Shown in pieces: positions 1 to 64,000 of a DNA stretch of 64,000 nt (position 1 is its first letter; every line of letters starts with the position of its first letter). A program made the position numbers and the translations under genes. The DNA lies in NCBI GenBank assembly GCA_963995505.1, contig OZ023181.1:17232221-17296220 (forward strand), written 5' to 3'. This DNA comes from Hypericum androsaemum (lineage: Eukaryota; Streptophyta; Magnoliopsida; Malpighiales; Hypericaceae). A model generated the notes under the pieces. It was not told the DNA's origin. It did not search any database and was given only the letters and a program-made list of their open reading frames with translations.

Positions 1-752
1 TACCTACGATCCCTGTACACGGAACAGATTCTCCAGCATTTAATCAGAGTAATTTATACAATATTTGAACTGACGTTTTAATAAAAAATATTAAATATTG
101 AACTCTGTAAGACTCGTAAAATTATAAGATGTACAGCTAAGGCAAATGTTAAATGCATGCCAAAAATATCTTCCGAAACGAAATTAACCATGCAGAAGAT
201 GATTTTTTAAATTATATGGAAGCCAATCCTCCCATTTCATGTTTATTAGCTATTGGTTTTTTTGTTAAACGTTTTTTTCCAGATATTTTGGGTATTTTTC
301 ATGTAAAAATATCAACCGTCCCAATAAGAGAATAAGCTCACCCTTTACCTAATTAAAGCCCGGAAAAGAATGTGCTTGAAACAGAAATTAGCCTGGGACC
401 CCATAGTCCATTCAGCTTCAAAAAAGACTACCAACAATAATATATGGCGTGGTCTAACGCAATAATTTTTTCACACAAGTTATTCGTCCCGCTCCAAAAC
501 AAGTTGCGGCTTACAGGGATCTGCTATTACACTATTAGTTGCTAAATTAATATGTTGCTCTAGAATACTTACTCGCTATATCGTTTAAGTGGGGGATGAG
601 GATGGATGTAGTTTTCTACAAACTTCAGCCAAAATTTTAAAGTGTAATCTGCAACCTCATCACAAGACATGTTTAAACCGGGTAATCGAGACGGATTAAT
701 CCTGGCTTCTTTCACGACTGCTTGATCGAGTCCTCCGGTCGATAAATAATTC
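1..752. other. 3' flank of the CBSX1-type gene; no gene seen
   Basis: AT-rich sequence without a convincing open frame. It lies downstream of the minus-strand CBSX1 stop codon at 753-755 and probably holds its 3' untranslated region and polyadenylation signals. I recognise no repeat or RNA gene here. Confidence 0.5.
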
Positions 753-3307
753 TCATGGTTCGCTCTCAGTATCGCGCTTTATCTGAAGAGCAGCTCTTAC
801 GACATTTCCTCTTGTAATAATTCCAACCTTGCATGAACAATAAGTGTGGCAAAATCTCCATTAAAATGTGGTCTGGAGAAAATATGCCGGACAATGTTCA
901 CAAGAAAGGCCTAAAGAGAAATCGTGAGCATCGCTTACCAACTTGCCGTCAGCATCTACAACTGGGAGTCGACGATATTTTGTCTCGAGCAATAATCTGG
1001 CCCCAGATAGAACAAAGTTAGACATTGGGCTAAGGCTTCCTAGAATAAATGAAGACTATGACATATGAGAGAGGAAGGGAGGAGAGAGGTGGGGTGCAGT
1101 CATAACCTTGCAGCATCCTCTAAGTTTGTTGTTTCACGAACTACAACTGGGGCCGGAGTCATCAAATCACCAACAACCTTGCCATTTGTTTTACTTAACA
1201 AATTCTGTACCTCGTTAAATGTCTGCAACAACAAACCAATAAATGTCAGTATCATCAAACAGAACGTTTTGGAAGAAAACAATGAGGCTTGGCATATAAC
1301 AAAGATAGGATTGGCAATACCCATACAATAATGACAAATTGAGGGTCTCAGTAGCAAGTGGTTTTTTGGCCAATTCACAAGATAAATGAACGCTGGGAGA
1401 CAAAGTATATACTGCAAACACCACACTTAACATGCTTCTGTAACTAGCTGGGAGACACTGCAGGAGTTCGGTGCAACCATGTTGTGTTGCCTCCCCATCT
1501 CCATCCCTTGGCAAAACACGATATTGAATAATCTGACCAGATGCGAGAAAGAAAGAGCCAGCCATTGGGCAAGTTCTGACTCTTCCATTAAGTTCCCCAG
1601 GTTTATGATTGCATGTTTAACAGGTAAAGAACTTATGAGAGGTGCACGACAGAAGAGTTGTGAAAGGACCACGTCTCGAATTGTTTATTCAATCATGCTC
1701 AAGATTGTAACACTGCTAAATTGAAGAATTGGAACCTCGTTATGTTTAACAATATTGATGCTGAGTATCATGTTTGAGCAAGCATGGTCCTAAAAAGGGA
1801 CAATTGGGACATACTTTCCAAGTGCTATCAACTTCAGGAAACATGCTGTTGTCTGCTCTTCCGCTACCTATCGGAAATTGGAAACAGCGGGAAAATGTGA
1901 ACTCAAACAGGTTAATATAAGAAAGTGCATAATCCCTCATGAATTGCAAACAGGACCATAATATTAATAAAATTTCTAGCAAATGAAAATTTCTAGCAAA
2001 TGAAAATTTCCTCTGCTGTTGCAACTATAAAGATGCTCTCTAAAAGTTGCAGTTCTTAGCAGCAACTGTGTTTTATAAAGTTTTGTTCTCCACTAGCAGG
2101 CTTTCGGAAGTGAGTTGATAACTAAAACCATAGGCAATACAACACAAATTTAGCGTTGTTGATATAAAATGAGGAGATCAGAGTAAATTAACTATTCCAG
2201 TCACCTGATATGGAGTCTAATGCCAACAGGTCATAGTCTGACACAAGGCCAACCTGCAAAAGCATGTGTTTAGATAAACCAAGCCTGACTGCACCTCATT
2301 TCATTCAACGTAAAGCTTAGACATCATCAAGCAGGGGACGGAAGCTAAAACAGAAGGCACTAGAATCGCAGATAAGATACATGGATTCTGCCTATTTTAC
2401 TAGCTATTCTAAGACAGCCAGCTGCACTCAAAAGCAAATCAAACCAGTTAAACATTTAGATTAGTCCGGCTCCTTTTCCTTCAAAAGAATAACTACATTT
2501 TCACCCAAGTACAAGAAATAACAAGATCCAAGTGCGTCATTTCACCAAAATTATCAACTCAAAACTCTCCAGACCAGACTTACGGTAAGTGTAACAATCG
2601 CCTTAACTTGCAAAGCTCAAACAGCCACAATCCAACTCGCGAAATTCGATTCCCGCTTCGGGCATATAACATTCAGTAAACAATAAGTCGTCAAGAACAA
2701 ACAAGAATCACTTTACCAGCTTCCAGTCCTCGTCAATCACCGGGAAACCCGTGATCCTGTGTTCCACAAGCGACTCCAAAGCTGTCCCAAACAAGCACAA
2801 TCCACAATTTACTAGCTGATTGCAAACACGAAACCGGAAAACCGAAATCTAAAAACAACGTTTGGGGTCGCTAATACAGGTCAATGTACCTTCGTCCACA
2901 GTAGTTGTCGGTTTCACCACCTGCAACTCCTCTTTCTTAGTCATAAAATCCCCCACCGTGTACACCCCGCTCCTAGGCTGTAACTAACTAATCGCTCACT
3001 AAATCTCGAAATAATTAATTACTTCTAAGCAACGGAAGTTAGGTTATAACTATAAGCATTGGATAAAGTAATTAAACAAAGTTGCGAGAGGAGAGAGAAA
3101 GAGAGGCAGGGAACGCACCGCGGCCAGGGCAGCGCTGGCGGCGGGAGGAGTAGGCAGCCGGGGAGGGGCGGACCACCAGAGGAGCCTCCGGCGGGGGGCG
3201 GATGCGATGGGATGGAGGAAGGGGAGCGGATTCGAGAGGAAGACGGCGGCCGGCGGGGGAGCGAGGCGCGTGTAATGGAGAGGAGCCGCTTGGAGAAGTG
3301 CGTCCAT
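753..3307 (-). CDS. CBSX1: CBS-domain-pair protein, plastid type (CBSX1/CBSX2), 8 exons
   Basis: Two-CBS-domain protein. In Arabidopsis the CBSX1/CBSX2 proteins sit in chloroplasts, bind adenosine nucleotides and activate thioredoxins. Exons on the minus strand: 3307-3119, 2977-2890, 2781-2717, 2253-2205, 1867-1815, 1222-1107, 996-939 and 827-753. All junctions are GT-AG, and the exons sum to 693 nt, giving 230 residues plus stop with frame kept throughout. Residues 1-63 (exon 1) are rich in Ala, Pro, Leu and Arg and look like a plastid transit peptide. CBS1 spans about 69-135 (GVYTVGDFMTKKEEL, then HRITGFPVIDEDWKLVGLVS). CBS2 spans about 163-222 (KVVGDLMTPAPVVV, then YRRLPVVDADGKLVGIITRG). 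The start is the first ATG and matches the family's MDA... beginning. CBSX1 and CBSX2 are close paralogues, so the symbol is the better of two. Nothing looks broken. Confidence 0.93.
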
Positions 3308-4311
3308 AGCGGCAGTTAAATCCTTTTCTTTCTCTAACTATTGCCCCTCGGAGAAGAGGAAGAGAGAAGCGTAATATCCAATACAAGGGGATATTATTTT
3401 TTTTTTTATTTTTTTTTAGAGTTGATGGAGATAAATTACGGTCGGTGCGTCATAAATAATTCCTGGGGTAAAGTAAGGGAATTTTTAAATTGATTTAGAA
3501 ATCGATTTATAAGACAAAAACTTGTAGGTATAAATTTACTTTAGTATATAGGATTTCACATATTTGCATATCACTTTCAAAATGTTCAACCAAATGACAT
3601 AGATTTCTAAAATTGACTTTCACTCTTAATATTTGAGTAATTTTTTTTTACAAAAATACCTGAAATATAATTAGGAAAAAATATCTTGGTTTTAAATTAT
3701 TTCTCCAAACAAATAAAAATATATATGAAAAAACTCATTTCCCACTTTGTAGTATTTTTTTGATTTATTTTTAAAATTTTAATTTTTTTTGAAAAGGTAG
3801 AATATATTGATATATAAAGAGTATATATATGTAATATGTACATGTATACAAAAGGGGCGGGAGCAGAACATAAAATCCCCTGAAAAACGCCCATATAAAA
3901 GACCAAAATCACTTTTAAAATTTTAATTTAATGATACTCTGAATTTTTTTGTCTAAAAAATAAATAAAAATAGAGATTTAACTTGAAAAATCTTCCTCAC
4001 TTGGTCGAACATTTTGAAACCCCACGAAACCAAATTTTACCAAACTTGTATATTAAATTGAATTGCTATTTTTTAAACCAAACAAACAGATACAAATTTT
4101 AAGAGGTCTTGGATCCGTCTATCTTCTGAACCGACTTTTCTATGATCTCATCGGGGCCCAGCAAATTGGTTGACAAATTAAGCATCAGTATCATAAAGGA
4201 AGTTTACAAATCTAAAAAGGGTGCAACAACTCGAGATCCAGTTCTGTGAATATCAATGAGAGCATCAAAGAGCTTAGTTAGTAGAGGCAAACCATAAATG
4301 AGCTAACAAAG
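3308..4311. other. AT-rich intergenic region upstream of CBSX1
   Basis: Holds the presumed promoter and 5' leader of the minus-strand CBSX1 gene. Much of 3390-4100 is A/T homopolymer-rich, for example the T-rich run near 3391-3417. No open frame, RNA gene or mobile element is recognised. Confidence 0.5.
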
Positions 4312-5047
4312 CATTGCCGCATTTGTAGCGACTAGCCTAGCGAGGCATAAGTAACAAGAGACAGCGTCGGAGTTTCTAGCAACTGAAACCACCTGGAACA
4401 GCAGAACAAAATGCATCAAGATCACAACCACCTGTATGCGAAAAAACAACACAAAGAAAACCACCTTCATTCGATAATACTCACCGCTATGGGGCCTTCG
4501 ATCTAATCAGAGGAACCTTGGGGAACACGATCGTCCCGTCGGGAATAGCATGCAATTCAACTTCAGAGCAGTCCAGTCCTCCTCTAAGATAAATCAAAGA
4601 ACGCATCCTATCAAATCCATCAACAATAAACCATCACTTTAATCAGCTCAATTCTGCCCCACCATGCAAGCTAACCATTGAAAGAACAGCGCCGTCTCCT
4701 GACTTACCTCGCACGAGGCGAGCAGTGTCCCGCGGATAAGCACAATCTGATCCTCCGTGAACTTGAAATTAGCTAATAACGCACTCCCCTAGACCGGCAA
4801 ACACCGTGAACTCCCCTTTAAATGGATTCTTCCGGGAGTACAGATCAAACCTGAGGCCACCAACTTATATCAGCAAATGAACATCTCCAGTTCACATCAT
4901 CACAATAACAGCAAAAAAGCATTAATTCAACACACAAAAATTAGTTTGTTCCCTTAACGCCATAAAACAAATCAATTTGCTCCAATCTTCCCGCTGCTGT
5001 TCTCGCCGTTTCCTATACAATGATAAAAATAATCTTCTAAAAAACAC

Positions 5048-5078
<31 letters not shown>

Positions 5079-5160
5079 CGTACAAGGAGCTGTCGGGGTG
5101 CTTGTTGGCCTTCCAGTAAGCGTAGGCCATTGTGAACTGGTAAAGATCTGTTAGTAACAT
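4312..5160 (-). pseudogene. Nicotinate phosphoribosyltransferase (NAPRT), truncated and frameshifted
   Basis: NAPRT makes nicotinate mononucleotide from nicotinate and PRPP in NAD salvage. Pieces of its N-terminal part are recognisable in order on the minus strand. At 5160-5084 is MLLTDLYQFTMAYAYWKANK, ending at a GTACGT donor. From about 4851 come [20 protein letters not shown] and, in another frame, [20 protein letters not shown]. Near 4590-4500 is DCSEVELHAIPDGTIVFPKV. Near 4388-4312 are ETPTLSLVTYASL and, shifted, VATNAAM. The first intron still keeps phase, so this began as a genomic (intron-containing) copy rather than a cDNA. At least two frame breaks are visible and the C-terminal half is missing. 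A CT dinucleotide tract lies in the first intron (about 5050-5080). Identification rests on remembered family motifs. Confidence 0.75.
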
Positions 5161-5176
5161 ACAAAGACTGGGAGAA

Positions 5177-5838
5177 TTAACTAGAGACTTCTGTGAGCTT
5201 ACCGTAATCAGACAGCCCTAAACCACAGTTGGGGCGAGGATGGCCAAGGCCTCGCATGTTGTGGTCTTCCAAGTTCAGATTAAGAGCCTGCACCACCCTG
5301 GCAGGAAGCATGACAGGCGAGCCACCTGAAGTTAACCCAACAAAGAAATCAGAATCGACCAAAACCCAAGACCACCTTAAACCTCATCATAACATCATGC
5401 ACCTGTTTTTTTTTTCATGCCAGAATCAAGGGTAGGGTTCGTCCTATATTTAGGTGGCAAGAAAATACCATTACCAGCACGCTCCCTTTTGACACGGATG
5501 GACCCACCAAGGTAAACAGACATCATTCCCAGTAGTGGAGCTGCGAATGCGCTGCTGGTGGAGGTGTAGAGGCATCCAAGCGGATGAAGGCACACCAAGC
5601 GGGAGGGCGGAGCTGGCTTTCCCAAATGTCAAACAACTTCCACCACTAATATGGAAGTGTTGTTGTTAAGGTTGGGTCTACCTGATGCTGCTGCTGCATC
5701 CCTAACAGATATTTGTACTCCTGTTTTAGCAACTGGTCCCGTTGCTGTCCCTCTAGCTGGCAGTGGTTCCACTTCTGATACTGTCATAACAACCACAGCA
5801 TATTAGCCCGAAATATTAGCTACACACGCAACTAGAAG
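5177..5838 (-). pseudogene. Exons of an unidentified plant gene, probably a remnant
   Basis: Three coding-like blocks with splice signals lie on the minus strand. About 5800-5680 reads WNHCQLEGQQRDQLLKQEYK followed by a glutamine-rich stretch. About 5590-5410 contains MSVYLGGSIRVKRERAGNGI and then FLPPKYRTNP. 5320-5202 contains SPVMLPARVVQALNLNL, preceded by a TTCAG acceptor and followed by a GTAAGC donor. The FLPP and LPARVVQALNLNL blocks recall an uncharacterised plant protein family that I cannot name. The NAPRT remnant begins just downstream in the same orientation, so the two may form one chimeric decayed locus. No clear start or stop was found. Confidence 0.35.
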
Positions 5839-6198
5839 AACCACTTCATTCGAAAATTAAACTTCCAAAGTCACCTAATTGCTATGCATCTCAGCAAGTT
5901 AAACCACTTGAACATGGTAGCAGCTTCAACACCAGACCACAAGAGAGTAAACAACACTACTTGAAGAAATTAATTCATGTAAAAGAACATATCAACGTCC
6001 AATTTAGTAACCACGTAAAGCCAGAAAACATAAGCATCTGAGAGGAAGAAAAAACCGACATACATAAAATTAGTACCACAAGATCATTGAACACGACCGA
6101 GTAGCAAAGGCTCTTCAATTCCAAGCAGTTTCTCCTGCATCGTTTTGACCAGTCAATATCTTTCATATTTTCTGGCCTCCCCTGGAGCTGTAGATTTC
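5839..6198. other. Intergenic; 3' flank of the PPR gene
   Basis: Lies between the PPR stop codon and the unidentified exon blocks. It probably includes the PPR 3' untranslated region on the minus strand. Nothing else is recognised. Confidence 0.4.
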
Positions 6199-8166
6199 TC
6201 AACCATTTGCTTCAAGGGGTGCATCCATGGTACCAATCTCTGACAAGAAATCAACCATGGATCTCGTCAATGAGTCAGGGGCAAACCCCTTCCCAATCAT
6301 TTCATCAATGAGTTCTATTGCCCTTGATTTTTTGTTGCCACGAAGTAATCCACGGATTAGCACATCATAAGAGATACAATCGGGCTCGCAGCCACCTCTC
6401 TCCATTCGCTGAAACAACTGCTGAGCTTCATCCAGCATTCCTTCAGTGTTAAGCCCCTTGATCATAATAGTATATGTACGCACATCGGGTGAAACCATGC
6501 TAGAACCGCAGATGCTAGAAAATATCCCCTTTGCAACTTCAAGCATGCCAATGCGACACAATCTATCGATGAGAACATTATAAATTTCAATGCTGGGTTC
6601 TAAACTCCAACTCTTTATTTCACTAAACAACTTCAATGCCTCAGCAACGTGCCCACTTTTACAGAGTTCAGCAACAAGTGCTAAATAAGTTGCGAGGTTT
6701 GGAGGCCGATCAAGTTCTGTCATCTCTTTAAATAGCTTCAAAGCTTCATCAAGTTTCCCAATCTGGGAAAAACCAGCAATGAGACATCTGTATGTAACAA
6801 CGTTAGGTGCCACACTTTTGTGAACCATTTCATGAAATAGCGCTAAAGCTTCATCCATCCTCTTCTGTTTACAGTATCCATTAATCAAACAAGTATACGT
6901 AACAACATTAGGCAGGCAACCCTGAACAATCATATGATCATATAACCTCAATGCATCTTCCATTTGGCTTAGTGCACAATACCCATTTATCAACGCCGTG
7001 TATGTAACCACATTTGGCCGCACCTCATTCTGAATCATCATCCCAACAACACTTTGAGCCTCCAAAACTAGGCCTTGTCTACATAGACCATCAACCAACA
7101 CGCTATAGGTATAAACAGTTGGGATAATACCGTCGTCCACCATCTTGTTCAACAATCTCATAGCCTCCTTGAAATTGCCAAGAAGACAACAGCCACGTAT
7201 CAAGCACGTGTAAGTACATGCATCAGGCGAAATTCCCCCATCCATCATCTCCGAAAATATCTCCCTCGCTTTGGCCATCTCCCCGTCATCAGAAACACCA
7301 CCGATGACAATATTATACACCGTCACGTCCAGCTCGACCCCTTGCTCCCTCACCCTCTCCAGCAACCCAACAACCTCCCAGCTCCTACCCAACCTACACA
7401 GCGCCTTCATAACAGCGGCGCAAACAAAAGCATTCGGCTTGCACCCTCTCTCCTCCATCCCATCAAATAATCTCATAGCCTCCACTACCCGACCCTTCCC
7501 GCACATTCCATCAATAAGCGTCGCATACGAGGCTACGTCCCTCTCACGCATTCTATCAAACACCTTAACTGCCTCGTCAACCATCCCATTCACACAAAGA
7601 CCCTTCAACAGAGTATTATACGCCACAACCCCGGGATCCCACCCCGCCTCCCTCATCCCATCCACAATCCTAACCGCCGCTGCGATGTCCCCGTGGGTCC
7701 CACACATGCCCTTCAGTATCGTACTATAACTATACGAATTCGGCTCGCAACCGCTCTCTGGCATCCTCTCAAGCAACCAAACGGCGCCGTCCAGGTCGCC
7801 ACAGGATACGAGGCCGTTGATCAGGGTGTTGAAAGTAACGAGGTTGGGCCGGTAAGATACCTTAAAGAACCTGGCGAGGAGAGAGAAGGCGGACCGTACC
7901 CCCAGGGGCGGCGCCACGTGGCAGAGGGAGTGGAGGACGATGTTGAGGGTGTAGAAGTCGGGGGAGAAGCGGCCGCCAGCCTCGGCCTTCCGCCACAAGG
8001 ACACCACTTCCATGTGGCGCTTCGTCCTCGCGATGGAGGAGAGGGCGCGGTTGAGCTCGTGCGGCGGGGGACGGGGATGGGAGTTGAGCAGCTGGTTGAA
8101 CGCCGCGACGGCGTAGTTGAGGTTGGCAGCGGCGGCGGTTAGGGGTTTGCTTTTGGAGGGAAGCAT
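6199..8166 (-). CDS. P-type pentatricopeptide repeat protein, about 16 PPR motifs
   Basis: Intronless PPR protein of 655 residues counted from the ATG at 8166. The frame stays open upstream to 8226, but only through a GTG codon. From about residue 69 to 630 there are some 16 tandem motifs of about 35 residues each, of the P type, for example PNVVTYTALINGYC and PNVVTYTCLINGYC. There are no E, DYW or SMR tails. Such proteins bind organellar RNA by a two-residue code per repeat and act in mitochondria or plastids on RNA stability, processing or translation. The uniform repeats resemble the restorer-of-fertility-like branch, but I cannot place it. The N-terminus (MLPSKSKPLTAAAAN) could be a targeting peptide. 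A single long exon is normal for the family. No break was seen. Confidence 0.93.
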   Translation of the reverse strand: MLPSKSKPLTAAAANLNYAVAAFNQLLNSHPRPPPHELNRALSSIARTKRHMEVVSLWRKAEAGGRFSPDFYTLNIVLHSLCHVAPPLGVRSAFSLLARFFKVSYRPNLVTFNTLINGLVSCGDLDGAVWLLERMPESGCEPNSYSYSTILKGMCGTHGDIAAAVRIVDGMREAGWDPGVVAYNTLLKGLCVNGMVDEAVKVFDRMRERDVASYATLIDGMCGKGRVVEAMRLFDGMEERGCKPNAFVCAAVMKALCRLGRSWEVVGLLERVREQGVELDVTVYNIVIGGVSDDGEMAKAREIFSEMMDGGISPDACTYTCLIRGCCLLGNFKEAMRLLNKMVDDGIIPTVYTYSVLVDGLCRQGLVLEAQSVVGMMIQNEVRPNVVTYTALINGYCALSQMEDALRLYDHMIVQGCLPNVVTYTCLINGYCKQKRMDEALALFHEMVHKSVAPNVVTYRCLIAGFSQIGKLDEALKLFKEMTELDRPPNLATYLALVAELCKSGHVAEALKLFSEIKSWSLEPSIEIYNVLIDRLCRIGMLEVAKGIFSSICGSSMVSPDVRTYTIMIKGLNTEGMLDEAQQLFQRMERGGCEPDCISYDVLIRGLLRGNKKSRAIELIDEMIGKGFAPDSLTRSMVDFLSEIGTMDAPLEANG

Positions 8167-8226
8167 TTCTTTTGTTTTGAAGCACCAAAAGCGAAGTCTT
8201 CTAGTTATAGTCCCAAGTCGGTTCAC

Positions 8227-9946
8227 AACTGGAAATTTCCCTTGGGTCGCAAGGTGAATATCTTCATTTGATATTATTTATTATACACGATTTGATTATT
8301 ATCGTCAATTATTATCACTTATTTATTTTATTATAATCATCTTAAAATAAAATTATTCGCTCGGTGATTTGTATTCTATTAAGAATAATTAAGTGAATTT
8401 AGATTAATTGACTAATTAAAAATATACAAAAATGTACGTGTTTGTGAAACATGCCAATTGGGAAGACCGAGACAAATAATCCCCGGTGCGACTTTTATCC
8501 ACAAGGTTTTGCCATACCAAGATCGCGTGTTGCAAAAGCACGAGATCTTCTTCTGAAGATCAAGCTAGAGCCAGGGCAGGAGATGGAGCTGTGTGTTATG
8601 CTGTTAGAATGTTGCATCTAGGAGAGGACTTATGGGTGTTACTATGGTCTGCTAGGGTAGAGATTTTGCATGATAAACAAAATATATGGGGAGAACTTCG
8701 ACAAATGCTTTGTCCAGCAGTACTCCATGATCCATCGGATCGAGACAAACAAGTAGTGTAATGTGGAAAAATTCTTTGCCCATTTACTTGGCACAGATGC
8801 ATTGCAATGACATGTCTTGTCTTATATAAGGATGACTGAGGAGAATGCATTCCTGATCATCCAGCAGCAAGGTGTTGTTTCGAACTCGGAGTCAGATGAT
8901 GATTTCAACAGTTTTTGCTCATCTGGCTCAGGATCTGGAGACTCATCTAGCTTCGAGGAGGATGAAAAAAGCATAAAGAGGAGACGATGGGACGAAATGA
9001 ATAAGGGAAGCAAGAGAATGTGCAGAAGAGATTAGTTGTTTGCAAAGAACTGATATCTCTCTTTTTGGCATTGTCGTGTACCTCGTAAAGAAAACATGTT
9101 TCACTGACTGTGCAATCCTTTTTTTCTTTAAAAAAATGTAGTAGTAGTGTCTTTGTGGTGGCAGCAAGTAGGTCTTTGACATTGAGTGGTGGGAACTCAA
9201 GGATTGGTTGATCCGAATATCTGTCTGATAAAGTATTTAAGTTAGCTAATTTAAATTTTAGAAATATACATATTTTTCTCCTCTGTGTTATTTCTGATTT
9301 TGTCTAAATTATACTTCCCATGTAAAATTATTGATTTATCATTATCTTGAGGATAGCATGGGGCGTGCCTCAACGTTAAGGAGAGAAATACACACACATC
9401 ACCTTAATTTAAGAGGATTGCTTAGCTATAGCCAATGGAAGGACGATTAATGATAATTCTTAAGCTAATTTAAGAGTTGATTCTTACATACCATGATCAA
9501 TGTCGGGAATAATACACTTTTCAAAAAATCCAAAAAAAAATAGCTTTGTCATAGACTACCTGGACCTGTTGAATAAATTTTCCATCTCAGTTAAAAGGAA
9601 TAAGCAAAAGTTGTTGATCTCTTAATGAATTACAGACAATATGAGCGTCGCACATAGGCCACTCCAGAAAGTTTTTGATATCTCAATGAAGGTCTTTAAA
9701 AGTTTGAACGAGCACAGAAGATAAAATTCCAGGAAACGTACATTAGATTGCACATACCTCCTCCTGGCTTGTTCCACAGGAGGCTCGGTTGCATAGTAAA
9801 CACCTTGTATACAGATGTAATTGGGAGAATTGCTCATAAATTGGATGCGGCATTGTTTGATAGAAAGGAAACATCGCAAAATATGAAGTAAATAACTAAT
9901 GAGAGAGAGAGAAAAAAGGAAGAGGTGCACCTGCAACATTTGTTGG
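8227..9946. other. Intergenic region with one weak acidic ORF
   Basis: Contains the PPR gene's 5' flank. A plus-strand frame near 8830-9035 encodes a short Ser/Asp/Glu-rich peptide (SNSESDDDFNSFCSSGSGSG, then a basic KRRRWDEMNKG tail). It could be an exon of a small nuclear protein or chance. I do not recognise it, and no splice context supports it. The rest is AT-rich, with no gene seen. Confidence 0.3.
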
Positions 9947-10843
9947 TTGGTTGGTTGATCACAAGGAAAACATCAAATCAATCTTGCAAAAGACGGATAT
10001 GAACCTGCGAGACACTTATCTTGGCCTTCCTACTTTCTGGGATAAATCAAAGTGCAAAGCTCTAAACTTCATCCTCGAAAGGGTGTCCAAAAAAGCCCAA
10101 ATCTGGAAGCAGCGTCTCCTTTCAAATGCGGGGAGGGAGGGAGGTCATGGTAAAAGCCGTACTCTCCTCAATCCCTACGTATTCAATGCAATGCATTAAA
10201 TTTCCTGAATCCTTTTGCACAAAACTTAAACGGTATCTTGGCCAATTTTGGTGGTCAGGGGATATAGACTAAAGGAAAATCCATTGGATGGCATGCGATA
10301 AAATCACTCTTTCCAAGTTTCTTGTTACATGCGATAAAATTCATTGGGAAGGAAATAATTCATTAAGGATGATGTGTTGTGGAAAATTGGCAATGGTCAT
10401 ACTATTAACATCTGGGAGGATCTGTGGTTATTGCATTCTGATCAAAAGGTTATCACTTCTATGAAGCCTGCTGATACTGAATGTGTGAAGGTCATTGAAC
10501 TGGTCGATGTAACTACTTTGGAGTGGGATACTAGTATCCTACTTAGTTTGTTTGATGTGCAGGATAAAAGTGAAATCTTAAAGATGCAAATTTCTCACCC
10601 TGTCTGAAGGGGTGCAAAAGCTAGAGCCTACTCTGTAAATAGAGGTTACCTAAATAGGAAAAGACAATGTTCTGACCAGTCCTCGCTGATTTTTGCAGTT
10701 GGACATGCAGAGAACTACTGGAAGGCTATTTGGAAGTTAGATATACCCTCAAAACTTTGACAATTCTGCTGGAAGGGAGTTTATCTACTGCATTTAATTT
10801 GAAACACATGAATCTTGCCATTGATGACTGCTGTCCTCTATAT
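9947..10843 (+). mobile_element. 5'-truncated L1-type LINE, left part, interrupted by the Ty3 element
   Basis: Plus-strand remains of LINE ORF2 after the reverse transcriptase core. They include DTYLGLPTFWDKSKCKALNF, KKAQIWKQRLLSNAGRE, FWWSGDID and, later, WKIGNGHTINIWEDLWLL. Frameshifts and stops are frequent, so it is an old copy. Translation runs up to CPLYGS, where the Ty3 element begins, and resumes beyond it at 26534 as KPEILMHMLVTCPHAKASWF. The 5' part (endonuclease and RT core) is missing, as expected for truncated LINE insertions. Confidence 0.85.
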
Positions 10844-10848
10844 GGTTC
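10844..10848. repeat. Left target-site duplication of the Ty3 element (GGTTC)
   Basis: GGTTC directly precedes the TGTTG terminus of the 5' LTR and is repeated at 26529-26533 directly after the CAACA terminus of the 3' LTR. Five-base duplications are the norm for LTR retrotransposons. Confidence 0.93.
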
Positions 10849-10929
10849 TGTTGGAGCACGAAATTAACATCTCGGAGTGATGACGGTCTATCTCCGGATG
10901 TGCGGGAATCGGCTCGAGCTCGGCGGAAT

Positions 10930-11150
10930 TTGGAGCCCGGGGCGAGAGGCTCCTCTCGCCCGCGTAGGCGAGGCCGAGGGCCTGGGCGAAGGCCCCTCTC
11001 GCCTGCGTAGGCGAGGCCGAGGGCCTGGGCGAGAGGCCCCTCTCGCCCGCGTAGGCGAGACCGAGGGCCTGGGCGAGAGGCCCCTCTCGCCCGCGTAGGC
11101 GAGACCGAGGGCCTGGGCGAGAGGCCCCTCTCGCCCGCGTAGACGAAACC
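10930..11150. repeat. LTR tandem array of about 44-bp units, each with a hairpin
   Basis: About five copies of a GC-rich unit beginning GCGAGGCCGAGGGCCTGGGC. Each includes the inverted repeat GCGAGAGG-CC-CCTCTCGC (variants in the first copies). The same array occurs in the 3' LTR at 25162-25382. Confidence 0.85.
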
Positions 11151-11214
11151 AAGCGAGGACTCTTCTCGCCCACATGGCCGAGCCCTATCGAGAAACTCGT
11201 CCGACTCAAAATAG

Positions 11215-11580
11215 GCGAGAGGCCGGTAGAAGACCGAGCGAGGGGCCGAATGGCGAGAGGCCGAGCGAGAGGCCTACGGCGAGAGGCCGAGTGGCGAGAG
11301 GCCAAGTGGCGAGAGGCTTACGGCGAGAGGCCAAGTGGCGAGAGGCCTACGGCGAGAGGCCAAGCGAGAGGCCGAGCGAGAGGCCGAGTGGCGAGAAGCC
11401 GAGCGAGAGGCCGAGTGGCGAGGGGCCGAGCGAGAGGCCTACGGCGAAAGGCCGAGTGGCGAGAGGTCGAGCGAGAGGCCTACGGCGAGAAGCCGAGCGG
11501 GAGGCCGAGTGGCAAAAGGCCGAGCGAGAGGCCTATGGCAAGAAGACAAGCGAGGAGCCTAAGGCAAGAAGCCGAAGGTG
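11215..11580. repeat. LTR array of short GCGAGAGGCC-type repeats
   Basis: Irregular tandem copies of GGCGAGAGGCC joined by short linkers such as GAGTG, AAGTG, GAGC and TAC. It is mirrored at 25447-25812 in the 3' LTR. It lies in U3 between the hairpin array and the TATA box. Confidence 0.8.
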
Positions 11581-12068
11581 AGAAGCCAACTTGGACCCGA
11601 GCGGGAAGCTCATTTGACCTTCGTAGGCGGGAAAGTGATTTCGGGAATAGGTCCACTTTGGTTGAGGAGGCCTTTAGCCTGAGCCCATTTTGAGATTCAG
11701 TTTGGGCCTGACGAGATGTTCGTCTTGGGCGATGACGGATTTGAATCAAGATTTTGCATGAGAGGTTCGAGAAGGTTAAAACGATCTATATTTTCCCAAT
11801 TTGAGCCGAGATTCTCAATATTTGGCAAGACTTGGTAAGTTCCTCTTTAGGCCGCGATCGCTTGGTCATCACGTTTTGAAAGCTTCCTATCCGAGGACGA
11901 GATTTGCTCATTTAAGGAAGACGGCTTGTATTGAGCCGAGAGGATCCCGTCATGTTAGGAACAAATAATTTGAAGCGGATCTCTCGGGATTGAGACTTGG
12001 AGCCGAAGGTCTTGGAGGCGGTTTAGGATTTCCTATTGTGAAGGCGTGGAGGTTAGGTCAAGGCACTC

Positions 12069-12075
12069 TATATAA
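12069..12075 (+). promoter_or_regulatory. TATA box in the 5' LTR
   Basis: TATATAA within CTCTATATAAGAAGG, at the expected U3 position about 220 bp before the LTR end. The identical motif is at 26301-26307 in the 3' LTR. Confidence 0.65.
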
Positions 12076-12302
12076 GAAGGGCTCGGGCAAGAGAACGGGA
12101 CATCACCAACACATCAAACAACAACTATCTTTACTTTTTATCTCGTAGCCCGTAGTCCTTTTTTCTCCCTCTCCCTTAGATTGAACGTCTAAGGTTCACT
12201 CTTTTTTCACCCTCTCCGTTAGGCCGACCTTGGGACGACCACTCCGGATCCATCTCGGGTAGTCTTGACGTTCTTGTACCCACTTTCTCCGCAACATATT
12301 TT

Positions 12303-12320
12303 TGGCATGCTCGGTGGGAC
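12303..12320 (+). promoter_or_regulatory. Probable primer-binding site
   Basis: TGGCATGCTCGGTGGGAC starts six bases after the 5' LTR end. The TGG start is the complement of a tRNA CCA tail, as expected for minus-strand priming. I could not match the rest to a specific tRNA. Confidence 0.5.
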
Positions 12321-12364
12321 TAAGGAGGGCGTCTGAGAAGGCGGTCTAGCTTCGTTTGATCAAG

Positions 12365-15300
12365 ATGACCAAGAACCATGCTGCTCAAGCCAATTCCAAC
12401 CCCAAGGAGGCGGCACCCTCTTCCCAGCAACTCGTTGGGAGGAATTCATCTGACGCGGTTTCCGGAAAGGAGACGGCACCACCCCTATCTTCTCAGCAAA
12501 ATGCCGGGAAGAACGTTACCAACTCGGCTCGCAACAAGGAGCCGGCTCTCCCTGTTGTCCAGACGGGGATCGGGAGGAGCAATACCAACCCGGTTCTCTT
12601 CAAGGAGTCGAATACTACCGACTCAGCCTTACTCATGGTGCTAGCCGACCAACTCACCTTAGTGGTTGAGAAGCTTGATATCATAGAGCGGAAGAACGAA
12701 GGATTACAACAGGACCTCGAACAGGTCATCAAGCGTTCGGAGGAGATCTCAGGGATGACCCAACAAACCGAGGAGTCCTACAAGCGGTTCTCTAATCAGA
12801 TCTCCAGTCAGATCCAAGGAGTCCGTAACCACGCGGACGAATCGATCCAGAGAGCGGCTATGGAGAGCAACCAGCACACCGTGGACTACTTCACCCAGAT
12901 CGTGAAGCCTGCTATAGTGAATGAAACTGCCAAGGTATTTGAGGCTCAAAGCAAGGGGAAGGGTGTGTCCACATCCTTCGATCATTCCAAGGTTGGCACC
13001 ATGTCGTTCGACAAAGTGCCGGAAACACCTTATGTGCTCAGCCGAAAGCCACCAGCAGGGACGCCCATGTACGTGCCATTCCAAGCGTCCTCAAGCAAGG
13101 AGACCCAAGGGATGGATGATTCAGGAATGGGATACACCCAACCACTCGGCGCTCAGGAGAGGTCACGCCCTCTCACGGTTGAGGCTGATCAAGGTTCCTT
13201 CGAGAAGGGGAGCATCCGGACGAATGCCCTGTACGAGCCAACGATTCCAAACGTCACCCCGACCACTCGACCAAGGCAAACCGAGTTGGATGAGGAGGAC
13301 GTCCACAACCCCATCAATCGGCAGCTGGTATATGATGGAAATCAAGCAAGGCCAGGCCAACGACAACCTAGACCTGAAGAAGAAGAGCTGAATCAGCGAC
13401 CACCTTTCGAGGGACGGCCGATACCTAACCTCAACCAAGAGGTCTACCAGAGGGAGGGATTGGCCGAGATGCTTAGGAACCTGGGGTTCGAACCAAGGAA
13501 TATCCCGCGTCCAAGGTTCGTTAAGCCTTACCCAGCGGATGTTGATCGAGTCCACTACCCACAGGGATATCGAGTCCCGGAGTTCACCAAGTTTTCAGGC
13601 GAAGAGAGCCAGTCGACGGTGGAGCACGTTGCTCGCTTCGTCATTCAATGCGGAGAAACCTCAATCCATGGAGCATGGCTTCTACGCCAGTTCCCTATGA
13701 CTCTGACCAAGACAGCCTTCGCTTGGTATATTAGCCTACCACCGGGTTCGGTGCGAGATTGGCCTGACATGGAACAGAAGTTTCACGACCAATTCTACAG
13801 GGCAGAGCCGACCATAACCATATCAGACTTCGCTCATATGCAACAGCTCGAAGGCGAATCCGTGGAAAAGTTCATAATTCGCTTTCGGAAGGCGAAGAAC
13901 AGGTGCCCGACCAACTTATCAGAGTCTGACTTAGCAGCTTTGGCCATGCAAGGGCTTACCTTTCGCCTTCGGAAGAAGCTCGGAGTCGGGAGGTTCCGAG
14001 ACCTATCCGAGTTGGCGCAAAAGGCCGCCATGGCACAACAGCTGATCTACGAGAAGGACAGAAGGACTTCTTCTTCAAAAGGTACCTACCATCGCTATGA
14101 CCCTACGCTTGAGATTGACCAATTTAGTGATGAATGGGGTCTCGAAGAAGGACAGACAATGGAGGAGATGGTGGCCGAGTTCAAGAAGGGCAAGCCATAT
14201 GAGTGCGAAAGCTTGGTCCACAAGACAATGACGGTCCCCAACGAGTTCCCCCGTCCCGGGAACTCGCCTCAACAGAGCAAGGGCTTTAACGAGGTTGGTC
14301 GAGAGTACTCGTTCGATGTTACAAAGGCCGATGAGATTTTTGATAATCTCCTCAAGAACGGCCAGATCGTGTTAACACCCGGACACAAGATCCCCGATGA
14401 GAAGGAGCTGAAGGGGATGAAATACTGCAAGTGGCATGCGAGCAAGTCATACAACACGGCCAATTGTGTGGTGTTCCACAACCAAGTGCAACAAGCGATC
14501 AAGGACGGGCGGCTGAGGTTCCCCAAAGAACAACCTTCGGCACCCTTTGCCGTACCCATCAATATGGTGAGTATGGCAAGGTACCAGAATGAGGAAGAAG
14601 ATCCCAAACATGCCCGACGGTCACCCCTCAACGACCTAAGGGAGAAGCTCGGGGGCCATGGATGCCAAGAACCTTCCCGAGACCTGAGAGAGATACTCGG
14701 AAGACATGGATGCCGAGAACCTTCTCGTGATCTGAGGGAGAAGCTCGGGGGGCATGGACGCCAAGAACCTTCCCGAGACCTGAGAGAGAAACTCGGGGGG
14801 CATGGACGCCAAGAACCTTCCCGAGACCTGAGAGAGAAACTCGGGGGGCATGGGTGCCAAGAACCTTCTCGAGATTTGAGGGATAAACTCGAGAGAAATG
14901 AACGACGAGAGTACCACCGGGACCAGAGGGATGGATTCGGGAAATACAGACAGCAAGGATCTCCTAAACACGAAAGACGAGAGCAGCCGAGTGAGTCCAT
15001 GAGACAACTTAGGGCGCAACAACTGCTGCGGGAGCTCAAGGAGACACTCGAAGGAAAAGAACTTCCAAGAGGCCCGGAGGAGAGTCCCGAGAGGCAAGAA
15101 CGCCCGAGAGACGTAAGAGAAAGACCCGGGGGGCAAGGTGGACAGCTTCGCCACCCTCACATCAAAATAGATCTCCGAGACGGCACTGAGCGTCAAGGAG
15201 GTGTATTCCACCGATTAGGCGAGAAGAGGCGTGCATCGAGACCACTTACACCTGAACCCCTTACTCATACTCAAAGGCGTCGCCTGGAAAGGAGGATTCA

Positions 15301-16954
15301 GGTCGAGAAGCAAGTCACTCGAGATCTGGAAAAGATGTTAGCCGAGCGCAAGGCTCGACTCAAAGAGCAGGAAACTCTCCTAGCCCTTCCCGAAGTTCCA
15401 TGCCGTGCGGCTTCTAGACAAAGCCGGTCCATGGAGATCGACGCCCCAAGGCCCGACAAAGGAAAAGCACCGATGAGAGAGGTCGATGGCAAGGACCAGA
15501 TGCCTATGATAGACTTTAGTGATGAAACGAAGTTATCAACACAAAGGTCCGACAAGGGGAAAGCACCAATGAAGGAATTTAGTGGATCAAGGATGTCGGC
15601 GACACTCATCAAGGCAAAGAGGCACATCGACTTCGGGGGAGAACGAGAGCTGAATAAGGTATGGGTACCGAAGACGGAATGTAAGGTCCGCCCCAAAGAT
15701 AACTCCTCACAAAAGGGGCGAACCACTCCACACGAGGAAGTCATGGTCGATCTAGATGCGGGGGTGGCAAGGTTTGGATCCTTCGAGAAATTAAGTCTCA
15801 ACGACACCTCGAGTCGGAATGAGGGGTCAGGTCGGGATGATAGCACTAGCAAGGATATGGAGGTCAGCAACCCTCTCAAAGAGAAAAAGGCTGTACACCC
15901 AGCCTGCGTTATGATAAAAAATTATGAGAAGTTGAGACTACACGGTCTCCCCGACCATCACGAAGAAGAGTTATTAGATTTAGATGGACTTATTGGGGAT
16001 GGTGATGATCTCACACTGGACGGCGAAGGCGACGAACCACCAAGTCCGAGTAACGAGAGAGAGTACTTGGCATGGCAGATGAGGCGTTTTGTTCGTGAAG
16101 ATGAGATGGGCGAGAAGGTAGAGCTAGAGGATAGCGCGAGTGAGGATGACCTCAATGAAGATAACCAAGACCTACAAGTCAATATGGTCTTCACCCTCCC
16201 GGCCATGTTCGGACCTAAGGAGAATCAGCCCAGTTACCTAGAAGGGGACGTGATTGAAGGAGATCTCGGAGAGTACGAGATCGGAGAGAAATCTATGGCG
16301 GTGCCCATAGTTGAAGACTTCAGCAATAGCATCACTATTGCAAAACCCACCACCAACATGTGTAGGCACCTCAAGCCGTTGTACATCACGGCTCATATCT
16401 TCGGGAAGCCGGTTGGAAGGATTCTGGTGGACAATGGGGCTACCGTCAATATCATTCCCCAGTCATTACTCCGAAGGCTGAACAAGGAGAAGGAGCGTTT
16501 GATTCCGACTGACATGGTCATGATGGACTTCGCGGGAAAGGGTACACGTCCACTCGGAATGCTCGCAGCCAAAATTAGTGTCGGTTCTGTGAGTAGGGAG
16601 GTCGCATTCTTTGTCATAGATGCGAAGACTTCCTATAACTGCTTGTTGGGGCGAGATTGGATTCACTCGGCTCAAGTCATCCCGTCGTCCCTTCATCAGT
16701 TCCTCATCCAATGGAAGCCGGACGGCAAGGTAGAGTTGGTGGCTGCCGACACCAATCCCTTCGCGTTGAATACCAATAATGTGGAAGCGGCCTTTTATGA
16801 TGGCTCCATGATACCAACATCAATGGCATGGAGCAACGAAGATGGCCGCATTGCCGGAATCGCATGCTCGGTCGAAAGGGAGGTCCCTTCTACCCAACGA
16901 CCAGTTACAGCTGCACTCGGGGGGCAACCGCTTAGGCTTGCCTTTCGAGAGTAA
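12365..16954 (+). CDS. gag: Ty3 element gag-protease polyprotein, 1,529 residues
   Basis: One open frame from the ATG at 12365; the frame extends nine bases further 5' only through a TTG codon. The first 130 residues are Ser/Pro/Gln-rich, followed by a likely coiled coil. The retrotransposon gag domain lies at about 13590-14060 (LLRQFPMTLTKTAFAWYISL, WPDMEQKFHDQFY, EKFIIRFRKAKNRCP). About 14630-14890 is a 16-residue tandem repeat. The aspartic protease active site reads VDNGATVNII near 16427-16456, with DNGA where DTG or DSG is usual. It forms the particle and processes the polyprotein. The frame ends at 16954, 30 bases after a G6 run where it gives way to the pol frame. Confidence 0.9.
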   Translation: MTKNHAAQANSNPKEAAPSSQQLVGRNSSDAVSGKETAPPLSSQQNAGKNVTNSARNKEPALPVVQTGIGRSNTNPVLFKESNTTDSALLMVLADQLTLVVEKLDIIERKNEGLQQDLEQVIKRSEEISGMTQQTEESYKRFSNQISSQIQGVRNHADESIQRAAMESNQHTVDYFTQIVKPAIVNETAKVFEAQSKGKGVSTSFDHSKVGTMSFDKVPETPYVLSRKPPAGTPMYVPFQASSSKETQGMDDSGMGYTQPLGAQERSRPLTVEADQGSFEKGSIRTNALYEPTIPNVTPTTRPRQTELDEEDVHNPINRQLVYDGNQARPGQRQPRPEEEELNQRPPFEGRPIPNLNQEVYQREGLAEMLRNLGFEPRNIPRPRFVKPYPADVDRVHYPQGYRVPEFTKFSGEESQSTVEHVARFVIQCGETSIHGAWLLRQFPMTLTKTAFAWYISLPPGSVRDWPDMEQKFHDQFYRAEPTITISDFAHMQQLEGESVEKFIIRFRKAKNRCPTNLSESDLAALAMQGLTFRLRKKLGVGRFRDLSELAQKAAMAQQLIYEKDRRTSSSKGTYHRYDPTLEIDQFSDEWGLEEGQTMEEMVAEFKKGKPYECESLVHKTMTVPNEFPRPGNSPQQSKGFNEVGREYSFDVTKADEIFDNLLKNGQIVLTPGHKIPDEKELKGMKYCKWHASKSYNTANCVVFHNQVQQAIKDGRLRFPKEQPSAPFAVPINMVSMARYQNEEEDPKHARRSPLNDLREKLGGHGCQEPSRDLREILGRHGCREPSRDLREKLGGHGRQEPSRDLREKLGGHGRQEPSRDLREKLGGHGCQEPSRDLRDKLERNERREYHRDQRDGFGKYRQQGSPKHERREQPSESMRQLRAQQLLRELKETLEGKELPRGPEESPERQERPRDVRERPGGQGGQLRHPHIKIDLRDGTERQGGVFHRLGEKRRASRPLTPEPLTHTQRRRLERRIQVEKQVTRDLEKMLAERKARLKEQETLLALPEVPCRAASRQSRSMEIDAPRPDKGKAPMREVDGKDQMPMIDFSDETKLSTQRSDKGKAPMKEFSGSRMSATLIKAKRHIDFGGERELNKVWVPKTECKVRPKDNSSQKGRTTPHEEVMVDLDAGVARFGSFEKLSLNDTSSRNEGSGRDDSTSKDMEVSNPLKEKKAVHPACVMIKNYEKLRLHGLPDHHEEELLDLDGLIGDGDDLTLDGEGDEPPSPSNEREYLAWQMRRFVREDEMGEKVELEDSASEDDLNEDNQDLQVNMVFTLPAMFGPKENQPSYLEGDVIEGDLGEYEIGEKSMAVPIVEDFSNSITIAKPTTNMCRHLKPLYITAHIFGKPVGRILVDNGATVNIIPQSLLRRLNKEKERLIPTDMVMMDFAGKGTRPLGMLAAKISVGSVSREVAFFVIDAKTSYNCLLGRDWIHSAQVIPSSLHQFLIQWKPDGKVELVAADTNPFALNTNNVEAAFYDGSMIPTSMAWSNEDGRIAGIACSVEREVPSTQRPVTAALGGQPLRLAFRE
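14630..14890 (+). repeat. 48-bp minisatellite inside gag (16-residue repeat)
   Basis: Five to six tandem units encode DLREKLGGHGCQEPSR with variants (EILGRHGCREPSR, EKLGGHGRQEPSR). The unit length is a multiple of three, so copy changes keep the frame. Charged Arg/Glu-rich sequence continues after the array. Confidence 0.85.
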
Positions 16955-19900
16955 TCCAACTGTTGAGAAGATGGCAAGGCGGATGGAGGTCTACGCCTTG
17001 TCACAATATGAAGCGGCCGAGTACGTCTTCGAGGATGACGGCCAAGACCCATTGGAGCTATTAAGGATGAGCGATCTCCACCCGGCACCAAGCAAGCTCG
17101 ATGATGCCAAGGCAGAGGTGAAGGATCCCTTAAAAGAAATAATTCTCCAATCAGAAAAAGGAGGCCGGCCCGTGTTCATCAGTGAGCGGCTTCCTGAAGA
17201 CTTCGAGATGGACCTGGTCGAGCTACTGACGGAGTACCAAGACTGTTTTGCTTGGGACTATGACGAGATGCCAGGCCTGGATAGATCCCTCATAGAACAT
17301 CGACTCCCTATAAGGCCGGGTTTTCGGCCTTACCAGCAGCCGATGAGGAGGATGATGCCGAAAGTAGTAGAGAAAGTCAAGCTAGAGATAGATAGACTCT
17401 TAGAAGCCGGCTTCATACGAAAAGCCGATTATGTGGAGTGGCTATCCAATATTGTACCCGTTGTCAAGAAGAATGGAAAAATTCGGGTTTGCATTGACTT
17501 TAGAGATTTAAACTCTGCTACTCCAAAAGATGAATATCAAATGCCCATCGCCGATATGTTGGTTGACGCGGCAGCCGGGCATGAAGTACTGAGTTTCATG
17601 GACGGTCATTCGGGTTACAATCAAATTTATCTTGCTGAGGAGGACGTTCATAAGACGGCGTTCAGATGTCCAGGGTCTATCGGGATTTTTGAGTGGGTAG
17701 TTATGCCTTTTGGACTCAAGAACGCCGGAGCTACATACCAAAAGGGGATGCACCTAATCTTTCCAGATTTCATCGGCAAATTTATGGAAGTATACATCGA
17801 TGATGTGGTGGTCAAGTCCCATGATCGCACCCAACACTTGAAGCACTTGCGGGCATCGTTTGAGAGGATGCGGGAACACCAGCTCAAGATGAACCCGTTA
17901 AAGTGTGCGTTCGGAGTGTCTGCGGGGAACTTCTTGGGATTTCTTGTCCATAAGCGAGGCATTGAGATCGATGAAAACAAGATCAAGGCAATTCAACAAG
18001 CCCAACCTCCTCGAAACAAGAAGGAGCTGCAACGTTTCCTCGGCCAAGTAAACTTCTTGCATCGGTTCATATCCAACACGGCGGGCCGGACACAGTCATT
18101 TGCCAACTTGCTCAAACTAAAGGGAGGCGAGTTCCAATGGGAAGCCAAGCACCAACAAGCCTTTGACGAGCTTAAGGCATACCTATCCACACCTCCGGTT
18201 GTCACTCCGCCATCCCCGAATCGACCGTTGTTGCTTTATGTATCGGCCGCCCAAGACTCAATTGGATGCCTACTGGCTCAGGAGAATGACGAAGGAAAAG
18301 AGCAGGCTGTGTACTACCTGAGTAGGTCGCTCTTGGGAGCGGAGACGAGGTATTCAGCCATTGAGAAGTTGTGCCTTTGTCTTTTCTTTGCTTGTAGAAA
18401 ATTGAGGTATTATCTCTTGCCCACGGAGGTAAAGGTGGTTGCCCAGACCGACGTCATCAAGCACTTACTCACCGGACCTATCATGAGAGGAAGGCTTGGT
18501 AAGTGGGCATTGGCCTTGGTGGAGTTCAACTTAACGTTCGTGCCTCAGCGAGCGGTGAAAGGGCAAGCATTGGCTGACTTCTTGGCTGACCACCCGTGTA
18601 TTGATGTGACTACTGATACGTCGGTGGATTTTGGGTTGATAGCGAAGAAACCATGGATGCTCTGGTTTGATGGCTCCCGCACCAACAAGTCCTCTGGGGC
18701 TGGGATCGTGATCAAATCTCCGACCGGTATCAAGACGAAAGCATCCTTCCTACTTAATTTTCCTTGCACCAACAATCGAGCCGAGTACGAGGCTTTGATA
18801 TTGGGGCTATTTATTTTAAAAGACCTTGGCGCCGAAACTGTCCGGGTGCTTGGTGATTCGATGTTGGTGGTCAAACAAGTGGTGGGCGAATTCAAGTGCG
18901 AGCGAGAAGGCTTCCAAGCCTATTGTGATGCTGCTCGATCGCTACTACGGAGTTTCGAAGATGCGATCATTGGATTCGTGGATCGCACCAAGAACATGGA
19001 GGCCAACAAGTTAGCACAGACCGGATCCAGTTTCCGTGCGTTCACCAAATTCAATTCCGTACCGGTGAAGGTCAGGTCGACCTCGGTATTAGAGGAGCTT
19101 AACCCGACGATCGAGATTGCTTTGTTACAACTCAACCGAGACTGGCGACAGGAATACATCGACTACCTCAAGGGCCCAAGCTCTTGCTCCGACAAGGCTT
19201 TGAAGATAAGGGCTCTTCGTTTCGAGCTCATCAACGACACCCTCTATCGATGGACCATCGACGGGTTACTTCTGGTTTGCCCAAGTCCACAAGAAGCTAT
19301 GCTAGCCATGACAGAGGTCCATGAAGGCATATGTGGAGCACACCAGTCAGGTATCAAGATGAGATGGTTAATGCATCGTCACGGCTACTTTTGGCCGGGT
19401 ATGGCAAATGACTGCATCAATTACGCGAAGGGGTGTCAAGAATGCCAAAGACATGGACGAGTTCAACACTCGCCGGCAGACACTTTTCATCCCGTAGTGA
19501 AGCCTTGGCCATTTCGGGGTTGGGCAGTTGATGTTATCGGGAAGATCCATCCCGCTTCTACCAAGGGACACGCCTTCATCATAGTGGCCACTGATTATTT
19601 TACAAAGTGGGTGGAGGCAGTCCCAATGAAGGTTGTGAACCAAGAGACGGTGATCCAGTTCTTTAAAGAACACATCATCCATAGGTTCGGGTTACCGGAG
19701 ACGATCACGACCGACCAAGCTACTATGTTCACCGGAGATGAAATCCAAAAGTTTGCCAGAGACATGGGCTTCCGAATCACCCACTCGACGCCTTATTATG
19801 CTCAAGGCAATGGTCAAGCGGAAGCTACCAATAAGGTATTAAAAGCGTGCATAGAGAAGATGGTGAGAGAGCGACCCAGAATGTGGCATCTCGCTCTATC

Positions 19901-20135
19901 GGAGGCGTTGTGGGCATTCCGCACTACAAAGAAGGGTGCCACTGGAACAACACCGTTCGCTCTTACTTATGGACACGATGCTATGATACCATTGGAAATG
20001 ACGGTCCGATCCTTGAGGAGGGCCGAGCAGGCAAACCTCTCCCGACTTGATTATGACTCGGCCATGTTGGCTGAACTTGAAGATCTTCCGGAAGAAAGGC
20101 TAAGGGCATTAGACGCGATCGTCCAGCAAAAGTAG
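16919..20135 (+). CDS. pol: Ty3 element pol: RT, RNase H, second RNase H, integrase
   Basis: This frame lies +1 relative to gag and becomes the coding frame at the G6 run; it is open from 16842. The RT is at about 17290-17990, with CIDFRDLNSATPKDEYQMP and the catalytic YIDD at 17793-17804 (YVDD or YADD is commoner). The Ty3 RNase H is at about 18140-18590. A second, plant/archaeal-type RNase H is at about 18650-19020 (MLWFDGSRTNKSSGAG, NNRAEYEALILG). Integrase has an HHCC zinc region at about 19320-19455 and DDE residues in AVDVIGK, TTDQATMF and NGQAEATNK (about 19525-19830). A TAG at 20133-20135 ends the frame early. Coding continues in frame after it to 20447. Confidence 0.92.
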
Positions 20136-20447
20136 ACTGTAGAGAAAGCCTACAACAAGCGGGTCCGAGAAAAGCATTTCGAGAGAGGGGATCTGGTGTG
20201 GAAGGTTATACTCCCACTGGGACGCAAAGACCCCGAGCTTGGAAAGTGGTCGCCAAATTGGGAAGGACCATTCGAGGTGCACGATGTGCTATGGAATGGA
20301 TCCTATCGACTTGCAGACATCAACGGTGAGGTTCATGAGCGCCCGATAAACGGACTTTACCTGAAGAAGTACCGGCCTAGCATGTGGGAGGGTGTGGATG
20401 ATCGTCTATTTCAAGATTATGCACGAACTTATAATCGAGAGATGTAA
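20136..20447 (+). pseudogene. Integrase C-terminal tail beyond the premature TAG
   Basis: The same frame as pol continues for 103 codons after the TAG, with the usual integrase C-terminal motifs (VEKAYNKRVREKHFERGDLV, GKWSPNWEGPFEV, NGLYLKKYRPS), and stops at a natural TAA. A CAG-to-TAG change (C to T) would explain the break; that is inference. The chromodomain of chromovirus integrases is absent, which fits the Tat lineage. Confidence 0.8.
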
Positions 20448-20773
20448 CCTAGCCGGTGATGGGTTTGCAGTAGAATCGCGCTTAGTCAGTATAGACTATG
20501 ACGACGGTTCTTTCGGTTTTCTGGTGGAACCGGTTATACATGTAACTTCATGATGTGTCTGGTTGGTGAAGATCAATAAAGGATAAGTTACTTCGTCGGC
20601 CTCTTCAAAGGCCACCAAAATCATGTTTCGCGATCAAGCCTAGCATACGGTTTTGATAGGACCGAATGTGCGTACGTCAAAGCTGGGTAAATAATAAATA
20701 CGACAGTCCAAAAGATCCCTAATACAAAAAGCTAGTCAAGCCAGCGGGATCGAAGAGCTCTAGGAGGTCGAAC
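20448..20773. other. Spacer between the convergent pol and antisense PMD genes
   Basis: 326 bp with no open frame. The integrase stop and the antisense gene stop face each other across it, so it probably carries 3' ends of transcripts from both strands. Confidence 0.4.
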
Positions 20774-23700
20774 TCATGCCCGTCCATTACTCTCTGATGG
20801 GGCGGTGCCAACATCAGGTTCAGAAAGGCAAGAGATCGCTCCGTCTACTAGTTCTCGAGCGGCGTCAATAAATACTCGATCATCAGCGTAGGCGTTCTTC
20901 TCTTGTCCTAGTAGTGCATCAGCAAGCTCGGATTCGTCTTTAGCACTCTTGAAGACGGTCGTCCCGTACTCCATGTTAGCCTGATGACAGGCTATCCTTT
21001 TCCCTCTCACACGGGCAAGTTCGTCTTGTGATCCCCGGTACTCGGAGTCAGCCTGGATCAAGCTCTCTTGAAGGCGGGCAATCTCAGCTCGAATACGGTT
21101 CGATGTCTCAGCCCGAGCGGTAACCATCCGTGCGGCTTCAAATTCTTCAGCCTTAACCAGTCTGAACTCGGCAACCCTGGACGCCATGTTGTTCTGGATC
21201 TCTGCGAAGGTCCTAGTATGAGCTTCCGCGTTCTGCTCCATGCAATGGATGGAGTCAACGTACCTTTCGCCTCTTTGATACCTGTAAAGAAACAAGTGTT
21301 AAGAATGGGTTCAATTAAGGTGGTGGGGAGAAAAGCGAATGTAAAAGAGCTTACCAGTGGACAACACGGGCAAAGTCGGCGTGTAGCTTGCGAATGGGAG
21401 TAGGTTGGTTGCCGGTGGATGGCCCGTGGTTTATCAAATACTCAAGGGCCGCGTATGCATAGGCTGGAGGTTCTAAAAACATAGTACTTACCGTCTGGCT
21501 CTTAAGGTCATGAAGGTAACGGATCAAGTTGGCTCTGTGCTTGTCTTTTTCTGTGTCGGCACATGCGGATGTCAGAACTTCAGGTAGCAAAGTCGGAGTG
21601 ATCGGAGGGTTGATCGACTCGTCTATGGTGAATCCTATGCTCTCATAGAATGCCTAGCATGGAATAACAAGTGTGACCCAATAGAGTGATGAGACATACG
21701 GAAAAACAAAGTTGGAGAAGACACATACCAGCTCGGAGGCGTCAATCAGAGGTATAGGAGGGGCTGGAGCAACGATAGGTGTCAGTGACGGTCCGGACGT
21801 AGGAGGCGGAGCAATAGTCGAAGGCATCGGAGGATGCACGATATCTGAGATGACCTCCTCGCTCTCGGTCATCCTGGTGTTGAAGGTATCAGTGCCTGAA
21901 GAAGGTGCTGCCGGAGGTGAAGGTGTATAACCAGGGGAGTAAACAGGATCAAGCATCGCTTGGAACTCGGTTTCATCGTCTAGAGGCTCGAAAATCATGA
22001 TGCTGGTAGGGCGACTTTGACGCGGAGGATTTCTTCTGAGCCTTGAAGGCGAGACGGCATGGGTAGACTCAGGGTCAGTAGTGGGGCTGACTCGTACAGG
22101 AGATGCTTCGGGTGATGAGTCCTGAAGTGATGTGAGTTAAGCAGAAGGCTTATTGGTACCAGGTAAGTACCCGAAGTTAGTTTTTACCTTTTCAGACGAA
22201 GACGAAGGGTATCCCACGAGTCTGACCGAAGGAGAGGAAGCTCGAAGGTCAACGTCTGTGCAATAATAAGAAGGCGGTTATGGACAAGTGAAGAACATGG
22301 TAGGTATGAGAGTAAGGGGACTTACCATCGTCTGGGAGGCCGGAGTCGTTCGTTTGGGAAGGAGACGCCGAGGCACCCGCCTGGTCATTGGTAACCGAGT
22401 GGTCGACCCTTTGTTTCTTCCTCGGAGGGGCTTTTCCTCGCCTTAGAACAGTGTCTGCCGTGGGGGGTGTATCTTTGAAAAAGGTAAAGGTCTCGGCTAG
22501 TTGCTTGTCGTTGGCCTTCCAACATGTGAGTGTCGCCCACCAAGCCGCGAAGGCGGGAGAACGACCGGAAGAGAAGTTGAAGCAGCTGATTGTGCTTCGG
22601 TGTAAAAGGTAACTGTTTGCCGCGAGGGAAAGTTCCACCTTTTCCCATTTATGTGAGCCTCGGTCGGCTCGGTGTCCATGGAGAAGGTAGTTGGTGGGGA
22701 ACGGAATCCCTTGGATGAGACCTAGCTGCTCAGCGACAAAGTGAGGATTGTAGGGTGCTACGACCATCCTCCCGGGACAACTTCCACTAATAAGGTCTCG
22801 GGCGGTGAGTATACTCTTCCAAGCATCAGCGCTATGAATCACGTTAGAGAAATTGAGGAAGTTAGGGCGGCAAGTCGCATGAAGAAGTGGAGAAGTTTGA
22901 TTACCGCTACGGTCCTTGTTGAAGGCCCGGAAGTAGGGACGAAGATCTTTCGTGGGTTTCTTTACCCGAGCCCGAAGAAGATGATGGCCGTAGCTAGGTA
23001 ATGACCCGTCATATGTAGGGAGTGAAGGTGTCAACTCGGGGAAGTAAGCTAGGCACCATATGGCGACCATCCATAAGGGACCGTTGGCGGTGAAAGTCCT
23101 CTTCAATCGATAAGTGTTGATAAAGATGGCCATCTGGTCGTAGATGTGAGAGAGGATGAATTGCCCCATTGCCATTTTCCGTCCCTCGGCTAGTGCAGCA
23201 GCTAAGTTGAAGTATTCATTTGACACACGTTTGGAAGACGGGCAGGTGATGTAGCGGGTAATCCAAAGGAGCAAGAAGGCCGTGTGCTCATCTCTATGGC
23301 GAAGCTCATCGCTGGGCGCATAATCAGGGACGCTTGCGTTCGCAGTGGTGACGGGGTTGGGTTCTCTTCGAGGATCGTCATCCCGTAGTCGATAGGCTTT
23401 GACATAGGCGGGAAAACCATTTGCTACTGGCCTATTGGCCTCATGCCGAACCCGGCCATTGGCATCAGACACTGGGGTAGACGGGAGGATCGGTTCACCA
23501 TCGGGATGAAGGCCAAAAAGGGCAGCCATATCGTATAATGTGATAGTCTTCATTCCTACAAGGGGAGATAAGATGGATAAGAAGCTTGATGAAGGCAAAG
23601 AAGAATCATCGATGCTAAAGGTAGCTTACCCGAGCGGAAAAGAAACACGTTGGCACTAGGGCACCAATAGAGAAGCAAGGTGCCGAGTAGTGGACGACAT

Positions 23701-24077
23701 GGCTCAATGCGGCGTGCGCAAAGGGACAAGAGTGAGCCGATGCCGGTTTGGTCCCATTGTGGTTGGTGGAATGGTTTCAGGACGGCGTGCCAACTCTCGA
23801 ACTCTTGGAATGGTGTAGGCCATCCGCGGTATCCGTTACAGTTGTTCCAAAAGTATAAGTTGAAGGGAGCGCCTTGAAAGAGAGGCACGTCACGGTAATG
23901 GACCGGAAGGAAATCTTCAAAGGTCTCTACGTTGGTAATCGTGGGTCCAAGTACTCGATTTTCTTTATCTTGAGAGGTATCATCGACCGGGTAGCTTTCT
24001 CCAAGTGTGGATGTGATGAGGACGTTGGAGGAGCGTTGTTCTTCCTTCTCGATATCAGGAGGTATCGGCATGACCAT
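20774..24077 (-). CDS. Antisense plant mobile domain (PMD) gene in the retrotransposon, 6 exons
   Basis: Exons on the minus strand: 24077-23630, 23555-22326, 22255-22188, 22121-21729, 21653-21355 and 21281-20774. All five introns are GT-AG and 66-75 nt. The exons total 2,946 nt, giving 981 residues plus stop with no in-frame stop. Residues up to about 150 and on into exon 2 form a PMD (aminotransferase-like) domain: WHAVLKPFHQPQWDQTGIGS, then after splicing FLFRSGMKTITLYDMAALFG. The middle is Pro/Ser-rich (exons 3-4). The last exon is Glu/Ala/Arg-rich and probably a coiled coil (EIARLQESLIQADSEYRG). Host PMD proteins such as MAIN and MAIL1 act in transposon silencing and meristem maintenance. 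Here the role is unknown. An earlier exon is possible, because an AG lies just before the chosen ATG. Confidence 0.8.
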
Positions 24078-25080
24078 CCTAACATCATTAAACAAACAAG
24101 GGTTAGCAAAGACGGTGTTAAAAGGACGGTGAGAACACCCGTTTGATCGCTTTGGATTTTTGGGCCGACGCGGATGGGTTCTCGCCTCGGACCTAGCGGG
24201 CGAAGCTTACCGGCGAGAGTACTTTCTCGCCTCGGGCCTAGGGAGCAAGGCCTACCGGCGTGCGCGTTTTCTCATCTCGAGTCGAGCAAGGGAGACCAAG
24301 CTCCTCGTGGGCCGTTCGGTCGAGCCCAACTCGGGTCACTAGGGCCGAATTTACCTAGGCGAGAAATGTCAAGCTCTTATCCGAAGTGCGTAAAGGAATT
24401 GGCGAACCGACGTTGGTTCGCGATGGAGAGTAAGGTGTGTGGTGTATTCTCCTCGATCAAGGTCTAAGCTATGGAATTACCCCAAGTTCAAAAGCCAAGA
24501 GGAAGAAGTGCAAAATGATGGGTTTGGCATTTTCACAAACACTTGGTGTGCAAGTGTTAAAGCTTGGAAACATACCTTGAAGTGGAGTTAGAGGCGAGCC
24601 AAAAGGAATACAAGGGATTTGCAAGCCTCCAAAAGGTGGAGGGCAACTCTAGTCCAAGGCAAATAAGTCCTCCTACAAGTTGTGAGATTTGACCAAGAAG
24701 TGAGCTACTTTCATATTCTTCTTTACAATCATAATGGAGAAGGGAGGGAAACTTACTTTGAAGATTAAACACACCTTGGCAACTTTGGAGATGGAGGAGT
24801 GATTCAAATTTTAGTTGGAGTTGTTAAGAAAGGAAAAATGGAGGCCAAGCTTTGATTTCCATGGTGGATGTTGGGAAATGAAGAGTGGTGAGAATGTGAA
24901 GAGAATGGGGGGCTTTGTTCTTTTTAGGCTAGGTCAATGACATCTTTGGGGTCCACCAAGTCAAAGAGGGAAGTTTGAAATTCAAAGGAGTCAAGTTTGA
25001 TCCTAGCTTGAAAATTCGGAGGGAAACACGTCAACATTTCTCGGAATGGACGCCTCGAACTATCGACGTGCGGGGGGCAT
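24078..25080. other. Region between the antisense gene and the 3' LTR; polypurine tract
   Basis: No coding frame is supported. 24160-24350 repeats CTCGCCTCG-type motifs related to the LTR arrays. The short purine run GCGGGGGGCA at about 25070-25079 directly precedes the 3' LTR and is the likely plus-strand primer tract. The antisense gene's promoter should lie here or in the 3' LTR. Confidence 0.45.
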
Positions 25081-26528
25081 TGTTGGAGCACGAAATTAAC
25101 ATCTCGGAGTGATGACGGTCTATCTCCGGATGTGCGGGAATCAGCTCGAGCTCGGCGGAATTTGGAGCCCGGGGCGAGAGGCTCCTCTCGCCCGCGTAGG
25201 CGAGGCCGAGGGCCTGGGCGAAGGCCCCTCTCGCCCGCGTAGGCGAGGCCGAGGGCCTGGACGAGAGGCCCCTCTCGCCCGCGTAGGCGAGACCGAGGGC
25301 CTGGGCGAGAGGCCCCTCTCGCCCGCGTAGGCGAGACCGAGGGCCTGGGCGAGAGGCCCCTCTCGCCCGCGTAGACGAAACCAAGCGAGGACTCTTCTCG
25401 CCCACATGGCCGAGCCCTATCGAGAAACTCGTCCGACTCAAAATAGGCGAGAGGCCGGTAGAAGACCGAGCGAGGGGCCGAATGGCGAGAGGCCGAGCGA
25501 GAGGCCTACGGCGAGAGGCCGAGTGGCGAGAGGCCAAGTGGCGAGAGGCTTACGGCGAGAGGCCAAGTGGCGAGAGGCCTACGACGAGAGGCCAAGCGAG
25601 AGGCCGAGCGAGAGGCCGAGTGGCGAGAAGCCGAGCGAGAGGCCGAGTGGCGAGGGGCCGAGCGAGAGGCCTACGGCGAAAGGCCGAGTGGCGAGAGGTC
25701 GAGCGAGAGGCCTACGGCGAGAAGCCGAGCGGGAGGCCGAGTGGCAAAAGGCCGAGCGAGAGGCCTATGGCAAGAAGACAAGCGAGGAGCCTAAGGCAAG
25801 AAGCCGAAGGTGAGAAGCCAACTTGGACCCGAGCGGGAAGCTCATTTGACCTTCGTAGGCGGGAAAGTGATTTCGGGAATAGGTCCACTTTGGTTGAGGA
25901 GGCCTTTAGCCTGAGCCCATTTTGAGATTCAGTTTGGGCCTGACGAGATGTTCGTCTTGGGCGATGACGGATTTGAATCAAGATTTTGCATGAGAGGTTC
26001 GAGAAGGTTAAAACGATCTATATTTTCCCAATTTGAGCCGAGATTCTCAATATTTGGCAAGACTTGGTAAGTTCCTCTTTAGGCCGCGATCGCTTGGTCA
26101 TCACGTTTTGAAAGCTTCCTATCCGAGGACGAGATTTGCTCATTTAAGGAAGACGGCTTGTATTGAGCCGAGAGGATCCCGTCATGTTAGGAACAAATAA
26201 TTTGAAGCGGATCTCTCGGGATTGAGACTTGGAGCCGAAGGTCTTGGAGGCGGTTTAGGATTTCCTATTGTGAAGGCGTGGAGGTTAGGTCAAGGCACTC
26301 TATATAAGAAGGGCTCGGGCAAGAGAACGGGACATCACCAACACATCAAACAACAACTATCTTTACTTTTTATCTCGTAGCCCGTAGTCCTTTTTTCTCC
26401 CTCTCCCTTAGATTGAACGTCTAAGGTTCACTCTTTTTTCACCCTCTCCGTTAGGCCGACCTTGGGACGACCACTCCGGATCCATCTCGGGTAGTCTTGA
26501 CGTTCTTGTACCCACTTTCTCCGCAACA
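25081..26528 (+). repeat. 3' LTR of the Ty3 element
   Basis: 1,448 bp, the same length as the 5' LTR. Differences seen by eye: A at 25143 versus G, C versus T in the second hairpin unit, A versus G in GGCCTGGACG near 25261, and A versus G in CTACGACGAG near 25583. The remainder reads the same on inspection. Confidence 0.95.
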
Positions 26529-26533
26529 GGTTC
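26529..26533. repeat. Right target-site duplication of the Ty3 element (GGTTC)
   Basis: GGTTC immediately follows the CAACA end of the 3' LTR and equals 10844-10848. Confidence 0.93.
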
Positions 26534-27358
26534 GAAGCCTGAAATTCTCATGCATATGCTTGTGACATGTCCACATGCCAAAGCATCGTGGTTTTCTGGC
26601 CCCTTGGGTATTAGAACTAATCAAAACCAGCTACAAAATTTTGTGCAATGGTTTTTTAGCTACAGAACGCGGCTTGGCAGTTCTGGATGTTCTTCTATTG
26701 GCAGGTGTGGAAGATGCAAAATGTTGCACTTTTCGAAGGCTTGTTACATATGTTCATCTTGTTACTGCCAACCTTACTATTAATAATTGGAACGAGTGGA
26801 GAAGCATTCATACGCTGCATCCGATTACACAAATAAATGCTATTGGAAGTCCTAGTATCTGTCAGCGATGGCAGCCACCTCAACCACACGAGGTGATAGT
26901 CAACTGGGACGAGTTGTTGCTCGAGAAAGATTTTAGCACGACCCTAACGACAGTGGCTAGAAATTATTTAGGCCATGTTATTGATGGTCAAAAGGCAAAC
27001 ACTCAAGTTGACTCTGCGCTGGAGGCAGTAGTCAAAGTCATTGCAATGGCTATTAGCTTGGTCGGGTGCAGGTTCAGAGATGTAGAGGTGATGATTCGCT
27101 CAGATTGTTTGTCTGCAGTAAAGTTCATTCAGGGAAGAACTGTCTCGATTGATTAGAGAGTGAAAAATCAAGCTTTGTTGGCTATGTTTGTCTTGAAATC
27201 TCTTACTATATGTAAGTTAGAATTCACTCTACACAAGGCTAATGAGGTTGCCAATTGGGTTGATACTATAGCACGATGTCGACAATGTGCTTCCAATTGG
27301 GTACTTCATCCGCTTTTGGAGTTAAGGACTCATTTGTGTAACAATTTCCCAACGTGAT
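26534..27358 (+). mobile_element. L1-type LINE, right part (zf-RVT remnant and RNase H)
   Basis: Continuation of the interrupted LINE: KPEILMHMLVTCPHAKASWF (zinc-finger-like region after RT), then an RNase H-like stretch with TVARNYLGHVIDGQ, IRSDCLSAVKFIQGR and KANEVANWVD. Several frameshifts and a TAG (near 27154) interrupt it. A C-terminal RNase H domain is typical of one plant L1 branch. It ends near 27358 without a clear poly(A) tail. Confidence 0.85.
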
Positions 27359-29620
27359 AATATATGCAACGGATGTTTGTTTTTAAAAAAATAGAAAATA
27401 TGAAACTACTTCGCAAAAAAATAGATTAATAGAAAATAATAAAATAAACCAAGTAAATTTCTAACCGTTTGGAGGAGGTAAATGATGAGTATTTGGTGAG
27501 AATTTGCTTTAATGGGAAAAAATCCTAAGATTTTGTAATGGTATAGATGCTGGTTGACAAATAAAATTAATGATATCTTATATTTGTCACAATTTGAATC
27601 ATGTCATCTCGTCACTTTGTTTTGTTGGCTCATAATTGCTATTAATACAAAGAATTTCCATCAATGGGTCAGTGATTATATGATGTTTCTTTGTTACACA
27701 TCATATGACTAATGAAACAAGTCACCCACTACTAATAATGGATTTGAATTACGTACGGAGAAGCTTTTTTCGTTATTTTTATGAAAATCTTTCTTGGTTT
27801 TAGATATTTCTTCCGGGTTTTTATGTTAATATTGAGATTATCACATTTATAGTTACAATTATTTATGACTGAAAAATCTACATCTTCTTTGTCTTAAACT
27901 CTTGAGTTTATATGAAAATTTTAACATAGTATGATAACAGATTGAATTAAAGTCCTTGTTACTGCTTGCAAGACGTTGTGTCGTGACACTTTTTGTGAAG
28001 TCAAAGTATATGCAAATTTTACTCGGAGGGACCTATTGAGATAATCAAATGATTAGTTGCAAGCAAGTTTTAATGGATTTCGTTTGAAGGGATCTATTGA
28101 TATAACCAAATGATTAGTTGCAAGCAAGTTTTAAAAAAATGACTCTAATGTCGACCTGAGATTTTCTCGCACGTCAACAGGTCCAATTTGTTGGGGGCAC
28201 CTGTTGGACCAGAATTTTTAGATAAAAACATATATGATTAATTATATATAGTATTAAAATATCAAATAATTATAAATATTATACAATATTATTGCAAAAT
28301 TTGTTTTGCAGAAGCATTAAAATTATAATTTAATCATTTTTAATGTAATAAAAATATAAAAAATTTTGATATTTTTATTTGAACCGGTTAGTCCAACCAT
28401 GTGAATGAGTTGATTTGACTGATTAACCATCATCCGAGTATAGTTGGATAACAACCAGGGATTGGTCTCATATCATGGTCGGCCCGATCGGACCACATTT
28501 TTCTAAAACCTTGGTTGCAAACATAGTGAAATTTTTTAAGTGTAAAACATTCAAATACCCAACTTCAACCGGATGTCAACGTCCGCTCTTTTCTTCTAAT
28601 GTATTGTATTTTAGTCCAGGTGCAATGCTCAACTTGCATTTCATAATTGTGTAGAGTTCATGCACAACCATTAATGGAAGGTTAATTGAAGATGGACCAT
28701 TGAACCACCCGTTTCCCTATTAAGAAGGGACAACCTACCGATTACCGTCAATGCGTCAGTTTCCATATCCATCTCAAAAAATGTCATTCCCATATCGACA
28801 ATAATACCCTCGTGAATGTTAATCATCAGATCTTGCACATAATTTAATAAACTAATCCAATGACTTTTTTTTATCTAAGATGAGCCTGACTAATTTTTCA
28901 AGTCAGGAGTCAATCCTATCCCGATTGTTAATGTCTTAATGATGGAGACCTAAATCCTACCATTCTCATGTGCATAAACAACCTGGTTTCTCTATTCGAG
29001 AAGTCAAAAAATTTTGTTTAAAGTGTTTCTTTTAATTCCAATTTTAGGCAGCTTACAAAATTAATAATTATGATAAAGTTTTTTTTTTTTGAAAGGTAAA
29101 CTTTATGGTAAAGTTGTAAGATAATATTTCAAAAACCAAGAAATACGTAGATCTGGTAATTTTTTTAATTATTTTTTGACTAATCGTTGATTTAGCTCTA
29201 TAATGACTAAAATAGAATATAAGAATAATTTAAGCTAGGTCTCTCATTAATCACCCGGTTACGTTTACCCAGAGAATCTTTATTTAGGAAACATTTTTTT
29301 AAACTTTTGACACAATAATGTCTTGATTTTATATTTATAACTAATTATCTTAGTCATTTAATCAATTAGGAAGTGCACAAATCTACTATTAAGGAAGATC
29401 AACATAAAATTTATTCTCAGTTTTCACGACTACCATACAATTGACAAGTGGGAAATTAACTTGTTTAAGAGGAAAACTATGTGTGAAAACGGAAGAAGCG
29501 TGACAACCTCGCTTATGTTTTAGGTTTCCCCAATCGGAGTAGTATGATGTATATTTTGTTCATGTCTTACATTAATTGTTCGCTCTTGTTCGAAATAATC
29601 TCAACCGTTTGATTAGTTGG
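27359..29620. other. AT-rich intergenic region; one short duplication
   Basis: No gene, RNA or intact element seen. A stretch of about 45 bp ending GATTAGTTGCAAGCAAGTTT is tandemly duplicated at about 28030-28073 and 28090-28133. At 28381-28510 a degenerate segment with GGTCGG and CGGACC motifs resembles one at 45205-45600. Confidence 0.45.
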
Positions 29621-30854
29621 GATGTCATGTCCGATCCAGATCTTGAATTTGTCGCCGAGTGATATGTGGTATGTGAGACAAGTTCAAGGTATGACACTAA
29701 ACCTAAAGTGCCCAAAGGCCAAAACCAATAGCAGACCCTATGAAACACCTAGCAAATGGCCAACCAATTCTAACATCCTAGCAAACACCAATCACCAAGG
29801 TTATGGAGGGTCGAAAAATATTTTCTGATCCATACTATGAGTCACATTCTTAATCGCTTAGAGAATTTGAGAAATATATTCCACCTACGACATCCTTACG
29901 GCTATTGTGAAACGCCATGTGTTAGTCGAGATTTCATCTCGAAGAGCATCATCAAGCGGCTCCATTTCAACCAGGAGCGAGGAAAGATTACGCACCATTA
30001 AAGCAGCGAAAAGTTCATAAAAGTAGCTGTTTTATTTGTTGGCCTCCCTTCCCAGCAACTCGATCTAGTTGGGGTCGACTGGATCAAACAACTCCTTTTA
30101 GCCTTATTGGCCACCAAAGCAGGCCTAACCCCATCTCGCACATCCAACCCTTCGGCTTCCACAAAAGATGAAAGCTGCACTAGCCAAGCATCCACCTCGT
30201 CAGTAAGGGTCCCAACCCCGACCACGTCCGGCAGTAGCAGACTACCCTCAACAGTCGTGTCACCAGCGACAAGGTGCACCTCCCCCAACTCAATAGCAAC
30301 TAGAGATGGTTACACCACGTGCGGGATATCAAAAGAAGCACCCATAATAGCTTAAACTGCATGGAGACCATTGGGCACAGCGGCTGCATTTAAACAAGCA
30401 TCTAAAGTGTCATCAAAATAAACATCTGCAACGAGAAGCTGCTGGATAGCAGAACCAACAACAGCGGAAGGGAAACCCCAGTTCAAACACACAGCAGGAC
30501 AGAGAGCAAGTTTGTCAACCAAAGTTGCAGCAACAACTGAGGGAAGAACATCCACAGGTTTAGCCACAACATGGAGCACAATGGGAAGCCCATCAACTTC
30601 GGAGTCAACAAGAGTTGACACCAACGGCAAGCCCACATTTTCCTCTATGGAAGCATCACCAACAGACTCGACAAGCTGCATAGAAATAAAAAATAGTGCA
30701 CCCAAAAGCCAGCAGGATTTGTCTTCAACGTCACCAAAATTGCCCAAAGGTCGAGCACCACCCTAACAGCCACAAGACCTATCTGAAAATGGCAAAACAT
30801 CACCCCCCCCCCCCCCCGGAAGGAACCTAATCACATAAATTTCCTGGCTAACCT
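29621..30854 (-). mobile_element. Degenerate non-LTR ORF1-like region, left part
   Basis: The minus-strand translation is long but repeatedly stopped. It contains a Val/Leu/Asp-rich stretch (30747-30352, DKSCWLLGALFFISMQLVES) and another at 30288-29998. With the fragment at 33531-33770 it looks like the variable part of a LINE coding region split by the copia element. No catalytic motif remains. A C15 run is at 30803-30817. Confidence 0.3.
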
Positions 30855-31245
30855 TGTATTAGGAAATCACCACACTAGAGAATAAAAGCGAAAAAGAACA
30901 CAGACACAAGAGTTACATGGTTCACCCTAATGCATATGTCCACGTGGAGAAATGAGAACTTTTATTGATGAGATCTGAGCCATAAATCCATATATAACCT
31001 AGGGTAACATGTCTTTATATAGAGAAAAACTCGTATACATCAAATAACCTATCTAGGTCAACCTAGGAGTCCAAAATAAGAATCTGATACAAAACATGAA
31101 ATTACAGCCACCAGCCCTTGCGGGCGCCAATCAACTTGGGCTCGCAAGTTGTCCTCTGTTTGCGGCTTCTGTATCTACCTACTGGCAGTCGCCAGCAAAC
31201 TAGCGGCCGCCAGTTCCTTCACATTCTCGACATCCCAATAATCTC
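30855..31245 (-). repeat. 3' LTR of the copia element (approximate)
   Basis: Begins at the plus-strand TGTATTAGGAAATCACC and pairs with 33247-33530. The inner boundary is uncertain because the partner LTR loses similarity near its far end. Confidence 0.6.
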
Positions 31246-32606
31246 TTCATTGGCGAGAATTTATCCCTTGTGAACAATCATGAAGCTTCACCCGAACTTC
31301 AGCAAAGTCCACATTGATGAGACACCGCCCCATGAAGAACCATTAGATCTTACAAGACTGAACCAACTCTATCGACTCCACCTTTAACCATAGACACACT
31401 ACCATCAATAAGACCTCTCAACCTTCTCTCCACCCTTTGTTCAATCACTTGGAGACAACATCTAAACTCGAGTATTTTCTGAGCTTGCCTGATGCATTCC
31501 CTCCAAACTCTATCGAACTCCAATATGCAAGTTCACCTGCCGAAGCAACATTGTGACCAATAGACGCGCCCTCTATTTTTTGGTCACCCCTATGCTCTGC
31601 AACCTCGAATTGCTTCTCTGTTGGACCTTTTTACCTCGAACCAATGCTACGAACTATAGCATACAATGGAAAACCTTTTATTTCATCAAGTAGTACCCTC
31701 AACATGTCACGAACTCCACCGTTTGACCTTGAGTGAGATACTCAATTCACCTGTGGTATTATCAACAGTTTTGTATTCCCGATGCCAAACTTACCCAACA
31801 CCTTTGACATCGATGTTCGTTTGGACAACCATAGCGGGGCCTTGCTAACAATGCTTCTCTGAGCAAACCATGGCTTCTTGTCAACCATGCTTCCGTGAAA
31901 TAACCATATCTTGCTAACCATATCTCTGTAAATCCCAACTACAGTTAAACCATTTATGTCAAGCCTTGGCTCCATCACATGATCTAACCTCACATGACCT
32001 TAGCTTTTTCCCTCTCTATCGAAACCCAATGATATGACTCCACCTATAACTGTGCCCCCTGCTAACTTGTTGGTATTTCTTACATCCCTTTCACCTTCAT
32101 CACCACGATAGCATCCTCTCCACCTCAATTAGCCCGCCTTTAATCTTATAGTTGTACCCACTATAATCCAAGGCTTCTAATGAGATCAGATTCTCCAACT
32201 TCGGAACATGTCTAACTCTACATAATTTTCTCTCAACACCATCCCACATCTTGATTCATATATCACCTATGTCAGTGATTCTAAGAGTAAAACCATCACT
32301 CATAGTCACCATACCTGAATCAACAAACTCTTAGATGTTGAACTACCCTCTCTTGGTTGTCATGTGAAAAAAATAAGTGATATCCAAAATCCAGGAATCA
32401 GAGTATTTTGGACTTGACAAAACAGAAAGATAGTCACCATCCGACCTGTTCGAGTATGAGGCCATATTCATGGATGTCGATCCTTATTCGTGGTCCCGAG
32501 TTCTTCCTAGATAATCTTTCTTCATGTGCCCTTTTCCTCCAGACTCGAAGTAATTTTTTTTTAGCCTCCTTGACCTCGACCAGGATCGTCTGCCATCTTT
32601 TCCTTC
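31246..32606 (-). pseudogene. Copia interior with pre-integrase remnant
   Basis: The minus-strand translation at about 32330-32090 gives GMVTMSDGFTLRITDIGDI, then VRHVPKLENLISLEALDYSG. This matches the gag pre-integrase segment of copia polyproteins, with a stop between the blocks. The rest to 31246 holds no recognisable integrase, RT or RNase H. Confidence 0.6.
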
Positions 32607-32945
32607 TCAACGACTATGGCTACCCCTGACAACCAACCCTTTTATTCGTTGACTACCAGTTTTCCTCTTTTGATGAAACCCTAACAAAACACTTGTGATA
32701 TCCTCCAAAACTAGAGAATCCTTCCTCCAAATTAGAGTTGTAACCAAACTCTCGTAAGAACTTGGTAAGAAATTCAACAGCAACAATGTCTTTTCTTCAT
32801 CCTCGAACTTCACATCGACCCTTCTCAAATCATTCAACATTTGATTGAAAATATTGATGTGTTGGCTCAAATCTGAGCTCTTCATTATCTTAAACATGTA
32901 CAGTTTTTGCTTAAGATAAAATTTGTTTGACAGAGACGTTGACAT
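32607..32945 (-). pseudogene. Copia gag (UBN2) fragment
   Basis: 112 codons open on the minus strand: LSNKFYLKQKLYMFKIMKSS, LNDLRRVDVKFEDEEKTLLL and LLNFLPSSYESLVTTLIW are hallmarks of copia gag (UBN2 family). The rest of the gag frame on either side is broken. Confidence 0.8.
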
Positions 32946-33246
32946 ATACCTATGCTCTAATTTCTTTCATACCCCAGTTGGTGACTCATCATCCATGACA
33001 TGATACATCACATCATCCGCCAAGTACAAGCAAATCACTGCCACCATCTAGGCTTTTATCTCTTTCCACTATTGGTCTTCCATCTTCTCAGGCTTCTTCC
33101 CCGAGAGCGCGCTCACCATCCCTTGTTGGACCAGCAGATCTTTGACACGCCTTTGCCATAACCCAAAATCTGATGATCCATCGAACTTCACAAAGCCACA
33201 CTTTGCATCGTGACCCGCTATCCCTCGACCTTAGCTCTGATACCAG

Positions 33247-33530
33247 TTATTAGGAAATCACCACACAAGAGAACAACAGTGCACAAAGAACATATACACA
33301 AGAATTACATGGTTCGGCCTAATGCATACGTTCACGGGGAGAAAGAAGAACTTTTATTGATGAGATCTGAGCCACAAACCCATACATAACCTAGGGCAAC
33401 AAATCTTTATAAAGAGACAAACTCTTAGGAGTCGAAAATAAGAATCTAATACAAAATAGGAAGTTGCAGCCACAAGTCCTTGCAGGCGCCAACCAACTTG
33501 CAGCTTATGTATCTACCTTGAGATTGGAGG
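33247..33530 (-). repeat. 5' LTR of the copia element (approximate, perhaps truncated)
   Basis: Similar to the left LTR from TTATTAGGAAATCACCACAC to GTATCTACC. The TGGTATCAGAGC primer site follows it on the minus strand at 33245-33234. Confidence 0.6.
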
Positions 33531-33770
33531 AGCAACTCACATGATCCAAGATGGAAGAGGAGATAACTGGCAAGAAGTAATCTGATGCATGGTAATAACA
33601 TCCCTCAACAGAGAGACCAACCATTTGAGGAAGGAAGACAACCAAACCTGAAACGGTACGCCACGAATTTCTAACAAAAAACTATTCCTCGAAGTGCGGA
33701 AGCTAGAAGACTAGGGCTCAACCAACTTGAAATACGGTTGAAGCTTTTCACGCCAAGGCAGCCAGAGTTT
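33531..33770 (-). mobile_element. LINE ORF1-like (DUF4283-type) fragment
   Basis: The minus-strand translation includes EIRGVPFQVWLSSFLKWLVS, which resembles the GVP/GLP..W core of DUF4283 regions in plant LINE ORF1-type proteins. It is short and degenerate. It may be the right part of the element at 29621-30854. Confidence 0.35.
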
Positions 33771-34089
33771 TTTTGTATTTGTTGTATACTTTTGATATCT
33801 TTTGGCTTAAGAACCTCATGTTGTACTCGTATATTGATGTAAGTATATTATAGATGCACACTGAAACTTTTTTTTGTTACATTTGATCTCCCCTCTTTGC
33901 TAATTTTCCCAAGTTCAAAACCAATTGAAAGTATTAATGGAATTTTTTCTAAATTATAAGAAATTTAAATTTACTTAATGGTCAAAAATATTTTTAGAAC
34001 TTGGTGATTTCACACGCTGCAACGATTGGGCGAGTGGGCAAAGACATTAGCAATGGCATCACACGTCAGTGATTTGATGGTCTAACCAT
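33771..34089. other. AT-rich spacer between LINE remnants
   Basis: No coding frame or defined repeat recognised. It may include a decayed LINE 3' untranslated region. Confidence 0.35.
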
Positions 34090-34999
34090 TTTTTATTGGT
34101 AAACTTTATGAGTGTTATACACTCCTTCGTTCATAACAAGTCAATTACATAGAAGCAAAATAGAAAGAACCAATTGTAGTACTATCATACAAAAGCAAAG
34201 GAAAATAACCAGGATGAGTATCCTCCAAAATATGGTACCTTAAATCAAAAGAGAGGGTGTAGTTAGGAAGCTAATCTGCCACTGTGTTAGCCACTCGAAA
34301 ATGATGTTGGACCTCGATATGCCACTGCCGATGGATGAGGTTGCGACAACCAATCATATGGGATGATATCAGATGTTCCTCTGATATTCCCTCAGCAAGA
34401 CACTTTACATCTACCTATGAACTTGTCTCAACAATCGCCTGCTTATATCCCCGACTCCAAGCAAGTTGTAGCCCATATTGAGTAGCCCAAAGTTTTGAGG
34501 CCAAAGAATTACAAATCCATATGTTATTAACAATGCCAACACACCAGAAGTCCATTGAATCCTGGATAACTCTACTACCACCAGCGGGCCCCGAATTTCC
34601 CTTAGACGCACCATCCGCATTCAACTTAACCCACCCTCCATTGGGAAAGTCCAAACCTCCAGAATTCGGGACAGAGACAAGCGCATCTTGTGATGGCCAA
34701 ACTGCGACCTTCAAGCCATCGTAAATTCTTTAGCCTGAGATTGAATAATCTCGAGCCATACTTGCTGCCAAACAACACCATCCTCATTAAGTGACCGGTG
34801 AAAAACAACATCATTCCAGCCCCTCCAATCCACCAACAAGCTGTTATAAACAGCGTATTCCATTTAACCACAGCCGTCACCTCAATCTTAATACAGAGAT
34901 TATTCACCAGCCACTCCACACTCCCTGCATTAAAGAACTGATGATGGTGCCTAACAGAAACCAAAGCACACCAAACGTTTCTAAATTCTTGATAATCAC
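34090..34999 (-). mobile_element. Degenerate LINE 3' part with RNase H, host of the full-length L1
   Basis: Minus-strand translation gives QEFRNVWCALVSVRHHHQFF, FITACWWI, then, shifted, an RNase H start (VKLNADGASKGNSGPAGGSR) and WATQYGLQLAWSRGYKQAIV. Several stops and frame changes. Coding similarity continues across the L1 insertion at 41758-41890, so the younger plus-strand L1 landed in this older minus-strand copy. Confidence 0.75.
34986..34999. repeat. Left 14-bp target-site duplication of the full-length L1
   Basis: TTCTTGATAATCAC occurs here and again at 41758-41771, directly after the L1's A10 tail. The three A residues before the left copy may extend it. Confidence 0.9.
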
Positions 35000-35010
35000 A
35001 ACAACATTGC

Positions 35011-35100
35011 AAAGTGGAGCACTATCTCCCTAAGTGGAGCACTATCTCCCTGAGTGGAGCTCTCTCTCCCTAAGTGGAGCACTATCTCCCTAAGTGGAGC
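35011..35100 (+). repeat. Tandem 20-bp monomers at the L1 5' end
   Basis: About 4.5 copies of AAGTGGAGCACTATCTCCCT with one or two changes (the third unit reads GAGTGGAGCTCTCTCTCCCT). They start 11 bp inside the element. Confidence 0.9.
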
Positions 35101-35660
35101 TTTTTCAGGGCACCAACCTTTCTTCCTCCGCTTCACACCTCCAACCTCCATCTCTCATCCTCCTCAACCTCCATCACTCATCCTCCCCAACCTCCATCAT
35201 CACAGCCGCAGCCGCCCTCCATCATCGCAGCCTCAGTCGCAGTCGTGCTCGCCCACCGTCATCGACATCTCTGCCGTTTGATCCGCCGTGAGCTCACCTA
35301 GCCGCCACCGCCCACTCCTCTCCGCTCGCCCGTCGTCATCGTTATATGCTTGCCTCTCCACCCTCCATCCTCCCCAACCTCCACCGTCGTAGCCGCCTCC
35401 GCCCGCTTGCCGTCGTCATCGCCCGCTCCTCATCGCTCGCCCGCCCTCCGTTCCTTTGCTAGGTTTTTCTGTTCTTTTTTACTTTTCCTTTTCTCAACTT
35501 TCGGCTTCCGTTTGTTTGTTTTTTTTCGTTTTTTTTCTTTTTTCGTTTTTTTTTCTTTTTTTTCGTTTTTTTTTGTTTTTTTTTGTTTTCGTTTTCTTTT
35601 TTCTTTTTTCGTTTTTTTGTTTTTTTTCAGGTAGAAATTATACCTTGGACAATAAGGATC

Positions 35661-37142
35661 ATGGAATCGAGAGCGGTGGCCTTAGAGCTCCGTGGCCAGA
35701 CTGACCAAGATATATTGGACTTATCGGCGGATCTCACTGGACTGACCCAGTCCCATGCGACTACGGAGTTGGTCGGGCTGGTTTGGTCTGAAAAGGCGGT
35801 CAACTCAAGGGCTTTCTGTACGGTGATGAAGGAAGTATGGCGCCCACGGAAGGGATTGACATTCTCCGAGATAGGGCGCAATCGATTTATGTGCCAGTTC
35901 AATGATCGACGTGATTTAGAAAGGGTTATGGGAGACCAACCGTGGTTATTTGATAAGAATTTTCTCCTCCTTCGGGAGGTGACTGATGAGGTTCAACCTT
36001 CTGTTATCGATCTTTTTCATGTTCCGGTGTGGATTCGAGTGCATGATCTACCAATGGGAGGTTATAACCTGATTACAGCTAAAGCACTTGGGAATGTGTT
36101 GGGTTCTTTTCTGGCCATGGATGAATCGGAAGAGCTGAAGGGTAATTTCCTTCGAATTCGAGTGCAACTGGATGTTAGGGTTGCCCTGTTAAAGTCGAAG
36201 ATGATCAAGCTTGGAGGTGATGTGGTCGTTAGGGTTACTTTCAAGTATGAGAAGCTAATGTCCTTTTGCTATCGATGCGGCTGCCTTGGACACATTGAGA
36301 AAATGTGCGATTTGGAGGAGGAAGATGTCTCAAGGGTTCCATCACAGGAGACATATGGAGAATGGCTTCGAGCTCCACCCTTTGTATCGCGGCGATCACC
36401 TAACCCAGATTCAGAACGCTTCTCTTTTGCTAATATGAGGGCTCAGCTTGTTCGAGGGAGTAGAACTCCAACCCAGGAATCTAACAATAGGATGGAATCT
36501 ATGGTGGAAGATGGGTCAGCAGCCGTGACGGAAATACAGTCTGCGCTCCGGGCATCGGAACTGCTTCCGGGGGGACGCCCAAGAGCCATTGCTTTAGCCC
36601 ACAGCACCTCAGAAGGGGGGGAGGCGCATCCCCTCCACCAGGCTTCCTCTAACCCTACATCATTTACTTTTGGTGTTTGTCCCTCGCGTTATATACCCTC
36701 TCAGAGACATGTTTTTATTGTACAGGAACAGGCACTTAATCTGGCGAGGCAGATGATCCCTATAGCTGGACAAGACATGGAGACTGTTGTTTTGGTTAGG
36801 CAAAAGGACTTGGTCAACCCAAGAGGTGAGGTGTATGTCCATCCTCCAGCTGTGGAAGATGGAAATGAGGAGAAATCGAGGAACATGGGAACTGCTCAGG
36901 CTCGGAATGTGACTATTGATAGCATGAATGTTCGCGGTTGGAAGCGAAGGGAAAGAATTGCAACGGCTGATGGAGGGCTCGGAGATGTAGAGATGGACTT
37001 TATCTGTGGTGAGAAGAGGAAAAGTGCTTTCAGGGATGACGAAGAGTATCATGTTAGCAAGCGGATTTCTGCTGTTTCAGATGCTCCAGGTCCTTCCCTA
37101 TCCCAGGCGGAGGCTGCGAAGCAGCCCCGCCAGGAGCCATGA
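35661..37142 (+). CDS. L1 ORF1 protein, DUF4283 plus CCHC zinc knuckle
   Basis: 493 residues from the ATG at 35661. The frame is open from 35583, but that leader reads as T-rich Phe tracts without an ATG. The N-terminal half carries the DUF4283-type region (RPRKGLTFSEIGRNRFMCQF, GDQPWLFDKNFLLL, LFHVPVWIRVHDLPMGG). A zinc knuckle follows, with CYRCGCLGHIEKMC at about 36269-36310 (CX2CX4HX4C). The C-terminal part is low in known motifs. ORF1 proteins bind element RNA and chaperone nucleic acids. The stop overlaps the ORF2 start as ATGA at 37139-37142. Confidence 0.88.
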   Translation: MESRAVALELRGQTDQDILDLSADLTGLTQSHATTELVGLVWSEKAVNSRAFCTVMKEVWRPRKGLTFSEIGRNRFMCQFNDRRDLERVMGDQPWLFDKNFLLLREVTDEVQPSVIDLFHVPVWIRVHDLPMGGYNLITAKALGNVLGSFLAMDESEELKGNFLRIRVQLDVRVALLKSKMIKLGGDVVVRVTFKYEKLMSFCYRCGCLGHIEKMCDLEEEDVSRVPSQETYGEWLRAPPFVSRRSPNPDSERFSFANMRAQLVRGSRTPTQESNNRMESMVEDGSAAVTEIQSALRASELLPGGRPRAIALAHSTSEGGEAHPLHQASSNPTSFTFGVCPSRYIPSQRHVFIVQEQALNLARQMIPIAGQDMETVVLVRQKDLVNPRGEVYVHPPAVEDGNEEKSRNMGTAQARNVTIDSMNVRGWKRRERIATADGGLGDVEMDFICGEKRKSAFRDDEEYHVSKRISAVSDAPGPSLSQAEAAKQPRQEP

Positions 37143-40100
37143 AGGTAATATGGTGGAACTGCCGTGGATTGGGGAGTCCGCGAGCAGTTCTCCAGCTACA
37201 TAGGCTGGTTCGATCATGTAACCCCAGTTTATTATTTTTATATGAAACAAAACTTAAGGAAACTGAAGTAGAGAATCTTAAGTGGAGGCTAGGTTTCGAG
37301 TGTGGTATTTTTGTGGGTTGTCAGGGCACGGGTAGAGCGCGTAGTGGCGGACTCGCCCTCCTGTGGCATCGAGGTATGGATATTTCTTTACTTTCTTTCT
37401 CACTCCACCATATAGATGTGGAAGTCGTAGACTCTTGTTGTTGGAGATTTACAGGTTTTTATGGATGGCCGAACACGGAGGAGAGGCATCGATCTTGGTC
37501 ACTCTTACGACAACTGAAGGAACGTTTGACATTACCTTGGGTTTGTGGGGGGGACTTCAATGAGATAATCTCCATGGCAGAAAAGAGAGGAGGCAACCTT
37601 ATCCCCCAGAGGCGTTTGGATGCTTTTCAGGAGGTCATTCATTATTGTGAATTCACTGAGGTTCGGCAAACAGGTCTTTGGTTCACGTGGACTAATGGTC
37701 GGGAGGAGCCAGATCATATTGAGTGCAAATTGGATAGGGTCTTTGCTACAACTGAGTGGCTCAATCTATACCCTTATACCTGCGTGGAGGCTTATCTGAG
37801 AATGGGTTCGGATCACTCACCACTGGTTTCTCAACTACGGGCTGAAGACTCTCGACCACAACATCGACGCTTTCGTTTTGAACAAATGTGGGAGAGACAC
37901 GAGGACATTGAACATGAAATTCGTCTTAGCTGGGATTGCACTCAAGAGGCGAATATAGCTACAAAATTGACTGCCTGCGCGAAGCACTTGAAGGTGTGGG
38001 ACAAAACTGTTTTCGGTAATGTGCGAAGACAAAAGGCTGAGATTGATAAAAAGATTGGAGCTATCCAAGAACAACCGTTAACTGCAAGGAGGAAGATTGA
38101 TCTTAAAGATCTAGTTCAGCGGAGAGAAGAATTGCTTTCTAGGGAGGAGGCTATGTGGGCTCAGAGATCACGAGTGGAGTGGCTTCGAGAGGGGGATCGT
38201 AACACCAATTTCTTCCACCATAAGGCAAAGAGCAGAGGTGTCAGAAATCAAATTCTCGAGTTAATTGGGCCGGACGGGGAAAAGATTAGAGGCTGGTCCA
38301 ACTTGGAACGTACGTTTAGGGGATTTTACTCTAACTTGTTTTCTTCTGAAGCTATCTTGCAGGTGTCAGAGGTGACTGACTTAATGGAAAGGAGAGTAAC
38401 AGAGGAGATGCAGCTTCAACTAGCTGCACCCTATACGAAAGAGGAGGTGTATAAAGCCCTGTGTGAGATGCACCCGACAAAAGCACCCGGACCTGATGGC
38501 ATGCCCCCTTTATTTTTTCAGAAGCATTGGAAAGTGGTTGGCTCATCGGTAACTCGTTCCTCTTTAGCTATTCTTAATGATGGGGCTGATCCCTCTTACC
38601 TGAATGATACTATTATTGCCCTCATCCCGAAGGTTAAGCGCCCTACTAGCTGTGCAGAGTTCAGACCCATAAGTTTGTGTAACGTCGTTATGAAGATTAT
38701 CACTAAGACCATTACGAATAGGATGAAGGTTTTTCTTAATGATATCATTCATGACAATCAGGGGGCTTTTGTCCCGGGACGTCTAATTACTGATAATGCT
38801 ATTGTTGCTTTTGAGTCCTATCACTATCTGAAGAAAAAAATGTCTGGAAATTTAGGTTGGTGTGCGCTGAAGTTAGATATGATGAAAGCTTATGATAGGA
38901 TTGAATGGACTTTTCTTGAGAAGATGCTTCTGGCCTTGGGTTTTCATGAGAATTTTACTAACTTGATAATGAGGTGTGTTGGTACTGTGAGATATGCCGT
39001 GCAGGTCAATGGACAGGTGGGAGACTTCTTTATCCCGAGTAGAGGTCTGCGCCAAGGAGATCCGTTATCTCCATACCTCTTCTTGCTGTGTGCAGAGGGC
39101 CTAGCTGCCCTTATTCGGCGGGCGGAGAGAGATCGGCAATTCCATGGAATCAAGGTGGCCAGGGGCGCCCCAGCTGTTACTCACCTCTTTTTCGCAGATG
39201 ATTCCCTTTTATTTGCCAGGGCTACGGAGACAGAGCTCAGGAACATCCTTTCCTTACTGGGCATTTATTCTAGTGCATCAGGACAAAGGGTGAACATGCA
39301 GAAGAGTTTGGTTTACTTTAGCAGGAATGTGAGCGAAGCGGATCAGAACCGCCTATGTTCCATTCTGGGAATGAGAAGGGGTGAAGACGGGGATACTTAC
39401 TTGGGGCTACCTACCTTAATGGGTAGATCAAAGAGACTTATTTTTTCATCTATAGAGGACAGGATCAATGCCAAGATTGGTAGCTGGAAGGAAAAATTCC
39501 TTTCGAGAGCTGGCCGGGAGACTTTGATTAAATCTGTGCTTCTATCCATTCCCACTTATGTGATGAGCTGCTTTAGTTTACCAGTGGAGACTTGCGATAG
39601 AATTGAGGCGAAGCTATGTGCTTTCTATTGGGGCAGTAAGGAGGGTCAGAGGAAGGTTCACTGGCGCAGCTGGATTCGCATGTGTCGGTCGAAGGCTGAA
39701 GGGGGTTTGGGTTTTCGTAGTTTGGTCAACTCAAATAGGGCGATGCTGGCAAAACAGGCTTGGCGGCTATTGTGCTTCCCAGATTCTTTACATGCAAGAG
39801 TTCTGAAAGCGAGGTACTTTCCTAAAGGCGACTTGTGTTTTGCAGGTATAGGATATAGACCAAGTTATGTATGGCGAAGTATTCAAGCTGGAATGTCTCT
39901 GTTAGTTCCAAACCTGGAGTGGAGGATAGGCGACGGCGCAAAAGTCAAGATTTGGGATGATCGTTGGCTGCCGGGCTCGGAGCTAGGGCATCCTAGTTAC
40001 TCTTCTCCGGGGTCTGATTTCTTTCGACATGTGTCTGAGCTGCTGATTGAGGGGTCGAGCGAATGGAACTGCCCACTGTTGGAGCGATTGTTCACGATGG

Positions 40101-41229
40101 AGGAGGTGCAGCAGATTAGGTCAATTCATCTTAGTGCCCGGCTCCCCGAGGATACTATTCGATGGCGTCATACCAGAGATGGCATCTATACGGTGAGATC
40201 GGGTTATTTTATTGATTTACAGGCATGGTGGGAGACTTCTGAACTGGCAAATATTCCAACATATGCTCGGGAGGTTTGGAACCAGGTTTGGCATTTACAG
40301 TGCCCCCCACTATCCGCTCTTTTGTGTGGAGACTTCTAGATAATAATCTCCCCTTACGTACTAACATTTCGAGAAGAGGCATGGATGTGGATATGGTTTG
40401 CCCTCTCTGTATGCAGGTAGCAGAGTCAGGCTTTCATCTATTCTTTGAGTGCAGGTTGACTGAGGTGCTGTGGAGGAAAGCAGGGATTGACCTGCAGATG
40501 TTCCGTGGACTTTCAATTGTCCAGGCATGCACAGAGCTTTTTGCACCTACTGATGGTGAGGAAAGAGGTCGTAGGGCGGCTTGGTTGTGGGGCATATGGA
40601 AAGTTCGGAATGACATGGTTTTCAAGAACAAAACTTTCGACGATGCACAAGGTGTTCTTGAATCGGTCTACAGGCTGTGGTCTGACTATGTTGCGGCAAA
40701 TTATCAGGCTCCCACTGCTAGAGTCACCCATTCAGAGCTGTGGAGGCCACCTGAGGCGGGGTGGTTCAAAGTAAACTCGGATGCGGGAGTTGGTCCTACA
40801 GGAGCTGGCCAAGTCGGGGCTATTGTTCGTGACGAGTTTGGTAATTTTATTGCAGGATTTTTCAGGCAATATGAGAGACCGGTCCACCCGACCATTTTGG
40901 AGGCCCATGGGATGCTTGTGGGAATCGAGCTAGCCGTGATCCTTGGACATAGGTTTGTTTATTTTGAATCGGACTGCTTACCTCTTGTGCATGCAATGAA
41001 TGGACAGGTGCAGGATAGAAGCAACCTGGCACTTCTGGTGGCAGACTGCAAGGAGGCGGCGCAGGCTTTAGAGCGTGCTTCTTTTGGCTTTGTTAGACGT
41101 GGAGGGAATAGAGCAGCGCACATGCTTACTAAATTACAGATGCCAGGTGAGTTGCGTTTCCAGTTTTTCTCTTCTCCTCCAATGGAATTATCAGCAATTC
41201 TGGCGGAAGAGCACATGGAGTCCACCTGA
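37139..41229 (+). pseudogene. L1 ORF2 (endonuclease, RT, RNase H), one frameshift
   Basis: The first frame runs 37139-40339. It begins with an AP-type endonuclease to about 37830 (WWNCRGLGSPRA, CGGDFNEI, MGSDHSPLVS). The RT follows at about 38430-39240 (FRPISLCNVVMKIITKTITN, GLRQGDPLSPYLF, catalytic FADD at 39191-39202). At TGCCCCCCAC (about 40302) the frame changes, and coding continues to 41229. The second part has a zinc-finger region (CPLCMQ..., HLFFEC) and RNase H (VNSDAGVGPTGAG, ESDCLPLVHAMNG). A missing C in the run would account for it. Everything else is open. ORF2 nicks target DNA and copies element RNA in place. Confidence 0.9.
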
Positions 41230-41757
41230 CGATCTGTGCGTGGCAGTGGAGCATGATCACCTAGTGGGTTGGGGAGGGTTGGGGCATCTCAGGTGCGGGT
41301 TGGGCGCTTTTGGGTTTCTTTTGGGGTACGGTTGTATCATGGGCAGTGCATGTCACTCAGTTTTTGCAGTGTAATCGCTAGAGCGGTTTTCCGCGATGTG
41401 CTCTTTTCTTAGTCCGGGTTTTTCCTGTTGAGGGCAGGTTTACTGGATAGGTTTTTAATGAGGCCAGCGGCTGCAACCTCGTACTTTGTGCGAGGGGAGT
41501 GTCATGTGTTGAGGGTCAGTTTTAAGGGGGTAGCGTTCTCGTGCTATTGTACGTGGAACTCTAAGGCGGGTAGGTAGGATTGATCCTTAGGGCTAGGTGG
41601 AGGGTGGTGGGACTAGGTGGGTAGTGCTCCTTTCGTGCTATTGTGCGGTTGGAGTTTTAAGGCTTTGCTCATTTTCTTTGTGTTTGATGTATGCTATATT
41701 GTCTGTATCCGATGCATTATTGTTCAATGAAGCTTTCTTCACCCCTCAAAAAAAAAA
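41230..41757 (+). other. L1 3' untranslated region and A tail
   Basis: GT-rich, non-coding on the plus strand, ending CACCCCTC plus A10 at 41748-41757. The AATGAAG at about 41726 may be part of a weak polyadenylation signal. Confidence 0.7.
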
Positions 41758-41771
41758 TTCTTGATAATCAC
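41758..41771. repeat. Right 14-bp target-site duplication of the full-length L1
   Basis: TTCTTGATAATCAC, identical to 34986-34999. The host LINE resumes from here on the minus strand. Confidence 0.9.
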
Positions 41772-42372
41772 CTAACAGGTTGAGGATCTAACAATTCCCT
41801 TCAACTTTATGAGCCATCGCTATATGCATACAGGCTCCTAAATCCTGACCACTCAAAAAATAGTCTAAACAAATGCCCAAAATCTAGATTAGTAGAAAAT
41901 ATATTATTTTAATTTAATGTTAAATTTTGAGAATTCAGTTGCTCGATAGGAAAGTGTATAATTTTATTCCATTCGAATTTATTAATTTATAGTACAAATT
42001 TTCAATAAATTAATATTCGATAAGTTAATGACATCTGTAAAATATTTTTTTCTAACGCATCTGAACTTTTATAAATTATCTTGATTAATTAATAACTCTC
42101 TAAATTAATTTCACACCGAAAAATGAAAACAAATATCGCTTAATAAGAAATTAAGTGGAACTACAGTTCAAAAACAAGAAAGTGGAATGACGGGCCAGGC
42201 CCAATAGTGTAGTAGACCCACCAAGCCCGCTCACATGACTTTCCTTTTCTTATCATCATCGTATTTTTACATTTTAAAAGTGATTGATGGACTGATGGAT
42301 TAGGTCCGAAAATTCTCGAAATAATGAATCACGCATCAATCAATATTATCAAGAACAGAAAATAGCATTTTA
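41772..42372. other. Rest of the host LINE remnant, then AT-rich spacer
   Basis: To about 41890 the minus strand reads as the upstream part of the degenerate LINE (CMHIAMAHKVEGN). Beyond that there is AT-rich sequence with no gene. Confidence 0.5.
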
Positions 42373-44798
42373 AAAAAGGCTTATGACTTAGCTAACTGGT
42401 CCTTTTTGAAGCCTGTTATGACTAATTTGTGGTTCCCGCTGAAGTGGATTGCATGTGTTATGTCTTGTATTTCTTCTACTTCTTACAGTGTTTTGTTTAA
42501 TGGCCAACCCTTGCCTTGGTTTTGTGCTTCTCGTGGAATTCAGCAAGGGGATCCCCTTTCTCTCTTTTTATTCCTATTTATTTCTGACTCCTTTGCTCAT
42601 TTTGTGGAACAGGCAAAGTTTCGAGGTTATATTCATGGGTATTCCTTGAATGGAAACTGTCATGCTCTTACCCACATCTTATTTGCAGATGATACGCTAC
42701 TTTTTGGCAAAGCTTGCGAACGAGAGGCTAGGAACTTTAAAAATCTGTTGGACTTGTTCTCTAATGTTTCCGGCCAGGCCATAAACTTCTCTAAGTCGTG
42801 TATTTTGTTTTCGAAAGGAGAGCCTGCATGGAATAGGAAGCTCATTTCTGATATCTTGGAGATGGTGGAGATGCTCCCTGATGACAAGTACTTAGGTATT
42901 CCTGATGTTTGGGGTAGGTCAAAAAAGGAGGCCTTGAGTTACATCTATGATCGATTGCTCTCGAGGACCCAAGTTTGGAAGCAGAAACTTCTTTCCATGT
43001 CAGGGAGGGAGGTCCTCATCAAGTCTGTCCTGTCTTCCATCCCTTGCTATCTCATGCAGGTTTTGCTATTCCCTGTGACTTTTTGCTCCAAGTTGAATAG
43101 TTTGGTAGCGCGATTCTGGTGGTCAGGTGATGTGGACAAACGCAAAGTCCATTGGTTAAGTTGGGAGAGGTTAACATGCTCAAAATCTCAAGGTGGTCTC
43201 GGTTTTAAAGACTTTCAGCTATTTAATTTGGCATTGTTGGCCAAACAGGTGTGGAGGCTTCTTGCCAACCAAGGTTCCTTATACTTCAGAGTCCTGAAGG
43301 GCCTTTACTTTCACAATTCTGATATGCTTACTGCTTCTAAAGGTGCTAAACCTTCATGGATTTGGTCCAGTCTCTTTGCAGGCAAAGAGGCCCTTAAAGA
43401 GGGTCTATTCTTTCGGATTGGAAATGGGCTTTCGGTGGATATTTGGCGTGACCCTTGGGTCCCTAGCTTGCCAAACAATAGGCTTGCCTCACGGATTTTG
43501 GCTCCTTCCTCTTTGGCCACTGTTTCTGACCTGTTTTCCCTTACTTCTGGTTGTTGGAATTTAGATCTCATTCGTAATTTCTTTTCGATTTCTGAGCAGG
43601 TTGCGATTTCTAACATCTTTTTGGGTTGTAGGCAAGCCCCTGACCGGCTTCTGTGGAAATTTAGCAATGATGGAAGGTACACTGTTAAGTTGGGATACCT
43701 CTCCTTTGAGGAAGCCAGATCTTCTTCTGTGTTGTTGCCGGCTTTGGATTCAAATGACTGCCCCTTTGACCCCGGGATTTGGCGACGACTTTGGAAATTG
43801 AAAGTACCGCCGAAGCTAAAAAACTTTGTCTGGAGACTTCTCATAAATGCTCTACCCCTTGCTGCTATTTTGTTTAGGAGACATCTTGCTCATTCTCCCT
43901 TGTACCAATTGTGTTGTTGTGAGGATGAGTCTGCTCTTCACATGCTTTTTTATTGTCCTCATGCCCGTGCCACGTGGTTGTTAAGCCCTTTTGGCCTTAG
44001 ATTCAATGGGTCGGTTCACTCAACTTTTGGCTCTTGGTTCATTTATTTCCTTGACTTGTTACAGTCGCCTGAGGACCAGGAGTTGAAGACCCTTGCTATG
44101 TATTTTTATTGGTGTATTTGATTGGCTAGAAACAGATTTTTGTTTGAAGGTATTATTATTGACCCTATTGACACCTTGCACTATGCTTCTTATTTGTCTG
44201 CTGAATTTTTACAGGTTTCAACCTCAAATTTGTAGCAGACAAGTAGGGTTGCAGCTTCTCCAACTTCATGGAGCATTCCAAAAATTGGAGCTGTGAAGTT
44301 CAACTATGACGCCTCCTGGCTGAATGAGTCAGATTCGGCTGGTTTGGCTACAGTTGCTAGAAATCATTTAGGCCTCGTGTTGGAAGGTCAGACAGATTTG
44401 AGGGTGACTCAGTCGCCTTTGGAAGCCGAGCTTCTGGCTATAGAGCTTGCCCTCAAGATGATCAATGTGAAGCTTCATGGAGTCCAAACCATTGTGGAGA
44501 CGGACTGCCTTTTGGCGTACAATTTCTTGAATGATCATTCCTCCTTTGTTTGCTGGCAAGTGGAAGCGCTTGTCCTTAGACTTAGGTTGTCACTTGGTGA
44601 TTTGCCAAATTGTACGCTAAAGATGACCCCGCATGCTTGTAACTAGGTAGCTGACTGGTTAAGCAAATCATGTAGGCACGGGTCTCTCCCCGGGGATTGG
44701 AGGTCTGTTCTCCCTGGGGAGCTCGATGCTCTCTTGTTTACGGACTTTCCTACTTGATAGTTATAATATTTTAGTTGTGTTTTGCCCCTAAAAAAAAA
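42373..44798 (+). mobile_element. 5'-truncated L1-type LINE, RT to RNase H, mostly open
   Basis: Begins inside the RT (KAYDLANWSFLKPVM). Open to 44121: GIQQGDPLSLFLFLF, FADDTLLFGKA, YLGIPDVWGRSKKEA, WKQKLLSMSGREVLIKSVLS, then the zinc-finger-like region. The TGA at 44119-44121 stands where WLARNRF would continue (a TGG-to-TGA change is likely). RNase H follows (VKFNYDASWLNESDSAG, ETDCLLAYNFLND). A TAG at about 44646 precedes the last motif VADWLSKS. It ends in A9 (44790-44798). It resembles the interrupted LINE at 9947 more than the full-length L1. The target duplication is not clear. Confidence 0.88.
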
Positions 44799-46668
44799 GC
44801 AATTATCCCAAAAACTGTATTCTGCAATGTTGCTCTGATTTATAATTTCGAATTGTTGTTCGCGTCTTGTTATTACAAGTGCGTCTCTATTTTTGTATTT
44901 GGTCGGGTCCAAATTTGCGGAAACTGGAAGGGGTTAATAATAGCCTATCATATCTCTCTCCCAGGAAATTCCATAAACTTGCTGCTTCCGTTATTAGATT
45001 TTTTCTATTTTTTTGTTTACAAAATAATAGGAGTCATTTGTGACGCGGCAAATCTGATCGACGAGTTCTCGTAGTCGTTAATGAGTCATTTTGGGACTTC
45101 TTGCATATGACTACGAGATACATGTCCAGCATAATTGAATTGAGAATAATCGATGGATGTACCATCTAAATATCATAATTTTAAAATATGAATTTTGGTA
45201 CGACCCGGATTTTGGTCGTCATTCGGATCGTCCAGTCCAACTGGTCGGACCGTACACTTTTTATTAATTTTTATTATTAATTAAATAATATGTAGACCAA
45301 ATAGTCAAAATATAGGTTTCAAAATTCACATTTTAAAAATATCAACCAATTTATAACATATAAAGTCAATTTTTCTATGTTGATTTAGAGAAATCGAGCA
45401 TATGACATGATTTTTTATTTTTATTTTTGCTGATTTGGATAAAATCTGGTTAGACTGGGTGGTCCGAGTTAAAAACTAATTCGAACTGCCCGGTCCGACC
45501 AAATTTTGGACGGTCCTACCAGAAGCCGTACAAACACTGCAAAAACGACCCGCTTTCTTGGGTAATTCACGGTCCGACCAGTCGGACCACTTTTTTTAAA
45601 ACTATGCTAAAATATCTTGTCCTTTTTTTATTATTACTCGTCATATGCACAATTTTAGGCCTACATATATTTATATATGAATAACCTAAAAGTGATTAGC
45701 TTAAACCATGTTATACACGACACATATTTTTTTATGAATAAAATTAGAAGATATTTTGTTGCCATCTGTTAAAAAAACATGTTCCATTTGTCCGGAAATT
45801 TTAAATTCTCGAGAATTAGCTGCATATAATATTCCGTTTAAAGTATCGCTCCAGCTAATATTCCGCACAATGCATTTCCTTTGTTGCTTGCTTATTTCTT
45901 TGGATTGCCAACCATTCATCCAAAAAATATGAATTTTTTAACCAGTAGATGTTTTACCTTAATCTTTGCCCAAACTTTTGCTATTTAGTTTGAAGAGCAG
46001 AAAAAAATAATGTTTTATTAAAACTGTACATGAAGAATCATCTCGATCGGCTATACAAAACTAAATTCATTATGAGAATTGAACAACCTAAATCGGTTGA
46101 TAAGAGGTTATAGCTATCCTAAGTTCCAATGTTCAAAGTTTGGAAACAATGAGGATTCTATCGTCATTTGAGTTTCGACCCGAGTAAAACTTGAAATCAT
46201 GGTTCAATGAGTGTCGGAATACTACATAATTTCGGTAAAATCTAAAATCAAACTTGAAATCATGGTTCACTCGCATAGCTGTACTAAAATGTCAGAAGCA
46301 GTGCCACAGTTAGATCACTTTCATAAATTTGGAACCATCAGAGTGAGATGGAACATAAATTCCAATTCCTAACACTGTACGAACACATTGAATTATGAGT
46401 GTGTGTGATGAGGTGGGCCAGACATGGACCCATCTGAAAAAGAAACGGGCAGACAGAGAGACGGAAATGTGGGCCTGGGCTTCGTATGATGCAACCACAA
46501 AAGATAGAAAATGAGTGAAGAGCGGAAGAAGCCACCAAGTGGGTGGGTTCACTGTTTCCACTTGAGGAAAACTCCCAAACCGACGATACCCTCGTCCTGC
46601 TTCCATTATTGGAAGGGGCATGTTTTCTTCTGTTTAACTCTTTCTCCTCCACCATTATCCCGGTTAGA
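44799..46668. other. AT-rich intergenic region with degenerate repeat
   Basis: No gene seen. 45205-45600 contains several copies of GGTCGGACC and GGTCCGACC in both orientations within AT-rich sequence, like a decayed repeat; 28381-28510 is similar. GGTTAGA at 46662-46668 is the left flank of the SINE. Confidence 0.4.
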
Positions 46669-46788
46669 TTTTTTTTTTGAAATTTAAATTATTTCCATAA
46701 TTTTGGATCTTAGACGATCATAGGATTCGATCCTCCTACCTCATGCTTAACCGTATCAATCAGATCATATATGAGTTGGTTTAATTTT
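46669..46788 (-). mobile_element. tRNA-derived SINE, about 120 bp
   Basis: Read on the minus strand: a TGATCTGATTGATACGG box-A-like segment, then about 30 bp later GATCGAATC (box B, consensus GWTCRANNC), then an AT-rich body ending in A10 (the T run at 46669-46678 on the plus strand). GGTTAGA flanks both sides (46662-46668 and 46789-46795) as a candidate target duplication. The family is not identified. Confidence 0.65.
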
Positions 46789-46795
46789 GGTTAGA

Positions 46796-48920
46796 CTTTG
46801 CTCTCTAGAGTAGAGAGTTTGTCTATTCTTGTAGTCAATATCATAGTCGTGAAAATCAAATATGCTACATTAACAACAATGAGATCTTACACTATATTTA
46901 TGCTCCATCGTTTAGCTTTTTCATTTTTAGTCTATTGTTCTTTTACTTTGATTTCATCTATTGTAACATTATGAAGCTTTCAAAATCACAACTTTTTAAA
47001 AAAATTCTTCCCCTCTCCCCGATATCAATCAACTCTGTATTTATTAATTTCAGACAGAGTACGATTTTTCATATCCAACATATTTTTAAAAATAATTGGT
47101 ATGTGTAGCAATGTGATAATTGCAAACACTCCCGAATCAAAGCTCATGAGACTGCACTTTCACTTTGTAAACATGTGATGAAACGAGAGTCGTGTGAAAA
47201 CAACAATGGATTTGAGATTAACCGGCTCTGATATCATGTTAGAATCACGATATCCAACCCAAGATAAATATATAATTAGTAAGTAGATTTTCAACACTTA
47301 CAAATAAGTCTATCATATTTGTAACTATTAATGTAATAATCTCAATATACTTAAAATTTATTATAAACGATTTATCGTTTTTATAAGTTTGACCCAAAGC
47401 AAACTTAAAATTGTCCGATCAGTAGGTTTGTGGCTCTCTAGATACCGGATAATTTCATCTAAGATCAAATGACTCAAAATTCAAAAAAATTAAAAATTAT
47501 TGAAATCCATTTGGTGAGATGCGAATAGTATTTCAATTTCCTGATATATTTTTTTCTACTTGATTTATTCGTTGTATGGGCCAAGTGAGTCTGGGTCTAG
47601 TTAAGGAAACTTGTCCCTAGTACAGGGTAACTTCCTTTTCACTTTTTTACCTTTCCTCGGGGGCCCACTGCTTCTACCCTTGTTTTTTAGAGACCGGATT
47701 GAGCGTTTTGAGACCGGATTGAGTTAAGACTAAATAAAATTTATCTCCAGATGGGGACTAAATTTTGGGCCGTCAGATTTGATTATCTTTAAATTTGATG
47801 GTCAATAACCAATCATGTAATATTAATTTGCATGTGAAATAATATTGGTTTGCATGAAACTGGTTTACATGTAAAGTGATATTAATTTGCATGTGTAATA
47901 ATATTAGTTTGGGTTAGTCCCCATGGGTCCCCACCAAATCCGCTCCATTTTTTTACCTCTCACACAAACCCTCATCTAGTTTAATGGCGACTACTTTTCA
48001 GATTTGTTTCCTTTTTTTCAGATCGAGTCATAAAACTATTAAAACTTTGTTCATAATAGAATGTCATATAATTATCTTAAAAAATATAACATGTCATGTG
48101 GAAAATAAAAAGGGGGAATTCAGAATACGGATAGCGGTGATGATGTCAAGGATGACGGTATCTGCTGATATCCGAATCCATCTATCAATCTATTCAACTG
48201 TTGATTTAAAAAACGAAATCTTTTCGGCCAATTTTCAAGCTCTATTATAAAGATGGTTGCCAATTGATTCGATTTAGTTGCCAATTGGGAGGATAGAACT
48301 AGTACTAATTTTTTTTACAGATACACCGGATCAACTTATGATAAAATTGTTATAATTTAATAAGATATCGAGTTCAAATTTTTACGATATTTAGGAGAAT
48401 TTTATCACATTTAAAAATCTGAAATAATTGACTATTTGGAAGTCCAAATATCAAGTGGCATAAAAAAGTAGTATTATTTTTTTGGGTAACGCCTATTAAA
48501 TTTGGAGTTTCCTATTGGTTCCGAGCCCGACCAGCTGGAAGTACCGGGAAGCTTTAATTAAATGTTAATTTATACCAAGAAGACTTTGAAACATATGTAA
48601 AATGGACTTTGAAATACTGTTTGTTCTTCCTATAGACTCGTCCAAAGAAGAGGCACCGAAGATATATAGAGCCTGGATTCGGTGCATAATTAGAGATTGT
48701 GTACCATACAAATTAAGAGCAAAAAAGTCAAATGACATGTGGGAGTAGAGAGAAGTTATGCGCAAAGGAGCGGGTTGGAGTTAATTATTTTCTAATTAAT
48801 TTTTTTAGTATACCATAGTAAATCAAACTAATATATTATTTTAATTCACTACATAATTTTTTATTAAAAGTATTATTAAAAATTATATAGATTATTATAA
48901 GTATTATTAATTTTTCATAA
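46796..48920. other. AT-rich intergenic region
   Basis: No gene supported. GAGACCGGATTGAG is repeated at about 47691 and 47711. Short ATATTAATTTGCATG-type repeats lie at about 47819-47915. Confidence 0.4.
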
Positions 48921-49212
48921 CCGGGTATGTCATTTGTCATAACTGGGAATGCCTTATGACAATATCGAGTATGCCATTTGTCGTAACCGCGTATGCTTTT
49001 TGACAATATCGGGTATGCCAATTGTCATAAACTGGTATGCCTTTTGGCAATACTAGGCATGCCTTTTGGCATAACCAGATATGCATTTATTTCAAGAGAG
49101 AGAGATGTTGGCAATGGGTTCTTATAAACAGGTATGCCTTTTGGCAATACCAGATATGCTTTTTAACATAACCAGGTATACATTTTGATATAACCAGATA
49201 TGCCTTTTGAAA
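48921..49212. repeat. Degenerate 22-bp tandem array, about 12 copies
   Basis: Units of the form CCGGGTATGCCTTTTGGCATAA, alternating endings CATAA and CAATA and varying from CCAGATATGC to CTGGTATGCC. It is interrupted once by about 30 bp with a GA run near 49090-49125. Confidence 0.75.
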
Positions 49213-51305
49213 CGAGTAAATATCGAAGATCATAACAACTTGGCTCTCATATTACAAAGCAGAATTGCCAATTACCCACACAAATAAACAAACAAAAGAG
49301 TTTAGGATGGAAGGAGACGCAAAAAGGGAAATCGACCAAATCCTACACCAGTAGGGGCGAAATCAACAAAATCATCCAGAAATCGACCCAATCACCCCCG
49401 AAAATTCAACTATATTGATTTTTTTATTTCACCCTCGAGCTTTCCTGACGAGCATCAGTGTTCGATTTATTAAGGAGAGAGAGAGAAAAGTTTGTTTAAA
49501 ATTTAGGAGAGAGAAGGTGAGAGGAGGAAGAAAAAACTGAAGAAAGGGAGAGAGGAAACAGTGGGAGAGAGGGAAGGGAAGAGAGACTAGGTTAAAAATC
49601 TAAGAATACCCCTATCAATCGTGGTCCGTTAGATTTAAAAGAAAGGAGATGGTACACATCTGACGGCCCATAATGAATTATGTACAGTACATAACCACTT
49701 TAGTGGTATACACTGGATCCAACTTCGATATGTACTTGTATCTGAAATTTAGCATTAACCGTTAAGATAATAATTTATTTCCTTTAAGAGAAAATAATTA
49801 TTTGTTATTTTTTTTGAAAAAAAATAACAAATCTTGGTATTGACATGGTGCAATTTACTTTTAAAAAATTATTTATTATGATCATGCTGGATTTTTAATT
49901 TTATTAATCTTTGCAACAAACCCATTAACAACATGCCTTTTGTATGTTCACACATTAAGAGAGTGTTTGATATTGTATTGTAGTATTATCGAGGTACCTC
50001 TTTTTTTTTATCATTTTTCTCTTGAAATTTTGGGATGAGAGAATTTTTAGCGAGACAACGACTATACTCCCTTGCAATTATGTGCGGGCATCACCACTCA
50101 GATGGGAGTAAGGAACACTCAGTTAGGGGTGGGTAAAATGGGGTCTACACCATTGTAAATACTATTATTACTACTATGTTATTATATATTAATAAAGCGA
50201 ATTTACCTATAAAACACGCCTTTTTATATGCAGGTTTCGTTTCACCAAATAGATGACCCATAACATTTACATTTTTATCTGTGCTAAAATAAATCTTAAT
50301 TACAAAAATTCTAATTAGAATTGGACCACACTGAACAATTACTTCAATATATACCGGACCGACGCATCATTGCTATTCGTTGCTTGTACAGTACATCACT
50401 TGGACCACGAGCAAAGCGATATATCAATTCGCCGCTTCAATTACCGAATTAATTTAATATCTAACATCTAAGGTCACGAATCAGTGATTAATTTTCAACC
50501 TTTAATTGTTGAAACGATAAAACTCGACTACCAAATCAAAGTAGGAAACATAAAAGTAAGACAACTATAACTTTTTGGGATCTAACTCAATTCGCAGGTA
50601 AGAAATGGGAGACGTGGTGGAAGCAGAACAATCCATTAAAACACCTAAGCAGATAGACAATAGGAGATCAATGAAAATATATGTGCCTCGTAAGAAATAT
50701 TCTTAACTTTTTCTATGAATAGCATTGAATGTACTGTTTTATTCCTATTTCTTATGGTATGTTTAATATTGATGAGATTTATGTTACTCCTCACTTCCCG
50801 TTTTGTGAGATAGTGTGAGTATAGTTCTGCCTTCTGGAATTTAGTATTTTCAGATCTTTCTTTGTTCTTTCCTTTCTCTACTTTGTGTTCTTTGATTAAT
50901 AAAGTTTGCTAATTATTCAAAAGACTCAATTAGAGAAAGGGATTGCCGTAATTTAAGAATAAAACGAGCATGAAGTTGCAAATTCTTGGCAATGTCAAAA
51001 GAAAAGAAAGAGAAAAACTACAAATGTTCCAGCAGAGCTGATTTGCTTATTTTGGTTTGCTAATAAAGCAAATCAACTAACTGATTGATCACGCATGTAC
51101 AAAAGAAAATATAAATATTCACTTTATCTACCACCATATTTTTTTAGTAATATAAGAATAGATCTCGAATTATAATAATATAATTCGATAGTAAAATTTG
51201 GATATTTTTGTGATTTGATTCAATTCAAAACCAAATCATTTAATCACGTAGATGTACGAATATTATATAATTTTGGAACACAAACATTTTTCTTTATTCG
51301 TAGCA
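49213..51305. other. Intergenic region; GA-rich stretch; no gene
   Basis: 49475-49600 is GA-rich (GAGAGAGG-type). A 33-codon frame at 50605-50706 starts MGDVVEAEQSIKTPKQ but has no supporting context and is not called as a gene. The remainder is AT-rich. Confidence 0.4.
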
Positions 51306-51314
51306 AATTAAATA
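51306..51314. repeat. Left 9-bp target-site duplication (AATTAAATA)
   Basis: Immediately precedes the GGGCAAATTACC end of the TIR element and equals 52606-52614. Confidence 0.9.
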
Positions 51315-52605
51315 GGGCAAATTACCCTCACGTCCCTGTACTTTGGTCATCCTCCCCCTAGGGTCCCTGACTTTTGGAAAATGATTGTCCCGTCTCTAGG
51401 TTTTGATGATAATAGACTCTCAGGTACCTAGAGCCGGAATATTCCTTTTTCTCCGGTGAACTCCCACTTAAAATGACCAAAATACCCTCCCTTGTTAAAA
51501 TTTAAAAATTAACGACCCTCTCTTTCCCCTACCTCTCCCTTCTTCCTTCCTGGTAGGCACCAAACCCAGAACAAGAACAATCAACCCAAGAAAAATTAAG
51601 AACAAGAAAAATTACTGATACTATTTCTTTTCTACAAGAACAAGAACAATCAATCCAAGAAAAATCAAGAACAATATTTATTCTACAAATCACAACGAAA
51701 ACTCCAAACTAAAAAAAAACTCATCAGACATTCTATTCTCCTCGCACATATTCTACAATTTTTTTATCTGTGTTGAAAACAAGGGCAACAGATCTCGTTC
51801 GCTTTGTCTTCCTTCTCCTCCTCTGTGTCTTAGGCGGATCCAGGAAAAATCTTGAGCACCTTGGCCACTGTCGACAAGCTCTACCACCCATTGGGACCCG
51901 GCGACGAGCCGAAAAGAAAATAACTCGCGATGCCGGGAAGATGAACCTATGCGACGAAGCTGGGGAGGAGGAGAGGACGACGACGCTACAGAGGCCTGAC
52001 CTAAATTAATTGATTTCCTCGAACAGTAGTCATAGAAGTCGCCGCTGCCATTGGGGGAGAGAGAGTGGGGAACAGAGAAATGGTTGGGGCCGAGAAGCTT
52101 ATGGAGTGGGAGGGGAACGGGGTGGGGTGGACCAGGGCCTCTAATTGGTTGCCTCAATGTGGAGCGGCATCGTGTGTGGTTATTTGAACAATTGGGGGTT
52201 TTAGAAGGAGGGGAGGACCTGGCCAAGGAGCTGCCCCATCGTTGACTGTATCTAGTTCTTGTTTTTCATTTGGATTGTTCCGTAGTCTTTTAATAGAGTT
52301 TCAATTGTTCTGTAGTCTTGTAATCAAGTTCTTATATTAAAGTTTGAGTTTTGATTTTAGTTGGAAGTAAGAGGAAGAAGATGAAGTGGGAGGAAGAAGA
52401 TGAAGTGGGGTTGAGTAAAATTTAAGAAGGGAGGATATTTTGGTCATTTCAAATGGGGGTTTACCGGAGAAAAGGGAATATTCCGGTTCCAGGGACCCGA
52501 GAGTCTATTATTATCAAAACTTAGGGACGGGACAATCATTTTTCAAAAGTCAGGGACCCTAAGGGGAGGGTGACCAAAGTACAGGGACGTGAGGGTAATT
52601 TGCCC
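51315..52605. mobile_element. MULE-like non-autonomous element with roughly 190-bp TIRs
   Basis: 1,291 bp. The left end (51315 to about 51505) and the inverted right end (about 52425-52605) match at about 90% by eye, starting GGGCAAATTACCCTCACGTC. A perfect 9-bp target duplication, AATTAAATA, flanks it. Long TIRs with 9-bp duplications are the signature of Mutator-like elements. The interior (51506-52424) has a GC-rich core (about 51830-52225) with open frames on both strands but no transposase. It may be filler or captured host sequence that I do not recognise. Confidence 0.85.
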
Positions 52606-52614
52606 AATTAAATA
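52606..52614. repeat. Right 9-bp target-site duplication (AATTAAATA)
   Basis: Directly follows the TTTGCCC end of the element and equals 51306-51314. Confidence 0.9.
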
Positions 52615-53214
52615 AGTAGGCAGGAGCAAAGGGTAAAAGTCCACCAACCACGGACCACTTTCATTTGTTCGTCCGTACTAAGAAGGTGAGGGGAACGCGC
52701 GGGCGAGGGGGAGCCGGGGAGGGGAAGTGGGAGTGGATTGGTTGGGTTAAATCCCATAAATAAATACGAGGTACGAACAAGCGGAAGGGCATTGGTCTGC
52801 TAGAATAACGAAAGAGGCAAAAGTGGCCCTCTTCCCGTACTCTTGGATTGGACATTTTTGGTAATATTTTCCTTTTCTCAACATTATTCCCATTTCCTTT
52901 TCTGATACCGAAGTCCCCCACACCCACCTGTTTTACCCCTCCTGCAGGAGGTTTCCTCTCTCCTCCCTCAGCCTTCACCTTTTGGTTATTCCCGAAACAG
53001 CCCCTACAAGTTTTTTCTTGATCCTATTCTACCCTCGAAAAAATTATTTACCGCTACCTCCGCCTTGTTGATTATGGTAAAAACAAGGTGAAACAAAAAG
53101 GGGTGAGGGGAAATATGCTTACCCTTTCCAAGAATAGGGGGTTTCTTCTATTGTAGCTTTTTACTTATAGGTAGGTGGCGATGGGAAACGAGAAGAGATG
53201 GAGAATGGTAGTTG
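52615..53214. other. Intergenic spacer between the MULE-like and Harbinger elements
   Basis: No gene or known repeat recognised. An open minus-strand frame at 52978-52661 lacks any recognisable motif and is not called. Confidence 0.4.
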
Positions 53215-53509
53215 AGACCACCCACATCATCAAACCATCTAAACCAGTTTACGGAATAAACAATTAATTTTTCTCTCATCTACACCTAATCTAATCCAAT
53301 CTAATCCAATTATATATTTTTCTACCCACAGCAGCAAACCAGTTCACAGAATAAACAATTAATTTCTCTCTCATCCACATATTATCTACTATCATTTTTT
53401 GGAATATTAAATTAGATAAAAATACTCGAGGTATAAATAGAAGTCAGAAATAATAAATTACGAATACGAAAATTTTAAATTACAAATACAGAAATTTTAA
53501 ATTACATAA

Positions 53510-54812
53510 TTAATTATCGTTCCCGAACTTTTGTCAAATATGCTCAATTAAATCACTTTTCAGAGCGTTATGAGCTTTTCTATTGCGAAGTTGTTCCCTA
53601 GCAGTCATGTAGGTGGATAGATTTCTGATGCGTTCAGTAGAGAACTGAAAAGGTTCTTCATTGTCCTCTTCATTACAGAATTCGGCCGGATCATGATAAC
53701 GGAAATATGTGTCTCGTTCGTCCTCCACTATCATATTGTGCAATATGATGCAAGCCTTCATAATTCTTCCCATTAACTATTTGTCCCAAAGAAGACATGG
53801 ACGTCGAATGAATGCAAAACGAGCATGTAGAACTCCAAAAACTCACTCCACATCTTTTCTAGCAGCCTCTTGATGTTGAGCGAATAACTAGTATTTTAGG
53901 GTTATCGGAGATGTAATTGACTTGAAAAATACAGCCCATGTAGGATATATCCCATCAGTGAGATAATATGCCATATCATTTTGTCGACCGTTGACAATGT
54001 AACTCACTTTTGGTGCTCGGCCTTTCAAGATATCACTAAAAATAGGAGATCGGTGCAGTACATTAATATCATTGAGAGTATCGGGTGTTTCAAAGAATGC
54101 ATGCCATATCCATAAGTCATATGATGCAACTGCTTCCAGAATAATTGTAGGCTTTTCGCTCCTTCCTGCATATTGCCCAGTCCATGCATTAGGACAATTT
54201 TTTCATTCCCAGTGCATACAGTCAATACTGCCTATCATGCCCGGGAATCCATGTTGTTCTCCGACGTACAGAAGTCTTGCCAAATCCTATGCATTGGGCC
54301 TTCTCAGATACTCATTTCCGAAACAGAAAATTACACCTTCTACGAACTTCATGAGAGCTTCCCGTGTTGTAGATGCACCCATTCTCAAGTATTCATCAAC
54401 GACATCAGTTGATGTCCCATAAGCTAATACCCTTATAGCTCCAGTACATTTCTGCAAGGCTGTCAGACCAAGGGTACCTGCAGCATTTATTCTTTGTTGA
54501 AAATATTGGCCATTGGCACTAACCGCCTCCACGATGTAAAGGAATAACGATCTTTGCATGCGAAACCTTCTCCGAAAGATCTCAGGTGAATACTTTGGCC
54601 TCTCAACAAAATATTTTTACCTATTAAGTGATCAATTTATCGATTTTGTTCACTTCCTGGGTTAGACCAGGATTGACTACGAAGGCATCCTCGAGTAAGT
54701 GATCAATTTGTCGATTTTGTTCACTTCTTCGTGCTTCCCATTCATCAAATTCCCTGGTGAATGAAGCATTAGAACTTGAATCTGAATCTGATATATTTTC
54801 ACTGAGAGACAT
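53510..54812 (-). pseudogene. PIF/Harbinger DDE transposase, several stops
   Basis: Starts at the ATG at 54812 (MSLSENISDSDSSSNASFTR). The nuclease region reads AAGTLGLTALQKCTGAIRVL, then GMIGSIDCMHWEWKNCP (first catalytic Asp), ETPDTLNDINVLHRSPIF (second Asp), AARKDVE then a stop then VFGVLHARF (Glu region), and MKACIILHNMIVEDERD near the end. At least five stops interrupt it, including one where EHIWQKFGNDN should read through (TGA for TGG) before the natural TAA at 53510-53512. HARBI1-like family (DDE_Tnp_4). Confidence 0.88.
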
Positions 54813-54901
54813 TTGTGATGAGATTTGATTCTATTGAATAATATTGAAAGGCTTTTCGGTATAATTAAGTTTGTTATGGTCACAAATATATATAGAATTA
54901 T

Positions 54902-55168
54902 AGGCGTGGGTTGGATGCCAAAGGTGAAGTGACAAGACAATAGGTATGAGACAAATTACCATAATTACAGGCGTGGGTTGGATGCCAAAGGTGAAGTGAC
55001 AAGACGATAGGTACGAGACAAATTACCATAATTACAGGCGTGGGTTGGATGCCAAAGGTGAAGTGACAAAACGATAGGTACGAGACAAATTACCATAATT
55101 ACAGGCATGGATTGGATACCAAAAGGTGAAGTGACAACACAATAGGTACGAGACAAATAACATGAAAT
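54902..55168. repeat. 67-bp tandem repeat, four copies
   Basis: Copies begin at 54902, 54969, 55036 and 55103 with AGGCGTGGGTTGGATGCC (AGGCATGGATTGGATACC in the last). The first three are nearly identical. Short ATGAAATGAAAGACAAATTAC repeats follow to about 55258. The array lies between the two Harbinger genes, in the intergenic spacer. Confidence 0.92.
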
Positions 55169-55259
55169 GAAAGACAATGAAATGAATGACAAATTACATG
55201 AAATGAAAGACAAATTACATGAATGGAAGAACAAATTACATGAAATGACAAATTACTAA

Positions 55260-56321
55260 TTAGTTTCCGAACACTCGAGACATTAGACAGCGCTTCATCT
55301 CTTCATCTTCTGGGGATAAGTGTTGTTTCGAAATCAAAGCAGTCAACATGATTTTATCCAACTTCATATTCTTAATGGCCTCCTTTTTTTCATCTCGCTT
55401 GATTCTTTGTTGCTCCCTTTGTTGCTCCAGCTCCATTCTCTTCTTCAAAATTTCATTTTCATTATCTCTGGTTATTCTCAACGCACGAATTTCTGCTGCA
55501 ACATCTTTAGAGGCCTTTCCTTTTTTTGGCAGCATCTCTACCCATAGGACGGAAGATTCTTGAAGATATGGTGATTGGATCTTCTGAGTTAGATGGGATT
55601 GAATAATCACCTTCTTCGGTAGTCTTTGACCTCTTTGAGCTTCTACCACTTTCTATATCCTCCTCCGCGACATCAGGAGCCAAATATGTTGAACCGTGAT
55701 CTCCTTCTTCAATTTTTCACTTAGGACATTTACACATAACTTCATTAAAAATAACAAGGTCAACAAATTTTTTGCCATCATTCCCTTCATAAAGTGTTTG
55801 AGCTTCAGTCTCAACATCGGCATCGCTTATGCCGCTCCGTTTCCGTTTGAGTGCTTCTCGGTATGCAGCAACCCACTTTGCTCCATTGGCATTAAGTCGT
55901 GTATAACGACCTTTAATTGCAGGCATGTTTTTTTCATGGATCTCTCCCAGATTTTATGCTTGAGCATTATGGTACAAAGCACTCACTCGGGACCATAGCG
56001 AAGCACTCTTCTGATTTTTTTCAATAGTGTTGTCTTGGCTACAGTAGGAGAAAACTGACATTAGGACAATGCCTTCTTTGACACTCCAATTACTTAGTGC
56101 CGACTTTTTAGTTTTTTTCTCCCTAGCCCCATCGAAGGACAAATGTTGTGGTATATTTTGTGGGGTTGGTGTTGGGAAAATAAAATTTGGGAAAGATTTG
56201 GCGATAATTGAGAAGTATAAAAAGGTTGAGAGTTTGGATAATCTCTAGAATTTAGATAGTCTGAAAGATTATATGATTCAAATGATTAAAAATTTGGGAA
56301 ATTAGGATCATTTGGATCCAT
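55260..56321 (-). pseudogene. Harbinger ORF1, Myb/SANT-like DNA-binding partner
   Basis: Starts at the ATG at 56321 with MDPNDPNFPNF, a typical beginning for this gene. The trihelix-like region reads ALSNWSVKEGIVLMSVFSYC, then ASLWSRVSALYHN, and, after a stop, IKGRYTRLNANGAKWVAAYR. The C-terminal region is a charged helix (LKKRMELEQQREQQRIKRDE). It resembles the NAM-associated C-terminal family. There are stops near 56285, 55954 and 55717, among others. In active elements this protein helps transposase bind the ends and enter the nucleus. Confidence 0.8.
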
Positions 56322-56726
56322 AGCAGAAATAATATAACAAAAAATATTTAAAAGAAAATATTATGTAGTGAAAGAAGAGAGAATTTTAGATGGTGTATGA
56401 AAATATGTTAACATTGGACTCTATTTATAGAGATTTGAAAAATAATAATTTTCATATATTTTTTTAGTTTTGCTAAAGATAAGGTCTGTTTAGATAACCA
56501 CGAAAATATTATCCCAAAATATCTATTTTTAATGAATAATATTATGCCAAGTGGAACTAAATAGATAAATAAGAAAAGAAAAAAAAGGCCAAGTGGCCGT
56601 TTTCCGCTTGCGAGCGGCGATCGGGCAAGCAAACCGATCGGCCGCTCGCTCCCCATTTTCATTTATTTTTTTTAATAATAAAAAAATAGCCGATCGATCG
56701 GCTAAACCCACTGATGTGGGTGGTCT

Positions 56727-57811
56727 GAGTGGCGATTAATCTAGAGTCGGGTTGGACAATATATTATTGAAATGTGACAAAAAAATTCAATAAATATTTA
56801 AGATTGATTCATTTGCAATAGCTCAAACTTAAATTTCTTATTAAACTATAATTCTCGGATTGGTAATAATAACTGTTAGCTAATTAAGGTAGTTGAGTAA
56901 TTAGACAACTTTCTATTACTATTAGTGGGGCATTACAGAAAGAGAGAGAGAAAACAAGAGGGAGAGGGAGAGGGAGAGGGAGAGGGAGAGGGAGAGGGGA
57001 TGCTTTTCGATTTGGTTAACGTGCGAGAGTTGAGTAAGAAAAAGACGCTTCTTTCTTTAATCTTTATTCCCTCTCTCTCTTTTTTTCCTCACTTCACTTC
57101 ACCCGGCTTCCCTTGGGATTTTTATTTATTTATAATTATCTTTTTCCCCTCCTTCCATCTATCTCAGTGTTCCCTTGAAACCCACCAATAAGAAAAGGTT
57201 TCATAGATTATAGAAACAGTGGTTTCAGTCCCTCAAAAAAGAAAGGCCAATAGGGAAAGAGAGAAAGAAAGGCACCACAGTGCATTAGAGGAGAGAGATG
57301 GTGAAAGTTAGGCTATTTAATAAAAGCCCCACAAAAATTGACACTGTCCATCTAACTCCACGCCTAAAACAAACTATTTCCAACCAACGAATGTTTAGAT
57401 AAAATGGTGAAACAAATGTTATACTTTAACCATAAAATTTCGAATTCAAAATGTTAAAAATGGAGAAGTTTTAAATATATTTACATACTTTTAAATTTTA
57501 ATCCGACTTGAATCTAAATAATTTGTGAAGTGAATATCCGAACACCGAATGTTATAAACTAAAAATTTATCCATTTCCAAGCAAAAATATCATCTCTTTT
57601 TAAAAGGTTGAGACAAAGTCTAATATTAAACGAAATGATTAGGATATCAAAAATATAAAAAATATAGACAACAACAAAGATATCAAAAAAATCAAATCGA
57701 AAACAACAGAACAAAGAGAGTAAAAACGAATGGCGAACGTAAAACTATGAGAGCTAACCATCAAAGCGGACAATTGCCTAGACAATCAACTAAAAAGAGC
57801 GGAGAGGAACT
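56727..57811. other. Distal upstream region of AP2
   Basis: Contains a GGGAGA hexanucleotide microsatellite at about 56958-56998, then AT-rich sequence. No gene supported. It could carry distal AP2 control elements. Confidence 0.4.
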
Positions 57812-57823
57812 AATAAATTAATT

Positions 57824-57933
57824 AGGTTGTTGTATATTAGTGGGGATTCCTCCTCTACTGGGTGGTTTTAGAACACATGTAATTAATTCGGTTTGGAGGA
57901 ATAAAATCAATTTATGTATTTAAAAAAAAAACC
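57824..57933 (+). mobile_element. Very short 5'-truncated retroposon (LINE-like 3' end)
   Basis: 110 bp ending in A10 plus CC, flanked by the 12-bp direct repeat AATAAATTAATT (57812-57823 and 57934-57945). The body (TGGGGATTCCTCCTCTACTG, then AATAAAATCAATTTATG) looks like a retroposon 3' end with an AATAAA signal. It lies about 300 bp upstream of the AP2 start codon. Confidence 0.6.
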
Positions 57934-57945
57934 AATAAATTAATT

Positions 57946-58233
57946 GAAACAAAAGTGACGAGGCAACAAGTTGCTAGAGAGAGAAGAGAGAAGAGAGAAG
58001 AAGGACGCCCTTTCCGCTATAAGCTAATAAGTAAAAAGGAAGAAGCTAAATATAGCTTATAAACTTGGCATCTTCCCTTTCTCGTCTACCGCTTGTCTTT
58101 GGGTTGTAGTAGCTAAGGAAACAAGAGAACACCAAACTCTCCCTTCTTCTTTCTTCCTTCTTCCTCCCTCTCTCTCTCTTACTTCTGTTTCTCTCTCTAA
58201 AGATAAAGGGTAAAGAGAGCTTCTTTGTGGTTG
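57946..58233 (+). promoter_or_regulatory. Proximal promoter and 5' leader of AP2
   Basis: A CT-rich block (TCTTCTTTCTTCCTTCTTCC, then CTCTCTCTCT) at about 58141-58198 is typical of plant 5' leaders. GA-rich repeats lie at about 57972-58003. TATAGCTTATAAAC at about 58051-58064 is a possible TATA region. The exact start is not determined. Confidence 0.4.
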
Positions 58234-60772
58234 ATGTGGAACCTTAATGACTCACCCGGTGGGGGAGGCGACGAGGAGTGCTACTACTCGGAGGAGGGCT
58301 GTTGCTCCTCCCACGACAATAAGGGCAAACGGGTCGGGTCCTTCTCGAACTCCAGCTCGTCCGCTGTGGTCGTGGAGGACGGATCCGAGGAGGACGAGAA
58401 CCCGCCCGATCAGGACATCTCGTTGAGGCTAAATTCGGCCAACGTGAAGAAGAGCAAGAACAGGCTGTTCGGGTTCTCGATGCCTTGCAACAACGAGGAG
58501 GAGGAGGGAGAGGGTGATCCCCCGCCGGCGACGCGCCAGTTCTTCCCCGTGGAAGGACATCAGCCTCCGCCGACGGCGATGGAAATGGTGGGGCCCAGCT
58601 CGGGGTTCCCGAGGGCTCACTGGGTCGGGGTGAAGTTCTGCCAGTCGGAGTCGTCGGCTTCCGGGCCCCAGAGGGCCGGCGTGGAGGCACCGCAGCCGTT
58701 GAAGAAGAGCCGGCGGGGCCCCCGCTCCCGGAGCTCCCAGTATCGCGGTGTCACCTACTACCGGAGGACCGGTCGTTGGGAGTCACATATTTGGTCGGTC
58801 TCTTCATCTTTTCCTCCCCTTCCCTCTCTCCCCCACCCCTTTCTATATATATATATATATATATACACACACCTAGTTTTGGTTATAACGTAAAGTTTGG
58901 TTATTTAATTGATGCAGGGATTGTGGGAAACAAGTATACCTAGGTACGTGACGTATCTATACCATATAGCTTCTTACAAGATGATCTCGATATTTCTGAT
59001 TTAGGCGAAGACAGTCTTCTGTTTGCCTATTTGTTTGGTATCACTGTTTATAACAAGGTTTGTTTATTTATTTTTTTGGGTTTATTTCTGTTCTCTCTCT
59101 CTCAGGTGGGTTTGACACTGCACATGCGGCTGCTCGGTGAGTAGTATAGTACTTGCTTAATTAATTGCTCCCTTAATTTATTTCTGTTTGCGTAATTAAT
59201 TAATCCACCCATTTTGCCAATTTTTCTTCTTTTATTCTTCTTCCAGCGCATACGACAGGGCGGCGATCAAGTTCCGGGGACGGGAGGCGGACATTAATTT
59301 CAGCATTGAAGATTATGAGGACGATTTGAAGCAGGTAGAGAGACAACTTTGTGTCTTTAGTCGTTGTTCGTGAATATTGCGGACGTTGATTTTTACAATG
59401 TTTGATCAGATGGGCAGCCTGACTAAGGAGGAGTTCGTGCACGTGCTTCGCAGACAAAGCACGGGTTTCCCCCGGGGTAGCTCCAAGTACAGGGGAGTCA
59501 CCTTGCACAAGTGTGGGAGATGGGAAGCCAGGATGGGCCAGTTCCTCGGAAAGAAGTAACCGACTTGCCACCTTCCTTTTTAATTCCTTCCTTGCCTCTT
59601 TTGTGTTTGGTTTCATGCTGATTCTGTTAGTTTTCTGTTGGATTCTAACAGGTATGTTTATCTCGGCTTGTTCGATTCGGAGATCGAAGCTGCAAGGTTG
59701 GTGCTTATAAGCTCTAACAATCGAATTCGATTCCGGGTCGATCTTGGTTTTGATAGTTTTTTGCTGCTTCTGTACTTTTAGGGCTTATGATAAAGCTGCG
59801 ATTAAGTGCAATGGCAAGGAGGCCGTCACGAACTTCGACCCGAGCATCTACGACAGCGAGCTTACTTCTACCGGTAAGCTTATTTATCAGTATCAAATTG
59901 GCTTTTATTATCAACATTTGGCTTATGTGATTTGTGTGATCAATCAGAATCACCAACTGGTACTGCTGATCACAATCTTGACTTGAGCTTGGGCAACTCG
60001 GCTGCTGCTTCGAAGCAAAGTAGTTTGCAGTTCAGCAGCGACAGGCGAAATGCCAATGCTGCGGATCAGCATCCCGGTCCAATGCCAATGGAAGAAGTAG
60101 ACTGGCGAAATCGCGGAATGGCACCTAAGGTAATTAGTTTTTCCACAACAATTTGTATGTGTTGAAAATCTTCTTGATTTTATAGGCCTCATTGGTTAAT
60201 GTTGCTAATGTTCATCTTGTGACAGCTGAACCTCTTTGTGGGTGAAAATGATGGCCAAAGGAGAGATGGCTATAACGCTTCAGAGACAATGCAGCTTCTA
60301 AGCCAAACCCACATTCAATCTCCATCGTCATCTCACAAGTCCGGTACCTCTGAAATGCAAAGATCATACGGGCAACAGCCTAGGAGACCGCCTGGAGACG
60401 CCTATAATACGCATCCGGTTCTTGCACCGTACTTCAGCTCTCCAAGTTTCCAAGTATGTCTTGCAATGTAGCTTCAGTTATTGTAAGAATGTTGCGTCTT
60501 TTAGGTCAATCTGAACATTTGATCTCAAATTTTGTTAAACTTTATTGTAGGTGCATTATCCGAGCAATGGAGGACGAGTCTCGAATGACCTCTCGCTCTC
60601 GCCGAATGATCACCACCACCACCAGCAAAATCAGCAACAGTGGCAACCAGGTCCACCTCCTCATCAGCATTTTGCAAGTGGTGCAGCATCATCAGGATTC
60701 CCCCAGCAGATTAGGACTCCACAAAACTGGCTGCAACAAAATGGGTTCCACTCTCTCTTGAGACCCTCTTAA
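58234..60772 (+). CDS. AP2: APETALA2-like transcription factor (euAP2, miR172-targeted), 10 exons
   Basis: AP2 sets sepal and petal identity, represses AGAMOUS and affects seed size. Exons: 58234-58793, 58918-58943 (26 nt), 59106-59136 (31 nt), 59247-59334, 59410-59555, 59652-59696, 59782-59873, 59948-60129, 60226-60453 and 60551-60772. All introns are GT-AG. The total is 1,620 nt, 539 residues. Motifs: N-terminal [28 protein letters not shown] (nuclear/acidic motif), [20 protein letters not shown] (nuclear signal and start of AP2 domain 1, about 168-226), [20 protein letters not shown] (domain 2, about 260-322), LDLSLG repression motif at 340-345, the AASSGF block (miR172 site) and the NWLQQNGF tail. 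The 26- and 31-nt microexons inside the AP2 domain are typical. The start is the first ATG. I judge it closer to AP2 than to TOE/SNZ paralogues. Confidence 0.96.
60681..60701 (+). promoter_or_regulatory. miR172 target site in the last AP2 exon
   Basis: The core GCAGCATCATCAGGATT encodes AASSGF (residues 511-516). The outer bases are GT on the 5' side and CC on the 3' side, where the common site has CT or AT and CT. Pairing is expected to remain good, so miR172 control by cleavage or translational repression is likely. Confidence 0.9.
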
Positions 60773-62629
60773 AAAAGTCAATTTTTTCCTTCACCTGGCC
60801 AATTATTTTTTACATGAACCAACCCCCTCTTGACCCATATTCCCATGTTTGGCTTATGTGAAAACAAACAAATGGGTAATAGAGTGAAAAAAAAAGCCCC
60901 GATCTCCAATTCCATTGGCCAAAGAAAAAGTCCCATGTTTCTGGGACAAAGTTGGTCAAAAACTAACAAAGGGACGAAACATATTGGAACTAGAAATGTA
61001 AAAACTTCTGGTTCTGACTAAAAAAATGCTTTGTCTAACCATTTTATTTCCTCTATTTTGGATGGAAATCTACGACAACAAAATGTAGCTGTTACTGCTG
61101 CCACCTACCCAGTAGAATAGGCACGGTGACATTTAATTTGTTTTGTGCCAAAGATGCTTAAATTTTGTCTTGTTTTCTTTGGGGGGATTGTTTCTTTATT
61201 TGGCTCTTTTCCAATCTTAACGCTGTAACGACTTCTTCTCGGTACTGGTTCTCACTTCCTTCATTGAGTAATGCCTCATATACAAATTGGGTTCCGTGAC
61301 ACGACTTCCCTGAACAAGTAAAGAAAAGGGTCTGGAGTTGAAATTGTGTTTAATATGTAATAAATGTTTAAGTGATTTGATTGTAATATCTATATGATAA
61401 AGTGTATTTTTTTTTGTGGCAAATATTTTGAGAGAAAACACATTCTAAAATGATTGTATTTGTCTATGAGAATAGTCGGTCAGATCACGGAACATTACAG
61501 CCAAGAGTTTTTCGAGCGAAAATGTTGATACTCGGAATCGAGTACTGTTGTGTCTTATTGATGAATCGAAATACGAATTTCTCAAGAGTTCATTTGTTGT
61601 TGCTCTTTAACTGGCGGAAAGAAGATGAGAGAGAGGTAGAGGGAAATTTAGGCATATAAAAGTGATAGAGAGGGGCCTTGGAAATATCAAGACGTTCTTT
61701 GAATCAGTTCTCTCTCGGCCAAAAGCAGTCAGACATGACTATTATGATGATAAAGACTTTTCATATTAAGCCCAAACCCAAGTACACAGTGAGTTAGATG
61801 GAACAAAAATACCAGAAGATAATAAATTAAAAACACAACAGATGGCCACCAAAAAACTGATGTGTTATTCTAAAAAAACACTAACGTGCTCCCTTGGTTA
61901 GTTTTAGCCTTGTGAATTTGCATGTTATATCAACGTTTAGTTGGAGTACAAAGGGTAAAATAATCTTGAAGATCTCAAATTCGAGATGTATGGTTGATCT
62001 AAACTAATTTTCATACGTTAATGGTTTTTGGAGGCAATTTTTTGTCAAAATCTTTTGGTATTGTATATTAACTAAGCCTATTAATTCATATTCAAATTGA
62101 GTATGACCTAAAATTGAGACGTAACTCTTTCTATCAAATTTTAATTTAATCATGATATTATCAGACAAATTTAAAATTTCTAATTAAACTATAACCTCGA
62201 TAAATCTACCTGCTGTGCTAGGAGAAACTTAATTTTGATATAACATGCGATCATTTTTATATTATTGACTGCTACCGAAGAGGGGGCGGTGGTGGTGGTT
62301 TTGTGTATGGCTTTTGGGCATGCGAAGGAGTGTAGCAGTGTACGAGGAAATAGGGTCGAGGTTTGGTGGGATTATTATATGTATTGTGCAAAATATCTAA
62401 CGAAGAAGGACCAATCAAAGCATGTTCCTTTAATAAGTCCAAGGATTTTAAATTGTTATCCAATACACTAAAATAATGGGCGTTGTAGAAGTACGTATTA
62501 AATATTAAATAGGGGATTGTCTTGCGTCATCTGGGCCGTCATCGTCCAATTTGTTAAACCTACGGACAATATTAAATGTTAGGGCACATAATATATTTAA
62601 TGATTAAGGTTGTCCCTGCTTAATATATT
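60773..62629. other. AP2 3' untranslated region and downstream spacer
   Basis: 60773 to about 61250 is the likely AP2 3' untranslated region. Beyond it there is AT-rich sequence without gene or element. 62505-62582 matches 63923-64000 (see repeat). TAATATATT at 62621-62629 is the left flank of the Pack-MULE. Confidence 0.45.
62505..62582 (+). repeat. Direct repeat copy 1 (about 78 bp)
   Basis: Shares CCGTCATCGTCCAATTTGTT and AAACCTACGGACAATATTAA with 63923-64000, with few differences. The second copy runs into the window edge, so the full repeat may be longer. Confidence 0.85.
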
Positions 62630-63581
62630 GGGAAAAGTTCACTTTAGTACTCTGTGGTATCGACCAAAATCACTTTAGTACCCTGTGGTAAAAAATTGAT
62701 CAATCGAGTCATACTTATTCCAATTAACATCAAAAAGGGCCTCGGGCAGCTGCCCGGAGCTGCCCGAACCTACCCGAACCCTGCCCGACATCCATCTCCT
62801 GCCCCCCCCCCCCCCCCCCCCCCCCCAACCCACTTTCTCCCTCCAAAATGGAAAACTACTCCTACAACTCCTACCCGGACTCCGACGACACCTCCCCCCG
62901 CTCCCGCGAGATCGACTTCGACGGCCAGCCCCAGATCCCAGGGGCCGGCCCGTGGGACGATCGGTCGTCCGCTGTCCCCTACAAGGCCAAGTTCCTCTGC
63001 TCCTACGGCGGCAAAATCCAGCCCCGCCCCCACGACAACCAGCTCTCCTACGTCGGCGGTGACACCAAGATCCTCGCCGTGGATCGATCCGTCCGCTTCC
63101 CCTCTCTCCTCTCCAGGCTCTCCGCCCTCTGCGGCGGCGATCCAAACGACCTGTCGTTCAAGTACCAGCTCCCCGGAGAGGACCTCGACGCGCTCATCTC
63201 TGTTACGAACGACGATGACCTAGATCACATGATGCACGAGTACGACCGGTTGTTCCGGTCTTCCCCTAAGCCCGCCCGCATGCGATTGTTCCTCTTCCCG
63301 AACCCCAGCGGCGGCGGAGGACGCTGAGGACGAGAAGGACGCGGAGGAGGAGGAGGAGGAGGAGGAGGAGGGTAGGAGGAGGACGCGGAGGGGGGGGGGG
63401 AGGAGATGGATGTCCACATGGCGCCACGTCATCAAAAATTGGTGACGTGGCTGGCCACGTAGCCCGGGCAGGGTTCAGGCAGCTCCGGGCAGCTGCCCGA
63501 GGCCCTTTTTGATGTTAATTGGAATAAGTATGACTCGATTGATCGATTTTTTACCACAGAGTACTAAAGTGGACTTTTCCC
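62630..63581. mobile_element. Pack-MULE-like element carrying a PB1-domain gene fragment
   Basis: 952 bp, flanked by the perfect 9-bp duplication TAATATATT (62621-62629 and 63582-63590). TIRs: left about 62630-62790, right about 63462-63581, starting GGGAAAAGTYCACTTTAGTA and reaching the CGGGCAGCTGCCCGGAGCTG block. The left TIR carries an extra ~30-bp internal duplication of CACTTTAGTACYCTGTGGTA. The interior is GC-rich, unlike the flanks, and holds an open PB1-domain frame. A C25 run at 62802-62826 precedes that frame. A host gene piece inside long TIRs with 9-bp duplications defines a Pack-MULE. No transposase is present. Confidence 0.85.
62848..63327 (+). CDS. Captured PB1-domain protein fragment, 159 residues, open
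   Basis: The ATG at 62848 starts MENYSYNSYPDSDDTSPRSR, matching the N-terminus of a plant PB1-domain family that includes PAL OF QUIRKY. The PB1 domain spans about residues 44-152: KAKFLCSYGGKIQPRPHDNQ (with the conserved lysine), GGDTKILAVDRSVRFPSLLS, and the acidic patch ALISVTNDDDLDHMMHEYDR. The frame ends at a TGA soon after FLFPNPSGGGGR, so the long C-terminal region of the parent family is missing. GC content and codon use differ from the flanks. Whether it is expressed is unknown. A protein with only PB1 could interfere with full-length partners; that is inference. Confidence 0.75.
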   Translation: MENYSYNSYPDSDDTSPRSREIDFDGQPQIPGAGPWDDRSSAVPYKAKFLCSYGGKIQPRPHDNQLSYVGGDTKILAVDRSVRFPSLLSRLSALCGGDPNDLSFKYQLPGEDLDALISVTNDDDLDHMMHEYDRLFRSSPKPARMRLFLFPNPSGGGGR

Positions 63582-63590
63582 TAATATATT

Positions 63591-63922
63591 TGAAAAGGTG
63601 CACTTGGAGAACCTGAATAGATGCCCGGGAAAGTAAGGGAGGGAAGGGTCGCGTTTGTTTCTATTAATTAAAGAAAGGGATTGATTTTGGAAAAATAAGA
63701 TTATTTAAAAAAAATTTCGACTTGCCAAGTTACCATACTCGGATACAAAAAATCGTGAAGGCCAACCACGCAAGTACCGAAATGATGTCATTTCAGAAAA
63801 TTTATCTGGGTATCTGCAAAGAACCTCTAAGCGTCAAAATTTGTAAAAAAGATTAGACTTATTTTATATATTTTAAACAACATGTACCAAGTAAAAATCG
63901 TCATATACCACATACGTACTAT
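63591..63922. other. AT-rich flank of the Pack-MULE
   Basis: No gene or known repeat recognised. Confidence 0.4.
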
Positions 63923-64000
63923 TAAATAAGGGAGGCTCTTGCGTCAGCTGGACCGTCATCGTCCAATTTGTTAAACCTACGGACAATATTAAAGATTAGG
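63923..64000 (+). repeat. Direct repeat copy 2, cut by the window end
   Basis: Matches 62505-62582 over its whole visible length. The copies are 1,418 bp apart, with the Pack-MULE between them. Confidence 0.85.

What the first reader, a model, noticed from the sequence alone, without database searches (positions are those of the whole stretch)
20774..24077. Intact five-intron antisense PMD gene carried inside a Ty3/gypsy retrotransposon
Six minus-strand exons with GT-AG introns of 66-75 nt join into one uninterrupted 981-codon frame (2,946 nt). The product has a plant mobile domain, a proline-rich middle and a probable coiled-coil tail. It lies antisense to gag-pol between integrase and the 3' LTR. 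Sense genomic RNA would show its splice sites only as reverse complements, so the introns survive retrotransposition. Extra antisense ORFs are known in Tat-lineage elements and PMD genes are known to be linked to transposons. What stands out here is a complete, intron-rich, apparently selected gene. Since host PMD proteins take part in silencing, the copy could act as an anti-silencing factor (inference).
Basis: partly seen in the sequence, partly recalled or inferred. Interest (0 to 1): 0.88.

Follow-up and report, generated by a model that had tools for sequence, protein, structure and literature searches.

The report
Selected antisense gene inside plant retrotransposon
A young plant jumping gene carries, on its opposite strand, a complete six-exon gene of a family linked to gene silencing; related copies show that natural selection has preserved this gene, and that its two main versions each go with a different repeated DNA pattern in the element's control regions, which suggests it may help the element regulate itself.

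Summary
Minus-strand exons 24077-20774 join into one 981-codon frame with a PF10536 (PMD) domain, between integrase and the 3' LTR of a young Tat-clade Ty3/gypsy element (10849-26528; LTRs 99.7% identical).

Against five copies of a clade about 75% identical in exon-2 protein, dN/dS is 0.19-0.20 at dS 0.72-0.735. All five GT-AG pairs survive in 4 of these 5, and intron 1 keeps position and phase in a 51% relative. Most single copies are nevertheless broken.

Antisense ORFs in Tat elements and gypsy-encoded PMDs are published. New here are conserved introns with measured selection, and a modular pattern: PMD gene, leader and LTR arrays diverged far more than adjoining pol (dS 0.72 against 0.09 in one element), and PMD clades go with different LTR motifs (11:0 versus 0:6 among scorable copies), as in VANC/VANDAL anti-silencing systems. 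That function is inferred: no expression, binding or methylation was tested, and physical linkage alone could give the co-segregation.

The parts
10844..10848 (.). target-site duplication GGTTC (left copy)
10849..12296 (+). 5' LTR, 1448 bp, TG...CA ends
   Evidence: 99.72% identical to 3' LTR, 4 transitions
10940..11575 (+). tandem arrays in the 5' LTR (44-bp units and overlapping 15/26/41/121-bp units built on GGCGAGAGGCC)
   Evidence: TRF; k-mer counts
12303..12320 (+). putative primer-binding site; tRNA not identified
   Evidence: sequence; assignment inferred
12350..16954 (+). gag-protease open frame (Retrotrans_gag, Asp_protease_2)
16812..20135 (+). pol open frame: RT, RNase H, second RNase H (RVT_3), integrase; different frame from gag-pro, 143-nt overlap
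23630..24077 (-). PMD gene exon 1 (start codon 24077 or 24071)
23556..23629 (-). intron 1 (74 nt, GT-AG); same position and phase in the 51% relative L052 (76 nt)
22326..23555 (-). exon 2 (most of the plant mobile domain)
   Evidence: PF10536 3.7e-28 for the open frame holding it
22256..22325 (-). intron 2 (70 nt)
22188..22255 (-). exon 3
22122..22187 (-). intron 3 (66 nt)
21729..22121 (-). exon 4 (within the Pro/Ser/Thr-rich middle)
21654..21728 (-). intron 4 (75 nt)
21355..21653 (-). exon 5
21282..21354 (-). intron 5 (73 nt)
20774..21281 (-). exon 6, long-helix tail and stop
   Evidence: dN/dS 0.12
24078..25080 (-). leader/promoter side of the PMD gene; holds 5 GGCGAG motifs (24180-24598) shared with the LTR arrays; possible 5'-UTR introns (donors 24756, 24575)
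25081..26528 (+). 3' LTR
25172..25807 (+). tandem arrays in the 3' LTR (GGCGAGA family)
26529..26533 (.). target-site duplication GGTTC (right copy)

Best explanation
This is an accessory gene of a recently inserted Tat-clade Ty3/gypsy retrotransposon: a gypsy-encoded PMD gene, antisense to gag-pol, with five introns. SHOWN: intact frame, PMD domain, purifying selection along the spliced frame, splice sites conserved in a clade separated by dS about 0.73, and the same place antisense to pol in three lineages (window, 75% clade, 51% relative). INFERRED: it is transcribed from its own leader and spliced; genomic RNA is sense, so the introns are invisible to the spliceosome during retrotransposition and survive; the protein acts in the nucleus (basic PPRKKQRV stretch) in favour of the element. 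My preferred mechanism is a chromatin or transcription factor that acts on the element's own LTR arrays and its own leader, countering silencing, in the way VANC proteins serve VANDAL transposons.
For: Gene model and chance tests. Selection: L047-L051 against the window give dN/dS 0.19-0.20 at dS 0.72-0.735; by part in L047, L049 and L050: N-terminus 0.25-0.26, PMD 0.14-0.15, middle 0.29-0.30, tail 0.12; third-position excess in all five parts, checked in L047 and L049; binomial p below 1e-50 against equal rates, with an approximate site count that I put in. Of 29 close copies 21 give 0.20-0.31. All five GT-AG pairs in 19 of 29 close copies and in 4 of 5 of the 75% clade. In L047 and L049 exonic indels are 96 and 3 nt, while introns also took 4- and 5-nt insertions. 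Intron 1 at the same place and phase in L052. Antisense to pol again in L053/L047, L054/L049 and L055/L052. Module: pol dS 0.093 (L054) and 0.293 (L053) against PMD dS 0.72-0.735 of the same two elements, with identity falling near 20.5 kb. LTR motif follows PMD clade; the leader carries the motif of its own LTR type in 28 of 30 window-clade copies, and in L052.
Against: No RNA, protein, binding or methylation data. Most copies are individually broken (5 of 29 close and 2 of 6 more distant pass the test). Eight of 29 close copies have dN/dS 0.36-0.76, four of them badly aligned. PMD, leader and U3 are contiguous, so one template switch carries all three and co-segregation needs no function. 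In the 75% clade the leader has only one GGCGGTA, in 4 of 5 copies. No sequence link to VANC proteins was tested. Exon identity exceeds intron identity in 29 of 34 copies, not all. In L052 introns 4 and 5 were not recovered by the alignment. The 0.62 covers the shown part and service to the element with the exact mechanism open; the motif-specific step alone I hold at about one in three.
Confidence: 0.62

Rival explanations
1. The PMD protein is selected for an element function that has nothing to do with LTR motif recognition (for example nuclear import, RNA export, integration-site choice or decoying host PMD/PP7L complexes); the LTR arrays co-segregate only because they are physically linked. 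These odds overlap with the best explanation, which shares all but the motif step.
For: Contiguity of PMD, leader and LTR; fall of identity near 20.5 kb in both elements examined; host PMD proteins MAIN/MAIL1 act together with PP7L (passages of PMC7156037).
Against: The same motif recurs in the leader, about 0.5 kb away from the LTR, in the window clade, and in the leader of L052; arrays of different unit lengths keep GGCGAGA among the most frequent 7-mers in 5 of 5 window-clade LTR stretches that held an LTR.
Confidence: 0.5
2. A captured host PMD gene riding as a passenger, neutral for the element.
For: Host-like PMD genes exist in this genome: eight hits in a cluster on contig C8, each with the whole domain in one open frame.
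Against: dN/dS about 0.2 at dS 0.72-0.735, with 2 of 5 sister copies intact; only 22-27% identity to the C8 cluster, which has no intron inside the domain; antisense position shared with the 51% relative.
Confidence: 0.03
3. The antisense transcript itself (dsRNA trigger or transcriptional interference) is the function, the protein being incidental.
For: Antisense transcripts as possible regulators of retrotransposons are discussed in a review (passages of PMC7264820); PMD loci make phasiRNAs in tea (passages of PMC10673657).
Against: Amino-acid-level constraint and splice-site conservation point to a protein.
Confidence: 0.05
4. Domesticated host gene that happens to overlap an element.
For: Intact and selected.
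Against: 107 matches on many contigs, with pol beside the gene in each of the three further copies where I read that side; young LTRs and TSD around this one.
Confidence: 0.01

Closest known systems
Gypsy-encoded PMD clades PMD-A1/A2 (Ikeda et al. 2017, PMC5418596, passages) and PMD eORFs reported in 57% of Ogre elements (Neumann et al. 2019, PMC6317226, passages)
   Same: PMD protein encoded by a plant Ty3/gypsy element
   Different: Passages read mention no introns in these genes, no selection and no LTR-array link; position and orientation of the PMD eORFs are not given in the text I saw; tree placement of our gene was not tested
[quoted passage not shown] PMC7264820, passages)
   Same: Same place and orientation; nuclear protein and own promoter reported for Grande gene23
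   Different: Retand ORFs carry Transposase_28 (PF04195) rather than PMD and were sought as ORFs; the 2020 review asks for a look at spliced antisense transcripts
VANC anti-silencing proteins of VANDAL transposons (PMC10398659, abstract and passages; PMC5735166, listing only)
   Same: Accessory protein plus noncoding tandem-repeat motifs that differ between otherwise similar elements
   Different: Not an LTR retrotransposon; VANC function is experimental, here only the pattern is seen; homology not tested
Host PMD proteins MAIN/MAIL1 (PMC5418596, PMC7156037, passages)
   Same: PMD domain, role in transposon silencing
   Different: Host genes; they act with PP7L; no arrays of this kind mentioned in the passages read
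Intron-bearing plant LTR retrotransposons Ogre and EVADE (PMC12786077, passages)
   Same: Plant LTR elements with functional introns
   Different: Those introns are used in sense transcripts; the review passage says plant LTR elements generally lack introns

Membership tests
Plant mobile domain (PF10536) | Pfam profile above gathering score | tested here: met
   120.2 bits, cutoff 34.9, profile 15-346 of 347
Tat clade of Ty3/gypsy | second RNase H (aRH) | tested here: met
   RT_RNaseH_2 at 433-532 and RVT_3 at 609-727 of pol; criterion from PMC6317226
Ogre/Retand (angiosperm Tat) | aRH between RH and INT | tested here: met
   domain order RT-RH-RVT_3-H2C2-rve
Retand | antisense Transposase_28 (PF04195) ORF | tested here: not met
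   no PF04195 at E up to 10 in the spliced product; two Retand clusters of PMC11963269 also lack it
Ogre | gag-pro and pol ORFs separated by an intron region | tested here: inconclusive
   the two frames overlap by 143 nt; splicing not testable
Ogre | PMD-coding extra ORF (57% of elements) | tested here: met
   frequency from PMC6317226
Ogre versus Retand | RT-RH-INT tree position and PBS type | not testable with these tools
   no named plant reference elements found in the collections searched
PMD-A (gypsy-encoded) | falls in clade A of the PMD tree | not testable with these tools
   no relatives at E up to 0.001 in the protein database
VANC-type anti-silencing system | noncoding tandem arrays whose motif changes with the accessory protein | tested here: met
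   confounded by linkage
VANC-type anti-silencing system | protein binds arrays and removes silent marks | not testable with these tools
   needs experiments
VANC-type anti-silencing system | sequence homology to VANC | not tested
   no VANC sequence was compared; Pfam gave only PMD above its cut-off

The most novel reading that the evidence does not exclude
Plant Ty3/gypsy elements have evolved their own VANC-like system. The spliced antisense PMD protein is a dimeric, motif-specific factor that binds near-palindromic sites repeated in its own LTR (GGCGAGAGG-CC-CCTCTCGCC in one clade, GGCGGTA-GTA-TACCGCC in the other) and in its own promoter side. PMD gene, leader and U3 are exchanged between elements as one specificity cassette while gag-pol stays common. 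Elements that share the LTR motif but show no PMD match nearby may be served in trans.
Probability: 0.3. Interest if true: 0.88.

Novelty: new variant of a known kind. Interest (0 to 1): 0.68.

Why it matters
What antisense accessory genes of plant LTR retrotransposons do is an open question in the two works read on them (PMC7264820, PMC11963269). Here such a gene has five introns and has been under amino-acid-level selection in transposing lineages, so it most likely does something for the element. The antisense position also explains how a retroelement can keep introns. The linked, clade-specific LTR motifs give a cheap binding test of an anti-silencing role, and bear on the question, left open in PMC5418596, of how host silencing PMDs and element PMDs are related.

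Tried and rejected
Relatives outside the genome: the protein database gave nothing at E up to 0.001 for the 981-aa product (7,995 candidates scored) or the exon-2 frame (5,374 candidates); viral contigs gave nothing for PMD, pol or an RT motif; PDB sequences gave nothing at E up to 0.1 for the exon-2 frame. I take these collections to hold little plant sequence, so absence says little.

Structure: the PMD exon folded without relatives gave pLDDT 33, unusable. Tail model pLDDT 81, two helices; Foldseek against PDB had no hit at E up to 0.001. Heptad test p 0.11-0.72, so coiled coil was downgraded to helices.

Captured host gene: judged unlikely at 22-27% identity to the C8 cluster, whose eight hits have no intron within the domain. 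Rfam: no family at gathering score in the window. TATA-like hexamer on the minus strand between gene and LTR: none found.

Rows and copies dropped: L052 was left out of the exon/intron comparison (34 of 35 aligned copies used). In dN/dS, codons with gaps, insertions or stops in the copy were skipped. L024, L029, L035 and L043 align poorly and give dN/dS 0.55-0.76; L027 (0.56), L036 (0.45), L026 (0.39) and L018 (0.36) also lie above the 0.20-0.31 of the other 21. The compared pol parts of L053, L054 and L055 hold 1, 4 and 5 stops, skipped as well. L061 (stretch beside L040) held no LTR match and is not scored. The motif cross-table used C1-C4 only, because listings stop at 100 places: 32 of 107 PMD rows. 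On those contigs I left out two 75% fragments (C1:12224151, C1:12977883) and two rows beyond the listed range (C4:21438297, C4:15655854). Its Fisher p (8e-5) treats related copies as independent. The motifs were picked from the window and from fetched sister LTRs, so finding them there is expected; the information is in the absence of mixtures and in the leaders. Chance expectation in the leaders was computed only for GGCGAG and GGCGGT (100 shuffles each), not for the longer motifs. In the window itself, of the 20 commonest LTR 6-mers only some recur in the leader (sum 20 against 7.9 expected; 9 of 20 absent); the same sum is also raised, less strongly, in the PMD gene, gag-pol and 20136-20773.

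Full report
WHAT IS THERE. The element spans 10849-26528: two 1,448-bp LTRs at 99.72% identity (4 differences, all transitions) flanked by the 5-bp duplication GGTTC. At a recalled rate of 1.3e-8 per site per year this is about 0.1 million years old (inference). gag-protease (12350-16954) and pol (16812-20135) are open in different frames with a 143-nt overlap. The domain order RT, RNase H, second RNase H, integrase marks the Tat clade and, by the criterion in PMC6317226 (passages read), the Ogre/Retand part of it. I could not decide between Ogre and Retand. The host plant is not identified.

THE ANTISENSE GENE. Six exons on the minus strand join to 981 codons. A splicer that knew only GT-AG-like sites and intron length found the same reading (2,943 nt; 200 shuffles at most 495). 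PF10536 scores 120.2 bits on the spliced product against 99.1 for the exon-2 frame alone. Exons have 52.6% G+C, introns 40.5%. The product is an N-terminal part, PMD (126-489), a basic PPRKKQRV stretch near 526, a Pro/Ser/Thr-rich middle, and a tail predicted as two long helices.

COPIES IN THE SAME GENOME. The genome search answered after repeated failures. The exon-2 protein has 107 matching rows (a lower bound; 102 of 294 candidates scored): 51 rows at 84-100% identity, the rest at 43-81%; some rows are fragments of one copy. I compared 29 close copies (L018-L046), five of the 75% clade (L047-L051) and one 51% relative (L052) with the window.

SELECTION. Against L047-L051 whole-gene dN/dS is 0.19-0.20 with dS 0.72-0.735. 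By part, in L047, L049 and L050: N-terminus 0.25-0.26, PMD 0.14-0.15, residues 490-559 0.25-0.34, middle 0.29-0.30, tail 0.12. Differences concentrate at third positions in every part, including exons 3-6, for which Pfam has no support (L047 and L049). Of the close copies 21 of 29 give 0.20-0.31 and eight lie above (0.36-0.76), four of them poorly aligned. All five GT-AG pairs remain in 19 of 29 close copies and in L047, L048, L049 and L051. Five close copies (of 29) and two more distant ones (of 6) are intact over 24077-20830; the rest carry stops, frame breaks or lost sites, as expected of old insertions. Intron 1 is kept in position and phase in L052; its introns 4 and 5 were not recovered by the alignment. 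So the frame was under selection as a spliced protein in the transposing lineages. Introns can persist because the genomic RNA shows them only as reverse complements (inference from orientation).

MODULES. The same element pairs give very different divergence along their length. For the element holding L049, pol dS to the window is 0.093 (L054); for that holding L047 it is 0.293 and patchy (L053); yet their PMD dS is 0.720 and 0.735. Identity is 0.92-1.0 up to about 20.50 kb and 0.62-0.88 beyond, some 0.25 kb past the gene's 3' end. The 3' LTRs are also almost unrelated: against the window's leader and LTR, L056 aligns over 243 bp and L057 over 42 bp near the LTR end, plus one 91-bp patch in L057. 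PMD, leader and U3 have therefore been inherited as a block apart from pol, as one template switch would do (inference). In the 51% relative, pol is 84-87% identical in protein and PMD 48-54%.

LTR MOTIFS. The window's LTRs hold arrays in which GGCGAGA occurs about 15 times per kb, against 0.05-0.09 in the flanks. Five of six window-clade 3' stretches read have 13-22 copies of it and none of GGCGGTA; the sixth (L061) shows no LTR. Four of four 75%-clade stretches have 9-14 GGCGGTA and one GGCGAGA each; the 51% relative has a CGAGCGAG array. Genome-wide, exact patterns of the two arrays occur 546 and 117 times (reversed controls 0). On C1-C4, of 14 PMD rows at 84% or more, 11 adjoin array A, 0 array B, 3 neither; of 10 at 72-83%, 6 adjoin B, 0 A, 4 neither; of 8 below 72%, one (a fragment next to a 77% fragment) adjoins B and 7 neither. 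The leader upstream of the PMD gene repeats the motif: GGCGAG 3-8 times in 28 of 30 window-clade copies including the window (0.05-0.63 expected), zero in L035 and L043; GGCGGT in none of the 30; in the 75% clade GGCGAG 0-1 and one GGCGGTA in 4 of 5; L052 has CGAGCGAG three times, which no other copy has. Both array patterns are near-palindromes (18 of 20 and 14 of 17 positions), as sites of dimeric proteins often are (general knowledge).

READING. This pattern, an accessory protein and noncoding repeat motifs that change together while the rest of the element is shared, is what has been described for VANC proteins of VANDAL transposons (PMC10398659, abstract and passages). Ikeda et al. (PMC5418596, passages) already speculate that PMDs captured by MULE elements serve anti-silencing. 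Here linkage is a full alternative: PMD, leader and U3 are neighbours. I hold the gene and its selection as shown, a service to the element as very likely, and motif recognition as about one in three.

PRIOR WORK. PMD in 57% of Ogre elements (PMC6317226), gypsy-only PMD-A1/A2 clades (PMC5418596), PMD as the most frequent non-canonical domain in plant gypsy consensuses (PMC9289625, passages), antisense ORFs in all representative Retand elements (PMC11963269, parts 1-3 of 5 read), and sense-strand introns in Ogre and EVADE (PMC12786077, passages) are known. Steinbauerova et al. 2011 is not held; I know it only from citations and recall. In the listings I saw no report of a multi-intron antisense PMD gene or of PMD-LTR motif co-segregation; these searches cover open-licence papers only, and just twelve papers were opened, nearly all as passages.

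Noticed in passing
G000 contigs C1-C4 (listed places): array A 26 of 45 clusters, array B 7 of 17 clusters: Many LTR-array clusters lie more than 16 kb from any PMD row of the table, several as pairs 4-5.5 kb apart (for example C4:11283764/11289302, C3:15559664/15563855). They may be short elements without PMD that share the LTR motif, solo LTRs, or copies whose PMD was not scored.
   Followed up: partly
L001-L008 (contig C8, 16.59-16.67 Mb): A cluster of eight PMD hits with the whole domain in one open frame of 717-864 aa, 22-27% identical to the window gene.
   Followed up: partly
L009-L016: PMD is very abundant in this genome (858 first-look candidates, 117 scored). Other PMD families split the domain over two frames, for example in L009; L011, fetched around another PMD hit, also holds a MULE transposase ORF.
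   Followed up: partly
window 14633-14891: 48-bp (16-aa) tandem repeats inside the gag-protease frame.
   Followed up: no
window 35583-41229 and 42406-44121: LINE-type reading frames (endonuclease, RT, RNase H-like, zf-RVT).
   Followed up: no
window 6199-8226, minus strand: Open frame of 675 codons full of pentatricopeptide repeats.
   Followed up: no
window 21854-21858 in exon 4: The five sister-clade copies and L039/L040 carry 96 extra nt in the exons (L042: 63), multiples of three; placed here in L047, L049 and L050.
   Followed up: partly
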